Part shown: positions 1-64,000 of the stretch, piece after piece
How positions within the stretch are numbered: the first letter of the stretch is position 1
Layout of the letters: each line of letters starts with the position of its first letter
DNA from: Fimbriimonadales bacterium
GTDB lineage: Bacteria; Armatimonadota; Fimbriimonadia; Fimbriimonadales; GBS-DC
Length of the DNA: 64,000 bases
Direction of reading: 5' to 3'
Assembly (NCBI GenBank): GCA_025998675.1
Contig: AP024673.1
Coordinates: forward strand, 1,143,221-1,207,220
Notes under the pieces: generated by a model
Databases searched by the model: none
The model's input: only the letters and a program-made list of their open reading frames with translations
What the model was told of the DNA's origin: nothing
Program-made: the position numbers and the translations under genes

Positions 1-109
1 GGATGCCTTCGAACAGACCGTCTCCATACAGGTAGGCGTGGTCAAAGACGGGCAGGCACGCTTCCTCTAACGGGGTGATACGACCGTTCCAGTTGACCAT
101 CATGCGCAT
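1..109 (-). CDS. ilvE: Branched-chain amino acid aminotransferase, N-terminal part (cut by window edge)
   Basis: The first 36 codons of a minus-strand gene run off the left edge. The visible protein begins MRMMVNWNGRITPLEEA and reaches FDHAYLYGDGLFEGI, the N-terminal signature of class IV PLP aminotransferases (IlvE or D-amino-acid transaminase). IlvE transfers the amino group between glutamate and the branched-chain 2-oxo acids in the cytoplasm. The start at 109 has AAGGAGG ten bases upstream; in-frame ATGs at 103 and 100 are farther from it. The lysine that binds PLP lies outside the window, so the choice between IlvE and a close paralogue rests on the N-terminus only. Confidence 0.75.
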   Translation of the reverse strand, partial: MRMMVNWNGRITPLEEACLPVFDHAYLYGDGLFEGI

Positions 110-149
110 CGTTGCATAGCCTCCTTGTGCAGGCGTCTCGCGGCGGAGG

Positions 150-197
150 CGTCGGCGCTCCCGCCGACGAGAAGACCGCTCGCCCAGAGGGATTATA
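150..197 (-). promoter_or_regulatory. Promoter -10 and leader hairpin ahead of ilvE
   Basis: On the minus strand GGGTATAAT (TATAAT at 192-197) lies just past the thiE stop and about 83 bases before the ilvE start. Between them is a perfect 8-bp hairpin, CGTCGGCG/CGCCGACG with a 4-base loop (150-169). It lacks a following T-run, so it is more likely a leader structure than a thiE terminator. No clear -35 is visible. Confidence 0.45.
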
Positions 198-202
198 CCC
201 TA

Positions 203-823
203 TCACCCCGCCGCGCCTAACATGCGCAGGAACTGTCGGGCGGCGTCGGCGGGGTCGGGCGCGCCCACAATCGCCGAGATGACGCAGATCCCGTCCGCGC
301 CCGCCTGCAACACTTCGGGCGCGTTCTGCAGGGTAATCCCGCCTATGCCGAACACGGGGACGGCGACCGCCTGCTTGATGGCGCGCAGGCGTTCGGGTCC
401 AACGGGCGCGCCCGCATCGGGCTTGGTGTGCGTGGCGAACATCGGTCCCACGCCCAGATAGTCCGCGCCGTCCGCTTCTGCCTGACGCGCCTCCTCAATC
501 GTTTCCGCCGAGACGCCAATCAGCAGTCGCGCGCCCGCAATCCGCCGCGCCTGCGCCACAGGCAGATCGTCCTGCCCCAGATGCACCCCGTCCGCCTCGA
601 TTGCCAGCGCGACATCGAGTCGGTCGTTCACAATCAGCAGTGCATCGTGCTGGCGCGTAAGAGCCCGCAACTGCTCCCCCATTTGCACAAGTTCGCGCGT
701 GGTCGCCGTCTTGTCGCGCAGTTGCAGCAGGCGCACGCCCGCCGCCAGAACCTCCCGCGCCGTCTCCACAGGGTCGCGCAGCGCACGCTCGGTAATCACA
801 TACAGCCCCGAAAGACGCTTCAT
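203..823 (-). CDS. thiE: Thiamine-phosphate synthase
   Basis: A 206-aa TIM-barrel protein of normal ThiE length. It couples HMP-pyrophosphate with the thiazole phosphate to make thiamine phosphate. Family motifs are present in order: QLRDK at 34-38, NDR at 66-68, HLGQDDLP at 81-88 (phosphate and Mg binding) and GVGPMFATHTKPDAG at 124-138. The start is the ATG at 823. It has no Shine-Dalgarno sequence; a TACAAT -10 (837-842) lies only 13 bases upstream, so the leader can be at most about 7 nt. thiG lies 9 kb away, so thiamine genes are scattered here. ilvE follows on the same strand, with its own -10. Confidence 0.95.
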   Translation of the reverse strand: MKRLSGLYVITERALRDPVETAREVLAAGVRLLQLRDKTATTRELVQMGEQLRALTRQHDALLIVNDRLDVALAIEADGVHLGQDDLPVAQARRIAGARLLIGVSAETIEEARQAEADGADYLGVGPMFATHTKPDAGAPVGPERLRAIKQAVAVPVFGIGGITLQNAPEVLQAGADGICVISAIVGAPDPADAARQFLRMLGAAG

Positions 824-836
824 TACCGTGTGCGCG

Positions 837-882
837 ATTGTACCTGACCCTGTAGCTATCGATAGGTATGGTGCGGTATACT
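837..882. promoter_or_regulatory. Divergent promoters of thiE (-) and vapB (+)
   Basis: The minus strand carries GGTACAAT (TACAAT 837-842) ahead of thiE. The plus strand carries GGTATACT (TATACT 877-882), whose last base is 8 nt before the GTG start of vapB. Both are extended -10 boxes with no convincing -35. The spacing suggests a nearly or fully leaderless vapB transcript. Confidence 0.5.
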
Positions 883-890
883 CTGAATGG

Positions 891-1166
891 GTGAGAACTT
901 TGCCAGAGCTTGAACTTTCAGAAGAGCAAATCGCCGAGCTGGTGAGTCAGCTGCCCCCGGCGGGCAAGCGCCGATTAATGCAGTTGCTCGATCGAATGCT
1001 CAATCAGGAAGCTGAGCCCTATGCGACTGCCAGGATGTCAAGCGAGGAGTTCGCTCGACTCTCCTGCTTTGGCATGTGGGCAGACCACGATGCCATGCTC
1101 GACAGCGTGGCATGGGTGCGCAAGGAGCGTCAACAGTGGCACTCGCGAGTGAGTCCGCGCGATTAA
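891..1166 (+). CDS. vapB: VapB-type antitoxin of a type II toxin-antitoxin pair
   Basis: A 91-aa protein starting at GTG 891 (MRTLPELELSEEQI). It is inferred to bind and neutralise the PIN toxin encoded immediately downstream and to repress the operon. The C-terminal part MWADHDAMLDSVAWVRK resembles the toxin-wrapping tail of VapB-like proteins (MWADRxDMxDSxxWVRxxR). GTG 891 was preferred over longer forms because it lies 8 nt behind GGTATACT, matching the leaderless arrangement seen elsewhere in the window. Its last 31 bases overlap vapC, as expected for a translationally coupled pair. No ribbon-helix-helix or AbrB motif was recognised with certainty. Confidence 0.6.
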   Translation: MRTLPELELSEEQIAELVSQLPPAGKRRLMQLLDRMLNQEAEPYATARMSSEEFARLSCFGMWADHDAMLDSVAWVRKERQQWHSRVSPRD

Positions 1167-1537
1167 TAGACACTGATATTCTGGTCGATGCGCTGCGCGG
1201 CGTCGCGGATGCCGTCAACTTCCTAACGCTCCAGCATGCACAATCGGTGATACAGCTTAGCGTAGTTTCTGCGATGGAGTTAATCGCAGGGTGCCGCAAC
1301 GCGCAGGAACTTACTCGATTACAACAGTTCCTGCAACAAGCCACGATAATACCGATAGATACCGAAGTTTCTTGGAAAGCGCATCAACTGATGAAAGAGT
1401 TTTTCCTCAGTCATGGGCTTCTGATACCTGATGCCCTAATTGCCGCCACCGCCCTTCAGCACGAACTCACACTTTGCACCAGGAATAGTCGCCACTTCCA
1501 GATGATTCCAGAGCTGAAACTTTTGCGCCCGTATTGA
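1136..1537 (+). CDS. vapC: PIN-domain ribonuclease toxin VapC
   Basis: A 133-aa PIN-domain protein, the usual VapC length. It is predicted to cleave RNA (often tRNA in this family) with Mg bound by acidic residues. Visible acidic positions are D12 in the LIDTDILVDALRG strand, E48 in SAMELIAG and D99 in LIPDALIAATAL, followed by TRNSRHF, the typical final loop. The start is GTG 1136, with AAGGAG eight bases upstream and inside the antitoxin gene. It could be a PIN toxin of another named group; the toxin role is inferred from the domain and the pairing. Confidence 0.85.
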   Translation: MALASESARLIDTDILVDALRGVADAVNFLTLQHAQSVIQLSVVSAMELIAGCRNAQELTRLQQFLQQATIIPIDTEVSWKAHQLMKEFFLSHGLLIPDALIAATALQHELTLCTRNSRHFQMIPELKLLRPY

Positions 1538-1610
1538 GTAAGGGAGCAAAGCCCTATGCATATTTTCCTACACGGCTCTGGTTTCCACACATCTACTCGC
1601 GCATGCGTTC

Positions 1611-2828
1611 TCAACAGACGCTTGCGTTGCCCCGCGTGTTTCGCGCCCACCACGCCGCGATACTGACCGCCGCGCCCAGCGTGAACAGCGGCTGCACAGG
1701 CATCAGCGGGCGACTGCCCCCCGCGTACAGCAGAATCGTCAGCAGCGTCCAGCCCACCAGCAGCGCCGTGAGGAACCCGAACGCCCGCTCTGTGCGCCCC
1801 AGCCGCCACAGCCCGTAGCCCGCCAGCGCAAGGAAGAGCCAGTAGACGCCATCCGCAAGGCGCAACGCCGCCGCAACCCCGCGATTGTCGGGGTTCTGCA
1901 GCCCGAACGCCGAGAGCGTCAGCGCAAGCTTGCGCCCCAGCAGCGCAAGCCACTGAATTGGGTTCTCGCGGATCCACTGCAGCGCGAGGCGCATCGCCTG
2001 CTCGTCGCGGGCGACAGGGTCGGTTTCGCTCAGCCACGCGCGCACAGGCTTCGACTCGCCGCCAATCGTCAGCGTGCGCTCCAGAAACAGGGGGTCAAAC
2101 CCGCCGTCGGCGTACTCGTTGTTTGCCCACAGCAGCACATAGCCGCCGCGCCCGATGGGGATGAACGCCCCGTACCGCGCCGAGATGAAGGCGACATACG
2201 GCGCGACGACCAGCAGCGCACACGCCAGCGTGAGCGCAGGCGCGCGCAGTGTGCGTTCCCGCCAGAGCAGCCACCCGCCCGCAAGCGCCGCAAACGGCAG
2301 GAAGTTCGCCCGAGTGAGCGCGAGCAGCCCCAGCAGCGCGCCCGACGCCGCCCAGCCCCACCCGCCCCGCCAGTAAAGCAGCCCGTACACCACCCACACC
2401 GTCAGCGACAGCGCGAGGTTCTCCGTGTAGAGCCAGCCCGTAATCATCAGCAGGTGCGGATGGAGCGCGCCAAGCAGCAGTGCGAGGTTCGCCGCCCGCT
2501 CGCCCGCCAGTCGATGCGTCAGTCGCCACAGCCCCCACAGCGTCAGCAGCCCCAGCAGCGCGTTCAGCACCCGCACGGCGACGGGCGCGTGCCCCACCAG
2601 CGCGTACACGCCCGCCATCAGAAAGATATAGGCAGGCGCAGTCATCAGCCCCTTATCCAGCCGATACTCGCCCGCGCTCGCGAGCCGCTGCGCCATCTGG
2701 TCGTGCAGCACAGCGTCCCCGTGCAGGGGGTCTGCCCGCAGCAGGGGGTCAATCTGGGTCGCCAGCGGCGCGTAAATCAGCCGCAGCGCAATCGCCATCA
2801 GCCAGAGCCAGAACGCGGCGCGGCTCAT
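1611..2828 (-). CDS. Glycosyltransferase family 39 (ArnT/PMT-like) membrane protein
   Basis: A 405-aa integral membrane protein with about ten hydrophobic segments. The first periplasmic loop contains DPLHGDAVLHDQMAQRL, acidic residues typical of dolichyl- or polyprenyl-phosphate sugar transferases (GT39/ArnT superfamily). These enzymes move a sugar from a lipid carrier to a protein or glycolipid on the outer side of the membrane. The start is ATG 2828: TACACT (2837-2842) ends 8 nt upstream and no Shine-Dalgarno is present. It follows the 996-aa protein on the same strand but has its own -10. The acceptor cannot be told from sequence. Confidence 0.7.
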   Translation of the reverse strand: MSRAAFWLWLMAIALRLIYAPLATQIDPLLRADPLHGDAVLHDQMAQRLASAGEYRLDKGLMTAPAYIFLMAGVYALVGHAPVAVRVLNALLGLLTLWGLWRLTHRLAGERAANLALLLGALHPHLLMITGWLYTENLALSLTVWVVYGLLYWRGGWGWAASGALLGLLALTRANFLPFAALAGGWLLWRERTLRAPALTLACALLVVAPYVAFISARYGAFIPIGRGGYVLLWANNEYADGGFDPLFLERTLTIGGESKPVRAWLSETDPVARDEQAMRLALQWIRENPIQWLALLGRKLALTLSAFGLQNPDNRGVAAALRLADGVYWLFLALAGYGLWRLGRTERAFGFLTALLVGWTLLTILLYAGGSRPLMPVQPLFTLGAAVSIAAWWARNTRGNASVC

Positions 2829-2849
2829 CGCGTGCAAGTGTACCTGCGC

Positions 2850-5840
2850 TCAGCGGACGGTCAGCGCCTGTCCGTCGGGATGGAGGTTCCAGCGCACCAG
2901 CAGCGTGTCGCCCTCACGCTCGGCGTTGTGCGGCAGGGGGTTGCCCAGCGTGTCGGTCAGGCTCACGCGCCCCTGCAGTCCGCGCAGGCTGAACCGCGCG
3001 ACGCCGTTCACGCCCTCCGGTCCGCGCACCAGGTACGCCAGTTGCCCGCCTGTCTCATGGCGCAGCAACACCTGCGCGTTGGTGTGCAGCAGTCCCGCGC
3101 GGCGCAGGCGGTCGTCCACCTGCAGCAGCAGGCGCGGCGTGCGCGGGTTCAGCGACGGGTCGCTCTGAATGCTCAGGCGCGGGTCGAGCGCGTCCAGATA
3201 GGTTCCCCGCAGGATGGTCGTGCGATAAGTTCCGTAGGCGGCGACCCACTCGCCGCGTCGGGCGACGAGACGCGCCCGCTCACGGTAGCGCACGCCCGCC
3301 AGCCCGCACACATACTGCATCACGGTGCGCCAGTCGCGCGCGCCGCCAGAAGTGTTGCCAAACGCCTTGCCCGACACGCCCAGCAACACAATCCCGCCGC
3401 GCCCCGCGCGCACGCTCACCCCCACAGGCGCGCCGTCGTACCCATAGAACGGCTCGCCGTCGGCAACTTGATAGCGCGTGAGGACCTCATCGTCGCGCAG
3501 GCGGATGCGCGGCAGGTCGGGGCGCGTCGGCTCTATCACATGCTCGCGGTACGGCGGCTGCGTGCTAAGCTCCAGCCGCCACTCCTGCGCCAGCTCCAGA
3601 CGGAGCGTAATCGTCCGCGCCTGCGGCAGCGGGAATCGGTACACGAAAAAGGCGTCGCGGTCGGCGAAGCGCTCGCCGCTGGCGTTCAGACGGCTGCGAT
3701 GGTTCGTGTGCAAAAACAGCGGCTCCGCCGTCGAGCCTGTGTAGAACGCGGCGAGCGTCCTGCCGTCCGCCTCCAGCCGCGCCTGACGCAGCAGCGCGCC
3801 CCAGCCCGTGTCGGGCAGCGAGTCGCTGAACTTCACGAAGACCGTCTGCCCCGCATACGCCGACAGGTCGACATCCACCCAGCGACGGTTGAAGGTTCCC
3901 TGCGCTGGCTCTGCGCCATGCACGCCCAGCGGGCGCCATGCGTCGGGCGGCGCGGGTTCGGGCGCGATGGTCTCCAGCGCCAGCGACTTGCCCAGCATCT
4001 GCAGCAGCATGTGCATCGGCGTCGGTTGACTCGCCTGCCGCCATGGCATGTCGGGGAGGGCGTCGTAGCCATTCGCGCCGCCGACCACAAACAGCCAGCC
4101 GCCGCCCTGCACCCACTCGGCGAGGGCGCGCAACTCCGCCTCGCGCAGCGGCTTGACCGTTTCGGGCGTCCAGAGCAGCAGGCGCAGACTGCGCGGCAGC
4201 GCGCGTTCGGGCAGCCGTTGCATCGAGTACATCGTGAGGGGGATGCCCGCGTTCACCAGCGCGGCGCCCAGCGTCAGCATATCCTCCACAGGTGCCAGTT
4301 CGGGCGCGCCGCGCATCGCCGTCATCGAGTCGCTGAACAGCATGCCAACGCCCTCCACGCCCGCGTCGATGCTCGCGCTGGGCTGCTGCGCAATCGCCTC
4401 GCAGGCGCGCGTCGCGCTCAGAATCACCGTCGCGTACTCGGCAGGCACAGCCCCGAAAATTCGCTCCGGCCAGGGCAATACCTCGTACCCCGTCGCTTCA
4501 GGGAACATCAACGAAGCAACCAGCGTGTTGAAGTAAAACTGTTGATGCTCCTCCAGCGGGCGGTTGGGCGCGTCCGAAAGCGGGTCGCACAGGAACCACA
4601 GCCGTTTGCCCGTGTCGCGCATCAGCCCCGCCAGCGAAGCGTACTCCAGATAGGCGGTTGCGAACGGCTCGGCTTGATACTCGCCGTCGGCGGGCACGGG
4701 CGTGCGCACAGTGTCCGACCACACCTGCCCGATGACCTCCTCCACAGGCGAGCCGTCGCCCAGAATCAGCGCGTGGTGCGCCAGACAAATCCGCCACAGG
4801 GCGTAGTTGAGCGGGCTATGCACGGCGACCATGCGTCGGGCGTTCGGCTTGCGGGCGCGCGCGGCGTTCAGAATCGCATGCACCGCTTCGGTCATCAGCT
4901 GCGCTTTGAAGCGGTCGGCGCTCCAGCGCGCGGCGTGCGACTCGTCGGGCGGCTGCCACGGGCGTCCCAGCCGCGCCGCGTACAGCTGGTGGAACGCCGC
5001 CTCGTAGCCCGCATCCGCCCAGTATTCGGGCTCTTCGGGGCAAATCGCGTCCGCGCCCGCGTCCAGCATCTGCAGGTACTGGCGAATCAGCGACTCGATG
5101 CGTTCGGGCGTCGGCGTGAGGTAGAAGCTGGTCTCAATCTGCATGGGCGCGCCGTCGCGCGTGCGCTGCACAGCGTCGGGATTCGCCTCCACATACGGCA
5201 GGTAGTCCCGAAAGCCGCCCATCACGAACACGGGATAGCCGCGCGCCTTCCAGTTCGCCAGCCGCGCGGGGTCAAGACTGTGCAGGATCACGGCGTCCGT
5301 CGCCAGCTCCAGTCGCGGGCTATAGTCTGCGCCTGTCTGATAACAGCTGCGGGGCGCAGGCGGGAGCGCAGGACGCAGGGCGTTCGCAGGCGCGCCGAGC
5401 AGTCGCTCCACCCCGTCGCCAATGCCGTCGCGGTCTTCGTCGCGGTCGCTGGCGACCAGTTGCAGTTCGTAGACGCGCGCCTGCGTGCGACGCCGCGCCT
5501 CCACAATTACCTGCAGCGTCTGCACAGGCGGATTGAGGGGCGCGCGCGTCGTCAAATTCAGTTGTTGCACGCCGCCTCGAAACGCCCGTACCAGCAGCCC
5601 GCCTGCCTGCGTGCGCACCCGCGCCTGCCCTTCGCCCGAAACCGTGAGCCGAATCGCGAGGTCCATCCCGCCCAGCACTCGAAAACTGTAGGTCGCCGCG
5701 CCGCTGTTGCCAATCAGGCGCGCGTTGCCCTCCAGCCGCGAGCGCGTCGCCTGCGTCAGCACGCCTGATTCCGTGTCGGGGCGTATGCGCCATTCCATGC
5801 GAGGAACAAGACCGCCTGCCTGTACCTGTCGCCGAATCAT
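2850..5840 (-). CDS. Large protein with a possible glycoside-hydrolase-like core
   Basis: A 996-aa protein with no signal peptide and no membrane segments visible. The N-terminal 140 residues look like a beta-sandwich, followed by SDRDEDRDGIGDGVE, a calcium-binding thrombospondin-type-3-like stretch. The middle (residues about 180-470) has ICPEEPEYWADAGY and other acid-rich strand ends reminiscent of TIM-barrel glycosidases. After it comes a segment (about 540-620) with AEWVQGGGWLFVVGGANG, like the glutamine-amidotransferase-like domain found in GH42-type enzymes. The start at ATG 5840 is chosen because a TACACT -10 (5850-5855) ends 9 nt upstream; ATG 5849 would abut the -10. The substrate is unknown and the enzyme assignment is tentative. 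Confidence 0.5.
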   Translation of the reverse strand: MIRRQVQAGGLVPRMEWRIRPDTESGVLTQATRSRLEGNARLIGNSGAATYSFRVLGGMDLAIRLTVSGEGQARVRTQAGGLLVRAFRGGVQQLNLTTRAPLNPPVQTLQVIVEARRRTQARVYELQLVASDRDEDRDGIGDGVERLLGAPANALRPALPPAPRSCYQTGADYSPRLELATDAVILHSLDPARLANWKARGYPVFVMGGFRDYLPYVEANPDAVQRTRDGAPMQIETSFYLTPTPERIESLIRQYLQMLDAGADAICPEEPEYWADAGYEAAFHQLYAARLGRPWQPPDESHAARWSADRFKAQLMTEAVHAILNAARARKPNARRMVAVHSPLNYALWRICLAHHALILGDGSPVEEVIGQVWSDTVRTPVPADGEYQAEPFATAYLEYASLAGLMRDTGKRLWFLCDPLSDAPNRPLEEHQQFYFNTLVASLMFPEATGYEVLPWPERIFGAVPAEYATVILSATRACEAIAQQPSASIDAGVEGVGMLFSDSMTAMRGAPELAPVEDMLTLGAALVNAGIPLTMYSMQRLPERALPRSLRLLLWTPETVKPLREAELRALAEWVQGGGWLFVVGGANGYDALPDMPWRQASQPTPMHMLLQMLGKSLALETIAPEPAPPDAWRPLGVHGAEPAQGTFNRRWVDVDLSAYAGQTVFVKFSDSLPDTGWGALLRQARLEADGRTLAAFYTGSTAEPLFLHTNHRSRLNASGERFADRDAFFVYRFPLPQARTITLRLELAQEWRLELSTQPPYREHVIEPTRPDLPRIRLRDDEVLTRYQVADGEPFYGYDGAPVGVSVRAGRGGIVLLGVSGKAFGNTSGGARDWRTVMQYVCGLAGVRYRERARLVARRGEWVAAYGTYRTTILRGTYLDALDPRLSIQSDPSLNPRTPRLLLQVDDRLRRAGLLHTNAQVLLRHETGGQLAYLVRGPEGVNGVARFSLRGLQGRVSLTDTLGNPLPHNAEREGDTLLVRWNLHPDGQALTVR

Positions 5841-5857
5841 CAGGGGCATAGTGTACC

Positions 5858-5893
5858 AAAAAAGGAAGCCCCGGGCTATGTGCAGGGGCTTCC
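5858..5893 (-). terminator. Intrinsic terminator of the epimerase-dehydrogenase operon
   Basis: On the minus strand a perfect 9-bp stem (GGAAGCCCC/GGGGCTTCC, arms 5885-5893 and 5864-5872) is followed by six Ts (5858-5863). It lies 75 bases after the dehydrogenase stop. The T-run ends two bases before the -10 box of the next gene (5850-5855), so terminator and promoter are back to back. Confidence 0.85.
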
Positions 5894-5968
5894 TGATGGG
5901 AACAAGCGCCTTCCTTCGTTCAACACCCCGTAATTTACACAGGGGGAGTGGTACTCCTGCCGCTCTAC

Positions 5969-7276
5969 TCAGAGATTCCAGTAAAGCACTTTGCCCGAAC
6001 AGTCGGCGCGGGCGTCGCTGAGGTACACCCCCTTGACATCCACGAACACCCCCTGCGCCAGCGCGCTCATCAGGGTCAGGTAATCGTTGTAGGGGCGCGC
6101 GCGGAACTCGCGATGGGGCACTGCCAGTATCACGGCGTCGTAGTGCCCTCTGCGGGTCTCAAACGGCTCGTCCACAAACGGCGCGGGAATACGCCCCCGA
6201 TCGCCCGGCAGCACCACAGGGTCGCACACCTCCACCGCGCAGCCAAAGCTCAGCAACTCCTCTACCAGCTCCTTGACGCGGGTGTCGCGCACATCGGGCA
6301 CATTCTCTTTGAACGCCGCGCCCAGCACCAGCACCTGCGCGTTGCGCACGGGACGCCCCGCCCGAATCATCAGCTTGACAGTCTCCTTCGCCACATAGAC
6401 GCCCATCAGGTCGTTCGTGCGTCGCCCGGCGAGAATCACCTCAGGATGGAACCCAATCTCCTGCGCTTTGTAGGTCAGGTAGTAGGGGTCTACAGGGATA
6501 CAGTGCCCGCCGACCAGCCCCGGCTCGAAGGGCAGGAAGTTCCACTTGGTGCGCGCCGCCGCCAGCACATCGCGCGTGTTCAGACCCATCTGATGGAACA
6601 GCATCGCCAGCTCGTTCATCAGCGCGATGTTCAGGTCGCGCTGGGTGTTCTCGATGACTTTCGCCGCCTCCGCCGTGCGGATGTTGGGCGCTTTGTGAAC
6701 GCCCGCCTTGACCACCAGCCCGTACAGGTTCGCCAGTATCTCAGTGGTCTCTTCGTCTTGCCCTGCCACGACTTTGACGATGGTCTCCAGCGTATGCTCG
6801 GCGTCGCCGGGGTTGATGCGTTCGGGCGAATAGCCGAGTTTGAAGTCCACACCCGCGCGCATGCCCGACGCCTGCTCCAGCACGGGCGCGCAGTCCTCTT
6901 CCGTGCAGCCGGGGTACACGGTGGATTCGTACACCACGATGGCGCCGCGCTTCATGTGCTGCCCCACAATCTGACTGGCGCTCACCAGATAGCGCAGGTC
7001 GGGGCGTTTCGCCTTGTCGATAGGCGTCGGCACGGTAATGATAATCACATCGGCGTCGCGCATCTGGGCGTGGTCGGTGGTGAACAGCAGGTTTGGATGG
7101 CGCAGGTCGGCTTCAGGCGTCTCGCCGTTGCGGTCGTAGCCTTCCTGCAGCTCTTTGACGCGCGACTCGTTGACATCGAAGCCGACCGTCGGCAGATGTT
7201 TTGCGAACCCGACTGCCAGCGGCAGCCCGACATAGCCCAGCCCGACGATACAGACCTGTTGCGGCGTCTGATTCAT
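5969..7276 (-). CDS. Nucleotide-sugar 6-dehydrogenase (UDP-GlcNAc/UDP-glucose dehydrogenase family)
   Basis: A 435-aa NAD-dependent dehydrogenase that oxidises C6 of a UDP-sugar to the uronic acid in two steps. The Rossmann motif GLGYVGLP is at 12-19, the conserved STVYPGCTEE at 118-127, and the catalytic Cys259 sits in GGHCIPVDPYYL. The HCIPVDPYYL form and length fit the TviB/WbpA-like UDP-N-acetyl-sugar group better than Ugd of E. coli. The true start is ATG 7276, overlapping the upstream epimerase stop as ATGA; longer readings in this frame run through the epimerase gene. The pair probably makes uronic-acid precursors for surface polysaccharide. A strong terminator follows. Confidence 0.85.
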   Translation of the reverse strand: MNQTPQQVCIVGLGYVGLPLAVGFAKHLPTVGFDVNESRVKELQEGYDRNGETPEADLRHPNLLFTTDHAQMRDADVIIITVPTPIDKAKRPDLRYLVSASQIVGQHMKRGAIVVYESTVYPGCTEEDCAPVLEQASGMRAGVDFKLGYSPERINPGDAEHTLETIVKVVAGQDEETTEILANLYGLVVKAGVHKAPNIRTAEAAKVIENTQRDLNIALMNELAMLFHQMGLNTRDVLAAARTKWNFLPFEPGLVGGHCIPVDPYYLTYKAQEIGFHPEVILAGRRTNDLMGVYVAKETVKLMIRAGRPVRNAQVLVLGAAFKENVPDVRDTRVKELVEELLSFGCAVEVCDPVVLPGDRGRIPAPFVDEPFETRRGHYDAVILAVPHREFRARPYNDYLTLMSALAQGVFVDVKGVYLSDARADCSGKVLYWNL

Positions 7277-8244
7277 GGCAAAACCACCTCCTTCGCCCAG
7301 TCGCGATTCTCGAGATACCATGCCACGCTCCTGCGCAAGCCCTCTTCGATGCTTATCTGCGGCTCCCACCCCAGCAATCTGCGCGCTTTGGTGATGTCCG
7401 CCCAGGTCGCCTGCACATCGGCGGGGTGCATCGGCTGCGTCTGCCAGACCGCCTGCTTGCCCAGCAGGCTCTCGATGGTCTCGATAATCCACTTCAGCGA
7501 CACGGGTCGGTCGCCGCCGAGGTTGATGATTTCGTATCCCAACGGCTTGAGCGCGGCGATCGTGCCCCGCGCGATGTCGTCCACATAGGTAAAATCGCGC
7601 TCCTGCAGCCCGTCGCCGAACACCTGAATCGGCTCGCCCTCCGCAATCCAGCGAATAAAGCGGAAGATGCTCATATCGGGGCGCCCCGCGGGACCGTACA
7701 CCGTGAAGTAGCGCAGTACGGTGATGTCCAGCCCGTACAGGTGGTGGTAGGTGTAGCACATGGTCTCCGCGCCTTTTTTGGACGAGGCGTAGGGCGAGAG
7801 CGGGCGGTCGGTGGGCGAGTCCTCGCGGAAGGGACGCTCGTTGTTCGCGTAGAGGCTGGAGGTGGACGCCAGCACATATTTGCGCACCCCGTGCTGACGG
7901 CACAGCTCCAGCAGGTTCAGCGCGCCCGTGGTGTTCGTGGCGATATAGACCCACGGGTTCTGCACGCTCTGGCGCACGCCCGCCCGCGCCGCGAGATTAA
8001 TCACCGCGTCGTAGGGCATGTGCGCCTCGAACACCACACGGGTCGGCTCCCATTCGCTAATGTCCACCTGCTGGAACTGAAAATTCGGTCTGCTCTCCAG
8101 CTGGCGGAGACGCCACTGCTTGAGTCTGGGGTCGTAAGCGTCGTTGAGGTTGTCCACGCCAACCACATCATGTCCCTGCTCCAGAAGCAATTCGGCGGTC
8201 TTCGCGCCGATGAACCCTGCACAGCCGGTGAGTAGGATTCGCAT
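7273..8244 (-). CDS. NAD-dependent epimerase (UDP-glucuronate 4-epimerase-like)
   Basis: A 323-aa short-chain dehydrogenase/reductase of the extended type. NAD-binding TGCAGFIG is at 6-13, an STSS stretch at 127-130, and the catalytic pair Y152/K156 in SPYASSKKGAE. The closest recognisable family is UDP-glucuronate or UDP-galacturonate 4-epimerase, from the DNLNDAYDPRLK and RYFTVYGPAGRPDM signatures. It overlaps the dehydrogenase by 4 bases (ATGA), so the two are translated together. A GGGAG ribosome site lies six bases before ATG 8244. The exact sugar is not decided by sequence. Confidence 0.85.
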   Translation of the reverse strand: MRILLTGCAGFIGAKTAELLLEQGHDVVGVDNLNDAYDPRLKQWRLRQLESRPNFQFQQVDISEWEPTRVVFEAHMPYDAVINLAARAGVRQSVQNPWVYIATNTTGALNLLELCRQHGVRKYVLASTSSLYANNERPFREDSPTDRPLSPYASSKKGAETMCYTYHHLYGLDITVLRYFTVYGPAGRPDMSIFRFIRWIAEGEPIQVFGDGLQERDFTYVDDIARGTIAALKPLGYEIINLGGDRPVSLKWIIETIESLLGKQAVWQTQPMHPADVQATWADITKARRLLGWEPQISIEEGLRRSVAWYLENRDWAKEVVLP

Positions 8245-8268
8245 AAATAGCTCCCTATCTGCAAGAGG

Positions 8269-8300
8269 ATTGTACCTCGATAGGCAGGATTGGGTACAAT
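8269..8300. promoter_or_regulatory. Divergent promoters of the epimerase operon (-) and hisC (+)
   Basis: The minus strand has GAGGTACAAT (TACAAT at 8269-8274), 24 bases before the epimerase start. The plus strand has GGGTACAAT (TACAAT at 8295-8300), six bases before the hisC ATG, so hisC mRNA should begin at or next to its A. The two boxes are 20 bases apart. Confidence 0.6.
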
Positions 8301-8306
8301 TTGAAT

Positions 8307-9401
8307 ATGCCGATTCGCGCCCGCGCCCATGTCTACGAGATGCAACCCTACCGCGCTGGCAAGACGCCCGAGCAGTTGATGCAGTCGCTGGGGCTGAGCG
8401 AGCTGATTAAGCTCTCGTCGAACGAGAACCCGCTGGGGGCGTCGCCGCGCGTGCGCGAGGCGATTCTGAGCGCGCTGGAGAGCATTCACCGCTACCCCGA
8501 CGGCGCATGCACCGCGCTACGCGACGCACTGAGCGACTTTTACCAGCTCCCGCCCGACCACTTCGCCTTCGGCAACGGCTCCGATGAGCTGATCCATCTG
8601 TTCGGTGTGGCGTATCTGGAGCCGGGCGACGCGCTGATGATGGGACATCCGTCGTTCGTGCGTTATGAGGCGTCCGCACAGCTCAATCGGGCGACCCTGC
8701 AGCGCGTCCCGCTCACGCCCGACTTTCGGCTCGACCTCCACGCGATGGCAGCGGCGATTACCGAACACACCAGACTGATTTACCTGGCGAACCCGAACAA
8801 CCCGACGGGCACGATTGTCGCGCGCGCGGAGCTGGAGCAGTTTCTGGCGCGTGTGCCCGACCACGCGCTGGTGGTGCTGGACGAGGCGTATTTCGAGTAC
8901 GCCGATCATCCCGACTACCCCAGCGGCGTGGACTATGTGCGCGCAGGACAGAATGTGGTGGTGTTTCGCACCTTTTCCAAAGCATATGGGCTGGCGGGAC
9001 TGCGCATCGGCTACGCTATCGGCAGACCCGATTTGCTGGACCCCGTCGAGCGCGTGCGCGAGCCGTTTAATGTGAACACGCTGGCGCAGGTCGCCGCCGT
9101 CGCCGCGCTGGGCGACCAAGATCATGTGGCGCGTACCCGTGCGCTCAATCGCGAGGGGCTGCGCATGTTCAGCGAGGCGTGTGAGCGGCTGGGACTGCGC
9201 TCTGTGCCCTCGCAGGCGAACTTCCTGCTGATTGAGATTGGCGCACGATGCGCTCAGGTGCAACAGCGACTGCTCCAGCGCGGCATTCTGGTGCGCACGG
9301 GCGAGGTGTTCGGGCTGCCGACCTATCTGCGCGTGAACACGGGCACAGCGGAGCAGAACGCGCGATTTGTGGAGGCGTTGGCAGATGCGCTCCGCGAGTG
9401 A
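8307..9401 (+). CDS. hisC: Histidinol-phosphate aminotransferase
   Basis: A 364-aa fold-type I PLP enzyme that converts imidazole-acetol phosphate and glutamate to histidinol phosphate. Typical features are the N-terminal KLSSNENPLGASP, the PLP-phosphate and cofactor-contact stretch LANPNNPTGT, VLDEAYFEYAD and the PLP lysine K225 in FRTFSKAYGLAGLRIGYA. The start is ATG 8307: TACAAT ends exactly six bases before it and there is no Shine-Dalgarno, so initiation is probably leaderless. The next gene starts inside its 3' end. It could act on related aromatic amino acids, since HisC-like enzymes overlap in substrate. Confidence 0.9.
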   Translation: MPIRARAHVYEMQPYRAGKTPEQLMQSLGLSELIKLSSNENPLGASPRVREAILSALESIHRYPDGACTALRDALSDFYQLPPDHFAFGNGSDELIHLFGVAYLEPGDALMMGHPSFVRYEASAQLNRATLQRVPLTPDFRLDLHAMAAAITEHTRLIYLANPNNPTGTIVARAELEQFLARVPDHALVVLDEAYFEYADHPDYPSGVDYVRAGQNVVVFRTFSKAYGLAGLRIGYAIGRPDLLDPVERVREPFNVNTLAQVAAVAALGDQDHVARTRALNREGLRMFSEACERLGLRSVPSQANFLLIEIGARCAQVQQRLLQRGILVRTGEVFGLPTYLRVNTGTAEQNARFVEALADALRE

Positions 9402-10029
9402 ACCTCAGGGCGCCCGCAGCTACGCATCGAAGCTGCTGGTGCTGGGGCTGTTTGTGCTGCCTGTGGCGCTGACGGTGGCGGTGCTGGCGTCGCCGTGGTT
9501 TCGGCAGATACGCGCGGCGCAAATCGAGCGCAACGAGCGGCTGCTTCAAGCAGTCGAGTCGGGCGACATAGAGCAGGTACGGCGCGTGCTGACAGGCGGG
9601 GCGGTGGTGAACGCGCGCACGCGGGCGGGACTGACCGCGCTGAGCGTCGCCATCATTCGCGGGTACGACGACATCGCGCTCCTGCTGATTGAAAAAGGCG
9701 CCAGCCTCGACGCTCGCGACCGGTCGGGCGACCGCGATAACCAGCATCCGGGCAACTCGCCTGTGCATTACGCCGCGATTTACGGCAGGACGCGCGTGCT
9801 ACAGGCGATGCTGGAGCGGGGCGTGTCGCCGAACCTGCGCGACCGCAACGGGCGCACGCTGCTGATGCTCGCCGTCGAAAACGGGCATTACGATACCGTG
9901 CAGATGTTGCTCCAGCGCGGGGCTGACCCGACGGCGCGCAGCGCGCTGGGCGAAACCGCGCTCCAGCTGGCGCAGCGCCGCGGCGATTTACGCCTCGAAC
10001 AGTTAATCCGAAAGCATTCCCCGCACTGA
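9385..10029 (+). CDS. Membrane-anchored ankyrin-repeat protein
   Basis: A 214-aa protein with one N-terminal transmembrane segment (about residues 13-33, KLLVLGLFVLPVALTVAVLA) and four to five ankyrin repeats after it. Repeat signatures include GLTALSVAIIRGYDDIALLLIEKGA, NSPVHYAAIYGRTRVLQAML, GRTLLMLAVENGHYDTVQMLL and GETALQLAQRRGD, each shortened here by a few residues in this list only. Such repeats bind other proteins. The start ATG 9385 has GGAGG nine bases upstream and lies 17 bases inside hisC, so it is co-translated. A functional link with histidine synthesis is not evident. Confidence 0.8.
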   Translation: MRSASEPQGARSYASKLLVLGLFVLPVALTVAVLASPWFRQIRAAQIERNERLLQAVESGDIEQVRRVLTGGAVVNARTRAGLTALSVAIIRGYDDIALLLIEKGASLDARDRSGDRDNQHPGNSPVHYAAIYGRTRVLQAMLERGVSPNLRDRNGRTLLMLAVENGHYDTVQMLLQRGADPTARSALGETALQLAQRRGDLRLEQLIRKHSPH

Positions 10030-10070
10030 ACGCGTATACCAATCCATTCGCAGGCAAAATTCCCCCTGCA

Positions 10071-10844
10071 CTACCGCACCACACCCTCTATCGGGCTGGA
10101 TGCGGAGGCGTAGGGCAGTTTGGGGATTCGCCCGGCGCGGTACGCCATCCGTCCTGCCTCGACGCCCTGCTTGAACGCTTCCGCCATCAGCACGGGATCC
10201 TGCGCTTTCGCAATCGCCGTGTTCACCAGCACCGCGTCGCAACCGATTTCCATCGCCAGCGCAGCTTCCGACGGCGCGCCCAAGCCTGCGTCCACCACCA
10301 CGGGCACATTCGCCTGCTCCACGATAATCCGTATCGACTCCAGTCCGACGGCGAATCCCTGCCCCGTGCCAATCGGCGCGGCTAAGGGCATCACCGTCGC
10401 GCAGCCCATCGCCTCTAACCGCTTCGCCAGTTCTGGGTCTGCGGGAATGTAGGGCAGCACCACGAAGCCCTCGTCCACCAGAATCTGGCACGCCTCGTAA
10501 GTGCCGATGGGGTCGGGCAGCAGGTACTTCGGGTCGGGCACAACCTCCACCTTAATCCAGTCGCTCAGCCCCATCGCGCGCGCCAGTCGCGCCACGCGCA
10601 CCGCCTCCTCCGCCGTGCGGCAGCCCGCCGTGTTCGGCAGAATCTGGTAGCGGCTCCAGTCTAACTCGTCCAGGATCGAGCGTTTGGGCGCGTCCAGATC
10701 GATGCGGCGCAGGGCGACGGTGATAATCTCCGCGCCTGAGGCTTCAATCGCACGGCGCATGGTCTCGGCGTCGGGGTACTTGCCCGTGCCCACCATCAGG
10801 CGCGACTGGAACGATTTGTTTGCAATCACCAGCGGGTCGGTCAT
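10071..10844 (-). CDS. thiG: Thiazole synthase
   Basis: A 257-aa TIM-barrel enzyme that forms the thiazole ring of thiamine from DXP, dehydroglycine and ThiS-thiocarboxylate. The Schiff-base lysine is K98 in [17 protein letters not shown]. Other signatures are MVGTGKYPD (17-25), [13 protein letters not shown] and the phosphate-binding [13 protein letters not shown] near the C-terminus. Start ATG 10844 lies 7 nt behind TACAAT (10852-10857) with no ribosome site, a leaderless arrangement. No thiS, thiF or thiH is nearby. Confidence 0.95.
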
Positions 10845-10870
10845 CGCGCCAATTGTACCCGACAGGCGGA

Positions 10871-11368
10871 TTACCCCACGGCGGTCAGCCCCTCGCGGCT
10901 GGGGATGCGCGCCTCACCAAAGAGTTCCGCCACCTTGCGACGGCGGTACTCGAAAATCTCTTCCAGGCGCGGACGCACCAGCAGCCTGTGAATAACGCCG
11001 TCAATCAGCGGCTGCTTGAGCGCGTAGTAGACCAGGTCTTCCATCAGCACCCCGCCCTCCACAGGCGTGAAGGTATGCCGATGATGCCAGAAGCGATACG
11101 GTCCGAACCGTTGCTCATCCACGAAGAAGCGCATCGGCTCGACATGCGTGATTTCCGTGACCCAGTGTATCGGCAGGTTGAACAGCGGGCGCACGGTGTA
11201 GGCGATAATCAGCCCCGCCTCCATCTTATCGGGCACAGGCGTCAGGATGTCGAAGCCCATATAGGGCGGCGTGATGGTCTTCAGATTCACCGGGCTGGAG
11301 AAAAAGTCCCACACAGTTTCCAACGGCGCAGGAATCACCTGCTCGGTTTGCAAACGGAACAGTTTCAT
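10871..11368 (-). CDS. SRPBCC-family (START-like) protein
   Basis: A 165-aa protein with the start of the SRPBCC fold, [18 protein letters not shown], and later [16 protein letters not shown], common in polyketide cyclase/dehydrase-like and coenzyme Q-binding proteins. These bind hydrophobic ligands in a helix-grip cavity; no catalytic residue can be assigned. The start is ATG 11368, nine bases behind TACAAT (11378-11383), so the leader is 2-3 nt. It is related to the family sometimes found next to TIGR01777 epimerases, one of which lies at 15.7 kb here. Confidence 0.75.
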
Positions 11369-11377
11369 AGTGCAACA

Positions 11378-11411
11378 ATTGTACCTGAGTGTGCGGGGGA
11401 GGCGGTATAAT
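11378..11411. promoter_or_regulatory. Divergent -10 boxes for the SRPBCC gene (-) and DUF92 gene (+)
   Basis: The minus strand reads GGTACAAT (11378-11383) and the plus strand GGTATAAT (11406-11411). The 22 bases between them serve both directions. The plus start GTG 11432 is 20 bases after its box. Confidence 0.5.
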
Positions 11412-11431
11412 CGCACGGAGACGATTCGCAG

Positions 11432-12193
11432 GTGAACTGGCTGATCGGGTTGTGCCTCGCGGGGCTGATAGCGGGTGTGGCATATCGCCTGCGCCTTTTG
11501 ACGCCAGGCGGGGTGTGGGCGGCGGTTGGGGTGGGCGCGAGCGTGTTCGGGGCGGGGGGCGTGTGGGCGAGCCTGCCGATGGTGGGCTTCTTTTTCTCCA
11601 GCAGCCTGTTGCCGCGCCTATTGGGACGCCCGCATAAGACCGAGCGTCGCGCGGCGGTTCAGGTGCTGGCGAATGGGCTGGCGCCTGCGTGCTGTTGCTG
11701 GGGCGCGGCGCTGGCGCCTGCGTCGGCGGAGGCGTTCTGGCTGGGCTACCTCGCGGCGGTGGCGACTGCCACGGCAGACACCTGGGCGACTGAGTTCGGC
11801 GTGCGTTTTGGCAGTCCCGTGTGGCTGCTCACGAGCGGGCGGCGCATTTCGGCGGGCGAGTCGGGCGGGGTCAGCTGGCAGGGCACGCTGGGCGGGCTGG
11901 TGGGCGCCTGCCTGATGGCGGGTTGCGGCGCGCCCCTGCTGAACGATGCGCCTGCGCTTGCGCTTGCGGCGGGGCTGGGGTTCGTCGGCATGGCGATCGA
12001 TAGCCTGCTCGGCGCGACTCTGCAGGCGCGCTACCGATGCGCCCGCTGCGGGTTGTTGACCGAGCAACCCGTGTGTTGCGGCGCGATGGCGCCGCTCGCG
12101 CACGGCGTGCCCATGTTAGAAAACAACGCGGTGAACGGCGTCAGCACAGCGCTTGCCGCCGCCGCGGGCGTTGCGCTCTGGCTCGTACGCTAA
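11432..12193 (+). CDS. DUF92 family integral membrane protein
   Basis: A 253-aa multi-pass membrane protein with five to six hydrophobic helices. It contains the family signature ATATADTWATEFG, then SGGVSWQGTLGGLVG, and a conserved late ENNAVNGVST motif, matching DUF92/TIGR00297. In plants and cyanobacteria the family has been connected with phytyl-phosphate kinase (VTE6), but bacterial members lack a proven role. Two Cys pairs, CARCG and PVCCG, sit in the loop before the last helix. The GTG start follows a GGAGACG-like stretch. Confidence 0.8.
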   Translation: MNWLIGLCLAGLIAGVAYRLRLLTPGGVWAAVGVGASVFGAGGVWASLPMVGFFFSSSLLPRLLGRPHKTERRAAVQVLANGLAPACCCWGAALAPASAEAFWLGYLAAVATATADTWATEFGVRFGSPVWLLTSGRRISAGESGGVSWQGTLGGLVGACLMAGCGAPLLNDAPALALAAGLGFVGMAIDSLLGATLQARYRCARCGLLTEQPVCCGAMAPLAHGVPMLENNAVNGVSTALAAAAGVALWLVR

Positions 12194-12253
12194 CCCAAGT
12201 CACCGTTAAGTACTACCAACCGGCGGATCGTCTGTCATAAGGCGACGATTAAC

Positions 12254-12287
12254 GGAGTGTTGAAGCAGTGTTCCGCTTCAACACTCC
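12254..12287. repeat. 13-bp perfect hairpin related to the palindromic repeat family
   Basis: GGAGTGTTGAAGC and its exact reverse complement GCTTCAACACTCC enclose an 8-base loop. It sits between the convergent DUF92 and SLH-porin genes and could end transcription from either side, but no T-run follows. The ends GGAGTG...GAAGC/GCTTCA...CACTCC match the core of the larger repeats at 15.5 kb and 50.1-50.3 kb. Confidence 0.7.
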
Positions 12288-12331
12288 GGGTCAGACTGCG
12301 TCGATGACGCCAGAGGACGGTGGGGAAATGT

Positions 12332-14239
12332 TCAGAACCGATAGCCGACCTGCGTGGCGAACACGCCTGCACGGTTGCCCGCAGGGCTGGGACCGCCGCT
12401 CAGCAGCGCGACGCCCTTGCCATCGGTGTTGATATACTGGTACAGTAGGCTCAGCTCCGTATCGTCGGCGAGCTGGTACACTGCGCGCAGTGTGAGATAG
12501 TTCCATTCGGGCTTGCCGCGCTGGTTGTTGAGCGCGAGACTGTTAATCTCCCAGCCGACATTCTCGTAGGTGAGGTGGAAGCGCCAGCGCGGGTTGTAGC
12601 GGTAGTGGGCGTCCAGCTGGATGCGCCGCACGCGGTCGCGTCCCTGATAGCCGCTATTGAACGGCAGCTTCGCCGTGCCCGTGTAGGCGTCCACCGCCAG
12701 CACGACGCTCAGGTTGTCAGCGACCTGGTAGCTGGTGTTGAAGTAAGTGCCCTTCAGGTCGGAGGGGTTATACAGATAGCCGATGCGCCCCCAGTTGCCC
12801 GGCGCAACGAAGTAGGGTCCAATCTCGCGGTAGCCCAGTGCCCCGCGCCACCGCTCGTTGAACGGGTAGCTCACACGCACATCGAACGCCGTGTTGCGGC
12901 TGCCCACCACGCGGTTGTCGCCGCGCAGGAGCGTGCTGACGGCGTAGTCGAACCCAACCGTCAAATCGCTGAAGGTCGCCGAGAGATCGAACCCCAGCAC
13001 TTCGGCGCGGTTCACATCGGTGCGCACCGTGTTGAGGATGTGATCAAAGGTGCGATTACGTCCCACGCCTGCAGTCAGGTAAGTCGCGCCCACATTCGCA
13101 GGCGCGTCGAAGGCGCGGAACGGGTACTGCAGGCGCAGCCCCGCCATCTGATCCACCGATGCATTCACCGAGGCGTTATGGTTCGCAAAGCGTATCGGGA
13201 AAAAGCGCGTGGTGTTGGAGCGGACGCCGTAGCTGCTCACCAGAAACAGCTCGGCGTTCATCCCGCCGAGCGTAGTCGTGAGGCGCGCGCCATCCGCACG
13301 GAACGCGCCGTCGTCGTAGCGCACGGAGTCGATATAGTAATCGGGGTCAATCCGCTGCAGGGTGTAGGGGGTCAGCTTCAACGGGATGCGCCCCACCTGC
13401 GCCTGAATCTCCCTGCCGAACAACTCCATCGGGAGCGTGATATACGCCTCCCAGATGGCGACATCAGTCGCGCCGAAGGTGTACGCGCCTGTGTTCACAT
13501 TCAGGCTATCGGCGTCGCGGGCGGCGTCGCGCGTGTAGGGCAGGTAGTTACCGATGATGAAGGTCGCCTTCGCATCGATGCGCGCATTCACGGGCACATC
13601 GACCTGCAGCCCCAGCTCGTGCAGCACGCCGACGCTCTGCAGGAACTTGCCCGACGGGTTGATGGCGTTGCCGTTGTAGGTGAGCGCGCTCCGTCCGTCG
13701 TAGCTGTGCGTGCCGAACACAGCAAGCAGCGCATCGCCCGTGAGGCGGTTGCGCCGTCGCTCTTCGACTTGCAGGCGCGCGCTGAGGGCATCGAGGTCGC
13801 GGCGCAAATCGCGCACGCTCACATTCAGGTTGCTCAGCTCGGTCTCGAACTCCTGCGCCAGCCGCTGCAGGGTTTCAACCGCGCCGCGCAACTGCTGGAG
13901 TTCCTGCACCGCCTGACGAAGCTCTTGCACGCGCGCCTCCAGCGGCGAGGGCTGCGGCGCGGCGGGCGATTCGGGCGCAATTTGATTGATGCGCTGCTCC
14001 AGCTGGCGGATGCGCTCGTCAATCACACGATAGGCGCGGGCGACTGCCTGCGCGAACTCCGCACGAGTCACCGGTCGGTTCGGCTGGAACGCGCCGTCAG
14101 GGAAACCCTCCAGAATGCGCAGGCGCGTCAGCTCGCGAATCGCCTGATACGCCCAGTGATTCGGGGGCACATCGCGTAGCTGCGCATACGCGCTCAGCGC
14201 CAAAAGACCAGATGCCAGAATCATTAATCCTGTTCGCAT
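12332..14239 (-). CDS. SLH-domain outer-membrane porin
   Basis: A 635-aa protein with a cleavable signal peptide (residues 1-20, cut after AYA). One SLH domain follows (about 21-65: LRDVPPNHWAYQAIREL, then GAFQPNRPVTRAEFAQ). A coiled coil spans about 75-185, rich in heptads such as ELRQAVQELQQLRG. The rest is a beta-barrel with alternating strands ending in ATQVGYRF, a C-terminal aromatic typical of outer-membrane barrels. The layout matches SLH porins of Thermus/Deinococcus, Negativicutes and cyanobacteria, where SLH ties the outer membrane to wall polymers. ATG 14239 has AAGGAGG five bases upstream. Confidence 0.85.
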   Translation of the reverse strand: MRTGLMILASGLLALSAYAQLRDVPPNHWAYQAIRELTRLRILEGFPDGAFQPNRPVTRAEFAQAVARAYRVIDERIRQLEQRINQIAPESPAAPQPSPLEARVQELRQAVQELQQLRGAVETLQRLAQEFETELSNLNVSVRDLRRDLDALSARLQVEERRRNRLTGDALLAVFGTHSYDGRSALTYNGNAINPSGKFLQSVGVLHELGLQVDVPVNARIDAKATFIIGNYLPYTRDAARDADSLNVNTGAYTFGATDVAIWEAYITLPMELFGREIQAQVGRIPLKLTPYTLQRIDPDYYIDSVRYDDGAFRADGARLTTTLGGMNAELFLVSSYGVRSNTTRFFPIRFANHNASVNASVDQMAGLRLQYPFRAFDAPANVGATYLTAGVGRNRTFDHILNTVRTDVNRAEVLGFDLSATFSDLTVGFDYAVSTLLRGDNRVVGSRNTAFDVRVSYPFNERWRGALGYREIGPYFVAPGNWGRIGYLYNPSDLKGTYFNTSYQVADNLSVVLAVDAYTGTAKLPFNSGYQGRDRVRRIQLDAHYRYNPRWRFHLTYENVGWEINSLALNNQRGKPEWNYLTLRAVYQLADDTELSLLYQYINTDGKGVALLSGGPSPAGNRAGVFATQVGYRF

Positions 14240-14298
14240 CGTCTCCTCCTTGAGTAGGGTAGTAGGATACAGGATACCCAAAACCCTCGCACGATTGC

Positions 14299-14422
14299 CT
14301 CACGGGGGAACCGTGAGTGCTATGTTGAGGCTATTCAGATTTCGCCATGCGGAATCCTGTAATTCTTAAGGTCAAAACTGGTATTTTTACCAGTTTGCAT
14401 GCCACCTCTCTCGAGTTATAAT
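14299..14422 (+). promoter_or_regulatory. Control region of the PEP-CTERM gene: hairpin, operator-like palindrome and promoter
   Basis: The 315-base gap before the PEP-CTERM gene holds a CTCACGG/CCGTGAG hairpin (14299-14317), a perfect inverted repeat CTGGTA-TTTT-TACCAG (14378-14393) and, directly after it, TTGCAT (14395-14400), 16 bases, TATAAT (14417-14422). The palindrome touches the -35, a usual place for a repressor or activator. A second TATAAT lies at 14515-14520 with TTGAGT 19 bases upstream (14490-14495). Confidence 0.6.
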
Positions 14423-14554
14423 AGAATTGCCTGACCGAAAGGAGCTGTTTCATTCGACTCGTCGCTGAGTTGCCTGCTTTCTGCTTCCTTTGAGTCAAGC
14501 ACATTTAGGGAGCTTATAATCAGCTCCACAAAAACACTGAGGAGGTTCATGCAG

Positions 14555-15325
14555 ATGAAGCGACAGGAGGTTATTTCAGGAAGGGGATTGCGAATCAACG
14601 GAGCGTCTCTTGCGCTTATCGTGTTGATGGGCGTCGCCCTTCAGGCATATGCAACATCGGATCTGTATCAGCAGCTCCCCCACACACCCGGCGCCGCAGG
14701 CGGCAACGGACTGAGCGGGTTTCAGGGTGTGTTGTCGGGTGTCGCTTACGACCGCGAAGTGGCTGACGACTTTTCAGTACCGAGTCCCGGATGGATTGTC
14801 CAGGAGGTAGTGACTTACTGGGTGCCGTTTAACAACACGACGACCATCCCGATTACCGGCGTTGAGCTGGTGTTCTGGAACAAGGTGGGCACTGTGCCCG
14901 GCACGGTCGCCGCCACGGCGTCGGCTACCCTCACAGTCACAAGCACGGGTACGCTGTACTTCAGTCGGAACATGCGCGAGATTAAGGCGACTCTGAGCTC
15001 CCCGATTACTCTGGCTGCAGGCGACTATTTCGTGCAGTTCCAGCCGATTGTCGATGAAAACTGGTTCTGGCTCACCTCGACGCCTACGACGTCTGTACAG
15101 TTCGATTCGGCAGCGATTCGACGCGGTCCCCTGGCAGGATCTGGGGTGGATACAGCATGGCCAGCGGACTGGACTAACACGCCCAATGCGGTATTCACTG
15201 CGGCGTATGATGTGGCGTTCACGATTCGCGGCGAGGTGGTGCCTGAGCCAGCCAGTCTGGTTGCGCTGGGCGCGGGTCTGGCGGGTCTGCTGGCGCGGCG
15301 GCGCCGCACGGCTCACACCGCGTAA
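14555..15325 (+). CDS. PEP-CTERM sorted exported protein
   Basis: A 256-aa secreted protein. An N-terminal signal segment (LALIVLMGVALQAYA) is followed by a beta-rich body with no recognised enzymatic motif. It ends with the PEP-CTERM sorting tag: VPEP, a hydrophobic stretch (LVALGAGLAGLLA) and RRRR. In the known system an exosortase (EpsH/XrtA type) processes such tags and they are tied to exopolysaccharide; none is encoded in this window. ATG 14555 is favoured because GGAGG lies nine bases upstream; ATG 14549 would leave only three. Two promoters and a palindrome precede it. Confidence 0.85.
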   Translation: MKRQEVISGRGLRINGASLALIVLMGVALQAYATSDLYQQLPHTPGAAGGNGLSGFQGVLSGVAYDREVADDFSVPSPGWIVQEVVTYWVPFNNTTTIPITGVELVFWNKVGTVPGTVAATASATLTVTSTGTLYFSRNMREIKATLSSPITLAAGDYFVQFQPIVDENWFWLTSTPTTSVQFDSAAIRRGPLAGSGVDTAWPADWTNTPNAVFTAAYDVAFTIRGEVVPEPASLVALGAGLAGLLARRRRTAHTA

Positions 15326-15379
15326 TCGCGTCATCGAGTAGTCTCTGCCGCAGGCTATTCAGCGACTGCGGTTCGAAAA

Positions 15380-15411
15380 CAACGCGCAGAGGGCTTGCTC
15401 TCTGCGCGTTG
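15380..15411 (+). terminator. Terminator-like hairpin after the PEP-CTERM gene
   Basis: A 12-bp perfect stem CAACGCGCAGAG/CTCTGCGCGTTG with an 8-base loop, 54 bases after the stop codon. Only a short mixed T-rich stretch follows (TGCGTGTTT), so efficiency is uncertain. Confidence 0.7.
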
Positions 15412-15489
15412 TGCGTGTTTATGCCTATCTTGACAGACACAATACCCTCTCTGAACCCGCGCACAAGGTATACTTCGGCGAGGATGCAA

Positions 15490-15655
15490 CGCTTATACCA
15501 ACTGTGCAGTCAGAGTTTTGTTGATTGCCTCGAACACACCTGCAGAGGCGTGCCTGTTGCTCGCACTCTGCTACTATGGAGTGCTGAAGCGGGAGCTTCA
15601 GCGACGCGGCTCCATAAACCGCCGCTTTACGAACGATGACCCGCAGATTGGTATT
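15490..15655. repeat. MITE-like palindromic repeat, copy 1
   Basis: About 165 bases bounded by ATACCAAC on the left and ATTGGTAT on the right, an 8-bp imperfect terminal inverted repeat. Inside are nested palindromes: TATGGAG...CTGAAGC, 4 bases, GCTTCAG...CTCCATA (15575-15616). On the reverse strand it reads ATACCAATCTGCGGGTCAT, then GTTCGTAAAGCGGCGGTTTATGG (shown here as two adjoining pieces of one block), matching copy 2 near 50.1-50.3 kb. No ORF inside looks real. It occupies most of the 375-base gene-free stretch before the epimerase. Confidence 0.75.
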
Positions 15656-15700
15656 ACGCCTGCGCAACTTTCTACAGTTTCGCATGAACCGTGAAATGCT

Positions 15701-16609
15701 ATGAGAATCGTAATTGCTGGCGGCGCGGGGTTTATCGGCAAGGCGATGCTGGAGTCGTATCGCGCGCAGCACACGCTGGAGGCGCTGACGCGCGATCCCG
15801 AGCGGGCGCAGGCGCGTCTGCCCGAAGGCGTGCGCGCCATCGGCTGGGACGGCGCCACGCTGGGCGACTGGGTAGAACGGTTGGACGGCGCGGACGCCGT
15901 GATTAACCTCGTGGGCGAGAGCATCGCCCAGCGATGGACGCCCGCCGTCAAACAACGCCTGTGGGACAGCCGCGTGAAGACAACCGAACTGCTGGCGCAG
16001 GCGGCGGCGCGCGTGCAAACGCCCCCGCGCATCTGGCTGCAGGCGTCGGCGATTGGCATCTACGACCAGAGCCCCGACACGACCGCCGATGAGTCCAGCC
16101 CGCCTGCGAGCGGCTTTCTGGCGGATTTGGGCAAGGCGTGGGAGGCGGCGGCGCAGCCCATCGCCGCGCTGGGAACGCGCCTGTGCTACATGCGCATCGG
16201 CGTCGTGCTGGGGCTGGAAAGCGGCGCGCTGCCCCAGATGCTCACCCCCTTTAGGCTCGGCGTGGGCGGTCCGATTGGGTCAGGCAGGCAGTGGCTCTCG
16301 TGGATTCACCTCCGCGATGTGGCGGCGGCGGCGGCGTTTTTGCTTTCGCGCGACGACCTGTCGGGCGTGTTTAACTTCACTGCGCCCAACCCTGCCACGA
16401 TGCAGGAGTTCGCCCGCACCTTGGGGCGCGTACTGCTGCGCCCCGCGATTGTCCGCGCGCCTGCGTTCGCCGTGCGCCTGATACTGGGCGAGATGGCGGA
16501 GTTCGTACTGCAGGGTTCGCGCGTGCTGCCCCGACGGTTGCTGGAAGCGAGCTACGAGTTCCGCTTCCCGACGCTGGAGGGCGCCCTGCGCGACCTGCTG
16601 GGGAAGTAG
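15701..16609 (+). CDS. TIGR01777 family (YfcH/SulA-like) NAD-dependent epimerase
   Basis: A 302-aa atypical SDR protein. The Rossmann start IVIAGGAGFIGKAM is at 3-16; INLVGESIAQRWTPAVKQ and the late SWIHLRDV are hallmarks of TIGR01777. A C-terminal DUF1731 tail ends LEASYEFRFPTLEGALRDLL. The substrate is unknown for the family; in other genomes it sits by an SRPBCC protein like the one at 10.9 kb. It has no strong ribosome site before ATG 15701. Its stop codon touches the 3' end of the convergent SRP RNA. Confidence 0.85.
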   Translation: MRIVIAGGAGFIGKAMLESYRAQHTLEALTRDPERAQARLPEGVRAIGWDGATLGDWVERLDGADAVINLVGESIAQRWTPAVKQRLWDSRVKTTELLAQAAARVQTPPRIWLQASAIGIYDQSPDTTADESSPPASGFLADLGKAWEAAAQPIAALGTRLCYMRIGVVLGLESGALPQMLTPFRLGVGGPIGSGRQWLSWIHLRDVAAAAAFLLSRDDLSGVFNFTAPNPATMQEFARTLGRVLLRPAIVRAPAFAVRLILGEMAEFVLQGSRVLPRRLLEASYEFRFPTLEGALRDLLGK

Positions 16610-16884
16610 CGGTCGCGCACTGGCTGTCGACGGCGCTTCACAAGGCGTCGCGTCGCCGCCCGCTCCCACCGGGGGGCTTACGGCACACGGGGAAACGACT
16701 TACCGTTGCTTCCTTCCGGACCTGGCGGGGTTCACCGTCCCTCCGTTGCGTAAGTCCCGATGATCCTCACGGGCGCGTGCGCGGCGGTTCTTGCAAGCCG
16801 ACCCGCCTCGAGCCAGAATTCAGCCCTGCTATGGCGGGTTGCAGGTACAGGGAACCGCCAGCTCCCCGCTTAGCGCGACCGTAC
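16608..16884 (-). ncRNA. ffs: Signal recognition particle RNA, large bacterial type
   Basis: On the minus strand the S-domain core CAGGTCCGGAAGGAAGCA (about 16701-16721) is unmistakable. Upstream of it lies an Alu domain like that of Bacillus scRNA: GCGGGGAGCTGGCGGTTCCC, then TGTACCTGCAACCCGCC and ATAGCAGGGCTGAAT. The ends pair: 5' CGGTCGCGC (near 16872-16880) with 3' GCGCGACCG (16610-16618). That gives about 277 nt, the long SRP RNA with both domains rather than the 4.5S short form. It guides ribosomes making membrane proteins with Ffh. The 3' end meets the convergent epimerase stop codon. Exact ends are inferred from pairing and the promoter. Confidence 0.9.
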
Positions 16885-16889
16885 TGGTT

Positions 16890-16895
16890 AGTATA
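16890..16895 (-). promoter_or_regulatory. -10 box of the SRP RNA gene
   Basis: Minus strand GGGTATACT ends 6-7 bases before the predicted RNA 5' end and starts 9 bases after the stop of the upstream oxidoreductase gene. It is an extended -10 without a clear -35. Confidence 0.6.
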
Positions 16896-16903
16896 CCCGA
16901 CGG

Positions 16904-17899
16904 CTACTCCTCGAGTTGCGCGATAGCGACGGGAACCCCGCCCTGCGCCGCCGATTGCCACGCCGCCTCCGTGAACGCCGTGATGCGCAGCGCGTTTTCG
17001 GGCTTCGATTGCACCTCCTCGCGCCCCAGAATCGCGTTCACAAAGTTGATAATCGGCTGCGACCCCTGCGGCAGGTTCTCCTGCTTGTAGCGGTTGCCGT
17101 GCGCGTCGCAGATTTCGAGCTGGTCGTGGCGAATCAGGTAGCTACCCTCGCTGCCCACGACGGTAATCTCCTCGTGCCAGCCGACGGTCGTGCTGCCGAT
17201 AATCGACAGGTTGCCAATCGCGCCGTTGGCGTACTCGAACGCCAGCGCGGAGTTGATGTCCACCTTGCGGTCGAAGTATTGCATGTACGCGCTGACTTTC
17301 GTCGCGGGCGCCTCGATAATCCACATCAGGAAGTCCACCAGGTGCGAGCCGGTGTCGTTAATCTGCCCGCCGCCCGACAGTTCGGGATCCTGACGCCAGG
17401 TGTTGGCGGTGGCGCGCATCCAGTTCTGCAGGTTGATGGCTTGCACGAAATGCACCTCGCCGATTTCGCCGCGCCGAATGCCTTCGTACACATAGCGGTA
17501 CACGGGGATGTAGTGCCGCTGGTAGGCAATCAGCCCGACCTTGCCCGTCTCGCGGATTTTGCGCACCAGCGCCTGCGCATGCGCCACCGTGCAGACCATG
17601 GGCTTTTCAATCATCACATGCAGTCCCCTGTCCAGCGCGTCCATCGCCTGCTGGAAGTGAAGCGTGTGAGGCGAGACAATCATCACGCCGTCCATCTCGA
17701 CTTTGTCCAGCATTTCACGATAGTCGTCGAAGAAGGGCGCGCCCTGCAGGTGGGGAAAGCGCTGGAGGGTGGCGTTGCGCTGGTCGGGGCTGGGTTCGGT
17801 AATGGCGACCAGCTCCGCGTCGCCGATGCCCTGCAGGATGTTGATGTGATGGCGCGCCATGCCGCCGCTGCCAATCAGTCCCAAGCGTACTTTGCTCAT
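16904..17899 (-). CDS. Gfo/Idh/MocA family oxidoreductase
   Basis: A 331-aa NAD(P)-dependent sugar oxidoreductase-like protein. The N-terminal Rossmann motif is GLIGSGGMARHH (7-18). The conserved EKPM comes near residue 98 (HVMIEKPMVCT), and the C-terminal domain has GGGQINDTGSHLVD with the family's catalytic His/Asp region. Members oxidise or epimerise sugars and inositols; the substrate is unknown. ATG 17899 has GGAGG seven bases upstream. Confidence 0.85.
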   Translation of the reverse strand: MSKVRLGLIGSGGMARHHINILQGIGDAELVAITEPSPDQRNATLQRFPHLQGAPFFDDYREMLDKVEMDGVMIVSPHTLHFQQAMDALDRGLHVMIEKPMVCTVAHAQALVRKIRETGKVGLIAYQRHYIPVYRYVYEGIRRGEIGEVHFVQAINLQNWMRATANTWRQDPELSGGGQINDTGSHLVDFLMWIIEAPATKVSAYMQYFDRKVDINSALAFEYANGAIGNLSIIGSTTVGWHEEITVVGSEGSYLIRHDQLEICDAHGNRYKQENLPQGSQPIINFVNAILGREEVQSKPENALRITAFTEAAWQSAAQGGVPVAIAQLEE

Positions 17900-17977
17900 T
17901 CAGTAGCCTCCGTCGTTGTAGGTTGGGGGGCGTTGCGCCCCGCGCCTGTTTCGAGGCAAAGGGAGGAGTTCCTGCCG

Positions 17978-18586
17978 CTATTGACTGTGTTCATGCGGCG
18001 CGTCGGGAACAAGTGTCTGGGCGACACGCGCCCATAAGTCGGGCTCTCCCAGCGCTTCGCCAAACTGCTCCACCCAGTATCGCACGCGAGCCAGATCTAT
18101 CTGGTTTGCGTGCAAACGGTATAGTTCGCGGATGTCTGCCCAGTCGATGGGGCGTTGGGCAACGCATTTCATAATTATCAGGTCTTCGGGGCGCGCGACA
18201 GGCGCCGACACAGTTGGCAGCATGACGAACACCGCGCTGTCGATGACCTCCAGCTCGAAGGGGGTGAACGCCAGCGAAATATCGACTGGAATCCCTGTGG
18301 CGCTATGTTTCAGCAGCAGCACATAGGTGCGTCGTGCGAAGTCGGCAGGGTCGGCGACACGCGGCTCAAACCCTGCCAGGCGCGCCTGCTCGAAAAATTT
18401 CGCCAGATCGATTCCTGCGCCCGACATAACCATGTCGATATCTGCGGTAGCGCGCGGATACCCGTGCAAGCCTACGGCGATTCCACCAATCAGCACGCCC
18501 GAACGGTTGGCGCTCTGCAGCAGCTGAACCAGATCGCGTAGCGCGGCTAAAAAGTCGTCTCCAAGGGCGCGTGTTTCTCCAGCCAT
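17978..18586 (-). CDS. Nucleotidyltransferase-fold protein (MNT/AbiEii-like)
   Basis: A 202-aa protein with the minimal nucleotidyltransferase motif GGIAVGLHGYPRATADIDMVM (positions about 33-53; the GG and DxD motifs metal- and nucleotide-binding), then PVDISLAF carrying the third acidic residue. Proteins of this type are either antitoxins that add AMP to a partner or toxins that add nucleotides to tRNA 3' ends. ATG 18586 lies inside the upstream 85-aa gene (40-base overlap), so the two are a coupled pair. A GTG at 18616 is a possible longer start. A toxin-antitoxin role is inference from architecture. Confidence 0.65.
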   Translation of the reverse strand: MAGETRALGDDFLAALRDLVQLLQSANRSGVLIGGIAVGLHGYPRATADIDMVMSGAGIDLAKFFEQARLAGFEPRVADPADFARRTYVLLLKHSATGIPVDISLAFTPFELEVIDSAVFVMLPTVSAPVARPEDLIIMKCVAQRPIDWADIRELYRLHANQIDLARVRYWVEQFGEALGEPDLWARVAQTLVPDAPHEHSQ

Positions 18587-18804
18587 CGTCGTTTGGCTTC
18601 GATCCAGCGTTCGCACAGCGGGCGCGATTCGGGCAGCAGCCCCAGCGACTTCCAGAAGCTGTAGAGTTGCTGGATAGCGCGCAGTCGCTCTTCGTAGGTC
18701 ATCTGGAGACGCTCGGCGCGGGTGAGCGCCTCCACTTCACGCAGTCCGTCGCGCCAGCGGCGAATCGCCTCTGCAGGCGGCATCGGCGGTCGAGTCGCGT
18801 CCAT
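18547..18804 (-). CDS. Small helical protein paired with the nucleotidyltransferase
   Basis: An 85-aa, highly charged, all-helical protein (RWRDGLREVEALTRAERLQ then YEERLRAIQQLYSFWKSLG). I do not recognise the family. Start ATG 18804 is 7 nt behind TACAAT (18812-18817), so it is probably leaderless. Its end overlaps the nucleotidyltransferase gene by 40 bases. It may be the partner (substrate, toxin or antitoxin) of that protein. Confidence 0.6.
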   Translation of the reverse strand: MDATRPPMPPAEAIRRWRDGLREVEALTRAERLQMTYEERLRAIQQLYSFWKSLGLLPESRPLCERWIEAKRRWLEKHAPLETTF

Positions 18805-18826
18805 CGAGCGAATTGTACCCCTGAAG

Positions 18827-18851
18827 GGGCGCGGGAGTTGCGCCCGCGCCC
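18827..18851 (-). terminator. Hairpin after clpX
   Basis: A 9-bp perfect GC stem GGGCGCGGG/CCCGCGCCC with a 7-base loop, 11 bases past the clpX stop. No T-run follows on the minus strand, so termination may be inefficient. The -10 of the next gene begins 10 bases further on. Confidence 0.5.
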
Positions 18852-18861
18852 AATTCGCCGA

Positions 18862-20121
<1,260 letters not shown>

Positions 20122-20133
20122 AAATGCCTCCTG

Positions 20134-20736
20134 TTAGCGACCGCTACGGTCTAATACATGGTCGATTATTCCATACTCGCGGGCTTCCTGCGCGGACATG
20201 AAGTAGTCGCGCGCGGTATCCTGTTCCACGCGCTCAATCGGTTGCCCTGTGTGCTTATGCAGAATATTGTTCAGGATGTCTTTGTAGCGCAGCACCTCGC
20301 GCGCCTGAATTTCGATATCGAGCGCGGTTCCCTGAAAGCCCGCATGCACCTGGTGAATCATGATGCGCGCGTGCGGGAGCGCGTAGCGTTTGCCCGGCGC
20401 GCCGCCCGCCAGCAATACCGCGCCCATGCTCGCCGCCTGCCCAATGCAAATCGTGGCGACATCGGGGCGAATCATTTGCATCGTGTCGTAAATCGCCAGC
20501 CCTGCGCTCACCACGCCGCCCGGCGAGTTGATATACATATCGATGTCCTTGTCGGGGTCCTCTTTCTCAAGGAACAGCAGCGACGCCACCACGAGATTGG
20601 CGATGTCGTCGTTGATGGGCGTGCCCACGAAAACAATCCGATCTTTGAGCAGGCGCGAGTAGATGTCGTAGGCGCGTTCGCCGCGCGCGGTCTGCTCCAC
20701 CACCATCGGTATCAGCTGGTTTTTCGGATCCATCAT
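20134..20736 (-). CDS. clpP: ATP-dependent Clp protease proteolytic subunit
   Basis: A 200-aa serine protease that forms the 14-mer chamber. The catalytic triad is S103 (GQAASMGA), H128 (ARIMIHQVH) and D177 (DTARDYFM), with spacings equal to E. coli ClpP. NSPGG and the oxyanion glycines are present. It starts 4 bases after tig and ends 12 bases before clpX, the classic order. No long propeptide is seen. Confidence 0.97.
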
Positions 20737-20740
20737 CGTC

Positions 20741-22045
20741 TCAGTCTCCTTGCTCTCTATTTTGGACGATATCGAGCAGTTTTTGCAGAGCGCGATCGAG
20801 TCGAAGCTCCTGAGCGATTCGCTCGCGCAGTTCGGGGTCTTCCTTCAGGCGCGCGCGCGTCTGCGGTCCCGTGTTGGTGATGGCAATCTCGGTAATCGAG
20901 TCCAGCTCCTCATCGGTGACCGTGATGCCCTCCTGGTCGGCGATTGCCATCAGCAGGAAGGTGTTCTGCAGGCGCGTGACGCCACGCTGACGCAGCTGCT
21001 CGATCACCTGGTCGCGGGTCAGCCCCGATTGCTGCGCAAACATTTCGAACGAAAGCCCATTCTGCGCCAGTTCGCGGGCGAAGTCCTCGGCTTCCTCGCG
21101 CAGTTGCTCCTCGATAAGCGCGTCGGGCAGGTGGACGATGCTCCGTTCGCGCAGCGCCGCTAACGCCTGATTGCGCGCCTGATCCTGCAGGTACTCGGTT
21201 TTGCTCTGGATAATCCGCTGACCTATCGCTTCACGCATCGAGGACAGGTCGGTATAGCCATGCTGCTGGGCAAATGCGTCGTTGATTTCGGGATAGACAG
21301 GCGCATAGACCCGGTCGAGGGTGACGGCGACGGTGAGCGTTTTGCCTGCCAGTTCGGGGTCGTCGAAGCTTTCGGGGAAGGTGAGCGTCGCCTCTCTGGT
21401 CTCGCCCTCGCGCATGCCCGACAGCAGGTTGTCCAGTGCGCCGAAGGTCTCGCCCAGCGTCAGCATGTAGCGATTGCGCGGCGCGTCCTCCTGCTCCAGC
21501 GATTGAATCCCGACAATCAGGCGGTCGTCAGGCTGCGCGGGACGCTCCGGACTCGCTTCAAGCTTCATCTGCTGCTTGCGGAGCGCGTCAATCGCCTGGT
21601 CGATTTCCTCGTCGCTGGTCTCCTGGGGTGGGATGGGGAATCGCAGGTCGCGGTACTCGCCCAGCTTCTCCACCACGGGGCGCAGCGGGATGGTGAGTTG
21701 GAATCGAAACGGCTCGCCTTCCTGTAAACGCTCTATGTCCACCTTCGGGGGGCGGTAGGGTTCAACCTGCTCGTGCGCCAGCACTTTGGGGATGAATTCG
21801 TCCATCATCAGTTCGCCTGCCGCGCGGCGCAGGTTCTCTTCGGGGATGGCGCGTCGAATCATCGCGGCGGGCGCCTGCCCCGGACGGAAGCCCGGCACGC
21901 GAATGTGTTTGCCCAGATAGCGCACCGCCCGATCGAACATGCGTTGCGTTGTCGGCGCGTCCACCTCCACAGTCAGCAGAATCGTGACAGGCGACGGTTG
22001 CTCACGGTTCAGGATTTGAAAAGATTGCGTGGATTGCGTTTGCAT
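20741..22045 (-). CDS. tig: Trigger factor, ribosome-associated chaperone
   Basis: A 434-aa protein with the three trigger-factor parts: an N-terminal ribosome-binding domain with the signature GFRPGQAP (usual GFRxGKxP; Gln replaces the Lys), a central FKBP-like domain (about 150-245: PDDRLIVG... YMLTLGE), and a long helical C-terminal arm. It holds nascent chains at the exit tunnel. The gene begins only 21 bases after the tRNA-Gly 3' end, leaving no room for its own promoter there, so it is likely read through from the tRNA promoter. Confidence 0.95.
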
Positions 22046-22066
22046 GATGACGCCTCTAAATTAGGA

Positions 22067-22141
22067 TGGAGCGGGAGACGGGACTCGAACCCGCGACCCT
22101 CTCGTTGGCAACGAGATGCTCTACCACTGAGCTACTCCCGC
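22067..22141 (-). tRNA. tRNA-Gly (GCC), CCA encoded
   Basis: Cloverleaf read on the minus strand: acceptor GCGGGAG/CTCCCGC, D arm GTAGCTCAGTGGTAGAG (typical), anticodon stem CTCGT-TGCCAAC-GAG with GCC, T arm GGGTTCGAGTC. Discriminator T and a genomic CCA follow. It is the last tRNA of a five-gene array, 21 bases before tig. Confidence 0.97.
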
Positions 22142-22165
22142 ACATCGTATTGATTATACCCGATT

Positions 22166-22251
22166 TGGTGGGCGAGGGGAGACTCGAACTCCCACGGGCA
22201 AAGCCCACCAGATCCTAAGTCTGGCGTGTCTACCGATTCCACCACTCGCCC
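22166..22251 (-). tRNA. tRNA-Leu (TAG), CCA encoded
   Basis: Class II tRNA with a long variable arm. Acceptor GGGCGAG/CTCGCCC; anticodon loop CTTAGGA gives TAG; the T arm contains GAGTTCGAGTCTC. Discriminator A plus genomic CCA. Length 86 nt. Confidence 0.97.
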
Positions 22252-22256
22252 GGTGG

Positions 22257-22331
22257 TGGTGCCGAGGGGCGGATTCGAACCGCCGACACCCGGATTTTCA
22301 GTCCAGTGCTCTACCACTGAGCTACCTCGGC
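22257..22331 (-). tRNA. tRNA-Phe (GAA), CCA encoded
   Basis: Acceptor GCCGAGG/CCTCGGC, anticodon loop CTGAAAA giving GAA, T arm GCGGTTCGAATCCGC, discriminator A, genomic CCA. Five bases separate it from tRNA-Leu. Confidence 0.97.
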
Positions 22332-22334
22332 GCA

Positions 22335-22412
22335 TGGCGGGGCTGACGGGACTTGAACCCGCGACCTCTAGCGTGACAGGCTAGCGCTCTGACCTGGCTG
22401 AGCTACAGCCCC
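22335..22412 (-). tRNA. tRNA-Asp (GTC), CCA encoded
   Basis: Acceptor GGGGCTG/CAGCCCC, anticodon stem CTAGC and loop CTGTCAC giving GTC, discriminator G as required for Asp, genomic CCA. Length 78 nt. Confidence 0.97.
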
Positions 22413-22429
22413 GCAAGTCTATCGCTCGC

Positions 22430-22505
22430 TGGTGGGCGAAGCAGGGCTCGAACCTGCGACCTCTTCCTTGTAAGGGAAGCGCTCTCCCAGCTGAGCTATT
22501 CGCCC
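22430..22505 (-). tRNA. tRNA-Val (TAC), CCA encoded
   Basis: Acceptor GGGCGAA/TTCGCCC, anticodon stem CTTCC with loop CTTACAA giving TAC, T arm GCAGGTTCGAGCCCTGC, discriminator A and genomic CCA. It is first in the array, about 20 bases downstream of a consensus promoter. Confidence 0.97.
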
Positions 22506-22524
22506 GATGTCTCAGGCAGAGTGT

Positions 22525-22554
22525 ATTATACCACACCTCCCCGCGCCGTGTCAA
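22525..22554 (-). promoter_or_regulatory. Consensus promoter of the tRNA-tig-clpPX unit
   Basis: Minus strand TTGACA (22549-22554), 18 bases, TATAAT (22525-22530), preceded by TG at the extended position (TGTGGTATAAT). Among the best matches to the housekeeping consensus in the window. Transcription should start about 10 bases before tRNA-Val. Confidence 0.85.
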
Positions 22555-22565
22555 GGGGGGCATAG

Positions 22566-22621
22566 GGGCGTTCGAAAATCTTTGCTGAAGCGGAACTGTC
22601 GCGCAGGATTTTCCGAACACC
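22566..22621. repeat. Hairpin A flanking the nos region
   Basis: GTTCGAAAATC (22570-22580) pairs with GATTTTCCGAAC (22607-22618), one bulge, loop of 26 bases. It lies between the divergent tRNA and nosZ promoters. A related hairpin (core GTTCGAGAGATC) lies on the far side of the nos genes at 29697-29748. Confidence 0.6.
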
Positions 22622-22630
22622 TTCACCCCC

Positions 22631-22692
22631 TTGACAAATCCGTCGTCAATCGGGTATATATATACTACCCATTAGACCTAAATAATCTAATG
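22631..22692 (+). promoter_or_regulatory. nosZ promoter with operator-like inverted repeat
   Basis: TTGACA (22631-22636), 18 bases, TATATA (22655-22660). Immediately downstream is a 7-bp perfect inverted repeat CATTAGA-9-TCTAATG (22670-22692), covering the expected start site and first transcribed bases. The left half with its next two bases (CATTAGACC) recurs exactly in front of the cytochrome c gene at 29629-29637. This placement suits repression by a dimeric regulator, for example of the Rrf2 (NsrR-like) or CRP/FNR type; the identity is not determined. Confidence 0.65.
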
Positions 22693-22718
22693 AGGCGAGA
22701 GATAGGAGGAGCAAAACC

Positions 22719-24710
22719 ATGAGAGGCGCGGTATCTACACGGTACCTCATTGCGGGAGCGGTAATCCTGCTGGTTGTTGGCTTGGTGTTTGTGTTGCGCA
22801 GTGCTCGTACGCCAGGACTGCCCGCTGGACTACCCAGCGACGCGCTGGCGGTGGCGAACGAACGCGGACTTTCCCCAGAGGATGTCTATGCAGCCCTTGC
22901 GACCTATGTGCCGGGCGGTAAGCACGACGAATATGTCATGTTCGCCTCAGGCGGGCATAGTGGACAGGTAATTGCGATTGGCATTCCCTCGATGCGCATT
23001 TTGAAAGTTATCCCTGTGTTTGTGCCCGATTCGTGGAGTGGCTACGGGTTTGGCGTGGAAAACACCGCGTTGCATGAAGTCTATGGGCGTGGACCGTATC
23101 CCCCGGCTGACACGCACCATCCCGCAATTAGCGAGACCAACGGAGAGTACGACGGCGAGTTCCTATTTATCGGCGACAAGTTGAACGGGCGCGTGGCTGT
23201 GGTGGATCTGAAGGACTGGGAGACCAAGCAGATTGTGCGCAATCCAGTGATTAACAATAACCATGGCGCGGCGTTTGTGACTCCCAACACCGAGTATGTG
23301 GTTGAGGTTTCCCAGTACGGCGCGCCTCTGGGTCACAAGTACGCGCCCCTCGAACGCTACAAGGACGAGTATCGCGGCTTGCTGACCTTCTGGAAGTTCG
23401 ATCGCAAAAAGGGGCGTATCCTTGTAGAGGAGTCCTTTGCGATCGAGCTGCCTCCCTACTGGCAGGACCTTGCCGACTGCGGCAAAGCCGCCAGCGACGG
23501 CTGGGTCTTCGTGAACTCGTTCAACACGGAGCTGGCGACCGGCGGCGTGGAGAAGGGCAAACCGCCGTTCGAGGCGGGCGTCTCCCAGAACGACATGGAC
23601 TATCTACACATCGTCAACTGGAAGAACGCCGAGCAACTGGTGAAGGCGGGTAAGTTCGTGCGCATCAACGACTTCCGTGTCATTCCTATCAAGGAGGCGG
23701 TCGCGGGCGGCGCGTTGTTCCTGACCCCTGAACCGAAAAGCCCGCACGGCGTGGATGTGAGCCCTGGTGGGCAATATATCGTCGTCGGCGGCAAGCTCGA
23801 TCCCCATGTGACCGTCTACAGCATCGACCGCATCAAACAAGCGATCGAGAAAAAAGACTACGAGAAGACTGACGAGTATGGGATTCCTGTACTGCGATTT
23901 GACGCCGTCAAAGAGGCGCAGGTCGAGCTGGGGCTGGGTCCGTTGCACACCCAGTTCGACGACAAGGGCTATGCCTACACAAGCCTGTTCCTCGACACTG
24001 CTGTGGTTCGCTGGACGCTGGGACCAAATGACAAGTACAAAGCGCCCGAAGAACCGTGGAAGGTGGTCGGTAAGGTGCAGACCCATTACAATATCGGACA
24101 CCTTGCCGTTGTGGAGGGCGATACGACCAAGCCAGTAGGCAAATACCTAGTCGCTCTGAACAAATGGTCGGTGGACCGTTTCCTGAGCACGGGACCGTTG
24201 CTGCCGCAGAACCTGCAGCTGGTGGACATTGGCAATACAGGCGAGACGATGCGCTTGTTGGCAGATATGCCGCTGGGTGTCGGCGAGCCACACTACGCCC
24301 AGATTATTCGCGCCGACCGACTTAAATCGTGGGAGGTCTACCCGGAGGTCGGTTGGGACGCTCATGCGCAGGCGAAATCGGCACACGCCACCGATAAAGG
24401 GCGCATCGAGGTTAAGGGCGACACGGTTCATATCTACACTACTGTGGTGCGCAGCCACTTCAACCCAGAGCATGTGAAGGTGAAAAAAGGGCAGAAGGTG
24501 GTCTGGCACTTGACCAATACCGAGCGCACACGTGACGCCACCCACGGCTTCGCAATTCCCGCGTATGGCATCGGTGCGAGCCTCGAGCCCGGCGAGACCG
24601 TGACCGTGCGGTTCACGGCAGATAAGGAAGGCTCCTTCCCCTTCTATTGCACGGAGTTCTGCTCGGCGCTGCATCTGGAGATGATGGGCTATCTTCAGGT
24701 CGAGCCGTAA
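22719..24710 (+). CDS. nosZ: Nitrous-oxide reductase, Sec-exported (clade II) type
   Basis: A 663-aa multicopper enzyme that reduces N2O to N2 outside the cytoplasmic membrane. It starts with an uncleaved-looking or Sec signal helix (about 8-26) and no twin-arginine motif, as in clade II. The propeller domain supplies His ligands for CuZ, including those in ADTHHP, NNNHGAAF, KSPHGVDV, GPLHTQF and YNIGHLAV. The C-terminal cupredoxin domain binds CuA: C644, C648, H652 and M655 in CTEFCSALHLEM. AGGAGG lies nine bases before ATG 22719. A terminator follows, so it may be made in excess over the downstream maturation genes. Confidence 0.95.
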   Translation: MRGAVSTRYLIAGAVILLVVGLVFVLRSARTPGLPAGLPSDALAVANERGLSPEDVYAALATYVPGGKHDEYVMFASGGHSGQVIAIGIPSMRILKVIPVFVPDSWSGYGFGVENTALHEVYGRGPYPPADTHHPAISETNGEYDGEFLFIGDKLNGRVAVVDLKDWETKQIVRNPVINNNHGAAFVTPNTEYVVEVSQYGAPLGHKYAPLERYKDEYRGLLTFWKFDRKKGRILVEESFAIELPPYWQDLADCGKAASDGWVFVNSFNTELATGGVEKGKPPFEAGVSQNDMDYLHIVNWKNAEQLVKAGKFVRINDFRVIPIKEAVAGGALFLTPEPKSPHGVDVSPGGQYIVVGGKLDPHVTVYSIDRIKQAIEKKDYEKTDEYGIPVLRFDAVKEAQVELGLGPLHTQFDDKGYAYTSLFLDTAVVRWTLGPNDKYKAPEEPWKVVGKVQTHYNIGHLAVVEGDTTKPVGKYLVALNKWSVDRFLSTGPLLPQNLQLVDIGNTGETMRLLADMPLGVGEPHYAQIIRADRLKSWEVYPEVGWDAHAQAKSAHATDKGRIEVKGDTVHIYTTVVRSHFNPEHVKVKKGQKVVWHLTNTERTRDATHGFAIPAYGIGASLEPGETVTVRFTADKEGSFPFYCTEFCSALHLEMMGYLQVEP

Positions 24711-24719
24711 TTACGCTCA

Positions 24720-24762
24720 GGGGCGGGCGCAGGTCGGATGCGCCTGCGCCGCCCCATTTTTT
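24720..24762 (+). terminator. Intrinsic terminator between nosZ and the maturation genes
   Basis: Stem GGGGCGG-GCGCAGG with CCTGCGC-CGCCCC (24720-24733 and 24743-24755), followed by ATTTTTT. It starts 10 bases after the nosZ stop and 61 bases before the next start. Read-through would set a low level of the downstream genes. Confidence 0.85.
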
Positions 24763-24780
24763 GAAGCGAGGTGAACCACG

Positions 24781-25440
24781 ATGAAACAGACGACTCGGTG
24801 TGTAGGAGAGATTTACGCTAAAGTGATGCTGCTGCTGGCGGCAGCGCTTGTGTTCGGTTCTATCTTCCTACCATACTGGAAGATTCATATTATCGCGCCG
24901 CAGTATCCGAAGGGGTTGGATGTCTATGTGCATGTCACGGGCGCACGCGGCGATGTCCAGGAGGTGGACGGCTTGAATCACTATATCGGCATGCGCCCTC
25001 TGGGTGAAGCCGCGCCGTTTGAGCGCAAAATCGCTGTGCCCGGGTTGAGCCTTGTTGCGATCGCGCTGTCTCTGGCGGCGTTTGTGTCGCGTCCACGCTG
25101 GTTCTCATGGTTGCTAATCGCGCCCGTAGTTGCGGTGCTGTTTGTGTTCCCAGCAGACCTCTATTACTGGCTGCGTGAGTTTGGATTGAATCTCGATCCG
25201 AAGGCGCCTCTAAGCGCGATGGTGAAGCCCTTTGTACCGCCCATCTTCGGTCCAGGCAAAATCGCCCAGTTCGGCGTGGAGTCGTGGCCGACATGGGGCT
25301 ACTGGGCATGCCTTGTGGCGAGCATACTGGCAGTCGTTGCGCAGCATCGGCGTGTGCAGTGCGAGCGCCAGTTGCAGAGGCAAGCGCGCCCACATCCAGA
25401 AAGCCCGACTGCCGCCCCGATCTTGACGGTAATTCGCTAA
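24781..25440 (+). CDS. Four-helix membrane protein of the nos cluster (NosB-like position)
   Basis: A 219-aa protein with four hydrophobic helices (about 15-33, 87-105, 110-132 and 176-194) and a first external loop carrying APQYPKGLDVYVHV and LNHYIGM. The same gene order (nosZ then a small polytopic protein then nosD) occurs in clade II nos clusters, where this position is called nosB; similar loops are common next to nosZ/nosL, but no activity is known. GAGGTGA precedes ATG 24781 by six bases. Assignment as NosB is by position and topology, not by clear sequence identity. Confidence 0.6.
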   Translation: MKQTTRCVGEIYAKVMLLLAAALVFGSIFLPYWKIHIIAPQYPKGLDVYVHVTGARGDVQEVDGLNHYIGMRPLGEAAPFERKIAVPGLSLVAIALSLAAFVSRPRWFSWLLIAPVVAVLFVFPADLYYWLREFGLNLDPKAPLSAMVKPFVPPIFGPGKIAQFGVESWPTWGYWACLVASILAVVAQHRRVQCERQLQRQARPHPESPTAAPILTVIR

Positions 25441-25456
25441 CCCGACGGAGGGCAGG

Positions 25457-28400
25457 ATGGGATATTCGTATGGCAGGCGACTTCTCTGCATGAGCGCGCT
25501 GGCGCTGCTTCCGACAGCCGTCTGTGCAAAAGAGTGGACGGTTCATGGAGACGCCCGTGATTTGAGAACTGTTCTCGAACGCGCAGCGCCTGGCGACACG
25601 GTACGGGTGATGGGCGGCGTTTACCGGGGCAACTTTGTGGTCTCCAAACCGCTCACGCTTTTGGGCGAAGGAAACCCGATCCTGGACGGCATGCGCCAGA
25701 AGAGCGTCATCACCCTCAACGCGCCGCGCTGCGTTCTGCGTGGGTTCGTGGTACGGAACAGCGGAGTCATTCTCAACGATCAGGATAGCGCCGTGCGCGT
25801 AGCGGCGCCTGATTGCATCGTGGAGGACAACCGAATCGAGGACGCGCTGTTTGGGGTGCATCTGGACAATGCGCATCGCACGATTGTGCGCTGCAACTTT
25901 ATCCGCTCGCATGACCTGCCCGTAGCGCGGCGCGGCGACCAGATTCGTATCTGGTACAGCCATCACGCTCGTATCGAGCAAAATACCGTTGTGGGGGGGC
26001 GCGACCTGGTGTTCTGGTACTCGCAGGGGATTACCGTGCGCGGCAATCATGTGCGCCGCTCGCGCTACGGCATCCATTTCATGTATTGCAGCGACAGCTT
26101 TGTGGAAGACAACCTGCTCCACGAAAACTCGGTGGGCGTCTACCTGATGTATAGCAAGCGGGTCACGGTGCGCAATAACCGTATTCTGAATAACCGTGGC
26201 GTCTCTGGAATGGGGCTGGGCATCAAAGACATGGACGGCATACGTATCGAGCGCAACCTGATCGCCAACAACCGCACGGGATTGTTCGTGGACAGCGGCG
26301 AAGGTGAGTACCGCGAAAACTGGTTCGTGCGCAACGATGTGGGAGCAAATCTGGTACTGGCGGTAAAAACGAATCGCTTCGTAGGCAATCGGTTCATCGA
26401 GAACTTCGAAGCTGTGCGGCTGGAACGCCCCGACTCGGTGGCAGGCGTCTCGTGGGAAGGCAACTACTGGAGCGACTACAGCGGGTACGACGCGGACGGC
26501 GACGGGTACGGCGATATTCCCTATCGCGCGGTACGGGTGTTCGATTTGCTCACGGCGCATAACAGTGCGCTCCAGATCTTCAACTACAGTCTTTCCGCGC
26601 AGGCGATTGATTTCGGCGCGCGCTTGTTCCCGCTCTTTGCGCCGCGTGCGCTGGTGTTAGATCCCAAGCCACTGACCCAGCATGGGCGCTTGCCGATGGA
26701 TACTCCCACTGCAGAAGGCGCTGGGGGTATCCTGTGGGCGTCGCTGGGCGCGCTCGCTGTCGGCGCCATGTGCGCGGCGCCGCCTGCGCGCCGTGTGCGC
26801 GCCCACATACGCAGGAAATGGACGATGAAACAGACAGGCTCTCCGATTATCCGCATACAGAACCTGACCCGCAAGTTCGGCAAGAATCGGGCGGTGAAAG
26901 GGGTTTCGTTCGTGGTGCGTGAAGGCGAGACGATTGCGCTCTGGGGCGCCAACGGCGCGGGTAAGACGACCATCTTACGCTGCATACTGGGGCTAATCCG
27001 TTTCGAGGGCGTTATCCGTGTGCTGGGCGTCGATGTGCGTCGCGAGGGCGTACGCACGCGCCAGTTCGTGGGCTATGTGCCGCAACTGATTCATCTCCAT
27101 CCCGACTTGAGCGTGCGGGAGACAGTCGCGTTCTATGCGCAGATTCGCGGCGTCGGACTGGAACGCGCTGAGTGCCTGCTGCAGGAGTGGGGGCTACACA
27201 CGCATGTGGAGAAGCCTGTGCACGCGCTTTCGGGCGGCTTGAAGCAGAAACTGGCGCTGGTGATAGCGCTGTTGTCGGACCCGCCGATTTTGCTGCTGGA
27301 CGAGCCAACCGCTCATCTGGACGCCGCTGCCCGCGCCGAGTGGCTCGAACTGCTGCGACGACTCAAAGCCGAGGGTAAAACGCTCATTTTCTGCACGCAC
27401 CAGTTCCCTGAAGTGCGCGCCCTTGCTGACCGCGTGATTGTGCTGGAAAACGGTGAGAAAGCCGCCGAACTCACTGGTGAGCAGTTCACCCGCCTGTGGC
27501 TACGGCGTGGGAGCCTGCGCCTGACCCTGAATCCCGACGACGCGCCGCGCGCCCTGCAAACACTCCGCGACGCGCGCTACGAAGTCGAAGCCATAGACGG
27601 GTTGCTACAGGTGCGACAGGTAGACACCCAGCGTGTAGAGCCTATCCGCCTGCTGCTGGATGCGGGCATCGAGATTCTGGACTACGAGTGGCGCGCGCCG
27701 ATAGAATCGCCCGATTGGAACGCTGTGCCCGACTATGAGCGTATGAGCGGCGCCGCGACTCTGGAGGATTTCTCCCCAGCAACGACAGAACCGAACACGC
27801 CTCATAAAGGAGAGGGCAGCCGTTTCTGGGCGCTGGTGGGGCATCTGGCGCGTAAGGAGATCCGCGACCTGCGCCGCAATCGGTGGGTGCTGCTGCTCAC
27901 AGGGATATTCACAGGGCTATCGGTGCTGTTGACCGCGTTCGGGTTGGGCGGCGTCGGCGAGACGGGTAGCATGGTCGGCTACGGACGCACTTTCGCCAGC
28001 CTGCTGAACCTGTCGCTGCTGATTGTCCCGTTGATGGGGCTGCTGGTCGGCGCGATGAGCATCGCTTCCGAACGCGATCAGCAGACGCTCCACACACTGC
28101 TGGCGCAACCGATAACGCCCGCCGTGATTATCTGGGGCAAGTTCCTTGGCGCGGTGCTGGTGCTGGCGGCGGCGGTGCTGATTGGCTTTGGCAGCAGTGG
28201 ACTGATTATCTACGCCTACGGCGCGGATATTCCCCTGCGGTCGTTCCTTTTGCAGACGGGGCTGACGATGCTGCTGGGCTGGGCGTGCATGGCGTTGGGC
28301 ATGCTGGTCTCCACGCTCACACGCCGCACGGCAACCGCCATCGGGCTGGCGCTCCTGCTATGGCTTACCCTGGCGTTCGTGAGCGATCTGGGGATTATCG

Positions 28401-28657
28401 GTACCGCGATTGCGATGCGCCTGCGCGCCCAGACCCTGCTGTGGCTCACGCTGGCGAACCCACTACAGTCATTCAAAATCGCCGTTGTTCAGGTAATGGA
28501 AGGCAATCTGGAAGCGCTCGGCGCGGCGGGGCTATACGCCCGCGACCTGTTTGAGGAAAAGGTGCTTTATGTGTGCGCAGGCGCGCTGCTGAGCTGGCTC
28601 GCAGCGCCGTTCCTGGTTGCGCTGGGCTACTTCACACGCAAGGGGGCGATAGAATGA
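25457..28657 (+). CDS. nosDFY: NosD-NosF-NosY fusion: copper-site maturation ABC transporter in one chain
   Basis: One uninterrupted 1066-codon frame holds three proteins that are normally separate. Residues 1-25 are a Sec signal (ALLPTAVCA). Residues 26-420 are NosD, a right-handed beta-helix with CASH repeats ending in NYWSDYSGYDADGDGYGD near 336-353. A hydrophobic helix at about 428-446 (ILWASLGALAVGAMCAA) can carry the chain inward. Residues 457-700 are NosF, an ABC ATPase: Walker A GANGAGKTT near 497-505, signature LSGGLKQK at 591-598, Walker B ILLLDEP near 610-616. Residues about 788-1066 are NosY with six membrane helices. NosDFY energises CuZ assembly in NosZ. GGAGG precedes ATG 25457 by five bases. 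ATG 26825 (residue 457) could start a free NosF. The stop overlaps nosL (ATGA). Confidence 0.85.
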   Translation: MGYSYGRRLLCMSALALLPTAVCAKEWTVHGDARDLRTVLERAAPGDTVRVMGGVYRGNFVVSKPLTLLGEGNPILDGMRQKSVITLNAPRCVLRGFVVRNSGVILNDQDSAVRVAAPDCIVEDNRIEDALFGVHLDNAHRTIVRCNFIRSHDLPVARRGDQIRIWYSHHARIEQNTVVGGRDLVFWYSQGITVRGNHVRRSRYGIHFMYCSDSFVEDNLLHENSVGVYLMYSKRVTVRNNRILNNRGVSGMGLGIKDMDGIRIERNLIANNRTGLFVDSGEGEYRENWFVRNDVGANLVLAVKTNRFVGNRFIENFEAVRLERPDSVAGVSWEGNYWSDYSGYDADGDGYGDIPYRAVRVFDLLTAHNSALQIFNYSLSAQAIDFGARLFPLFAPRALVLDPKPLTQHGRLPMDTPTAEGAGGILWASLGALAVGAMCAAPPARRVRAHIRRKWTMKQTGSPIIRIQNLTRKFGKNRAVKGVSFVVREGETIALWGANGAGKTTILRCILGLIRFEGVIRVLGVDVRREGVRTRQFVGYVPQLIHLHPDLSVRETVAFYAQIRGVGLERAECLLQEWGLHTHVEKPVHALSGGLKQKLALVIALLSDPPILLLDEPTAHLDAAARAEWLELLRRLKAEGKTLIFCTHQFPEVRALADRVIVLENGEKAAELTGEQFTRLWLRRGSLRLTLNPDDAPRALQTLRDARYEVEAIDGLLQVRQVDTQRVEPIRLLLDAGIEILDYEWRAPIESPDWNAVPDYERMSGAATLEDFSPATTEPNTPHKGEGSRFWALVGHLARKEIRDLRRNRWVLLLTGIFTGLSVLLTAFGLGGVGETGSMVGYGRTFASLLNLSLLIVPLMGLLVGAMSIASERDQQTLHTLLAQPITPAVIIWGKFLGAVLVLAAAVLIGFGSSGLIIYAYGADIPLRSFLLQTGLTMLLGWACMALGMLVSTLTRRTATAIGLALLLWLTLAFVSDLGIIGTAIAMRLRAQTLLWLTLANPLQSFKIAVVQVMEGNLEALGAAGLYARDLFEEKVLYVCAGALLSWLAAPFLVALGYFTRKGAIE

Positions 28658-29091
28658 AACGCACAATTCTGCTACTGGGAATGCTCATCACGCTGGCAGG
28701 TTGTCAGCAACAGGAACAAACGCCCAGAGTGCGTCTGGGCGAAGACCCATGCGCCAACTGCGGGATGCTCATCAGCGACGCTCGCTTCGCCTGCGTCATT
28801 CAGGATGAGCAGGGCGACTACTATAAGTACGACGACTTCAACTGTATGTTCATCCATGCGAAGTCGGGGCGGATTAAGCCCAAACGCTACCTGGCGCCTA
28901 ACTACGATCAGCCCGAGCAGTGGCTCGACGGCGCGCAGGCGTTTTACGCGCTTACGGAGGAGTTGCAAACGCCGATGGGCAGCCGTGCGGCAACCGTGCC
29001 CACGCGCGAACGCGCGGAAGAACTGCTCAAACAACACGGCGGGGGCAAGGTGCTGACCTTCGAGGAGGCACAGAAGCAGTGGGGTAAGTAA
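28654..29091 (+). CDS. nosL: Copper chaperone lipoprotein NosL
   Basis: A 145-aa lipoprotein: signal peptide with lipobox LAGC (lipidated Cys17), then the NosL metal site CANCGM (33-38), and DDFNCMFIH further on. NosL delivers Cu(I) to NosD/NosZ at the outer face of the membrane. ATG 28654 overlaps the fusion gene stop by ATGA, so translation is coupled. Length and motif order are normal for the family. Confidence 0.92.
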   Translation: MKRTILLLGMLITLAGCQQQEQTPRVRLGEDPCANCGMLISDARFACVIQDEQGDYYKYDDFNCMFIHAKSGRIKPKRYLAPNYDQPEQWLDGAQAFYALTEELQTPMGSRAATVPTRERAEELLKQHGGGKVLTFEEAQKQWGK

Positions 29092-29097
29092 ACCACG

Positions 29098-29125
29098 GGG
29101 CGCGGCGGGGAGCTTCGCCGCGCCC
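29098..29125. terminator. Bidirectional hairpin between nosL and the cytochrome c gene
   Basis: A perfect 10-bp stem GGGCGCGGCG/CGCCGCGCCC with an 8-base loop, 6 bases after nosL and 12 bases after the convergent cytochrome gene. No T-run on either side. Confidence 0.65.
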
Positions 29126-29137
29126 GACAAACTCGCT

Positions 29138-29608
29138 TCAGTGCTTCACAAACTCCGGTTTTTCGTCCTTGAGCGATTTGATATAGGCAATCAGCTGGTT
29201 GACCTGCTCCTCCTTAAGGTAGCCGTAGGGCGGCATCGAGGGCTGGTAACCTGCCACCACTTGCTTGTTAGGGTTGATAATCGATTCGCGCAGATACGCT
29301 TCGTCGACAGTTACTGTTGAGCCGTCAGCAAGTTTGACTTCCGAACCATATAGCCCGCGCAGGTCAGGATAATCTTTCCCAACGGCAGGACTCATATGGC
29401 AGGCGTTGCAGCCTGTCTGAATAAAGACCAGTTTGCCCTTCGCCGCTTCGGGGTCTGTGGCGGCGTCAGCTTTCGAATCGGCGGGCTTTGTCTGGGCGGC
29501 GTTCTCGCCTGTACCGCTGGCGGCAGGCGCGCCCTGATTGCCACACGCCGCTAACAACGCGACAGAAGCTATCGTTAGTGCGCTTAGCGCAATCCATCGT
29601 ACTTGCAT
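29138..29608 (-). CDS. Lipoprotein c-type cytochrome, likely electron donor to NosZ
   Basis: A 156-aa exported monohaem cytochrome c. The lipobox LLAAC places the lipid on Cys22, a flexible Ala/Thr/Lys-rich linker follows, the haem site is CNACH (67-71), and the distal ligand is probably M125 in YQPSMPPYGY. The domain resembles the cytochrome c fused to cytochrome oxidase subunit II. It is convergent with nosL and shares an operator-like sequence with nosZ, so a role in feeding electrons to NosZ is a reasonable inference. AAGGAGG lies before ATG 29608. Confidence 0.88.
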   Translation of the reverse strand: MQVRWIALSALTIASVALLAACGNQGAPAASGTGENAAQTKPADSKADAATDPEAAKGKLVFIQTGCNACHMSPAVGKDYPDLRGLYGSEVKLADGSTVTVDEAYLRESIINPNKQVVAGYQPSMPPYGYLKEEQVNQLIAYIKSLKDEKPEFVKH

Positions 29609-29628
29609 AGCAAGCCTCCTTGTAAACT

Positions 29629-29686
29629 CATTAGACCAGATTGGTTAACCGAGTGCATTATACCACATTCCGTACGCGATTGTCAA
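29629..29686 (-). promoter_or_regulatory. Promoter and operator-like site of the cytochrome c gene
   Basis: Minus strand TTGACA (29681-29686), 18 bases, TATAAT (29657-29662). Downstream in the leader is GGTCTAATGAG (29627-29637); TCTAATGAG also ends the nosZ operator. The full palindrome is less clear here than at nosZ. Confidence 0.7.
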
Positions 29687-29696
29687 GGGGGTGGGA

Positions 29697-29748
29697 GGGT
29701 GTTCGAGAGATCCTGCCGCCCTGCATCGCGGCGATTTCTCGAACACCC
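29697..29748. repeat. Hairpin B flanking the nos region
   Basis: A perfect 12-bp stem GGGTGTTCGAGA/TCTCGAACACCC with a 28-base loop. It lies 14 bases after the DUF4139 gene stop and next to the cytochrome promoter. Core and setting resemble hairpin A at 22566-22621. It may end the DUF4139 transcript although no T-run follows. Confidence 0.65.
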
Positions 29749-29762
29749 GCCGCAGGCGCAGT

Positions 29763-31763
29763 TCACAGATTCAATCCCGCGATATACTCGCTCAGTTCGC
29801 GCTGGGCGCGGGCGCGCTGTTCCTGCAGTCGCTCGATTTCGCGGCGCGCCGCCTCAATCTCGCGCTCCTGCTCGGTCAGCTTCTGCACATATTCGCGATA
29901 GAGCGCAGAGTTGCGGTCTAACTGGCGCATGTTCTCGCGGATGCGCGCCTGATCGTCGGTGATGGCTTTGATGCGCGACTCCTGCTGGCGAATCTGCGCT
30001 TCGAAGTTGCGTATCGCGCGACGGCGGTTCAGGATGCTGTTCAACGCCTGCCGAACCGGTTCGCTGAGCTGCTGGTTCTGCGCCAGCACGCGGATTAAGT
30101 CTTCGTCGCTGTCCAGCAACGCGAAGCTCTCCTGAGTGGTGCGCTTCTGAACCACGCGCAGGGTCGCCGTCTGGCGCGGCTGCACTTCCACAGGGAAGCG
30201 ATAGAAGGTCGCCGTGCGCTCGAACTTCGCGGGTTGCACCAGCTCCCACTCGTCCTGATAAGGCTGCTCAATCAGCACCGTGCGCGGCTTGTCGTCGCGG
30301 CTGGTGAGGCGGTAGAGGTTCTCCATGCGCTGTTCGAATCGTTGCTGCAGCACGCCATCGACAATCTTCACCGAAAGCATCTGGGTGGTGAAGTTGGCGC
30401 GATCCTGCACAACCTCAATCCCCAGATCTAGCGCGTAAGTCAGGATGCGCTCGCCTTTGGGTTCCAGCGTCTCCAGCTGCGCGTCGCCGCCATACGCCCC
30501 GTCCAGATAGACTGTGACGGGTCCCTCCATCAGCGTCAGGTCGGTGGTGTTGGTGAGTTTGACGCCGAAGAAGGGATGGCGCGGGTGATTGGCGGGGTTA
30601 TACAGCGACACGGTTTCCGCTTCGATGGCGCGGTTAATCACGGGCACGAGCGCCGACTGCTGGCGCAGGATGGTGACGGGCTGCTGGATGCGGTAATCGA
30701 ACAGCGCGCCGCGTTCCTGTCCCTGCGCCATCTCGACGATGCTCTCGCGCATGGCGCGGGGCGCGCCGCCGAAACCGCCGAAGCCGCCCGGTTCGCCGGG
30801 CGCGCCCATGCGTCTGGGCGCACTGGAGGGCGCTGCGGCGCGCCCCGCCATCTCATCCGCTTTGAGTTCCATCGCCGCTTCGGGCACATCGGGCATCAGC
30901 GCGGCGTCGGTCTGCGTCTGCACGGTGGGACGCTTGGGATAAATCGGCTCGTACAGGTTCTGGATGAAGCTCACGGGACGCCCCGACACCAGCTCCAGCC
31001 GTACATTGCGCCAGTCCTCGTCGGTGGTGTTTTCGACGATTGCCCAGCCCTGCAGTAGGGGCGGCTCGTTCGGGCTGAGCGCGAGGCGGTAGGTCATCTT
31101 CCACAGGGGCATCTCGGTCAGATAGCCGACCAGCACGCGCCGCGCGCCCTGCCCCGTGAAACGCAGCTGGATCGTCTTGCGCGTGTTGTCCAGCCCCGTC
31201 GCAATTGTGGCGAGCGCGTTCTGAAGCTCTCCCTGGAGCCGCTCGTCGCGCACGCGCAGGCTGGTAATCCCGTCCAACGGCACGGAGCGCATCGCGGGGT
31301 TGGTCATCAAGTTCACATAGGCGCGTTTGACCACCACCTCGCTGGCAGCCTCCTCGCGCACTTCGATGCTCAGCACCGTGCCCTGCAGAGTCTCTTTTTC
31401 GGTCTGAATCTCCACGGGCACGCCGCGCAAGCGGTTCAGCAGGGTCGCCATCGAGGGGTTGTCCGACAGCTGAATGGCGAACGCGCTGAGGGTGCGCTCC
31501 AACGGGTCGCGCGGCGTGTATTGCGCGGGCAACACTTGCCCGCCGTCCAGATCGACCAGAATCAGCGACTTGAGCAGGTCGTTCATCTGGCTCTCGCGCA
31601 TCGCCATCGTCAGCGTCGCGTCGCCGCTGATGCGCCCGAACCGTTCAATATAGCCCACGCCGCTCCGATACAGCACCACGCGCGTTACAGGCAGCAACTC
31701 CTGCGCCTGCGCGCCGCACAGGGCAAACCCCATCAGCCCAATCCAGAGCCTTTTGAATCGCAT
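29763..31763 (-). CDS. DUF4139 domain protein, exported
   Basis: A 666-aa protein with a signal peptide (RLWIGLMGFALCGAQAQ). The body matches the DUF4139 family: VTRVVLYRSGVGYIERFG at the start, LTEMPLWKMTYRL, and WAIVENTTDEDW in the middle. A Gly/Pro-rich linker (about 360-380, GEPGGFGGFGGAP) splits the domain. The last 110 residues form a coiled coil. The family is widespread with no settled function. Two ATGs adjoin; the second (31763) is six bases from GGAGG and is chosen over 31766. The promoter is divergent from the 2-oxoacid dehydrogenase operon. Confidence 0.8.
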   Translation of the reverse strand: MRFKRLWIGLMGFALCGAQAQELLPVTRVVLYRSGVGYIERFGRISGDATLTMAMRESQMNDLLKSLILVDLDGGQVLPAQYTPRDPLERTLSAFAIQLSDNPSMATLLNRLRGVPVEIQTEKETLQGTVLSIEVREEAASEVVVKRAYVNLMTNPAMRSVPLDGITSLRVRDERLQGELQNALATIATGLDNTRKTIQLRFTGQGARRVLVGYLTEMPLWKMTYRLALSPNEPPLLQGWAIVENTTDEDWRNVRLELVSGRPVSFIQNLYEPIYPKRPTVQTQTDAALMPDVPEAAMELKADEMAGRAAAPSSAPRRMGAPGEPGGFGGFGGAPRAMRESIVEMAQGQERGALFDYRIQQPVTILRQQSALVPVINRAIEAETVSLYNPANHPRHPFFGVKLTNTTDLTLMEGPVTVYLDGAYGGDAQLETLEPKGERILTYALDLGIEVVQDRANFTTQMLSVKIVDGVLQQRFEQRMENLYRLTSRDDKPRTVLIEQPYQDEWELVQPAKFERTATFYRFPVEVQPRQTATLRVVQKRTTQESFALLDSDEDLIRVLAQNQQLSEPVRQALNSILNRRRAIRNFEAQIRQQESRIKAITDDQARIRENMRQLDRNSALYREYVQKLTEQEREIEAARREIERLQEQRARAQRELSEYIAGLNL

Positions 31764-31839
31764 CATGCACCTCCGCGCTATATTATGACGCTTGACGCCG
31801 TGATTCGGGTATAATCGAGCCGTTGCAAGGAGGACAACC

Positions 31840-32892
31840 TTGAGCGCAGCGCGTGGACGACGCAAGAACGGACAGCAGCGAACTGCCGCCTACCACGAGC
31901 GGTTAGAGAAGAGCGATTTACTGGAGATTTATCGCAGGCTATGGTTTGCGCGTGTGTTTGACGACGCCCTGTACGACGCGAAGAAGAAGGGTCGGCTGCG
32001 GCGCGGGAATGTGTACGGCTCGCGCGGGCAGGAGGCGATTCAGGTGGGCACGACCTATCCCCTGCGCTCCGACGATTTCGTTTCGCCGATTCACCGCGAT
32101 ATGCCCGTGTTCGTGTTTCGCGGCATGACCCCCGAACAGGTAATGTGCCAGGTCTGGGGCAAGGCGAACGCCCCGACGCGTGGCAAGGATTCCTGGAGTC
32201 ACATGGGCGACATGAGTCTGGGCATCGTGCATTCCACCAGCATGCTGGGCTCCACGATTGCGGTGGCGTGCGGGGTGCTATGGGCGCAGCGGATGGACGG
32301 GCATCGCGACCGCGTGCTGGTCGCCTACACGGGTGAGGGCGCAACCGCCACGGGACCGTTTCACGAGGGGCTGAACTTCGCCGCCGTGCATAAGCTGCCG
32401 CTGATTGTGGTGGTGGAAAACAACCAGTACGCCTACTCGACGCCGGTGGAGCTGGAGGTGCCGACAGCGACCGTCGCCGACCGCGCGAAGGGCTACGGCA
32501 TCCCGGGCTACAGCATCGACGGCAACGATTTGCTGGAGGTCTACAACACCACCTGCGCCGCGCTGGAACACGCGCGCGCGGGCAACGGTCCCGTGCTGAT
32601 TGAGTGCGTGACCTACCGCCTGCAGGGGCACGCCGACCACGACGAGACGCGCGCCCGCCAGTACCGACCTGTGGATGAAATCGAAATGTGGGAAAAGCGC
32701 GACCCACTGCCCCGCTACCGCCAGTACCTGCTGCAGACGGGGCTGTTCACCGAAGCCGAGCTGCCCGAACCACCGACCGACATCGTGGAGCAAATCCAGA
32801 AAGCCATCGAATACGCCATCAGCAGCCCGGACCCTGAACCGCACACGGCGATGGAAGACATCTACGACGAGCGCGCGGGGGTGTCGCGATGA
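31840..32892 (+). CDS. 2-oxoacid dehydrogenase E1 component, alpha subunit
   Basis: A 350-aa thiamine-diphosphate enzyme subunit that decarboxylates a 2-oxo acid (pyruvate or a branched-chain 2-oxo acid). The ThDP motif runs from GEGATATGPFHEGLNFA to VVENNQYA. The phosphorylation-loop-like region with YRLQGHADHDETR is also typical. The start is TTG 31840: AAGGAGG (31827-31833) is six bases upstream and GGGTATAAT (31810-31815) just before. It overlaps the beta-subunit gene by ATGA. Sequence alone leaves pyruvate, acetoin or branched-chain substrate open. Confidence 0.88.
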   Translation: MSAARGRRKNGQQRTAAYHERLEKSDLLEIYRRLWFARVFDDALYDAKKKGRLRRGNVYGSRGQEAIQVGTTYPLRSDDFVSPIHRDMPVFVFRGMTPEQVMCQVWGKANAPTRGKDSWSHMGDMSLGIVHSTSMLGSTIAVACGVLWAQRMDGHRDRVLVAYTGEGATATGPFHEGLNFAAVHKLPLIVVVENNQYAYSTPVELEVPTATVADRAKGYGIPGYSIDGNDLLEVYNTTCAALEHARAGNGPVLIECVTYRLQGHADHDETRARQYRPVDEIEMWEKRDPLPRYRQYLLQTGLFTEAELPEPPTDIVEQIQKAIEYAISSPDPEPHTAMEDIYDERAGVSR

Positions 32893-33875
32893 GGGAGGTG
32901 ACCTTTCTGGAGGCGATTCGGCTCGCGCTCTGGGAAGAGATGGAGCGCGACCCGAATGTGTTTTTGATTGGCGAGGACATCGGGCGCATGGGCGGCGCGT
33001 TCGGCGTCACGAGCGGGTTCTTCGAACACTTCGGCGCGGATCGGGTGATTGACGCGCCCATCTCCGAGACGGCGATTATCGCGACGGCGGTCGGCGCGGC
33101 GGCGGCAGGCAAACGCGGCGTCGCCGAGATGCAGTTCATCGACTTCATCTCCTACGGCTTCGACCAGGTGGTCAATGTCGCGGGCACATGGCTGTACCGT
33201 TCGGGCGGTAAGACGCCCATCCCCATCGTGGTGCGCGGTCCGTCGGGCGGCTATGTCGGCGGCAGCCTGTACCACAGCCAGCAGTTCGAGGCGTGGTTTT
33301 TCCATACGCCGGGCGTGAAGGTGGTGCAGCCCGCCTTCCCCGACGACGCCTACGGGCTGATGAAAGCCTCCATCCGCGACAATAACCCCGTCGTGTTCTA
33401 CGAGCATAAGTACCTCTACCGCCGTATCAAGGGACCCATCCCCGACGCGAGCGAGGACTACATCGTGCGGCTGGGCGAGGCGCGCGTGCGCCGCTACGGC
33501 GACGACATCAGCGTGATTACCTACGGCGCGATGGTGCATTTCGCGCTCGACGCCGCGCAACGCCTCGAAAAAGAGGGCATCTCGCTGGAGGTCATCGACC
33601 TGCGCACGATTAAACCGCTCGATATGGAGACGATTCTGGAGTCGGTGCGCAAGACGAGCAAGGTATTAATTGTGTACGAAGCGCCGAAGACGGGCGGCGT
33701 GGGCGCGGAAATCTCCGCGCGGATTACCGAGCAGGCGTATGAGTGGCTCGATGCGCCGATTATGCGCGTGGCGGCGAGGGACGCTTTCGTGCCCTTCGCG
33801 GAGCCGCTGGAGAAGTTCGTGTTGCCCAGCGTGGACGACATTGTGTTCGCCGCGCGGGAACTGGCAGCGTACTGA
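32889..33875 (+). CDS. 2-oxoacid dehydrogenase E1 component, beta subunit
   Basis: A 328-aa transketolase-like subunit. The N-terminal VFLIGEDIGRMGGAFGVT carries the Glu that activates ThDP; ISETAIIATAVGAAAAG and PIPIVVRGPSGG follow, and the C-terminal domain has VIDLRTIKPLDMETI. It forms the alpha2-beta2 E1 with the preceding gene, to which it is joined by an ATGA overlap. Confidence 0.9.
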   Translation: MREVTFLEAIRLALWEEMERDPNVFLIGEDIGRMGGAFGVTSGFFEHFGADRVIDAPISETAIIATAVGAAAAGKRGVAEMQFIDFISYGFDQVVNVAGTWLYRSGGKTPIPIVVRGPSGGYVGGSLYHSQQFEAWFFHTPGVKVVQPAFPDDAYGLMKASIRDNNPVVFYEHKYLYRRIKGPIPDASEDYIVRLGEARVRRYGDDISVITYGAMVHFALDAAQRLEKEGISLEVIDLRTIKPLDMETILESVRKTSKVLIVYEAPKTGGVGAEISARITEQAYEWLDAPIMRVAARDAFVPFAEPLEKFVLPSVDDIVFAARELAAY

Positions 33876-33887
33876 GGAGAATAGACG

Positions 33888-35237
33888 ATGGCTGTGGCGG
33901 TGATTATGCCCGAACTGGGCGAGAGTATCGTGGAAGGCACAATTGTGCGCTGGCTGAAGCAGGAAGGCGAGCTGGTCAAAGAGGATGAACCGCTTGTCGA
34001 GATTATGACCGACAAGGTGAACACCGAGCTGCCTGCGCCAGCGAGCGGCGTGCTGAAGCAGATTCTGGCGTCGGCGGGTGCAACGGTACAGGTCGGTCAA
34101 GAACTCGCGCTGATTGAAGCGGCGACGGCAGCCGCCGAAGCGCCCGCTGCGCCTGCGCCTGAGAAAGCGTCTGCGCCGCCGCCTGTGGAGTCGGTCGGCT
34201 TCTATGGCGGGAGCGAGGAGCCTGCGCCTGTTGCGTCCGCCGCGCCTGCGCCTGCTCCTGCGCCCGCACGCAGCGACGGACAATCGCGCAGCGCGTCGGG
34301 ACAGCCCTTCATCTCGCCCGTCGTGAGCAAAATCGCCCGCGAACACGGCATCAGCCATGAGGAGTTGCTGACCATACCCGGCACGGGCACGGGTGGGCGC
34401 GTCACGCGCAAGGATATCGAGGCGTACATCGCCCAGCGCAAGTCTGCGCCTGCGTCGCAGCCCGTCGCCGCGCCTGCGCCCGCACCCACCGCGCCCCCTG
34501 CGCCCGCCCCGAAACCGCAGCCGGTCGCGCCGCGCGAGGGCGAGGAAGTCATTCCGCTGGTCGGCATGCGCAAGGTCATCGCCGAACACCTCACCAGAAG
34601 CTACCAGACCGCCGTGCATGTCACCACCGTGATTCAGGTGGATGTGTCCAAGCTGGTGGAGTTCCGCGAGCGCAACAAAGACTCGTTCCAGCAGCAGTAC
34701 GGCGTGCGGCTGACCTACACGCCGTTCTTCGTGAAGGCGTGTACCGACGCCCTGCTGGAGTTCCCGATGATGAACGCCACCCTGCAGGACGACCAGATTA
34801 TCGTGCGCCACTATGTGCATCTGGGGGTGGCGGTCGCGCTGGGCGCGAAGGGCGAGGAGGGGCTGATTGTGCCCGTGATACGCGACGCGCACAAGAAGAC
34901 GCTCATCGAGATTGCCCGCGACCTGGACGACATCGCTGCACGCGCGCGCAACAAGACCATCGGCGTCGCCGAGGTGCAGGGCGCAACCTTCACGCTGACT
35001 AACCCCGGCAGCTACGGCGCGCTCATCGGCACGCCCATCATCAACCACCCGCAAACGGCAATCCTGGGAACCTACGCGATTGTCAAACAGCCTATAGTCA
35101 TCAACGATATGATTGCCATCCGCCCAGTCATGAATCTTTGTCTCAGCTACGACCATCGATTAATCGACGGGATGTACGCGGGACGCTTTTTGCAACGCAT
35201 CAAGCAATCGATTGAGGCGTTCGAGTTTTTCCGTTGA
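33888..35237 (+). CDS. Dihydrolipoamide acyltransferase (E2)
   Basis: A 449-aa E2. Lipoyl domain 1-80 with lipoyl-lysine K43 in MTDKVNTE; a Pro/Ala-rich linker; an E1/E3-binding domain at about 138-181 (FISPVVSKIAREHG, TGTGGRVTRKDIEAYI); a second linker; and a C-terminal catalytic domain ending in SYDHRLIDG with the active His and Asp. It transfers the acyl group from E1 to CoA. ATG 33888 follows 12 bases after E1-beta. No E3 (lpd) gene is in the window. Confidence 0.92.
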   Translation: MAVAVIMPELGESIVEGTIVRWLKQEGELVKEDEPLVEIMTDKVNTELPAPASGVLKQILASAGATVQVGQELALIEAATAAAEAPAAPAPEKASAPPPVESVGFYGGSEEPAPVASAAPAPAPAPARSDGQSRSASGQPFISPVVSKIAREHGISHEELLTIPGTGTGGRVTRKDIEAYIAQRKSAPASQPVAAPAPAPTAPPAPAPKPQPVAPREGEEVIPLVGMRKVIAEHLTRSYQTAVHVTTVIQVDVSKLVEFRERNKDSFQQQYGVRLTYTPFFVKACTDALLEFPMMNATLQDDQIIVRHYVHLGVAVALGAKGEEGLIVPVIRDAHKKTLIEIARDLDDIAARARNKTIGVAEVQGATFTLTNPGSYGALIGTPIINHPQTAILGTYAIVKQPIVINDMIAIRPVMNLCLSYDHRLIDGMYAGRFLQRIKQSIEAFEFFR

Positions 35238-35263
35238 GACTTCCATCCGACCCGTCCCCCGAA

Positions 35264-35298
35264 GAAACCGCCCCGTTTGTCCCCCACGGGGCGGTTTC
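35264..35298 (+). terminator. Terminator hairpin of the 2-oxoacid dehydrogenase operon
   Basis: A 13-bp perfect stem GAAACCGCCCCGT/ACGGGGCGGTTTC with a 9-base loop, 26 bases after the E2 stop. The tail (GATTTAAG) is weakly T-rich. The next gene's -10 (35307-35312) starts nine bases on. Confidence 0.75.
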
Positions 35299-35318
35299 GA
35301 TTTAAGTAGAATTGGGGC

Positions 35319-35762
35319 ATGGGCTACAGCTGGGTGTTCGCGCAGGCGTTGTTGTTCGTGGCGTATGGGCTGGCGCTGGTGTATGGCGCGGAGTCGGCAT
35401 GGGGGCTGTGGCGCTGGCTGGGCGCGCTGCTTATGGGGCTGGGGGCGTGGGTCGGAATCGCGGCGCTGCGCCTGCATGGGCGACTACTCACGCCGCTGCC
35501 AGAGCCGAATCGCGCGCTGGGGCTGAAGCGGGAGGGCGTGTACGCCTTCATCCGCCATCCGATGTATACAGGCGTGCTGCTGCTGGCGTTCGGCGGGGCG
35601 ATTGTGCAGCAGAAGCCGCTGGGTATTGCAGCGGCAGTCGCTCTGACCGTATTCTTCCAGCTGAAAGCGCGCGAGGAAGAGCGTCGCCTGCAACGGCGCT
35701 ACCCCGAATATGCCGACTACCAGCGCATGACGGGACGGTTCCTGCCGCGCTGGCGTCAGTAG
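35319..35762 (+). CDS. Isoprenylcysteine methyltransferase-like (PEMT/ICMT) membrane protein
   Basis: A 147-aa protein with four hydrophobic helices and the family signature GVYAFIRHPMYTGVLL, then the acidic tail EEERRLQRRYPEYADYQ. Homologues bind S-adenosylmethionine between the last helices; bacterial substrates are mostly unknown. Start ATG 35319 is exactly six bases behind TAGAAT (35307-35312), with no ribosome site. The last 7 bases overlap the convergent dnaB gene. Confidence 0.8.
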   Translation: MGYSWVFAQALLFVAYGLALVYGAESAWGLWRWLGALLMGLGAWVGIAALRLHGRLLTPLPEPNRALGLKREGVYAFIRHPMYTGVLLLAFGGAIVQQKPLGIAAAVALTVFFQLKAREEERRLQRRYPEYADYQRMTGRFLPRWRQ

Positions 35763-37156
35763 ACAGGCGTGTGTTCGCGATCGATGCTCACGAAACGCGA
35801 GTAGTCGGGCTGGAACGCCACAATCACCTTCCCCGTGGGACCGTTGCGCTGCTTGGCGATGATGAGTTCGACCTCCTCCTGACGCACATAACCGGGCGGC
35901 GGGTCGACGGGCGGCGCTTCGCGGTCGCCGTAGTATTCCTCGCGATGAATAAACAGCACCACATCCGCCTCCGCCTCGATGGAGCCGCTATCGCGCAGGT
36001 CGGAGAGCATCGGACGCTTGTTCTCGCGCCGTTCCACCGAGCGCGACAGCTGGGATAGCACCAGCACGGGCACTTCGAACTCACGGGCAATTTGTTTGAG
36101 CGCGCGGGCAATCTCGCCAATCTCCTGATTGCGGTTCTCCACCCGGCGGCTGGACGAACGCATCAGCTGCAGGTAGTCCACCACAATCAGCCCCAGCTCG
36201 CGATCCTGCAATCGGGACTTGAGGCGGCGGCACTTCGCGCGCATCTCCATCGGCGAGAGGCTACTCGTGTCGTCGATATAGATACTGGCGGTGAAGAGCC
36301 GTTCGGCAGCATGATTAATCAGTTGCCACTCATCGAGGGTGAGCTGCAGGCGGCGCAGTCGCTGCGCGCTGACCCCTGCCTGTGAACAGAGCATGCGCTG
36401 CACCAGCTGGTCGGCGGACATCTCCAGGCTGAAGATAGCGACCGCCTTGCGCTCACGGATGGCCACATGCTCCGCGATGTTGACCGCCAGCGAGGTTTTG
36501 CCGACGCTGGGACGCGCCGCCAGAATAATCAGCTCCGATGGGTGCAAGCCCGACAGAATCCAGTCCAGCTCGCGAAACCCTGTTGAGACGCCCATCAGGA
36601 AATCGCCCGGATGGTTCTGCAGGTGCTGCTGACGGTCGTCGAGGCGCCCGATTACATCCATGATCAGGCGCCCCACTTCGGAGAACTCCCTGCCCAGCCG
36701 CTGCTCGGCGACCTGATAGACCGCATGCTCCGCCTGATCGAGAATCTGCTGTACCTCCAGCTCGGGCTCTTCGACGAGGCGGACGATTTCGTGCGCGGCG
36801 CGCAGCAGGCGTCTGAGAATCGCCTTCTCCTTCACGATACGGGCGTAATGCTCCGCGTTCGCGGCGGTCGGCACGCTCTCCACGATGTTCACCAGCGCGG
36901 GCAAGCCCCCAATCTCCTCCAGTTGCCCATGACGGCGCAAATCTTCCTGAACCGTGAGCAGGTCCACGGCGTAGTTGCGCTCATGCAGCGAAAGCATCGC
37001 GTTATAGAGAATCTGATGCGCCGGGTGATAGAAATCCTCGGGCTGGAGAATCTCCACCACCCGTTCCAGCGCGTTCGGGTCGAGCATCATCGACCCAAGC
37101 ACGCTCATCTCGGCTTCGGTGCTGTGTGGCTGGACCAGTGCTGTGCGTTGGTTCAT
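35756..37156 (-). CDS. dnaB: Replicative DNA helicase
   Basis: A 466-aa RecA-type hexameric helicase that opens the replication fork. The N-terminal primase-binding domain starts PHSTEAEMSVLGSMMLD. Walker A is ARPSVGKTSLA; later come Walker B LIVVDYLQLM, an arginine-finger region and the DnaB motif LSDLRDSGSIEAEADVV. No intein is present. TACAAT at 37175-37180 gives a leader of about 12 nt before ATG 37156. Confidence 0.96.
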   Translation of the reverse strand: MNQRTALVQPHSTEAEMSVLGSMMLDPNALERVVEILQPEDFYHPAHQILYNAMLSLHERNYAVDLLTVQEDLRRHGQLEEIGGLPALVNIVESVPTAANAEHYARIVKEKAILRRLLRAAHEIVRLVEEPELEVQQILDQAEHAVYQVAEQRLGREFSEVGRLIMDVIGRLDDRQQHLQNHPGDFLMGVSTGFRELDWILSGLHPSELIILAARPSVGKTSLAVNIAEHVAIRERKAVAIFSLEMSADQLVQRMLCSQAGVSAQRLRRLQLTLDEWQLINHAAERLFTASIYIDDTSSLSPMEMRAKCRRLKSRLQDRELGLIVVDYLQLMRSSSRRVENRNQEIGEIARALKQIAREFEVPVLVLSQLSRSVERRENKRPMLSDLRDSGSIEAEADVVLFIHREEYYGDREAPPVDPPPGYVRQEEVELIIAKQRNGPTGKVIVAFQPDYSRFVSIDREHTPVY

Positions 37157-37208
37157 ACAGGTCGCCCCGCGTTAATTGTAGCATGGCGTCTTCAGGTAAG
37201 ATATCGCC

Positions 37209-37414
37209 GTGCGTGAGTCGTTGGATCGGATTGTTGTTATCCGAACATCCTGTCGGGCAAGCCGTGTATCCGAGGGACGCGCATCAGCGTGGAGTTCCTG
37301 CTGGAGCTGTTCGCGTCCGGCGCCTCGAAAAAGGAAATTCTGCAGGCATATCCTCAACTGGAGCCTGAATATATTGAACAAGCGCTGGCGTATGCAATTC
37401 GGTCGGTCAGGTGA
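37209..37414 (+). pseudogene. DUF433 family gene broken by a one-base deletion
   Basis: The frame from GTG 37209 reads RESLDRIVV, the usual DUF433 N-terminus. After 37238 the protein continues only in the next frame: PNILSGKPCIRGTRISVEF, then LLELFASGASKKEILQAYP and on to IRSVR at 37414. Adding one A at 37239 (GTT AAT CCG) restores an intact gene of about 68 codons. DUF433 proteins are small DNA-binding, antitoxin-like proteins, often next to a PIN toxin; none lies here. TAAGAT (37197-37202) ends six bases before the GTG, so the start matches the leaderless pattern. A sequencing error is possible. Confidence 0.8.
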
Positions 37415-37444
37415 TAGCCTCACCCGTTTGGTATAATCCCCCGC

Positions 37445-38188
37445 GTGTTGCGGATTGATGTGATTACGCTGTTTCCCGAGGTGATTGAGGCGGGCGTAAG
37501 CTACAGTATCGTCGGGCGCGCGCGGGAGTGGGGACTGACGCAGATTCGCGCCCTGCAGCTGCGCGACTTCGCCGAGGGCAAGCACAAAAAGACCGACGAC
37601 GAACCCTACGGCGGCGGCGCAGGGCTGGTGATGAAGCCCGAGCCCATCTTCCGCGCGGTGGAGGCGTGCCAGCCCTCGCCTGAAACGCGCATTCTCTTGC
37701 TGGAGCCGCAGGGCGCGCTCTACACCCAGTCGCTTGCACAGGAGCTGGCGGAACAAGAGCATCTGATTCTGATTTGCGGGCACTACGAGGGGGTGGACGC
37801 GCGTGTGCGCGAGCATCTGGCGACGGATGTAATCAGCATCGGCGACTATGTGCTGACAGGCGGCGAGCTGCCCGCGCTGATTGTCATCGACTCGGTCGTG
37901 CGCCTGTTGCCTGGCGCGATACACTCGCCCGAATCGCTGGGGCAGGACTCGTATGCCGATGGACTGCTGGGCTACCCGCAGTATACGCGTCCGGAGGTGT
38001 TTCGGGGGATGCGCGTGCCAGAGGTGCTGCTGTCGGGCAATCACGGCGCGATAGCCCGCTGGCGGCGGCTACAGCAGCTGCGCCTGACCCGCGCCCTGCG
38101 CCCCGACTTATTCGCGAAGGCGCCTCTGACTCAGGAAGACATCGAACTCCTGCGCGCCCTGCATACCGACGACGCCCCCATCGACTGA
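37445..38188 (+). CDS. trmD: tRNA (guanine-N1-)-methyltransferase
   Basis: A 247-aa SPOUT enzyme that methylates G37 next to the anticodon. Signatures: ITLFPEVIEAGVSYSIVGRA, DEPYGGGAGLVMKPEP, the knot ICGHYEGVDARVRE, and ISIGDYVLTGGELPALIVID. GTG 37445 starts 7 nt after TATAAT (37432-37437) without a ribosome site, a leaderless start; TTG 37448 is the only near alternative. The usual rimM/rpsP/rplS neighbours are missing. Confidence 0.95.
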   Translation: MLRIDVITLFPEVIEAGVSYSIVGRAREWGLTQIRALQLRDFAEGKHKKTDDEPYGGGAGLVMKPEPIFRAVEACQPSPETRILLLEPQGALYTQSLAQELAEQEHLILICGHYEGVDARVREHLATDVISIGDYVLTGGELPALIVIDSVVRLLPGAIHSPESLGQDSYADGLLGYPQYTRPEVFRGMRVPEVLLSGNHGAIARWRRLQQLRLTRALRPDLFAKAPLTQEDIELLRALHTDDAPID

Positions 38189-38215
38189 GACGCACGGATA
38201 AGGTATCTTTCAGGT

Positions 38216-39097
38216 ATGAGACGCTTTGCTGGTCTGCTAATGGCGCTGGGGCTGATTCTCGCGCTGGGAGATGCGCAGTCGCGAGTGGCTCAGGTGCAAC
38301 TGATTACGACGGCGCAGCTGGCGGCGCGATTGAACGACCCGAACCTGCGCCTGATCGACGCGCGCGGCGCGCTGCCCGCCTACCTGCAGGAGCACCTGCC
38401 GAACGCGATTTTCCTCAGCACCGAGACGCTGCGCGTCAGTCGCGGCGGCGTGCCCGGACAGATGCTGCCCCCCGAACGCCTTGCGGAGATTTTCGGCGCG
38501 ATGGGAATCGGCGCGAACAACGAGGTGGTCGTCTACTCCAGCGCGGAGGACGCCTTCTCGGCGGCGACTTACACTGCGCTTGCGCTGGCGGCGATTGGAC
38601 ACACGCGTGTAGCGGTGCTGGACGGCGGTATCGAAAAATGGAAAGCGGAGAACCGCCCGCTCACGCAGGCAATCCCGCGCGTGGCGCCGCAGAGCTACAC
38701 GGCGCAGCCGAAGCCCGAACTGTTCCGCACGCTGGAGTGGCTGCAGAAGCATCTCGACTCGCCTGAGCCAGTGCAACTGCTGGACGCCCGCGCGCCCCAG
38801 CAGTATCAGGCGGGGCACATTCCGACGGCGCAGAACCTGTTCCTGCGCGAGATGTTGCGCAGCGAGGGCAACTACAGCGTCTGGCGCACGCCCGACGAGA
38901 TACGCGAGAAGGTGAAACAACTGGGGATCGATTCGGGGCGTCCGCTGGTGGTCTATTGCAACTCCGGGCGCGAGGCGAGCCAGCTGTGGTTTACCCTGCA
39001 GGTGTTGCTGGGCATCGACGCGCAGGTGTACGACGGCTCGTGGGTGGAGTGGCGCGCAAACAATCAGCCGATTGCGACTGGAGCAGGCGCGCCCTGA
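38216..39097 (+). CDS. Exported two-domain rhodanese (sulfurtransferase)
   Basis: A 293-aa protein with a signal peptide (LLMALGLILALGDAQS) and two rhodanese domains. The first (about 30-140) has lost the catalytic Cys (VVVYSSAEDAFS at the loop). The second (about 165-285) is intact with VVYCNSGREASQ; the Cys takes the persulfide. It would move sulfane sulfur outside the cytoplasm, for example to thiols or cyanide. ATG 38216 is six bases behind TATCTT (38204-38209) and has no ribosome site. Confidence 0.85.
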   Translation: MRRFAGLLMALGLILALGDAQSRVAQVQLITTAQLAARLNDPNLRLIDARGALPAYLQEHLPNAIFLSTETLRVSRGGVPGQMLPPERLAEIFGAMGIGANNEVVVYSSAEDAFSAATYTALALAAIGHTRVAVLDGGIEKWKAENRPLTQAIPRVAPQSYTAQPKPELFRTLEWLQKHLDSPEPVQLLDARAPQQYQAGHIPTAQNLFLREMLRSEGNYSVWRTPDEIREKVKQLGIDSGRPLVVYCNSGREASQLWFTLQVLLGIDAQVYDGSWVEWRANNQPIATGAGAP

Positions 39098-39122
39098 ACG
39101 CCGCAAGAGTCCCCTGCTGTGT

Positions 39123-39608
39123 TCACGAGATTTCCTGTATCATAATCGCCAGGCGCGCTTTTGCAACCGATTCGCGCAGGTAGCGCGCCAGAGAGGCGAG
39201 CGGGCGGCGTTCTGGCGCGCCCCACACCAGCCCCGCCAGCCCTATCGCAATACCCGCCATAATGAGACGCAGCAACGCCAGCAAGTCCAGCGGCGTCCCC
39301 AGTAGAGACATCGTTAGCTGCGTGATGCCCAGCGGCGCAACGATAAGCAACACGCTGAACACGCTGGCAGGCAGGCGGATAATCACGATAGTTTTGCCCT
39401 GAGAGTCGTTCTCGTCGTCGCGCGCCTCTGGGACGCGCGTGATTGCCTGTCCCGTCCAGAAGAGCGCGGCGAAGCTGCACCACCACAGCACATCCTGCCA
39501 GTGCAGGGCGTCCGACGCCGACCACGCGCTGCGCGCCCCAAGCACACCCACCAGTGCCGCCACACCACTCATAAAGGCAGTCATCAGTGGCTTCGTGTAG
39601 ATTTGCAT
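39123..39608 (-). CDS. Small membrane protein of unknown function
   Basis: A 161-aa protein with four hydrophobic segments (about 8-25, 40-57, 78-100 and 112-130), separated by an acidic loop EARDDENDSQGK. I recognise no family. GGTATAAT (39632-39637) and GAGGAG precede ATG 39608. The gene is tandem with the frameshifted gene at 39670-40577, and convergent with the rhodanese gene. Confidence 0.65.
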   Translation of the reverse strand: MQIYTKPLMTAFMSGVAALVGVLGARSAWSASDALHWQDVLWWCSFAALFWTGQAITRVPEARDDENDSQGKTIVIIRLPASVFSVLLIVAPLGITQLTMSLLGTPLDLLALLRLIMAGIAIGLAGLVWGAPERRPLASLARYLRESVAKARLAIMIQEIS

Positions 39609-39669
39609 CGTCGCAATGGCTCCTCGCGTAAATTATACCGAACTTATTCATTTTGCCGCAGAGTACGCC

Positions 39670-40577
39670 TCACGGCTGCTGGCGAGCCGTTGGTGCGCGC
39701 ATCAGTTGCTCGCCGCGAACTCGGCAGAATCGATACCCCTTCACAGTGATACCCGACCTCGATACGGCGGCAGGCTCCAGAGCGACCGTGTGCACGCCTG
39801 TATCGTCCACAAGCCTCAGCTCGAACGCTTCTCCCTGCAGGCGTGCGTGGGCGATCACTGCCTCCGCAACGCTGCCCGTCTCGTCCCAGCGCAGGCTGAA
39901 ATAGACAGTCACGCGCGGATTTCTGGGAAAGAGCCAGCGCAACGGTCGTTTTGCGGCATCGGTGGGGTAGATAACGATCCAGTCCAACGCCTGCCATGCG
40001 ACCTCTGGCGTATAGCCCTGCCAGCGTGTCGGCGGCGTGAATCGTCCCCCTGCCAGCAGCTCGAGTAGAAACGCGGGGTACTGGCGGGGTTGCTCTTTTC
40101 AAAGGGAGAGAGTTCCGCCCTCAGCATCGCGCGCGAGCCAAACGCAACCTGAATCCGTTCTGGAAGGCGGCGCGGGTCAGGATGTGTCGCGGCAAGAGTG
40201 ATCTGGTACATCTCTTCACCGACATCGAGGTATTGTAGCGGGAGCCACACCAGCTCGAACTGCCGCAGCGTGAGATTGTGTGCCGGCAGAGTGGGAGGCG
40301 TCGCCAGATCGGGCACGGCGGAGTACGGTGCTGGAAAGTAAAACAGTACGCTGGGGCTATGCGGCGGGTTCCCCGGCGGCGCACACCGCCGTACAGCCGC
40401 GCGTCGGTAGTCGCTCAGCGCAGGTCGCTGCACATTCTCGCGACGCTGGCTCCATGGGTATAGCCGCGAGTCGAGCGCACGCTCAAGCCTGCCTGCATAA
40501 AACGCCAGCGCGATGAACAGCGCGCCAATCCCGAATATCGCCAGTCCCCCACACGCCAGCCATCGAGCCGCTCGCAT
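39670..40577 (-). pseudogene. Membrane-anchored protein gene with a one-base frameshift
   Basis: From ATG 40577 the frame gives a signal or anchor helix (LACGGLAIFGIGALFIALAF) and about 150 further residues to RAELSPFEK near 40096. There the natural reading shifts: adding one A to the run AAAA (40096-40099 on the minus strand) continues as EQPRQYPAFLLELLAGGRF and on to QALDWIVIYPT and VTVYFSLRWDETGS, ending at 39670. The joined product would be about 302 aa. No known domain was recognised. It is either a pseudogene or a miscounted homopolymer. TACACT (40596-40601) gives a short leader. Confidence 0.7.
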
Positions 40578-40645
40578 CGCCTGTTCTCGATGCAAAGTGT
40601 ACCCTTCCCTACAGGTCGCCGCAACAGGCGGGACTGTGAGGCGGC

Positions 40646-41737
40646 TTATACCTCACGCAGCACGGTTTGCAGCCGTTCGATGACCCGTTCCGGGCGCACG
40701 CTCAGCATACACTGGTGGCGCGGCAGCAGGCAATCGGCGTTGCGGAAGCGGTTCTCGTAGCACTTGCTGCACGGCTCTTCGGGCAGGATCAGGTGCAGGT
40801 GGGGCACGGGCGGCGTCCAGACCATCCACGGGCTGGCGCCAAACAGCGCGATGGTGGGCGTGCGTACGCTGTAGGCGAGGTGCATAATCCCGTTGTCCAC
40901 CGACACGCATGCCTTCGCCCGCGCCAGCGCGCCCGCCACCTGCGGCAGGGTGAACCGCCCGCGCAGGTCAATCAACCGCGTCTGTTCCAGCAGCCACGAC
41001 TCGGTATCGCCCGTGTGATAGACCGCGCTCTGCCGCTGGGGCTTGTCGCCAATCAGCCCCACACGGTAGCCGTTCTCAAAGCACCAGTCGATGACCGTTC
41101 GCCAGTAGTCTCGAATCCAGAGCTTCGCGCTCCGCCGCCCGCCCGTGGAAATCAGCACTTCGGGGATGTCGCAGGCGGGGTCGTGCGTGGGCGCCTCCGT
41201 GCGGTAGAAGTCGGTCTCCACGAACGCCAGCCGACACCAGATTTCACCGATGTAGGTGCTGCGCAGGATGTCGCCATAGCGTTGCAGCAGGTCGGGCGCA
41301 GACCAGTACTCGTCGTGCAGCTGGTGCAACTTGCCCGGCGCGCGGGGTACCTCCTCGCGCAGGTCGGCGGCGTAGCATTTGCCCACCACATAGCGCGGCT
41401 GCAGCATGTGCGCCACGAACGCCATCGTCGGGTGAAAATCGCAATTGATGACCAGATCGTATTCGCCCGCGACGGCGCGCCGCTCGGCAAGGAATGCGGG
41501 CAACTGCGCCAGCGCGTTCGGATTGCCGAACACCGAGAAACGGGCGTCGATGTAGGGCAGCGCCTCTTCCAGTTCGCGCGTGCGCTCCCCGCTGAAGTAG
41601 TCGAGCGTGCAGTCAGGATACTTCTCCTTCAGCCCGCGCAGCAGCGGCGTGATAATCACGAAGTCGCCCAGCGCGTCGTAGAACAGCACCGCGATATGCG
41701 GACGCGCACGCAACGGCTGGTCGTTGAACCATTCCAT
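40646..41737 (-). CDS. Glycosyltransferase family 9 (heptosyltransferase-like)
   Basis: A 363-aa GT-B protein. The start has IAVLFYDALGDFVIITPLLRGLK, the ADP-heptose:LPS heptosyltransferase N-domain. The C-terminal domain has STGGRRSAKLW, then VSVDNGIMHLAYSVRTPTIALFG, the nucleotide-sugar site (quoted in one run of fewer residues elsewhere: DNGIMHLA). A Cys group (CSKCYENRF, DCLLPRHQC) near the end also occurs in GT9 proteins. It probably adds a sugar to a surface glycan. ATG 41737 lies 9 nt behind TACACT (41747-41752). Sugar and acceptor are unknown. Confidence 0.85.
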   Translation of the reverse strand: MEWFNDQPLRARPHIAVLFYDALGDFVIITPLLRGLKEKYPDCTLDYFSGERTRELEEALPYIDARFSVFGNPNALAQLPAFLAERRAVAGEYDLVINCDFHPTMAFVAHMLQPRYVVGKCYAADLREEVPRAPGKLHQLHDEYWSAPDLLQRYGDILRSTYIGEIWCRLAFVETDFYRTEAPTHDPACDIPEVLISTGGRRSAKLWIRDYWRTVIDWCFENGYRVGLIGDKPQRQSAVYHTGDTESWLLEQTRLIDLRGRFTLPQVAGALARAKACVSVDNGIMHLAYSVRTPTIALFGASPWMVWTPPVPHLHLILPEEPCSKCYENRFRNADCLLPRHQCMLSVRPERVIERLQTVLREV

Positions 41738-41823
41738 CAAGCCGAAAGTGTACCTGAACCCCGTATCCTTACAATAATCCTACCCCCTGCAATGTGGCAA
41801 AAATCTTCTGGCGGGGGCGAGCC

Positions 41824-42432
41824 ATGACAACGACTCTGAACGAACTGCGCACGGACGCACTGCGCGAGATAGGCAACATCGGGCTGGGAGGCGCGGTGAC
41901 CGCCCTTTCAGACCTGACAGGCGTGCTGTTCACCCTCGATACGCCACGAATCCACCCGATGAACGCCCAAGCGCTACCTGAGTTGTGTTGCGCCATGCCG
42001 GAAACACTTGTGGTAGGCACGGTCTCGCGTGTGAACGGCGATTGGCCCGGCGAAGGCGCGTTCCTGTTCCCGTGGGAGAGCGCACAGGTGTTGTGGCACA
42101 TCCTCGTGCAGATGCAACCCAGCGGGCTGGACGACCTCAACGAACTCTACCAGTCGGTCATCAACGAGGTGAGCAACATCATGCTGGGCAACTATCTGCA
42201 GGCGATCAGCCAGATGACGGGCTTCACCCTACACATGGAGCCGCCCGCATTTGCGGCGGACATGGCGATGGCTGTGCTGAGTTCGATTCTGGTAGAAGCG
42301 CTGTACGGGCAGCGCGAGCTGCTGGCGATCGAAACGGCTTTCAAGACCCCCGCACACGAGTTCAAAGGCTACTTTCTGTACTTGCCTGAGACGGGCAATC
42401 TGGAAAAGCTGTTTGCAATTCTTGGCATTTAG
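41824..42432 (+). CDS. cheC: Chemotaxis phosphatase CheC
   Basis: A 202-aa CheY-P phosphatase with two active-site helices: E15/N18 in LREIGNIGLGG and E115/N118 in INEVSNIMLG, the standard duplicate arrangement. It partners CheD, encoded next. ATG 41824 follows a GGGGGCGAG ribosome site; TACAAT at 41770-41775 may drive the operon. First gene of six che genes in tight order. Confidence 0.92.
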   Translation: MTTTLNELRTDALREIGNIGLGGAVTALSDLTGVLFTLDTPRIHPMNAQALPELCCAMPETLVVGTVSRVNGDWPGEGAFLFPWESAQVLWHILVQMQPSGLDDLNELYQSVINEVSNIMLGNYLQAISQMTGFTLHMEPPAFAADMAMAVLSSILVEALYGQRELLAIETAFKTPAHEFKGYFLYLPETGNLEKLFAILGI

Positions 42433-42443
42433 GAGCGGGATAG

Positions 42444-42968
42444 ATGGGCAAAGCGGAAGTGAAGCTGGCGGGCATGGGCGAGATCGTCTTTGCCAGAGGC
42501 GCTGGGGTGCTGGGCTGTATCGGGCTGGGATCGTGTGTGGGCGCGCTGCTGTTTGACCCGCGCACCCAGAGCGCGGCGCTGGCGCATGTGATGTTGCCCG
42601 AAGCGCACGAATCCGATGTACGCCAGCTGCCTGGCAAATACGCGACGAGCGCGCTGCCCGCCCTGCTGCAGATGCTCGACACGCCGCCTGCGTTCGCTTC
42701 ACGCCTGAAAGCGATTCTGGTGGGCGGCGGCGAGCTGTTCCAGAATCGTAGCCAGACCTTGCGAATCGGCGAGCGGAATGTGGAAACAATTCAGCGGTTG
42801 CTGAGGGAGTTGCGCATCGGCGTCGTGTTCGAACATACGCGGGGCAACTTCGGACGCTCTTTTGAATTCGATGTGGCGTCGGGGCTGATTCGCGTGCGCG
42901 CGATGGGCAACACGAGTGCGGAAAAAGATTTATCGGCGGCGCTGGGCATACTGCGCCGCGCCGCTTAG
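42444..42968 (+). CDS. cheD: Receptor glutamine deamidase CheD
   Basis: A 174-aa papain-like deamidase acting on glutamines of chemoreceptors. Catalytic C31 lies in GLGSCVGALL and H48 in LAHVMLP; GGGELF follows as usual. CheC and CheD form a complex that links adaptation to CheY-P level. It starts 11 bases after cheC. Confidence 0.93.
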   Translation: MGKAEVKLAGMGEIVFARGAGVLGCIGLGSCVGALLFDPRTQSAALAHVMLPEAHESDVRQLPGKYATSALPALLQMLDTPPAFASRLKAILVGGGELFQNRSQTLRIGERNVETIQRLLRELRIGVVFEHTRGNFGRSFEFDVASGLIRVRAMGNTSAEKDLSAALGILRRAA

Positions 42969-42980
42969 CGGAGGGACTGT

Positions 42981-44048
42981 ATGACGAAGCTACGGGTACT
43001 GGTCGTGGACGACTCGATGTTCATGCGGCGGATGATCAGCGACCTGCTGAATCAGGACGCGGCGCTGGAGGTGGTGGGCGCGGCGAAAAACGGGCAGGAG
43101 GGGCTGGAGATGGCGCGTCAACTCAAGCCCGATGTCATCACGCTCGATGTGGAGATGCCCGTGATGGACGGCGTGACGATGCTCCAGCGATTGATGCAGG
43201 AGCAGCCAACGCCCGTGCTGATGCTCAGCAGCCTGACAAAAGAGGGCGCGGAGGTCACGCTGAAGTGCCTGGAGCTGGGCGCGGTGGACTTCGTGACGAA
43301 GCCGTCAGGCTCCATCTCGCTGGACATCTACAGGATTTCGTCGCAGATTATCGAGAAGGTCAAGGCAGTGGCGCGGGCGCGGGTGGCTGTGGGCGCGCCG
43401 CCAGCGCAGGCGGTCGCCGCGCCGCCCAGACCCAGCCCGCTGGTGGGACGCCCGACAGCAGACGCACCGCTGGTGGTCATCGGCGCCTCAACGGGCGGTC
43501 CGCGCGCGCTCAATACCGTGATGAGCAGCCTGCCCATCGGGCTGCATGCCAAAGTGCTGCTGATTCAGCATATGCCTGAGGGCTTCACGCGCTCGCTGGC
43601 GGAGCGACTGGATCGGAACAGCGCGTTCAGCGTGCGCGAGGCGCAGGGCGGCGAGACGCTGCAGACGGGCGTCGCCTACCTCGCGCAGGGCGGCAGGCAT
43701 CTCAAAGTCGAGCGCGGCGGCAGAATTGCGCTGACCGACGACCCGCCCGTGCATGGAGTGCGCCCCGCCGTCGATGTCGCCCTGCTCTCCATCGCACAGA
43801 ACTATCAGGGACCCGTCGTCGTCGCGATTTTGACGGGGATGGGTTCGGACGGCGCAGCGGGGCTGCGCGCGCTGGCGGCGAAGGGCGCGTACACCATCGC
43901 CGAAGACGAAAGCACCTGCGTGGTGTTCGGCATGCCGCGCGCTGCCATTCAGACAGGCGCGGTCAAGCGCGTCGCGCCGCTGCACCAGATTGCCGAAGCC
44001 ATCACCGAGGGGGTGAAAGAACTATGCAACAAATTCCAGGCGGCATAA
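42981..44048 (+). CDS. cheB: Protein-glutamate methylesterase CheB
   Basis: A 355-aa response-regulator esterase. The receiver domain (1-125) has D10/D11, phospho-acceptor D56 and K107. An Ala/Pro-rich linker follows, then the esterase with catalytic S170 (IGASTGGP), H197 (LIQHMPEG) and D290 (GMGSDGA). It removes methyl groups from receptors. The last 25 bases overlap cheR. Confidence 0.95.
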   Translation: MTKLRVLVVDDSMFMRRMISDLLNQDAALEVVGAAKNGQEGLEMARQLKPDVITLDVEMPVMDGVTMLQRLMQEQPTPVLMLSSLTKEGAEVTLKCLELGAVDFVTKPSGSISLDIYRISSQIIEKVKAVARARVAVGAPPAQAVAAPPRPSPLVGRPTADAPLVVIGASTGGPRALNTVMSSLPIGLHAKVLLIQHMPEGFTRSLAERLDRNSAFSVREAQGGETLQTGVAYLAQGGRHLKVERGGRIALTDDPPVHGVRPAVDVALLSIAQNYQGPVVVAILTGMGSDGAAGLRALAAKGAYTIAEDESTCVVFGMPRAAIQTGAVKRVAPLHQIAEAITEGVKELCNKFQAA

Positions 44049-44887
44049 CCGTACCCAAGACGCCAGAGCTGCTGCGCGACTTCGAACAGTTCAAACAGCA
44101 GCTCAAAAAACGCGCGGGGCTCGACCTCGACCAGTATAAGTTCGAGCAGACCTATCGGCGCATCTACACGATGATGGAGCGCGCGGGCTACCGCAAGTTC
44201 ACCGATTACCTAATCTACCTGGCGTCGGACGAATCGCGCCTGCGCAACTTCATCGACCGATTAGCCATCAATGTCTCCGAGCTGTTCCGCAACCCGGAGC
44301 AGTTCCAGATTCTCAAAACAGAGGTCTTGCCCGAGCTATTGCGCGGCACTTCTCAACTGAAGCTCTGGAGCGCGGGCAGTTCGTATGGCGCAGAGGCGTA
44401 CAGTCTGGCAATCCTGCTGCATGAGCTGTCGCCCAATCGCTCGCACCAGATTTTGGGCACAGACATTGATCAGGAAGTTCTGGAGCGGGCGCGACGGGGC
44501 GTCTTTTCGGAGAGCGACATGCGCAATGTGCCCGCCGAATACAAACAGCGCTACTTCCGCGCCGTTCAGGAGAACGGACGCACGATCTACGAAGCCGACC
44601 CCGTACTCAAGCGCTACCTGAAGTTTGAGCGACATAACCTGCTCTCCGACCCCTATCCGAAGGGGTTCCATCTGATTGCCTGCAGGAATGTCGTCATCTA
44701 CTTCTCGGACGAGGCGAAGGAACGCATCTTCCGGGAGTTCTACAGCGCGCTCACGCCTGGGGGCTACCTCTTTGTGGGCAACACGGAGCGCATCTTCACC
44801 TACGCGCAAATCGGGTTCGAGAACCCCAGCGCGTTTTTCTACAAAAAACCAGCACAGGAGGTTCAACGATGGCGAAACGCATCATGA
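44024..44887 (+). CDS. cheR: Chemotaxis protein methyltransferase CheR
   Basis: A 287-aa SAM-dependent enzyme that methylates receptor glutamates. An N-terminal helical domain precedes the SAM motif LWSAGSSYGAEAYSLAI, LGTDIDQEVLERA, and FHLIACRNVVIYFSDE. The sequence AGSSYG replaces the usual ACSTGE, a modest variation. ATG 44024 lies inside cheB after GGGGGTGA. It overlaps cheY by 19 bases. Confidence 0.93.
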   Translation: MQQIPGGITVPKTPELLRDFEQFKQQLKKRAGLDLDQYKFEQTYRRIYTMMERAGYRKFTDYLIYLASDESRLRNFIDRLAINVSELFRNPEQFQILKTEVLPELLRGTSQLKLWSAGSSYGAEAYSLAILLHELSPNRSHQILGTDIDQEVLERARRGVFSESDMRNVPAEYKQRYFRAVQENGRTIYEADPVLKRYLKFERHNLLSDPYPKGFHLIACRNVVIYFSDEAKERIFREFYSALTPGGYLFVGNTERIFTYAQIGFENPSAFFYKKPAQEVQRWRNAS

Positions 44888-45228
44888 TTACAGACGACGC
44901 GCTCTTTATGCGCGTGACGCTCAAAAACATTCTGACGCAGAACGGACTGGATGTGGTCGCTGAGGCTTCCAACGGGCGCGAAGCAGTCGAGCTGTACGAA
45001 CAGCACAAACCCGACCTTGTGTTTATGGACATCACCATGCCCGAGATGGACGGGCTGGAGGCGCTCAAAGCCATCCGCGCCAAAGACCCGAACGCGAAGG
45101 TCGTGATGTGTACCGCGATGGGGCAGAAGCAAATCGTCGTGGAGGCGATTCAGGCGGGCGCGAAGGACTTCATCGTCAAACCATTCCAGCCTGAGCGCAT
45201 TATGGAAGCCGTGCAGAAGGTCGCATAA
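44869..45228 (+). CDS. cheY: Response regulator CheY
   Basis: A 119-aa single receiver domain: D9/D10, phospho-acceptor D54 (FMDITMPEMDG) and K104 (IVKPF). It carries the chemotaxis signal to the motor or another output. The start overlaps cheR; a GGAGG site is near ATG 44869. It is placed between cheR and the phosphatase cheX. Confidence 0.93.
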   Translation: MAKRIMITDDALFMRVTLKNILTQNGLDVVAEASNGREAVELYEQHKPDLVFMDITMPEMDGLEALKAIRAKDPNAKVVMCTAMGQKQIVVEAIQAGAKDFIVKPFQPERIMEAVQKVA

Positions 45229-45242
45229 GGAGGCGAGAGACG

Positions 45243-45710
45243 GTGAAGGCAGAATATATCAATCCGTTCATCAGCGCCGCGATGAATGTGTTCCAGATGA
45301 TGGTGGGCGTCACGCCCCAGAAGGGACAGCTCAGCGCGCGCAAAGGGATGTTCACCTCGCAACAATGCAATATCGTGCTGGGAGTCACGGGGCAGCTGGA
45401 GGGGCAGATTATCATCGGCATGTCCATCTTCACCGCCGATAAAATCGCCTCGAAGATGCTGGGCACGACGATTCGCACCTTCGACGAGCTGGCGGCGAGC
45501 GCGATTGCGGAGCTGGGCAATATGATTTCGGGCGCCGCGCTGACCGAGCTGGCATCACGGGGCATCCAGTGCAATCTGTCGCCGCCCAGCCTGATTCGGG
45601 GAACGAATGTGCGCATCAGCACGCTGGAAATCCCGACGCTGGTCGTGCCCCTGCAGACGGAGATGGGGGACATCGAGGTGAATGTTGGGCTGTCGGAGCG
45701 TGCGAAATAG
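45243..45710 (+). CDS. cheX: Chemotaxis phosphatase CheX
   Basis: A 155-aa CheC/FliY/CheX-family phosphatase with one active helix, E90/N93 in AIAELGNMISGAAL. N-terminal EYINPFISAAMNVF is typical of CheX. It dephosphorylates CheY-P as a dimer. The start is GTG 45243 after GGAGG. It is the last gene of the operon; a hairpin follows. Confidence 0.9.
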   Translation: MKAEYINPFISAAMNVFQMMVGVTPQKGQLSARKGMFTSQQCNIVLGVTGQLEGQIIIGMSIFTADKIASKMLGTTIRTFDELAASAIAELGNMISGAALTELASRGIQCNLSPPSLIRGTNVRISTLEIPTLVVPLQTEMGDIEVNVGLSERAK

Positions 45711-45739
45711 CCGCCTCTTCAGGGGATACTGCGCGGGTA

Positions 45740-45770
45740 GGCGGCTGAGCCGTTGCTGGGCGCAGCCGCC
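45740..45770. terminator. Hairpin between the che operon and the Fe-S oxidoreductase
   Basis: An 8-bp GC stem GGCGGCTG/CAGCCGCC with a 15-base loop, lying between two convergent genes. It can serve both strands; no T-run. Confidence 0.6.
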
Positions 45771-45779
45771 GTCTTGCCC

Positions 45780-47825
45780 TCAGTTCACAACGGTCGGTTG
45801 AGGCGCGTTCGCCTCAATCCGCTCCAGCAGTATCTCGGCGATGTCCCGGACGGGCACGGCGTCGTCTTTCGTTTTGATGCTGTCGGAGACCATAATCATA
45901 CAGAAGGGGCAGCCGACAGCGACCGTGCGCGCGCCCGTTTTGAGCAGCTCCTCCGCGCGGATGACGCCCGGACGCTCGTGGGGCAGCTCGTCCATCCACA
46001 TGCGCCCGCCGCCCGCGCCGCAGCAGAAGGTGCGGTCGCGATGGCGCTCTGGTTCGGCGAGCGTCGCGCCCGAAGCCTGCAACACCTCGCGCGGCGCGTC
46101 GTGGATTTTGTTCACCCGCGCCAGGTAGCACGGGTCATGGAACGCAATCGCGCCGTTCTCCATCGGCGGCAGCTTGGGAAGCCTGCCCTGCTGAATCAGC
46201 TCCGCCAGCAGCTGTGTGTGATGCACCACCTCGAAGCTCGCGCCGAGCTTTTTGTACTCGTTCTTAATCGTGTGCAGGCAGTGCGGACACATCGCCACGA
46301 TTCGGCGCGGGTTGACCGCCTTGAGCGTCTCTACATTCTGCATCGCCAGCTCCTGGAACAGCAGGTCTTCGCCCAGTCGGCGTGGGGTATCGCCTGTGCA
46401 GCGCTCGTCGGGACCCAGCACGGCGAAGTTGACGCCCGCGCGCTGGAGCAGCTTCACAATCGCGCGCGCGACCTGCTGCCCGCGCCCGTCATACGCGCCC
46501 GCACAGCCGACCCAGAACAGCACCTCAAAGTCGGGATTCTCGCGCACGGTGGGCACATTCAGCCCCTGCGCCCACTTCATTCGCTCCGACAGAGGCAGCC
46601 CCCACGGGTTGGACTGCGTCATCGTGCGCTGGAGCGTGCCCGCCGCCGTACCGCGCAGGTTGCCCTCCGCCACCCGATGGCGACGCATCTCCATAATCAG
46701 CGTCGGATGCTCAATCAGCACGGGGCACTCGTTGTTGCACGCGCCGCAGGTCGTGCAGGCGAACAACTCCTCGTCGCTAATCACCTGCGTCAGGTCGTCG
46801 CCCTTGCCGTTCGCCATCGCGTCGCGCAGCTTCTCCACAATTAGCTTGGGGTTGAGCGGCTTGCCCGTCGCATAGGCGGGGCAGACGCGCTCGCACCGCC
46901 CGCAGCCCATGCAGGCGTCCAGACTCATCAGATGCCAGCGCGAGAACTCGCCTATCGAATTAACCCCGATGCGACCCGTCTGCTCCACGCGCTCCAGACT
47001 CTCGATGCTGGGCACATTCGGCAAGTAATGGGGCTTGTAGTACGCCACAACGGGCGCAAGGAACCAGTGGCGCAAGCGCGTGAAGGGCAACACGGCGAAC
47101 CAGCTCGCGATGGTGAGTGAGTGGAACCACCACCACAGCCGATAGCCGCTCACCGAGATGTTCTCGAACAGCGGCGCGAAGGTATAGCCCACGAACGACC
47201 ACACCTGCGCGTACTGCGGGCGCGGGGGATTCATAAACTCAGGATTGCGCTCAATCGCGATGCGCGCGCTCTCCAGCGCGTAGCCGTTCAGGCAGATGAG
47301 CAGCAGCAGCCACACCGCTATACCGTCCAGTCGCTCAAGGCTCACGGACGCGGGCTTTTGCGCATGGCGTCGCCACAGCGCCAGAATGCATCCGAAAATC
47401 ACCCCCAGCCCGAACAAGTCCAGCGTGACCTCGTACAGGATATAATACAGCCCCTTGTGGAACCATATCCCCTGCTCCATGAAGATATGTGAGCCGATTT
47501 CCGTCCACTCGGCGATTGCCAGCAGCGTCGTGCCGATGAGCAGCATCACGAAGCCCGCGTACAGGGGCAGGTGGAACAGCGTCGCGAAGCGGTGGCGGGG
47601 CACTTTTTTCTGTCCCAGCGCGTAGCCGAGCATATTCTGCAGCCGCGCGCGCACCGGCAACGGCTCTGTGTCGGGCTGCCCCTGTCGCCAGAGTTGCAGC
47701 CGCTTCCCGTACCACACCACGCCCACGCCCAGCGAACTCAGGATAATCCCATAAAACACGGCTTTCCACAGCGGCGTGATGCCGATATAGGTGTGTCGCG
47801 TAATCAGCTCCCAGTCCCAGCTCAT
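45780..47825 (-). CDS. Membrane Fe-S oxidoreductase (HdrC/HdrB-like, ETF:quinone-reductase type)
   Basis: A 681-aa protein: a NarI-like membrane part with six helices (residues 1-290), then two 4Fe-4S clusters (CMGCGRCERVCPAYATG and CTTCGACNNECPV, about 310-385), then two CCG domains of the HdrB type (CPHCL...FHDPCYL and FCCGAGGGRMWM). This layout is the one known for membrane ETF:(methyl)menaquinone oxidoreductases in anaerobes and some Firmicutes, which pass electrons from fatty-acid or other ETF-linked oxidations to quinone. No etfAB is in the window. ATG 47825 has AGGAGG seven bases upstream. The 5' leader carries a terminator, see 47941-47980. Confidence 0.8.
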   Translation of the reverse strand: MSWDWELITRHTYIGITPLWKAVFYGIILSSLGVGVVWYGKRLQLWRQGQPDTEPLPVRARLQNMLGYALGQKKVPRHRFATLFHLPLYAGFVMLLIGTTLLAIAEWTEIGSHIFMEQGIWFHKGLYYILYEVTLDLFGLGVIFGCILALWRRHAQKPASVSLERLDGIAVWLLLLICLNGYALESARIAIERNPEFMNPPRPQYAQVWSFVGYTFAPLFENISVSGYRLWWWFHSLTIASWFAVLPFTRLRHWFLAPVVAYYKPHYLPNVPSIESLERVEQTGRIGVNSIGEFSRWHLMSLDACMGCGRCERVCPAYATGKPLNPKLIVEKLRDAMANGKGDDLTQVISDEELFACTTCGACNNECPVLIEHPTLIMEMRRHRVAEGNLRGTAAGTLQRTMTQSNPWGLPLSERMKWAQGLNVPTVRENPDFEVLFWVGCAGAYDGRGQQVARAIVKLLQRAGVNFAVLGPDERCTGDTPRRLGEDLLFQELAMQNVETLKAVNPRRIVAMCPHCLHTIKNEYKKLGASFEVVHHTQLLAELIQQGRLPKLPPMENGAIAFHDPCYLARVNKIHDAPREVLQASGATLAEPERHRDRTFCCGAGGGRMWMDELPHERPGVIRAEELLKTGARTVAVGCPFCMIMVSDSIKTKDDAVPVRDIAEILLERIEANAPQPTVVN

Positions 47826-47940
47826 CGTTGCGCCTCCTGTTTCAGGGCGGCAGGGCGCTGCGTGCGGCGCACCCAGCGCGCTATCGCCCCGATTCGAACA
47901 GCGGGTTAAAGATACCGCATGCGGGCGTAGACTCCTGCAG

Positions 47941-47980
47941 AAAAAAAATCGCGCCGTACGGGGCGAGAACCGCACGGCGC
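47941..47980 (-). terminator. Intrinsic terminator in the leader of the Fe-S oxidoreductase gene (attenuator or small-RNA end)
   Basis: Minus strand: GCGCCGTGCG, 10-base loop, CGTACGGCGC (10-bp stem with one G-T pair), then GATTTTTTTT (T8 at 47941-47948). It lies about 115 bases upstream of the ATG and about 57 bases downstream of a TATACT -10 (48043-48048). RNA from that promoter would end here after about 95 nt, giving either a small RNA or conditional termination. No known riboswitch was recognised. Confidence 0.75.
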
Positions 47981-48037
47981 ATCGTTTACCCTCGCGCAGG
48001 CATTAGGGGAGAGGACTCTAAGCCTCCGATGATGACG

Positions 48038-48097
48038 CCTATAGTATAGTTGGCAGGGAGTTAACGAGAAGTTAAGTCGTGTTAGGGGTTGGTTAAG
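48038..48097 (-). promoter_or_regulatory. Promoter with four Pho-box-like direct repeats
   Basis: On the minus strand TATACT (48043-48048) is preceded, after 11 bases, by four direct repeats: GTTAAC, CTTAAC, CCTAAC and CTTAAC, with starts at 48060, 48071, 48081 and 48092 on the plus strand, spaced 11, 10 and 11. One-turn repeats ending 10-11 bases before a -10 are the layout of PhoB/PhoP-bound promoters (TTAACA-type in Bacillus, CTTAACCT in cyanobacteria). The crcB -10 (48108-48113) lies 10 bases to the other side. Confidence 0.55.
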
Positions 48098-48119
48098 TTT
48101 TTCGGGGTATCCTACCCCT

Positions 48120-48508
48120 ATGTTGCGGACGGCGTTGCTGGTGGGTCTGGGCGGCTTTGTGGGCGCGAATCTGCGCTACTGGCTCGGCGGCTGGATGGCG
48201 CAGAAGTTCGGCGTGCTGTTCCCGCTGGAGACGATGCTCATCAACATCTCCGGCTCGTTCGCGCTGGGGCTGTTTATGACGCTCGCGCTGCACTACACCT
48301 GGGCGCCCGAATGGCGACAGGCAATCGCTATCGGGTTCCTCGGCTCGTTCACGACCTACTCGACCTACGAGTACGAGAGCCTGCGCCTGTTGCAGGAGGG
48401 CGCGTGGCTGAAGGCGGGGCTGAACCTGTTCGGCAGTCTCGTGCTGGGGCTGATAGCGGTGATTGCGGGCGTCGCGCTCGGACGCCTGCTGACTGGAGGC
48501 ACAGAGCC

Positions 48509-48512
<4 letters not shown>
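48120..48512 (+). CDS. crcB: Fluoride channel CrcB/Fluc
   Basis: A 130-aa, four-helix fluoride exporter subunit. Family marks: GGFVGANLRYWLG, NISGSFALGLF and GFLGSFTTYSTYEYE with the pore TT and Ser. Fluc forms a dual-topology dimer that lets F- out. ATG 48120 is six bases behind TATCCT (48108-48113), a leaderless start. Its stop overlaps the DUF190 start (ATGA). I looked for a fluoride riboswitch upstream and did not find one. Confidence 0.93.
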
Positions 48513-50348
<1,836 letters not shown>

Positions 50349-50474
50349 ACCGATAGTGGCGCGGTTGAACATATATGAAAGGTCTGACACGCCAATTGGC
50401 ATAAGTGTACCTCATTCCTGCACAGAATACAAATCGGCGAGGGTATTGCCTCGCTTCAGGTATAGTTTTCCCTG

Positions 50475-50909
50475 ATGGCGAGCGAAGCGTTGACCCCCTG
50501 GATTGAGACCGCGCCTTTCGAGGTGCGCTATGCTGAGACCGACGCGATGGGCGTGGTGTATTACGCGAACTATCTGGTGTGGTTCGAGGCGGCGCGGGGC
50601 ACTTTCTGCCGCGCCTACGACATCGACTATGTGGCGCTGGAGGCGAACGGTACGCCCGCAGCGGTGGTGGAAGCCTACTGTCGCTATCGTGCCCCTGCCC
50701 GCTATGGCGACCGCATCATCACGCGCGTGCGCCTGACCGAACTCAAGGGCAGCAGCATGCGATTTGAGTACGAAATCGTGAACGCCGACGACCGCCGCCT
50801 GCTGGCGGAGGGCTGGACGCGCCATGTGTGGATTACGCGCGAGGGGAAGCCGACGCGCTGTCCGGAAGTGATTCGCCAGCGCGTGGAGTCGCGCGCGCAT
50901 TCAGCGTGA
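50475..50909 (+). CDS. Acyl-CoA thioesterase, YbgC/4HBT family
   Basis: A 144-aa hotdog-fold thioesterase. The catalytic stretch RYAETDAMGVVYYANYLVWF has the family Asp (ETDxMGVVYYANY). It hydrolyses acyl-CoA thioesters of unknown chain. ATG 50475 is eight bases behind TATAGT (50461-50466) with no ribosome site. The last 77 bases overlap the convergent PAP2 gene. Confidence 0.88.
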   Translation: MASEALTPWIETAPFEVRYAETDAMGVVYYANYLVWFEAARGTFCRAYDIDYVALEANGTPAAVVEAYCRYRAPARYGDRIITRVRLTELKGSSMRFEYEIVNADDRRLLAEGWTRHVWITREGKPTRCPEVIRQRVESRAHSA

Positions 50910-51444
50910 AGTAGACCAGCGCGCCCCACAGCATGCCAATCGCCGCGCCCGCCAGCACATCGGAGGGGTAATGCACGCCGCGATAGACGCGCGACAGCCC
51001 CACCAGCCCCGCCAGCAGCAGCGCGAGGTAGCCCCACACCCGATAGCGCGTGCGATAGGTCAGCAGGAACACCCAGCACGCGAGCGCGAACGCCGTCGTC
51101 GTGTGCCCCGACGGGAAGGAGTTGTGAAAGATGCGCTCGTCGGGGGCGACCAGCGCGTCGGGCAGGTTGGACGGACGCAGGCGCGGCAGCAGTCGCTTGA
51201 TCACCTGCGCACACACGCCGCTCCCAAGAAACGCGACCACGCCCGGCAGCAACACCACTCGCGCCACTGAATAGCCCACGCCCCGCCGCCACAGATAGCC
51301 CGACGCCGCCAGCAACAGCAGCAGCTGTACCCAGCCCAGCCCCAGACTCGTAATCACCCACATCACGGGGTCCAGCAGCGGATGGTTCAGCCCGTGATTA
51401 ATCGCGTAGAATAACTCGCGGTCGTACTGGATAAGCGTGTCCAT
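50833..51444 (-). CDS. PAP2 superfamily membrane phosphatase
   Basis: A 203-aa membrane protein with about six helices and the three PAP2 motifs: KRLLPRLRP (83-91), PSGH (111-114) and SRVYRGVHYPSDV (151-163). Such enzymes remove phosphate from lipids, e.g. undecaprenyl pyrophosphate recycling for cell wall synthesis. The start ATG 51444 overlaps the ALDH-like stop (TGATG). The C-terminal 25 codons lie opposite the thioesterase gene. Confidence 0.88.
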   Translation of the reverse strand: MDTLIQYDRELFYAINHGLNHPLLDPVMWVITSLGLGWVQLLLLLAASGYLWRRGVGYSVARVVLLPGVVAFLGSGVCAQVIKRLLPRLRPSNLPDALVAPDERIFHNSFPSGHTTTAFALACWVFLLTYRTRYRVWGYLALLLAGLVGLSRVYRGVHYPSDVLAGAAIGMLWGALVYFTLNARATPRAGESLPDSASASPRA

Positions 51445-52871
51445 CAGAAGAGCGACATCCTGCCAAAGCCCACATATTTCGGCTGGCTCAGGCGTTCGAT
51501 GCGCTGGAGCATGTCCTCGAAGCACATGTGATGCTCCTGCATGTCGCCGCGCACGATGGGGTCAATCGGCAGGGTGGGCGTGTCGTTGATATGCACGCTC
51601 AGGGCGCGGGCGTGGCGGGCAATCTCGAACGCTTCGGCAATATCGCGCGTGTAGACCGCCAACCGAACGCCGATTGCGAGGCGGCTCAGATGCTTCAGAA
51701 ACTCATCGGGCGTCTCGAAGGTATGCAGGAGAATCACGGGACCGAAGACCGCCTCCGACTGCAGGGGGCTTTCGGGAGGCGCCTCCGTCAGCAGGGTGGG
51801 CAGATAGAACGGCGGCTCGGCTTTCGCGCCGGCGAGGGCGTGCGCGCCGCGCTGCAGGGCGTCGTCCACCCAGCGTGCGACGCGCTCCAGCGCGCGGGGA
51901 TGAATCAGCGGCGCGAGTGAGACGGTCTCGTCCATCGGGTCGCCCCAGCGCAGGCGCGCCAGACGCGCGTTCAGCGCATCCGTAAGCGGCGCCATCAGAC
52001 TCCGATGCGCCCACACATGCTGAATCGAGGTCGCCGACTGCCCCGCCATCATAAAGCCGCAACTGACTGCTTCGTCGGCGACCTGTTCGAGGTCCGCGCT
52101 GGCGCATGCGGCAAGCACGCCGACGGCGTCCAGCTCCATCTCGATGCGTTTTGCGCCTGTATGGAGAGGCAGGTTCAGCCCGACCTCGCGGCTGCCCGTG
52201 AAGGTGAGCATCTGCACCAGCGGGTGTTCCGCCAGGGCGCGCCCGACCTCATCGCCCGCGCCGGTCAGGACGCTCAGCGCTTCGGGGGGCATCCCCGCGC
52301 GGTACAGCAACAACCCCAGCCGCAGCACGGTCAGCGGCGCTTCCGTAGAGGGCTTGAGAATCACCGCGTTGCCTGCCGCAATTGCGGGGGCGGTCTTCTG
52401 CGCCGCGTGCGCCAGCGGCAGGTTGAACGCCAGAATCGACGCCACGACGCCCATCGGCTCGCGCGCCCAGAAGCCGAACCGCGACGCGCCGTCCGAAAAC
52501 GATTCGGGGGGGAACTGCGTCGCGCGCGGGTGATGGCACGCCTCCGCCGCCAGCTCGAACACCATCGCCGCACGCTCCACCTCGATGCGCGACTCGCCAA
52601 TCAGTTTGCCTGTCTCCTGCGTGAGCAGCGTCGCCAGCGCGCCCCGCTCCTGCCGTATCAGTTCGGCGACATGGCGCAGGATGGCGGCGCGCTGGCTCAG
52701 CGACAGCTCGCGCATTTTCTCCGCGCCGTGTCGGGCAAGCGCGACCGCCTGGTCTACCTGCACCGCGCCCCCGCGCGCCACATGGTCCACAGGCTCGCCC
52801 GTGTAGGGGTTCAGCACAGGCAGCCACTCGTCCGCGCCCACCAGATGCCCGCCAATCAGCATCTTTTGCAT
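51444..52871 (-). CDS. Aldehyde-dehydrogenase-fold protein without the catalytic cysteine
   Basis: A 475-aa ALDH superfamily member by length and motifs: ILAFNLPLAHAAQKTAPAIAAGN (N150), ILKPS (K173), FTGSREVG (224-231) and MELD with E246. The catalytic-loop motif normally reading GQxC is GQSA at 277-280: Ala280 replaces the nucleophilic Cys, and no nearby Cys can substitute (C271 is nine residues away). Hydride transfer from a thiohemiacetal therefore seems impossible. It may bind NAD(P) for another use. It follows ridA directly and is followed by the PAP2 gene. Confidence 0.85.
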   Translation of the reverse strand: MQKMLIGGHLVGADEWLPVLNPYTGEPVDHVARGGAVQVDQAVALARHGAEKMRELSLSQRAAILRHVAELIRQERGALATLLTQETGKLIGESRIEVERAAMVFELAAEACHHPRATQFPPESFSDGASRFGFWAREPMGVVASILAFNLPLAHAAQKTAPAIAAGNAVILKPSTEAPLTVLRLGLLLYRAGMPPEALSVLTGAGDEVGRALAEHPLVQMLTFTGSREVGLNLPLHTGAKRIEMELDAVGVLAACASADLEQVADEAVSCGFMMAGQSATSIQHVWAHRSLMAPLTDALNARLARLRWGDPMDETVSLAPLIHPRALERVARWVDDALQRGAHALAGAKAEPPFYLPTLLTEAPPESPLQSEAVFGPVILLHTFETPDEFLKHLSRLAIGVRLAVYTRDIAEAFEIARHARALSVHINDTPTLPIDPIVRGDMQEHHMCFEDMLQRIERLSQPKYVGFGRMSLF

Positions 52872-52873
52872 AG

Positions 52874-53260
52874 TTAGCCCCCTGCGTAGGCGATGGCTTC
52901 AATCTCCACCTGCACGCCTTTGGGCAGCGCGCTCACCTGCACCGTTGCACGGGCGGGGTACGGCGGCTGAAAGTAGGTTGCGTAGACCTCATTCATCTCC
53001 GCGAACATGCTGAGGTCGGTCAGGTAAATCGTTGTCTTCACGATGCTGTCCAGATTCAGTCCCAGCGCGGTCAGCACCGCCTGCAGGTTTTGCAACACCT
53101 GTCGGGTCTGCGCTTCGATGCCGCCAGACACGACCTCGCCCGTGCGCGGGTCTACGGGGATTTGTCCCGATAGGAAAATCCAGTCGCCCACGCGCACCGC
53201 CTGCGAGTAGGGTCCTATCGGCGCGGGCGCGTCATGGGAAAGTATCGCGTGTTTGCTCAT
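52874..53260 (-). CDS. ridA: RidA family enamine/imine deaminase
   Basis: A 128-aa YjgF/YER057c/UK114 protein. PIGPYSQAVRVGDWIFLSGQIP, VLQNLQAVLTALG and the substrate Arg in YPARATVQVSALPKGVQVEIEA are canonical (the Arg and Glu bind the 2-aminoacrylate carboxylate). It clears reactive enamines made by PLP enzymes. GAGGTGAG lies before ATG 53260. Confidence 0.93.
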   Translation of the reverse strand: MSKHAILSHDAPAPIGPYSQAVRVGDWIFLSGQIPVDPRTGEVVSGGIEAQTRQVLQNLQAVLTALGLNLDSIVKTTIYLTDLSMFAEMNEVYATYFQPPYPARATVQVSALPKGVQVEIEAIAYAGG

Positions 53261-53291
53261 CGCCTCACCTCTCGCGGGAGAGTATACCTGC

Positions 53292-54179
53292 TCAGGCGGT
53301 TTTGCCTTCGGTGCGTTCGTCGGGACGCGTTTCGGTGCGGTTGCGACGCACGCTGGAAAGCGTCGCCCCCATCCGCGCCAGAATTCGGGGACGCGCTTCG
53401 CCCATCAACAAATCGCTCAGCAGGCGGCGCAGATGGTCGGCGTCCACATTCTGCGTCCATGTGCCGTCCACCGCAACGGTAATCTGTCCGCTCTCTTCGG
53501 AAACGATAATCGCCACGCAGTCGGAGCTCTCGGTCGCGCCGATTCCTGCGCGGTGGCGCGTGTGCATCGTGCTGGGGATGTCGGGGTTCTGGCTGATTTC
53601 GGGGAAGTAGACGGCGGCTTCCACAATCTCCGCGCCGCGCAAAATCACCGCGCCGTCGTGCAGGGGCGAGCCGGGATAGAAAATCGTGCGCAGCAGGGGC
53701 GAGGTCGCCTCCGCCTGCAGCTCGACGCCGTTGCCTTGCGCCACGCGGTCTTTGCGCTCCCACACAATCAGCGCGCCAATCCGATCGCGCGCCATCTGCT
53801 GCACCGCGCTGACCACCTCGTTAATCGCCTGCTGGATGGGCGCGGCGTCCGCTCCAACCCCCAGGCTGCTGCGCCAGAACTCCACGCGCCCGATGGTCTC
53901 CAGCACGCGGCGCAACTCCGGGAAAAACAGAATCACCAGCGCGACGGGACCCAGCGTCGTCATGCGATCCAGCAGCCAGTGAATGGTCTCCAGCCCCAGC
54001 GCGTCGCTCAGATACAGCGCCAGCACGAATACCAGCAGCCCAATCAGCACCTGATAGGCGCGTGTGCCTTTCGCCAGCAGCAGCAGGCGATAGATGAGAA
54101 ACGCCACCAGCAGCGCGTCGATGGCTAAAATCGCCCAGCGCGCCGCGATATGCTCCGCTATCCGTAGCCAGTCGCTCAA
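53292..54179 (-). CDS. dacA: Diadenylate cyclase CdaA (c-di-AMP synthase)
   Basis: A 295-aa protein with three N-terminal membrane helices, a short coiled coil and the DAC domain. Active-site motifs are GSPLHDGAVIL (DGA 175-177) and TMHTRHRAGIG (RHR 208-210). It makes c-di-AMP, which controls potassium and turgor. The start is TTG 54179 with GGGG five to nine bases upstream. No cdaR gene follows; ridA is next. Confidence 0.93.
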   Translation of the reverse strand: MSDWLRIAEHIAARWAILAIDALLVAFLIYRLLLLAKGTRAYQVLIGLLVFVLALYLSDALGLETIHWLLDRMTTLGPVALVILFFPELRRVLETIGRVEFWRSSLGVGADAAPIQQAINEVVSAVQQMARDRIGALIVWERKDRVAQGNGVELQAEATSPLLRTIFYPGSPLHDGAVILRGAEIVEAAVYFPEISQNPDIPSTMHTRHRAGIGATESSDCVAIIVSEESGQITVAVDGTWTQNVDADHLRRLLSDLLMGEARPRILARMGATLSSVRRNRTETRPDERTEGKTA

Positions 54180-54218
54180 CTCGTTGCCCCGCTTATATAT
54201 TATGCACGATTACGCTCG

Positions 54219-54253
54219 AAAAAAACGCCCTCCAGCGCGCGCTGGAGGGCGTT
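54219..54253 (-). terminator. Intrinsic terminator of the sufCB operon
   Basis: A 13-bp perfect stem AACGCCCTCCAGC/GCTGGAGGGCGTT with a 4-base loop, followed on the minus strand by T7 (54219-54225). It starts 30 bases after the sufB stop. Confidence 0.9.
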
Positions 54254-54282
54254 CTCGGGAGCGGGTTGGCGTGATAAAGTCG

Positions 54283-55692
54283 TCAGCCGACCGAACCTTC
54301 CATCTCCAGCTCGATCAGGCGGTTCAGCTCGACCGCGTACTCCATCGGGAGCTGCTTGGCAAGCGGCTCGATGAAGCCCGACACAATCAGCGTGAGCGCC
54401 TCGTCTTTTTTCAGCCCGCGCGACTGTAGGTAGAAGATTTGCTCGTCGCTGACCTTGCTCACGCGCGCCTCGTGCCCGATGGTGACCTCCTTCTCGTTGA
54501 TTTCGATGTAGGGGTAGGTATCGGTCTTGGCGTCTTCATCGAGCAGTAGCGCGTCGCATTCGACATTGCACTTCGCGTGGTGTGCGCCTTCCAGCACCTG
54601 CACCAGCCCGCGATAGCTGGCGCGCCCCGTGCCCTTGGAGATGGACTTGGAGGTGATGCGTCCGGTGGTGTTGGGCGCAGCGAAGATGAGCTTGCCGCCC
54701 GTGTCCTGATGCTGTCCGTCGCCCGCGAACGCGACCGAGAGTATCTCGCCACGCGCGCCCGGCTCCATCAGGTAGACGGAGGGGTACTTCTGAGTCACCC
54801 TCGAACCGATATTGCCGTCCACCCATTCCATCACCGAGTCGCCGTAGGCGACGGCGCGCTTGGTCACAAGGTTGTAGACATCCTTGGACCAGTTCTGGAT
54901 GGTTGTGTAGCGCACGCGCGCGCCGCGCTTGACGATAATCTCCACCACCGCGCTGTGCAGGGCTTCTTCGGCGTAGACAGGCGCGGTGCAGCCCTCCACA
55001 TAATGCACGAAGGAGCCTTCCTCCGCGATAATCAGCGTGCGCTCGAACTGACCCGCGTTGCGAGCGTTGATGCGGAAGTAGGCTTGCAGGGGGATGTCCA
55101 CCTTCACGCCTGCGGGCACATACACGAACGAGCCGCCCGACCAGACCGCCGAATTGAGCGCGGCGAACTTGTTGTCGTTGGGCGGGATGACCGTGCCGAA
55201 GTATTCCTTCACAAGGTCGGGGTACTCGCGCACGGCGGTGTCGGTGTCGACGAAAATCACGCCCTGCTCTTCCCACTGCTTGGCGAGGTTGTGATAGACC
55301 ACCTCCGAGTCGTACTGCGCGCCAACCCCCGCGAGGAACTTACGCTCCCATTCGGGGATGCCCAGTCGATCGAAGGTGCGCTTGATGTCTTCGGGCACTT
55401 CGTCCCAGCTGCGCCCCTGACGCTCAGTCGGCTTGATGTAGTAGACAATCTCGTCGAAGTCGAGCCGTGAGAGGTCGGGACCCCAGCTCGGCATCGGCTT
55501 GCTCATGAAGATTTCGTAGGCTTCCAGCCGGAAGTCGCGCATCCACTTCGGCTCGTTCTTCTGGTACGAAATCTCCTCGACCACGCGGCGGGTTAGTCCG
55601 CGCTCGGTCTGGAACACCGGCTTGATTTCATCGTAGAAGCCGTACTTCTGCTTATAGTCCTGATCGAGATTCAGAATATCGGGCTGCGCCAT
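54283..55692 (-). CDS. sufB: Fe-S cluster assembly scaffold SufB
   Basis: A 469-aa SufB. Conserved parts include [27 protein letters not shown] with the scaffold Cys, [19 protein letters not shown], and the C-terminal [19 protein letters not shown]. With SufC and SufD it builds Fe-S clusters. It follows sufC by 13 bases. No sufD, sufS or sufU follows; a strong terminator ends the unit. Confidence 0.95.
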
Positions 55693-55705
55693 TTGGGATA
55701 CCTCC

Positions 55706-56482
55706 TTACGGGGCAGTTGCGCCTGCGAGTTCGCCGCGCACCCAGTCGTAGCCCTTCTCTTCGAGCTGCAGGGCTAACTCGGGTCCGCCAGAGCGCACGA
55801 TGCGCCCCTCGACCATCACATGCACATAGTCGGGTGTGATATAGTTCAGAATGCGCTGGTAGTGCGTAATCACCAGGAACGAGCGTTCGGGCGAGCGCAT
55901 CGCGTTCACGCCGTTGGAGACAATCTTGAGCGCGTCGATGTCCAGCCCCGAATCGGTCTCATCCAGCACGGCGAGCAGCGGCTCCAGCAGCGACAGCTGC
56001 ACGATTTCGAAGCGCTTCTTCTCGCCGCCCGAGAAGCCCTCGTTCACCGGGCGACCCGCGAAGCTGGGGTCCATCTCCAGCTTTTTGAGGTGCTGCAGCA
56101 GGATTTTGTAGAACTCCGTGTATTTGACTTCGGTATCAAAGCGTCGCTGGTAGGCAAGGCGCAGGAAGTTCGCGATGGTGACGCCCGGCACCTCCATCGG
56201 GTACTGGAACGCCAGGAACAGCCCCATGCGGGCGCGGTCGTCCGGCTCCAGCTCCAGAATGTCCTCCCCGCGGAACAGCACCTCGCCGTCGGTGACCTCG
56301 TAGCCCGGGTGCCCCGACAGCACCTTCGCGAGAGTGGACTTGCCCGACCCGTTCGGGCCCATCAGCGCATGCACCTCGCCCGCGTTAATCGTCAGGTTCA
56401 GTCCGCGAATGATGGCTTCCTCTTCGTCGGGCAGTTTCACCCAGAGATTGCGTACTTCCAGCAGTGGCGTCTTCTCAGTCAT
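55706..56482 (-). CDS. sufC: Fe-S cluster assembly ATPase SufC
   Basis: A 258-aa ABC ATPase: Walker [17 protein letters not shown], signature [12 protein letters not shown], Walker [16 protein letters not shown] with the SufC-type ETDSGLD. It powers the SufBCD scaffold. ATG 56482 has GAGGAG eight bases upstream. The promoter and a palindrome lie within 65 bases. Confidence 0.95.
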
Positions 56483-56501
56483 AGCGTCGTCTCCTCATTT
56501 G

Positions 56502-56545
56502 TTTAGCGTGGCTAAATAATACCTGATGGGGATCGGCTTTGTCAA
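56502..56545 (-). promoter_or_regulatory. suf promoter overlapped by a palindromic operator
   Basis: Minus strand TTGACA (56540-56545), 18 bases, TATTAT (56516-56521). A perfect inverted repeat TTTAGC-GTG-GCTAAA (56502-56516) covers the end of the -10 and the start site. This is where an Fe-S-sensing repressor (Rrf2/IscR or SufR type) would bind; the protein is not identified here. Confidence 0.7.
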
Positions 56546-56655
56546 GGGGGGTGGTGGGAAGTGGATTTGCGAATTCATTTCTTGCTGGCTCTGGTGCGCG
56601 ATGGGAAACAGCGCACAATCGGGTACAATATCCCCCGATAACGAAGGAGGCGTTT

Positions 56656-56880
56656 ATGGCACAGGTTTGCGAAGTGTGCGGCAAGGGTCCGATGTTCGGC
56701 AACAGCATTCAGCACAAGCACTCTGGGCAGTGGCGCTACCGCGCGCCGAAGACGAAGCGCCAGTGGTCGCCGAACCTGCAGACGGTGCGCGCCTATGTGA
56801 ACGGTGGGAAGACCGTCCAGCGCATTCGCGTCTGCACGCGCTGCCTGAAGGCGGGCAAGGTGCTGCGCGCCGTCGGATGA
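56656..56880 (+). CDS. rpmB: 50S ribosomal protein L28
   Basis: A 74-aa L28 with the N-terminal zinc-type motif CEVCGKGPMFGN and the late CTRCLKAGKV, so it is the C+ (zinc-binding) form. RYRAPKTKRQWSPNLQTVR is typical of the family. AAGGAGG is seven bases before ATG 56656, and GGGTACAAT (TACAAT 56624-56629) is the likely -10. Its stop overlaps the murB start (ATGA). Confidence 0.95.
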   Translation: MAQVCEVCGKGPMFGNSIQHKHSGQWRYRAPKTKRQWSPNLQTVRAYVNGGKTVQRIRVCTRCLKAGKVLRAVG

Positions 56881-57860
56881 ACTGGGACGCGCTGCTGGAA
56901 CCGCTTGCGCGGCTCTGCTCAGGCACACCTCGCCGGGCAGAGCCGCTCCGTCGCCATACGACCCTGCGCGTGGGCGGTCCCGCCGCACTGTTTTACAAAA
57001 CCCGCGACCTCGACGAGTTCGCCCGAATCAGCGTCTGGGCGCATCAGGCGCGCGTGCCCGTGTTCATCATGGGGCACGGCAGCAACCTGCTGGTGAGCGA
57101 TCAGGGCATCCCTGCGCTGGTGCTTTACAACGCCTGCCGCCAGGTGCAGATTGGCGAGGAGACCTACGCCGAGACGGGGGTCGCCTTTCAGGAGCTGTTC
57201 CTGAAGACGGCGCAGGCGGGACTGAGCGGGCTGGAGTTCGCGGTGGGCATTCCGGGCACGCTGGGCGGCGCGCTGGTGTCCAACGCGGGCGCGTATCGGA
57301 ACAACATCGCCGATTTATTGCTGGAGATTGACCTCGTGTCGGATGGGGTGCGCCAGCGCGTGCCGCCCGACTGGATGGGGTTCTCCTATCGCGATAGCCG
57401 TCTGCGCCAGCCCGACGCGCCCCCGACGAGCCTGCTTGCGGTGCGCCTGCGTCTGCGCCGCGACTGTCGCCGCGCGATCCTGCAACGCGCCCGCGAGTTC
57501 CAGCGCCAGCGCATCCTCAAGCAGCCGCCCGAATCGTCCGCGGGGAGCTTTTTCAAAAATGTGTACGACCGTGCGCTGGCGGAGCGGCTGCCGAACCTGC
57601 CCGCGCCGATGCGTGAGGCGGGCGTTGTGCCTGCGGGCTACCTGATTGAGGCGTGCGGGCTGAAGGGCTACGCCATCGGCGGGGCATGCGTCTCGCGCAA
57701 GCACGCGAACTTCCTGATTAATCGCGGCTGGGCGAGTGCGAGCGACTTCCATCGGCTGGCGTTGCATATTGAGCGCGTGGTGTTCGAGATCTACGGCGTA
57801 CGTCTGGAGCGTGAGGTGCTGCGCGTCGGCGAGTGGGGGGACGCCGAAAATATGCCATAA
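56877..57860 (+). CDS. murB: UDP-N-acetylenolpyruvoylglucosamine reductase
   Basis: A 327-aa FAD enzyme that makes UDP-MurNAc for peptidoglycan. FAD-binding HTTLRVGGPAALF and MGHGSNLLVSD, then GIPGTLGGALVSNAGAYRNN, the catalytic Ser in SSAGSFFKN, and the C-terminal LIEACGLKGYAIGGACVS. The true start is ATG 56877, overlapping rpmB by ATGA; longer frames start in rpmB. The rpmB-murB coupling is unusual. Confidence 0.93.
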   Translation: MNWDALLEPLARLCSGTPRRAEPLRRHTTLRVGGPAALFYKTRDLDEFARISVWAHQARVPVFIMGHGSNLLVSDQGIPALVLYNACRQVQIGEETYAETGVAFQELFLKTAQAGLSGLEFAVGIPGTLGGALVSNAGAYRNNIADLLLEIDLVSDGVRQRVPPDWMGFSYRDSRLRQPDAPPTSLLAVRLRLRRDCRRAILQRAREFQRQRILKQPPESSAGSFFKNVYDRALAERLPNLPAPMREAGVVPAGYLIEACGLKGYAIGGACVSRKHANFLINRGWASASDFHRLALHIERVVFEIYGVRLEREVLRVGEWGDAENMP

Positions 57861-57878
57861 TATCTCTGGGGTCAGACG

Positions 57879-58286
57879 ATGCGTACCTTCTGGCTGATTG
57901 GGTTGTGTGTGGGGCTGGCGCTGAGCGGTTGTCAGCGGCGCGCCTACACGGAGGCGGATGTTCAGGAAGCGATTGCCGAGCGTCAGGGACAAACACAGGT
58001 GGAGATTGATCGGGGCGTGCGCGCGGCGCCGCCCATCGAGGTGGAGAATCCCACTGCAGGGGGCGCGCCTCAGCGCGCGGGCGGCGCGCCGACGGGCGAT
58101 GTGAATCTGCCCCCGCCCAATCGCTACGATTCGCCCCCGCCCGCGAGCGGCAGTATGCCTGCCCAGTCGCCGCCGCCCGCGGTGGGCGATGTGAAGCTCG
58201 ACCCGCAGACGGGGCAGTACGGCATCCAACCGCCCGGCGCGCCCGACACCTACACCATCCCGCTGGACAGGCAGCAGGGGCAGTGA
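57879..58286 (+). CDS. Proline-rich lipoprotein of unknown function
   Basis: A 135-aa protein with a signal peptide and lipobox LALSGC (Cys18). The rest is low-complexity and Pro/Gly/Ala-rich (PPPNRYDSPPPASGS), with two similar units GDVNLPP and GDVKLDP. It starts 18 bases after murB and is convergent with cmr6. No family recognised. Confidence 0.65.
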   Translation: MRTFWLIGLCVGLALSGCQRRAYTEADVQEAIAERQGQTQVEIDRGVRAAPPIEVENPTAGGAPQRAGGAPTGDVNLPPPNRYDSPPPASGSMPAQSPPPAVGDVKLDPQTGQYGIQPPGAPDTYTIPLDRQQGQ

Positions 58287-58311
58287 TACCAACCGCGCAA
58301 TCGGGGCTTAC

Positions 58312-59373
58312 CTAAAGGATACGCTTGAGGGTGCGCTGGTTGCCCAGCTGCTCTACAAGCACATCGGCAGTGATGCGCTTTTTGACTTTGAGTTGCTCGC
58401 GCAGTTCGTCGGGCATCTCTTCCAGAATCTTTGCCGCCTGATTGCCTTCCACGAACGCCTGCTCCGATGGGGATTTGACGGCTTTGACTCGGCGCGGTCC
58501 AGGCTCGTAGATGACCTGCGCCTGCTCCCAAACTTTCTCGTTTGCCTCGAGCGCGGTTTGCGCGGAGCAGATGTTTTCCACAACGGTCAGGTAGCCGTAG
58601 CCCGCGTTGGTCTTCGCGCCGACGCCCAGATTCCCCAGCCCCCACAGGAGCGTTTTGCGCGCGAATTCCGCCCAGCCATGGTCGGGCGCGTCCAGCACGC
58701 ACAGGAACCGCGCGCCGGGCTTGATGACTATGAACGGCACGGGCGTCGGGTCGTCGAAGTCGGTCGGGGCAGCCGTGCCGCCGCCATAGTAGGCGGGATG
58801 ATGCACGGTAATCACATCCCGATGGAACGGCTTCCCCTCCACACTGGCGGGGTCGTACCATGCATCGTAGAACACCACCGCGCCCGCCGCCGCGTCCCTG
58901 TCGCGGCTGAAGCCGAACAGCGCGTCGATGGCGGCGTCGGAGAGTTTTTTATCGTTGTGCAGACGCCGCGCAACGCGCCGACAGAGACCCTTCAGCGCGG
59001 AGCCGGGCAGCAGCGGCATCCCGTAGGTGTGATGGAGCCGTAGCCCCACCTCCAGCGGGCTGGCAGCGCCCAAGCCGATGGCAATCGGCGCGACTGCCTT
59101 CACAGTGAAATGAACGCGCACGCCCCACGCAGGCGACTGCTGCGCGAAGCCCTGCCAGCGCGTAAACGCCGCACGGTAGCACTCGGACGCCTGCACCCCC
59201 AGCGCGCGCTCCAGCAGTTGCTCTTCGGGCGTTTGGGCGCTGTTGTCGCGCTGTTTGGGCTTGTGCGCCGTCAGGTAGCGCTGCAGGAGCAGCCCCGCAT
59301 GCGTATGCGACTCTGGCTTCAAACTTTTGAGCGCGTCTCTGCGTGCAGGAACGCCGCTTTCCATTCTATTCAT
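58312..59373 (-). CDS. cmr6: Type III-B CRISPR RAMP protein Cmr6
   Basis: A 353-aa RAMP protein that caps the Cmr complex. The core has HFTVKAVAPIAIGLGAASPLEVG, the helix LLPGSALKGLCRRVAR, the glycine-rich LGNLGVGAKTNAGYG and VHHPAYYGG. The C-terminal tail (80 residues) is longer than usual and charged. It is last in the operon. ATG 59373 is chosen; ATG 59364 is a near alternative with better spacing from AGGAGG. Confidence 0.88.
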   Translation of the reverse strand: MNRMESGVPARRDALKSLKPESHTHAGLLLQRYLTAHKPKQRDNSAQTPEEQLLERALGVQASECYRAAFTRWQGFAQQSPAWGVRVHFTVKAVAPIAIGLGAASPLEVGLRLHHTYGMPLLPGSALKGLCRRVARRLHNDKKLSDAAIDALFGFSRDRDAAAGAVVFYDAWYDPASVEGKPFHRDVITVHHPAYYGGGTAAPTDFDDPTPVPFIVIKPGARFLCVLDAPDHGWAEFARKTLLWGLGNLGVGAKTNAGYGYLTVVENICSAQTALEANEKVWEQAQVIYEPGPRRVKAVKSPSEQAFVEGNQAAKILEEMPDELREQLKVKKRITADVLVEQLGNQRTLKRIL

Positions 59374-59773
59374 CGCCTCCTGATTTCACGCCCAGCACCG
59401 ACACCGCGAACCGTTTGAAGTAGACCCACGCCTGCAGCACGCGGCGCGTGTAGAGCATATAGGGCAGCGCATCGGCGTTCAGAATCGCCTTCAGGAGTGG
59501 ATCGTCCGCGCCGCCCCTGCCGTCCGTCTCGATGCCCAGGATTTTGCCCACATGCTGGAGCAGGTGCTGGTACGCCTGTGTGCGCGCTTTCTCGTCGCTC
59601 TGCGCTTTGTCGGCGCAGAAGGCAATCGCCTGACACAGCCCGCAGGTACGCACCAGCACGGGGAATTTGTGGCACAGCCCGCCGTAAATGCGCTTCACAG
59701 TATCGTCCTTGTCCGAAACCTCCTGCACCAGCTTAAGCGCCTGCTCCATCGCCTGTTGGGAATAGGTTTTCAT
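59366..59773 (-). CDS. cmr5: Type III-B CRISPR protein Cmr5
   Basis: A 135-aa helical small subunit: YSQQAMEQALKLVQEV at the N-terminus, the core LVRTCGLCQAIAFC (usual GL.qtLaF), then a C-terminal helix YTRRVLQAWVYFKRFA. It lines the Cmr filament opposite Cmr4. It overlaps cmr4 and cmr6 by a few bases. The start is ATG 59773; upstream codons belong to cmr4. Confidence 0.88.
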   Translation of the reverse strand: MKTYSQQAMEQALKLVQEVSDKDDTVKRIYGGLCHKFPVLVRTCGLCQAIAFCADKAQSDEKARTQAYQHLLQHVGKILGIETDGRGGADDPLLKAILNADALPYMLYTRRVLQAWVYFKRFAVSVLGVKSGGDE

Positions 59774-60582
59774 GCGCGCATCACCACCCTGCATACGCCG
59801 CGTCCGATGCTCGCGTCGCCGCCAATCTGCAGCAGCCGCTCATCTCCCAGCGCCTCAAGCGCTGGCTCCGTCCCGGTCGTCGCGATGAACCCGTAGAAGA
59901 TGGCTTCGGCGGGAACCGCCTCTTCGTACCACAGCCCGCCGTCGGCGACGGTTTTGGTGTCGTCCAGGCGCACGCGGGCGTTAATCTCGGTTGCCGTCTC
60001 GCTGAAGAAGTTGAACACCTCATCTGAAAGAATCACGAACTGGCGGCTGAGCGCGGGCAGTCCGAGCGCATTGCCGATGGTTTGCGTAATAGCCTCCGCC
60101 TCTGGACTACTTTGCAGGTTCAGGTCGATGTCTTCCAGGTAGAGTTTGCCGTTGTGCGCGAGGGTTGTGTCGCTCGGCGCGAGCGCAGTTGTACCCGCAA
60201 CCTCAAGCGTCAGGTTTTCGAACCCCGCGACGCCGAACGCATGCGCGCGCTGTTGCAGCTGGCGCAGGATGAGCGGGCAGGTCGCGTAGGCGAACACGCC
60301 ATAGAAGCTGCGCACGGGCAGGCACAGCAGGCGCAAATCGGTGAACACCCATGCGCCTGCGACTTTCTCGTCCCCGAACGCCCTTATAACCCAGTCCTCT
60401 TCGTTATCGCCTGTGCGAAACAGGTCGCGCAGCACGCCCTTGAACGCCGACGCGGGCACGATTGGGAAGCCCGTCGCCTTCTCGCGAGCGATTGGCAGGT
60501 CGACATTCCCCACCGCCTGCCCCGTGCCCACATGCAGGGGCGTGAGCGCGTGCAACAGTACCATGCGCTTGTCCTTAATCAT
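59770..60582 (-). CDS. cmr4: Type III-B CRISPR backbone nuclease Cmr4
   Basis: A 270-aa RAMP (Cas7 group) that forms the backbone and cuts target RNA every six bases. LLHALTPLHVGTGQAVGNVDLPIARE carries the cleavage Asp (D28) at its end, followed by FPIVPASAFKGVLRDL and the C-terminal GGDASIGRGVCRV. It overlaps cmr3 by ATGA. Confidence 0.92.
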   Translation of the reverse strand: MIKDKRMVLLHALTPLHVGTGQAVGNVDLPIAREKATGFPIVPASAFKGVLRDLFRTGDNEEDWVIRAFGDEKVAGAWVFTDLRLLCLPVRSFYGVFAYATCPLILRQLQQRAHAFGVAGFENLTLEVAGTTALAPSDTTLAHNGKLYLEDIDLNLQSSPEAEAITQTIGNALGLPALSRQFVILSDEVFNFFSETATEINARVRLDDTKTVADGGLWYEEAVPAEAIFYGFIATTGTEPALEALGDERLLQIGGDASIGRGVCRVVMRA

Positions 60583-61772
60583 CGTTCACCTCCTTGGGGT
60601 TCCCAGACGCCCCAGAGCGCGAGTCCGAACCCTGCCTGTCGGGGGCGGTCGCCGTTGTCCTCGCGCCCGTTTTGATACTTGCCGTCGCTGACCGAATGAA
60701 GCCAGCCTTTGTCTGCCAGTATGCTGGGGTTGCCCTCAAGCACTTCGAAAAAGTAGACCGACCCCGCGGGGGCGTACCACTGCACGGGTCGGGGTCCGAA
60801 ACAGCTGGGGCGCAGGCTCCAGCCGCTGATGGCAGTGCGGCGGGGCACAGCGGCGGCAATCAGGCGCAGCATTATTCCCTCCAGCTCTGGCGGCGTCCCG
60901 ACAATCCGCGGCGCGCCGTTCTGATTCTGCTTCTGCAGCCAGCCGGGCAGCCAGCCGTGCGTGAAGTAGGCGGGCGTCGCCAGGTACATCCGCACATAGC
61001 GCGCCGTGCGAAGCCTATCGCGCAAACTCGGCGGACACTCCAGCCAGCGGGTGTACGGTTCGATATACGCCAGTCGCCGCTCGCCCCCAAACGGCGCGAC
61101 GCCGCTGATGACGCCCGTATAGTTCGTGCGCACCTTCGCCACAAGGCTCCACTCCACCAGCGAGTTGTCGTCGCGCTCCTCGTAGGCGCGGTATTCTACA
61201 GTGAACAATTCCGTGTCTTTGGCAGCGCCTGTCCCATCCTCGATGCCCACATGAATGCGCCGGTCGATGGGCGGGGGCGCTATTTTCGTCAGGGGTTTGG
61301 GCGTCTCGCCCTCCAGCCACGGGCACAGCTCCTTCCATTGCCAGAAGGCGTAGCCGGGCGCGGGCTTCTCTTTTTCGGGGACGGCGGCAAGCAGCGGGCG
61401 GACGCCGTAGTAGTAATCGGGCAGGTCGCAACCCTCGCCGTTGCGCAAGCTCATTTCGGGCAGCAGGCGCACGACGCGGGGCGGCTCCCCCACCACCAGC
61501 GCGTCGGCGGGCGCGGGCAACACGAACTCGTCGCCGCGCATCGGCAGCGGTCCGTACACATCAGGCTCGGAGAAGATACGCTTGCGGTCGACCTCCTCCC
61601 AGTCCACGCCCTGCAGGTTACCAATCAGCGTGCGCAGCAAGCCTGCGACGGTGTTGGGCGGCGGGATGGGCAGGCTCCGCGCCGTGAGCGCGCCCGGCTC
61701 GTTGCCGAACGGTCGCCCGTCGCGAAACAGCAGGCTATCCAGCGCGCGAATGCGCACGATGTGTTCCTTCAT
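60579..61772 (-). CDS. cmr3: Type III-B CRISPR protein Cmr3
   Basis: A 397-aa Cas5-group RAMP that grips the 5' tag of crRNA with Cmr2. The N-terminal RIRALDSLLFRDGRPF, then LPIPPPNTVAGLLRTLIGN, and the late PAGSVYFFEVLEG with RQAGFGLALWG are typical. It overlaps cmr2 and cmr4 by 4 bases each. Confidence 0.9.
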   Translation of the reverse strand: MKEHIVRIRALDSLLFRDGRPFGNEPGALTARSLPIPPPNTVAGLLRTLIGNLQGVDWEEVDRKRIFSEPDVYGPLPMRGDEFVLPAPADALVVGEPPRVVRLLPEMSLRNGEGCDLPDYYYGVRPLLAAVPEKEKPAPGYAFWQWKELCPWLEGETPKPLTKIAPPPIDRRIHVGIEDGTGAAKDTELFTVEYRAYEERDDNSLVEWSLVAKVRTNYTGVISGVAPFGGERRLAYIEPYTRWLECPPSLRDRLRTARYVRMYLATPAYFTHGWLPGWLQKQNQNGAPRIVGTPPELEGIMLRLIAAAVPRRTAISGWSLRPSCFGPRPVQWYAPAGSVYFFEVLEGNPSILADKGWLHSVSDGKYQNGREDNGDRPRQAGFGLALWGVWEPQGGER

Positions 61773-63424
61773 GCTCCTACCTCCGGGTAGTCCGCCAGAA
61801 AGCGGGCAATCAGCATCAACTCGCTAAGCGCGCACAGGTCGTCCACCGTCTGCACCCAGTCGGGGATGGCGATGTCGGATTGGGGCTTCTCTTTGCGCTC
61901 CAGCACGCGCAGCGCCTCGCCGCGCAGGATGTCGGCGCGCGGTTTGAGTTTGCAGTAGTCGCGCGCAAGCTGGCGCAGCTCGTAGGGCAGCGCGTCAGCA
62001 AGCCCTTTGCGGAAAGCGTTCTCCCAGAAGCCCCACTCCTCGAAGCGTTCCCACGGGGTGCGGGCGCGGTTCATGGCGCCGCTGCGCGGGTAGCGGGCGA
62101 CGGCGAGCGCGTTGCGAGTCTCTTTGGCGTGCTTCTCCGCCGCGCGCGCCCACTCCAGCGCGACCTGCAGGTTCTCTTTGGCATGCACGATTGCAATCCC
62201 CGCTGAGAGCGTTGGGGGCGGCGTGTCCTGCGGCGCAACTGCCCTCATGCAGCTGCGGAAGGTCTCCTGCAACTTATGGGCACACGCCAGCGCGTAGTTC
62301 ACAGGCAGCAGCGCCAGCACATCGTCGCCGCCGCAATAGACAGGGAAGCCCTTATGCGCTTCCACAATCGGGGGGACAAGCTTAGCAAACTCATCCACCT
62401 GACGGGAAAAGCGTCGATGCTCGTCTACACTTTCGAGTGCGTCCAGCGTCGCGCCCATCCGATCGCCGTCGGCAGCCAGTATCGCGTAGTAGGAAAGCAG
62501 CTCTTCCGAAAGCCCCTTCTCGCGCAGGGCGCGCTGTATCTTGCTGGCGTACGCGCAGATTTCGCCCATCTGCTGTTCGTTGATTTCGTCTTCCTGAAGC
62601 AGCCCGCGCTCCTCGCACAGGCGGCGGAAGTTCGCCTGATACACCAGGTCGCTCAGGTCGTCCACGCCCAGCCTGTCCTGCCAGTCTTGCAGTGCGCGGT
62701 ACGCATCGCACGCCTCTTGGGGCAGCACATGCTCGATAGCGCGGAACGCCATCTCGCGCGTCGAGGGAACGCCCCTGCCGCCCGAAACGCGCTTGATAAT
62801 CGAGATGGCGTCCAGCGTCTCGCGGGGCTTGAGGCGCAGAGGCGCACTTTTCGCTTGTTCGGGCGCGCGGAAGCCGTCGCCGTGCGCTTCGGTCTTGAAC
62901 GCGCTGTCCATCGAAGGATCCAGCGGGCTTTTGGGACGCTTGGGGTTCAGAGGCGGCTGCTTGAAATCGCGCAGCGATTTGCGCCCCGCCAGCAGCTGCT
63001 CCAGCCGAGTGCGCGCCTGCCGATAGTCGCCGTTCAGCGGAACCCACGCCGCGTAGAACTCCAGAAAGTTTTTCAGCTGCCAGTTCACCAGCTCGATATC
63101 AAGGAGCGATTGCACGGCTGGGGGCAGCGACTTTGCGCACTTGTCCCACTGCTCGCGCAGGTATTGATGCGCCTCTTCGCGGGCGGCGTGCGCGATTTTG
63201 TGCGGCTCGCCCGACACAGTAAAGAGCAACTTGTTGGGCGCGCCTGTCTGGGTGTTCGCCGGGAAAATCAGCTCGGCGTGATGCTCATTCTGTAACCACT
63301 TCGCCAGATGCGTCGCCAGATTCACCAGCAGCTTAGAGCCCGCGGAGAGGTCTGCCGTGCGCCGCGCCGCCGCGATGAACTCCTGCACCGGTCCCAAAGC
63401 GATGGTCATGAGGTAGTTCTGCAT
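61769..63424 (-). CDS. cmr2: Type III-B CRISPR Cas10 (Cmr2) lacking the HD domain
   Basis: A 551-aa Cas10. It begins MQNYLMTIALGPVQEFIAAARRT, the start of the first Palm domain, so the N-terminal HD nuclease domain of longer Cas10 proteins is missing. The second Palm has the cyclase motif GGDD at 365-368 (VYCGGDDVLALLP), so cyclic oligoadenylate synthesis is likely kept. ILAADGDRMGATLDALES matches the first Palm metal-binding region. DNA cutting is not expected. Confidence 0.92.
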   Translation of the reverse strand: MQNYLMTIALGPVQEFIAAARRTADLSAGSKLLVNLATHLAKWLQNEHHAELIFPANTQTGAPNKLLFTVSGEPHKIAHAAREEAHQYLREQWDKCAKSLPPAVQSLLDIELVNWQLKNFLEFYAAWVPLNGDYRQARTRLEQLLAGRKSLRDFKQPPLNPKRPKSPLDPSMDSAFKTEAHGDGFRAPEQAKSAPLRLKPRETLDAISIIKRVSGGRGVPSTREMAFRAIEHVLPQEACDAYRALQDWQDRLGVDDLSDLVYQANFRRLCEERGLLQEDEINEQQMGEICAYASKIQRALREKGLSEELLSYYAILAADGDRMGATLDALESVDEHRRFSRQVDEFAKLVPPIVEAHKGFPVYCGGDDVLALLPVNYALACAHKLQETFRSCMRAVAPQDTPPPTLSAGIAIVHAKENLQVALEWARAAEKHAKETRNALAVARYPRSGAMNRARTPWERFEEWGFWENAFRKGLADALPYELRQLARDYCKLKPRADILRGEALRVLERKEKPQSDIAIPDWVQTVDDLCALSELMLIARFLADYPEVGA

Positions 63425-63435
63425 CGTGCGCCTCC

Positions 63436-64000
63436 TTAGCCCAGTTGAAACGACACCAGCGCATTCTGAAAGTGTCGCTGTGCGCCTTTGAGGACGGCGT
63501 CCAGCACATCGTTTGTTTGCAATGCTTTCAGCACGGGGTCGGCTTGCGGCGGTTCCAGCGTGTAGCTGCTCCCCTGAATTTGTATCTGGCGGGGCTTGGG
63601 GGCATTCATCACCAGAATCAGCGCGCCGTATCGACCGTCCTGCAGTGCGATGGGCTTCAGTATCACGGGCGACGCCATGCGCCCACTCTCCGCAGGCTCC
63701 ACGCTGCCCACGAAGCAGAGATTCCTTGCCCCCTTAATATCCTGATAGATGATGGGCAGTCCCAGAAAGGGTTTTGCAAGACGCACTTTGCCCTGTTGCT
63801 CGCTTAAACGACACAGCACCTGTCGGTAGTCTGCCCATTTGCTCCCCGACATCGGGCTGTAGTTCTGGGGAAAGTGCCCCTTGCGAAAGCGCGCCCAGAA
63901 GCGTCCCAGTTCGCACCAGGCATGTTCTGCATCGCGCTTGATCACAATCATCCCTCGCGCGTCTGCCAGCGTCGCCCACCGGGGCGGGCTTGCCGCGCCT
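63436..64000 (-). CDS. cmr1: Type III-B CRISPR protein Cmr1, C-terminal part (cut by window edge)
   Basis: The frame is open from the right edge to the stop at 63436 (188 codons visible). The sequence WATLADARGMIVIKRDAE, GRFWARFRKGHF and KPFLGLPIIYQDIKG, with MASPVILKPIALQDG, fits the C-terminal RAMP domain of Cmr1, and its position ahead of cmr2 agrees. ATG 63951 is internal. The N-terminal half lies outside. Confidence 0.8.
   Translation of the reverse strand, partial: GAASPPRWATLADARGMIVIKRDAEHAWCELGRFWARFRKGHFPQNYSPMSGSKWADYRQVLCRLSEQQGKVRLAKPFLGLPIIYQDIKGARNLCFVGSVEPAESGRMASPVILKPIALQDGRYGALILVMNAPKPRQIQIQGSSYTLEPPQADPVLKALQTNDVLDAVLKGAQRHFQNALVSFQLG

Follow-up and report, generated by a model that had tools for sequence, protein, structure and literature searches.

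Nitrous oxide (N2O) is a greenhouse gas. It is destroyed by N2O reductase, which NosDFY presumably supplies with copper, and this maturation determines whether the reductase becomes active. To our knowledge, a single solved complex, whose components are encoded by separate genes, is the only source for the stoichiometry of NosDFY. The solved structures (PDB 7o0y, 7o12, 7o17 and 7znq) come from Pseudomonas stutzeri. Counted as chains per entries, they hold NosD 16/16, NosF 30/15 and NosY 34/17, that is, D1F2Y2. This agrees with the unequal copy number from which the original prediction started.

Two kinds of fusion among nos accessory proteins have been described in clade II, namely NosB-NosL and NosB-NosC2 (PMC9697520; PMC11409646). 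They resemble our locus in joining such proteins, although NosD, NosF and NosY take no part in them. The gene TRD_RS13830 (WP_012643063.1) of Thermomicrobium roseum DSM 5159, annotated only as "nosD", is a NosD-NosF fusion. It lies at 172989-175340 of NC_011961.1, a complete megaplasmid record. As in our locus, NosD, a tail-anchor helix and NosF share one frame, and the order is nosZ-B-D-F-Y-L. However, its NosY is a separate gene.

Here we analyse a window of 64,000 nucleotides from a Fimbriimonadales bacterium, of the phylum Armatimonadota, in which all three proteins form one chain. Its components and folds are those of the solved complex. But the latter consists of separate chains, D1F2Y2 per entry, whereas the single chain imposes 1:1:1 unless it is processed. 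No description of NosD-NosF or NosDFY fusions was found in the open-access literature searched, a body that leaves most subscription papers outside. The NosDFY fusion is a new form of a known system, undescribed in that literature.

The nosDFY gene and its cluster

The fusion gene (25457-28657, +) is a single uninterrupted ORF of 1066 aa that ends in TGA, as read from the ORF, its translation and its domain matches. All the features of the window given below lie on the + strand unless stated otherwise. The NosD part starts with a Sec signal peptide (25457-25528) that carries an AXA-type site, VCA|KEW, at residues 22-27. The beta-helix domain follows (25529-26647). Between about residues 36 and 407 it matches TIGR04247 with 390.6 bits (cut-off 300) and Pfam NosD with 145 bits. 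Next comes a membrane helix (26723-26776; residues 422-440 by hydropathy, 423-440 by AlphaFold), with basic residues after it. A hydrophobic helix had been predicted at about residues 428-446; it is present, but sits slightly N-terminal of that span.

The NosF ABC ATPase domain (26825-27526) covers about residues 465-680 by Pfam and NCBIfam, with the ABC_tran match at 481-619. Its motifs are intact: Walker A (GANGAGKTT, 497-505), signature (LSGGLKQK, 591-598), Walker B (ILLLDEPTAHLD, 611-622) and H-loop (645-649). It matches the solved NosF (7o0y_B) with an E value of 3.9e-36 and 30-31% identity. Eukaryotic ABCA chains outscore the solved NosF as PDB matches of this part, so the sequence alone is unspecific for NosF and the gene context decides. 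A C-terminal extension of NosF (27527-27739) is ordered in the model and alignable among relatives. It is followed by the NosF-NosY linker (27740-27814), with AAAGGAGAGG (27806-27815) at its end. Finally, the six-helix NosY permease domain (27815-28654) matches ABC2_membrane_2 of Pfam at residues 797-1062. Its sole PDB sequence match is 7o0y_D (E 2.8e-25). The prediction of one stop-free frame with a Sec signal, a NosD beta-helix, a complete NosF ATPase and a six-helix NosY was therefore right in each of these parts. The genome is a single contig of 2,987,958 bases, 98.85% complete. In it, this ORF is the only NosD above the cut-off and the only NosY match.

The gene belongs to a clade II (Sec) nos cluster (22719-29091) with the order Z-B-D-F-Y-L and nosB directly 3' of nosZ. 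The nosZ gene (22719-24710) encodes a Sec-dependent, clade II nitrous oxide reductase (TIGR04246, 845 bits, cut-off 625). In the interval between nosZ and nosD, a separate gene (24781-25440) encodes a polytopic membrane protein of 219 aa. It contains LNHYIGM (24973-24993), a NosB motif (PMC9697520), and the second NosB motif, YGHN, reads FGLN. The motif and the position identify it as NosB, and it is homologous to the N-terminal part of the four-part relatives described below. The nosL gene (28654-29091; Pfam NosL 39 bits, LPAM_1) encodes a copper chaperone lipoprotein, and its ATG overlaps the TGA of the fusion (ATGA). Neither nosR nor nosX was found between nosZ and nosL.

A small c-type cytochrome gene (29138-29608, -) adjoins nosL on the opposite strand; its product is a possible electron donor to NosZ. 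Directly upstream of nosZ there is an array of five tRNAs (Gly-Leu-Phe-Asp-Val; 22067-22505, -). Most family relatives tested are similar to the window in the region upstream of the array and in the array itself, and detectable DNA synteny stops by about 22580, just beyond it. The nos genes are patchy in this family, with a NosD match in 5/18 genomes examined, and nos-bearing relatives have nos and the array on different contigs. By this comparison, the nos cluster seems to occupy a variable site flanking tRNAs.

Fusions among the relatives

A profile scan of genome contigs gave 456 NosD relatives, and the best 80 of 456 were taken up. We searched all frames of the loci, a few of them near-duplicates, and scored a fusion only if both domain HMMs matched one frame. 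Among these 80 and the survey loci, the domain HMMs give nosZ-B-D-F-Y-L as the gene order across the relatives' loci. NosD and NosF share one frame in 57/90 scored loci, and this fusion occurs in Chloroflexota, Calditrichota, Planctomycetota, Omnitrophota, Armatimonadota and others. The statement that NosD, NosF and NosY are separate in described clusters was thus too strong, T. roseum being among the exceptions. NosB and NosD share a frame in 17/87 scored loci. NosF and NosY do so in 5/84, and all five are Fimbriimonadales (best 80 of 456 relatives plus surveys).

No further F-Y fusion appeared among the long frames examined in surveys of Armatimonadota, Chloroflexota, Planctomycetota and Omnitrophota. 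Rarer F-Y fusions outside Fimbriimonadales may have been missed by the best 80 of 456 relatives and these four phylum surveys, which do not cover Pseudomonadota. In Bacteroidota, 103 genomes have a NosD match, and the longest frame is 644 codons, fewer than the D-F fusion of other groups takes up. A stop-to-stop frame of 1328 codons (G755, L130) was rejected as a fusion: its openness is due to chance, and NosF lies in a different frame. After this case, long stop-to-stop frames were dropped as fusion evidence. A Poribacteria locus (513-4106, +) has a NosB-NosD-NosF frame of 1198 codons with two tandem NosB domains. In Candidatus Tectomicrobia KatS3mg131, NosZ (2083-4132) and NosY (7137-8462) are both broken across several frames, possibly by assembly errors.

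When the 1066-aa protein was searched across genomes for the same domain order, the fusion was found in four further Fimbriimonadales from separate public records: KatS3mg016 (73% identity to the window protein), HRbin15 (66%), DC 2616664678 (65%) and ARM5 (50%). ARM5, HRbin15 and DC have NosB-NosD-NosF-NosY in a single frame of 1301-1335 codons.

We estimated dN/dS between the window and KatS3mg016; the values are rough, with a high dS. NosD (about 0.13), NosF (about 0.11) and NosY (about 0.14) have low ratios, which indicates that these domains are under purifying selection. The two linker regions have about 0.8 and 0.33. In the first linker about 70% of the residues differ, and in the second region about half, with zero stops in all five species. 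In neutral simulations, the linkers stayed stop-free in five species in 0/2000 runs. This openness despite divergence shows that the junctions are translated.

The tail anchor and the proposed copy number of the single chain

Most unfused NosDs of related clusters end in a hydrophobic helix, with a 19-residue hydropathy of about 1.6-2.6. Basic residues follow this terminal helix wherever the tail was read. The sampled NosDs of Bacteroidota end 12-32 residues past the domain in 17/20 cases, without a terminal helix. Judged by these sequences, the helix of the fusion is the C-terminal anchor that, outside Bacteroidota, most unfused NosDs already carry. What had been called a linker helix is, then, not new. 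The prediction that the fusion is topologically possible holds, as a membrane helix is consistent with a passage from the periplasm to the cytoplasm. With its tail already anchored and its end in the cytoplasm, NosD could be joined to NosF by the mere loss of a stop, which makes the fusion easy.

We modelled the full chain with AlphaFold (67-row alignment; pLDDT 89.1, pTM 0.80). The model contains the helix at 423-440, and its NosY part has six long membrane helices. Its low-confidence segments are 449-452, 458-460 and 773-782, the last one in the NosF-NosY linker. The parts match the solved chains, with Z scores of 42.4 for NosD (7o0y_A, across 376 residues) and 28.1 for NosY (7o12_E); NosF is matched as well. 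The top Foldseek matches of the whole model are ABCG half-transporters (ABCG2, AtABCG25), and the F-Y part resembles a single-chain NBD-TMD. In both, an ATPase precedes a six-helix membrane domain in one dimerising chain. However, ABCG half-transporters are eukaryotic and have no beta-helix domain, so the likeness is one of layout. The kinship with ABCA or ABCG hinted at by the best PDB matches was rejected, as it reflects only layout or ATPase similarity.

The gene probably encodes a complete single-chain NosDFY transporter for copper-site maturation, which would dimerise as a half-transporter to D2F2Y2. We infer this copy number, the function and the absence of processing. Sec would export the NosD part, and the old NosD tail anchor would return the chain to the cytoplasm, where NosF would fold. 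NosY would then insert as six membrane helices. Two chains would pair through NosY and NosF in the manner of half-transporters, giving D2F2Y2 and not the solved D1F2Y2. Perhaps one NosD at a time would engage NosL or NosZ, with the other NosD hanging on its tether. NosF would hydrolyse ATP to drive the handover of copper from NosL to NosD and on to NosZ. The D-F fusion alone sets a 1:1 ratio and occurs widely, so these lineages probably do not need one NosD for every two NosF. A single chain leads to D2F2Y2 unless it is cut, or unless NosF-NosY is added from internal starts.

If the chain were made fused and then cut at its disordered linkers, the ordinary D1F2Y2 would be restored. The poorly conserved, fast-evolving linkers (dN/dS about 0.8 and 0.3) could be cleaved by proteases, and the low-confidence segments of the model are consistent with it. 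In the four-part chains, signal peptidase would also cut before NosD. NosB-NosD fusions keep a signal-peptide-like core ahead of NosD, several of them with an AXA-type site, and in the four-part chains signal peptidase might still release NosB. Nevertheless, we identified no protease site, and the linkers are open-frame and still fused in all five species. We consider such cutting unlikely.

Still less probable are internal translation starts that would add NosF-NosY and keep 1:2:2 from one gene. The window has ATG 26825 (Met457) with AGGA 8 nt upstream. The original prediction noted this ATG after a CAGGAAA stretch and took the place for the remnant of a ribosome site. Here this species could make some NosF-NosY that lacks NosD. 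But at this place KatS3mg016 lacks an ATG, and HRbin15, DC and ARM5 have no comparable SD. Moreover, 17/83 internal start codons in the fusion ORF have an in-range SD of four or more bases. The second proposed ribosome site, AAAGGAGAGG at the NosF/NosY border, occurs just once in the window. However, no start codon in frame was found 4-13 nt past it; the next one is a GTG about 20 nt on. AAAGGAGAGG encodes Lys-Gly-Glu (784-786); HRbin15 shares it, and KatS3mg016 does so in part, in the form of a KGEG/KGER peptide. It may be left over from a former site, without sign of function. As a dispersed repeat it was rejected, with a single copy in the window genome; a broader pattern gave, across eight genomes, only the fusion site of G014 and a single weak match in G001.

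The relatives are for the most part metagenome assemblies, yet an artefact of sequencing or assembly, or a decaying pseudogene, can practically be dismissed, given the same fusion in five genomes from separate records, the selection on the domains, the intact motifs and the lack of another NosD above the cut-off or NosY match in the genome. The nosDFY fusion is real and conserved, and its F-Y joining has a single origin.

History of the fusion and a possible role of NosB

On a tree of concatenated NosZ, B, D, F and Y, the F-Y fusion requires one change, B-D four and D-F twelve. The five Fimbriimonadales form one clade in a 21-row tree (support 100/100), in which ARM5, HRbin15 and DC branch in this order before the window and KatS3mg016. 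A tree constrained to group ARM5, HRbin15 and DC as a clade was rejected (p-AU 9.6e-06). These trees indicate that the NosF-NosY fusion arose once, in Fimbriimonadales. Most simply, the four-part NosB-D-F-Y chain would be ancestral in the clade, and the window lineage would have split NosB off later. Parsimony leaves some room for three separate B-D fusions.

The sequence shows this split. At the nosB/nosD border, the window has TAA, 16 bases including GGAGGGCAGG, and then ATG in another frame. In KatS3mg016, there are two stops and AAGGAGG. The NosB homologues fused in relatives have four hydrophobic segments, so their C-terminus should be cytoplasmic, according to this predicted topology.

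The natural single-chain NosDFY is a ready 1:1:1 construct with which the required number of NosD can be tested. It also carries a warning for annotation: the name "NosD" hides the fused NosF and NosY, and nos clusters may therefore appear incomplete. As for NosB, the stepwise fusion of nosB, nosD, nosF and nosY suggests a tentative reading, which we hold to be possible but rather doubtful. NosB would belong to the copper-maturation transporter as a structural subunit, and the transporter would work as D2F2Y2 (B2D2F2Y2) and serve both subunits of a NosZ dimer at once. Fusion of NosB with NosD has happened repeatedly, which is "Rosetta stone" evidence for NosB acting together with the copper transporter, and not only in electron transport. 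This connection between NosB and the transporter is the most valuable consequence of the fusion finding.

Follow-up and report, generated by a model that had tools for sequence, protein, structure and literature searches.

The C-rich motifs of RoxS and RsaE, small RNAs (sRNAs) of Firmicutes, are suited to pairing with ribosome-binding sites. Other sRNAs have been linked to phosphate. PsiR1 of Synechocystis 6803 is a short transcript induced by phosphate depletion and is described along with the phosphate regulon (PMC5386190), and phosphate-responsive sRNAs have been reported in Sinorhizobium (PMC8829014). With regard to promoters, PMC1906773 describes the SphR box as a tandem arrangement of CTTAACCT separated by 3-bp linkers, and locates the PhoB box of E. 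coli 10 bp upstream of the -10 element. In Armatimonadota, no sRNA was described in the literature titles and beginnings of abstracts that were searched. Here, we analyzed one stretch of 64,000 nucleotides (referred to below as the window) from a Fimbriimonadales bacterium and found in it a putative sRNA gene whose promoter carries a box of the type that also precedes phosphate genes.

Results

Organization of the locus

The gene is located on the minus strand, and its boundaries, promoter and terminator could be read directly from the DNA (Table 1). Tandem half-sites are followed after 11 nt by TATACT, an RNA of ~95 nt, a hairpin with T8 and, 115 bases further on, the ATG (47825) of an Fe-S oxidoreductase gene. 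This is the anatomy given in an earlier note on this DNA, in which the Pho-type box upstream of the RNA was missed. Along the RNA, an invariant C-rich block comes first, then a small core hairpin and then the terminator hairpin with T8. The RNA is present in a single copy in its own genome (G000).

Table 1. Positions of the predicted RNA gene, its parts and its neighbors in the window.
Feature	Position	Strand	Remarks
Pho-type box	48060..48097	-	CTTAAC 48097-48092, CCTAAC 48086-48081, CTTAAC 48076-48071, GTTAAC 48065-48060; spacing 11, 10, 11
-10 box TATACT	48043..48048	-	11 nt past last half-site; without -35 box
Small RNA, ~95 nt	about 47941..48037	-	start near 48036 predicted from the -10 box
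C-rich motif GUCCUCUCCCC	48006..48016	-	invariant, putative pairing region; comparison of copies
Core motif UGCCUGCGCGAG	47991..48002	-	invariant; comparison of copies
Terminator hairpin, 11 pairs	47951..47980	-	loop UUCUCGCC at 47969-47962; terminator scan, covariation
T8 run, terminator end	47941..47948	-	sequence, terminator scan
Fe-S oxidoreductase gene	45780..47825	-	CCG, Fer4 and nitrate-reductase-gamma-like domains; downstream neighbor, outside the element
crcB	48120..48512	+	divergent neighbor, outside the element

The hairpin was flagged by the terminator scan (47981-47950; 12 pairs, 9 of them G-C). The number of terminator-like sites in the scanned 2 kb was not above chance (2 found versus 1.4 expected), and folding was mildly unusual (z = -1.97; 9 of 200 shuffles folded equally well); this site was lifted above chance because the transcribed stretch is conserved in relatives and the stem covaries. 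The site went unflagged in the promoter scan; it has no good -35 hexamer, as expected of a promoter that depends on an activator.

On the plus strand, crcB is followed by a gene for a DUF190 protein, and the two (48120-48847) are likely a fluoride-export pair, for which no fluoride riboswitch was found at the Rfam threshold. The best candidate for such a riboswitch of crcB (RF01734, plus strand 47999-48048) scored 13.7 bits against a threshold of 34 and was rejected because copies for which CrcB was not detected conserve this stretch just as well and the conservation tracks the minus-strand RNA.

Conservation and structure of the RNA

A BLAST search with a 306-base query revealed matches to the RNA in 10 of 61 genomes, including its own. 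The match stopped at the T-run (query 182-186) in 8 of 10 places in relatives and extended past it towards the Fe-S gene in G006 and G004. With a covariance model made from 11 copies, matches were obtained in 12 of the 291 Armatimonadota genomes searched, 11 of them within the window's family (18 genomes). The match in another family (G053, 30.6 bits) was dropped upon inspection by eye, as it had neither the core motifs nor the box and was similar in the hairpin alone. Among family genomes that were at least 90% complete, 9 of 11 had the RNA; the model did not find it in the nearly complete G010 (93%) and G015 (100%). An exact-pattern scan of an 84,980-species genome collection yielded 10 stretches, titled Fimbriimonadales or Armatimonadetes/Armatimonadota metagenome-assembled genomes, with one Bacterium HR15.

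Three segments were invariant in all 12 copies, namely GUCCUCUCCCC, UGCCUGCGCGAG and UCUCGCC of the terminator loop. G000 and G006 have 3 differences over 101 positions of the RNA, and their adjacent Fe-S proteins are 62% identical. The most distant copy (G017, 31 bits), which was outside the covariance-model input, keeps the box, the 11-nt spacing, TATACT and the three motifs; its terminator stem is largely different, still pairing. Judged by these sequences, the RNA family appears to have been kept almost unchanged across this hot-spring family of Armatimonadota. One metagenome-assembled genome contained two diverged copies (G013:C202:4157-4252 and G013:C46:535-639), which may be either paralogues or the result of a mixed bin.

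The terminator stem was examined in a MAFFT alignment that ignored structure. In 12 copies (11 distinct), 97.5% of cells were paired and 6 of 11 pairs had changed on both sides. None of 500 shuffles matched the stem on pairing and two-sided change, and shifting the partner destroyed the signal; the count of further pair types was not above that of shuffles (7 observed versus a shuffle mean of 7.7). The core hairpin (CCCU/AGGG with UGC/GCG) was unvarying in 11 copies and interrupted in G017, and it therefore has no covariation support. In addition, every one of the 12 copies has a GCGAG in the core that is complementary to a CUCGC in the terminator loop, where covariation is impossible because both sides are invariant. 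No alternative, anti-terminator fold was conserved in the consensus fold. Complementary blocks of the GGAGGCTTAGAGTCCTC type, to which the earlier note had drawn attention, are indeed present; among the copies their GUCCUC side is invariant and their GGAGG side is variable.

We also considered whether this segment could encode a short peptide (MPARG or similar) instead of a non-coding RNA, since most copies contain the frame ATG CCT GCG CGA GGG TAA. However, the stop codon is gone in G013a and G014, the ATG is gone in G017, and wobble positions are conserved like the remaining positions, which makes a peptide gene scarcely credible.

No Rfam family reached its gathering threshold for this RNA. 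Rhizobiales-2 (RF01723; 27.9 bits versus 40) and ar14 (RF02344; 20.9 versus 58.8) were below their thresholds, and the sub-threshold matches of these two and PtaRNA1 rest mainly on the hairpin with the C-rich loop (alignments of Rhizobiales-2 and PtaRNA1). None of the three was detected in six homologous loci, which were searched as 17.6 kb and thus gave less chance for weak matches. The idea that the RNA is a CsrA sponge was set aside; GGA is confined to the variable 5' part.

Relationship to neighboring genes

The Fe-S gene was located behind the RNA in 5 of 12 copies (G000, G006, G008, G004 and G007), with gaps ranging from ~115 to ~700 bp (some 370 and 700 bp in two copies), and CrcB was the divergent neighbor in 3 of 12. 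Neither was detected within the 3-18 kb examined around 6 of 12 copies; some contigs were short, so that absence is not always proven. These data bear on the two possibilities raised in the earlier note, a riboswitch-like leader or an independent small RNA. If the RNA were a leader or attenuator of the Fe-S gene, its terminator would be conditional and read-through would express the gene; in agreement with this, the RNA is on the strand of this gene and close upstream of it in the window, and the same arrangement recurs in the four relatives named above. However, the leader was rejected because the downstream neighbor is not constant: for 7 of the 12 copies no Fe-S gene turned up in the surroundings examined, and for the others its distance from the RNA varies. 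The end of the conserved match at the T-run in most relatives, and compensatory change that keeps the terminator stem with no conserved competing pairing, also argue against a leader, leaving it very improbable. Comparison of the copies instead supports an independent small RNA, conserved among changing neighbors; its own promoter, its intrinsic terminator and its conservation without fixed neighbors are features of trans-acting intergenic sRNAs.

Conservation separate from that of the RNA was also seen in G008, G007 and G009 for a stretch immediately upstream of the Fe-S gene (47872-47938, minus strand). This stretch is possibly the gene's own promoter or leader.

Pho-type box and promoter

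All 11 copies with upstream sequence had three or four half-sites of the (C/T)TTAAC type, arranged as direct repeats 10-11 bp apart. In 9 of these 11 copies, a hexamer matching the -10 box at 4 or more of 6 positions was found exactly 11 nt past the last half-site, the exceptions being G013b (GATAAT at 10 nt) and G014 (only 3 of 6 matches at 11 nt). The middle spacing was 10, not 11, in nearly all copies and 11 in G017. Earlier patterns with three half-sites at fixed spacing, which gave one unrelated match or none, missed the RNA's own box because of this spacing of 10.

A looser pattern of two half-sites, YTTAACNNNNNYTTAA, occurred 11 times in the RNA's own genome versus 2 times for a backward control; the box of the RNA is outside these 11 because its last half-site is GTTAAC. 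Using Pfam or TIGR00972, we found that 4 of the 11 boxes preceded genes for a PstS-type binding protein (PF12849), PstB (the best of the genome, 419 bits), Porin_O_P (then PstS-type and permease genes) and PhoD (PF09423); a second PstB gene was ~5 kb beyond the boxed Porin_O_P gene. The others preceded one weak phytase-like gene (below cut-off), three pilin-like genes (one identified by scan as DUF1559/N_methyl, the other two by eye) and one gene for an exported protein that matched nothing in Pfam, and two were repeat copies. Boxes of the pilin-like/exported group were at G000:C1:1228957, 1997910 and 2668245. The sites G000:C1:1344783-1344798 and 2107825-2107840 share the same upstream stretch, which includes the Pho-type box, and diverge past it, as at the border of a repeated element. 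Hexamers similar to a -10 element were also present behind the boxes of pstB (TATCCT, 12 nt), porin (GATAAT, 11), phoD (TATAAT, 10), phytase-like (CACAAT, 11) and, at 10-12 nt, two pilin-like genes; pstS had only CATGCT (3 of 6) at 11.

A stricter box, CTTAACNNNNNCTTAA, was then scanned over the 18 family genomes and gave 111 matches versus 13 for the backward pattern. Seven were this RNA; 4 of the 104 other matches were dropped as they were at contig ends, and 100 were examined, with Pfam run on representatives only for the genes behind them. On the phosphate side were 28 boxes (PstB 9, alkaline phosphatase 8, PstS 7, porin 3 and PhoD 1). Phytase-like (3, weak) and metallophosphoesterase (2) genes were also found, and a large group of 47 comprised DUF1559 pilin-like proteins (24, plus 1 by tblastn) and another cluster of exported proteins (22). 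The remainder were small clusters, single genes or no gene. The pilin-like and exported proteins (family loci L188-L283) have no known role in phosphate metabolism.

The candidate regulator is a PhoB-like (PhoB/OmpR-type) protein (G000:C1:1660713-1661372) that scored 249.8 bits, under the PhoB cut-off of 296.2; of 14 control genomes, 2 exceeded this value. There are several PhoB-like response regulators. PhoU is also present. Within L020 8206-10645 (G000:C1:1254205-1256644), its gene is beside a dnaA-like gene (read, unscanned) and away from both pst loci.

The 47 boxes before pilin-like or exported proteins suggest a secreted arm of the phosphate response. They also mean that the regulator might not be dedicated to phosphate alone, and they speak for a reading in which the sRNA is independent and its OmpR/PhoB-family regulator answers another signal, such as cell envelope or surface growth, with phosphate genes being only part of the regulon. 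This reading is further favored by the presence of several PhoB-like response regulators, the best of which is below the PhoB cut-off. On the other hand, where a box is followed by a metabolic gene with a name, that gene is in the great majority of cases one for phosphate uptake or a phosphatase (28 of the 100 boxes in the family and 4 of the 11 in the RNA's own genome), and the box is similar to the published Pho box of SphR. We therefore consider a different signal improbable. Control of the RNA by a PhoB-type regulator under phosphate starvation is most likely, because the same box precedes pst, porin, phoD and alkaline phosphatase genes, and the arrangement of Pho-box-type tandem repeats at a fixed distance from the -10 hexamer is that of a Pho regulon. 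As the switch of the RNA resembles that of phosphate-scavenging genes, the RNA is probably made when phosphate runs out.

Search for targets

GUCCUCUCCCC is complementary to purine-rich ribosome-binding sites. Across the 18 family genomes, GGGGAGAGG-N2..9-RTG was no more frequent than its backward control, which was inflated in several genomes. Inspection of 46 ATG matches led to two orthologous pairs, one of them presumably YvcK/CofD-like by its motif; this pair was traced through 16 of the 18 genomes, in most of which the 9-mer was lost, and the 9-mer seemed to overlap the end of the preceding reading frame. In a second search, for the exact complement of UGCCUGCGCGAG in 18 genomes, no target was claimed among the 50 loci read, which were part of all matches; recurring sites were mostly antisense to long reading frames, and others were inside a reading frame. 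Overall, the scans of family genomes showed no enrichment and no convincing conserved target, and since neither pattern search gave a usable one, the target side of the model remains inference.

Discussion

Taken together, these features make it likely that the locus is a stand-alone gene for a trans-acting sRNA, controlled through a PhoB-type box, induced by phosphate scarcity and acting by pairing with ribosome-binding sites. A PhoB-type response regulator would bind the YTTAAC-type direct half-sites (48097-48060) and recruit RNA polymerase to a promoter with a -10 element and no -35 element. An RNA of ~95 nt (about 48036 to 47941) would then be made at scarce phosphate, with transcription stopping at the hairpin and T8. 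The RNA probably acts in trans, its invariant C-rich motif, and perhaps also UCUCGCC of the terminator loop, pairing with purine-rich ribosome-binding sites of several mRNAs, which would lower the translation of these mRNAs. A more elaborate scheme, which we regard as rather doubtful, is an RNA branch of the phosphate response, not described before, in which GCGAG of the core would kiss CUCGC of the loop, pairing with a target ribosome-binding site would open the kiss, and many phosphate-costly mRNAs would be repressed.

With this locus, Armatimonadota gain a defined sRNA family and a usable picture of a Pho regulon, including the box sequence, its spacing to the -10 hexamer and member genes. 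A strongly conserved and independent phosphate-linked sRNA with an invariant C-rich core would also offer a direct test of whether unrelated lineages likewise save phosphate by sRNAs.

Judging from its sequence features, the RNA is a new family of a known kind, a putative phosphate-regulated sRNA. Its promoter is similar to the Pho box promoters of SphR and PhoB in having tandem YTTAAC-type direct repeats ~11 bp apart, ~11 nt before the -10 element; it differs in that the box here would control a non-coding RNA and the middle spacing is usually 10 bp. Rhizobiales-2 RNA and ar14 have hairpins with C-rich loops, as does the RNA described here. With RoxS and RsaE, it shares a short single-gene organization, an intrinsic terminator and C-rich motifs that suit pairing with ribosome-binding sites; in contrast to them, it has no Rfam match at threshold, and its regulator is different. 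Compared by description and not by sequence, PsiR1 is likewise a short RNA of phosphate stress; it belongs to another phylum and is reported to be missing from a close strain, whereas the RNA found here is kept across the family.
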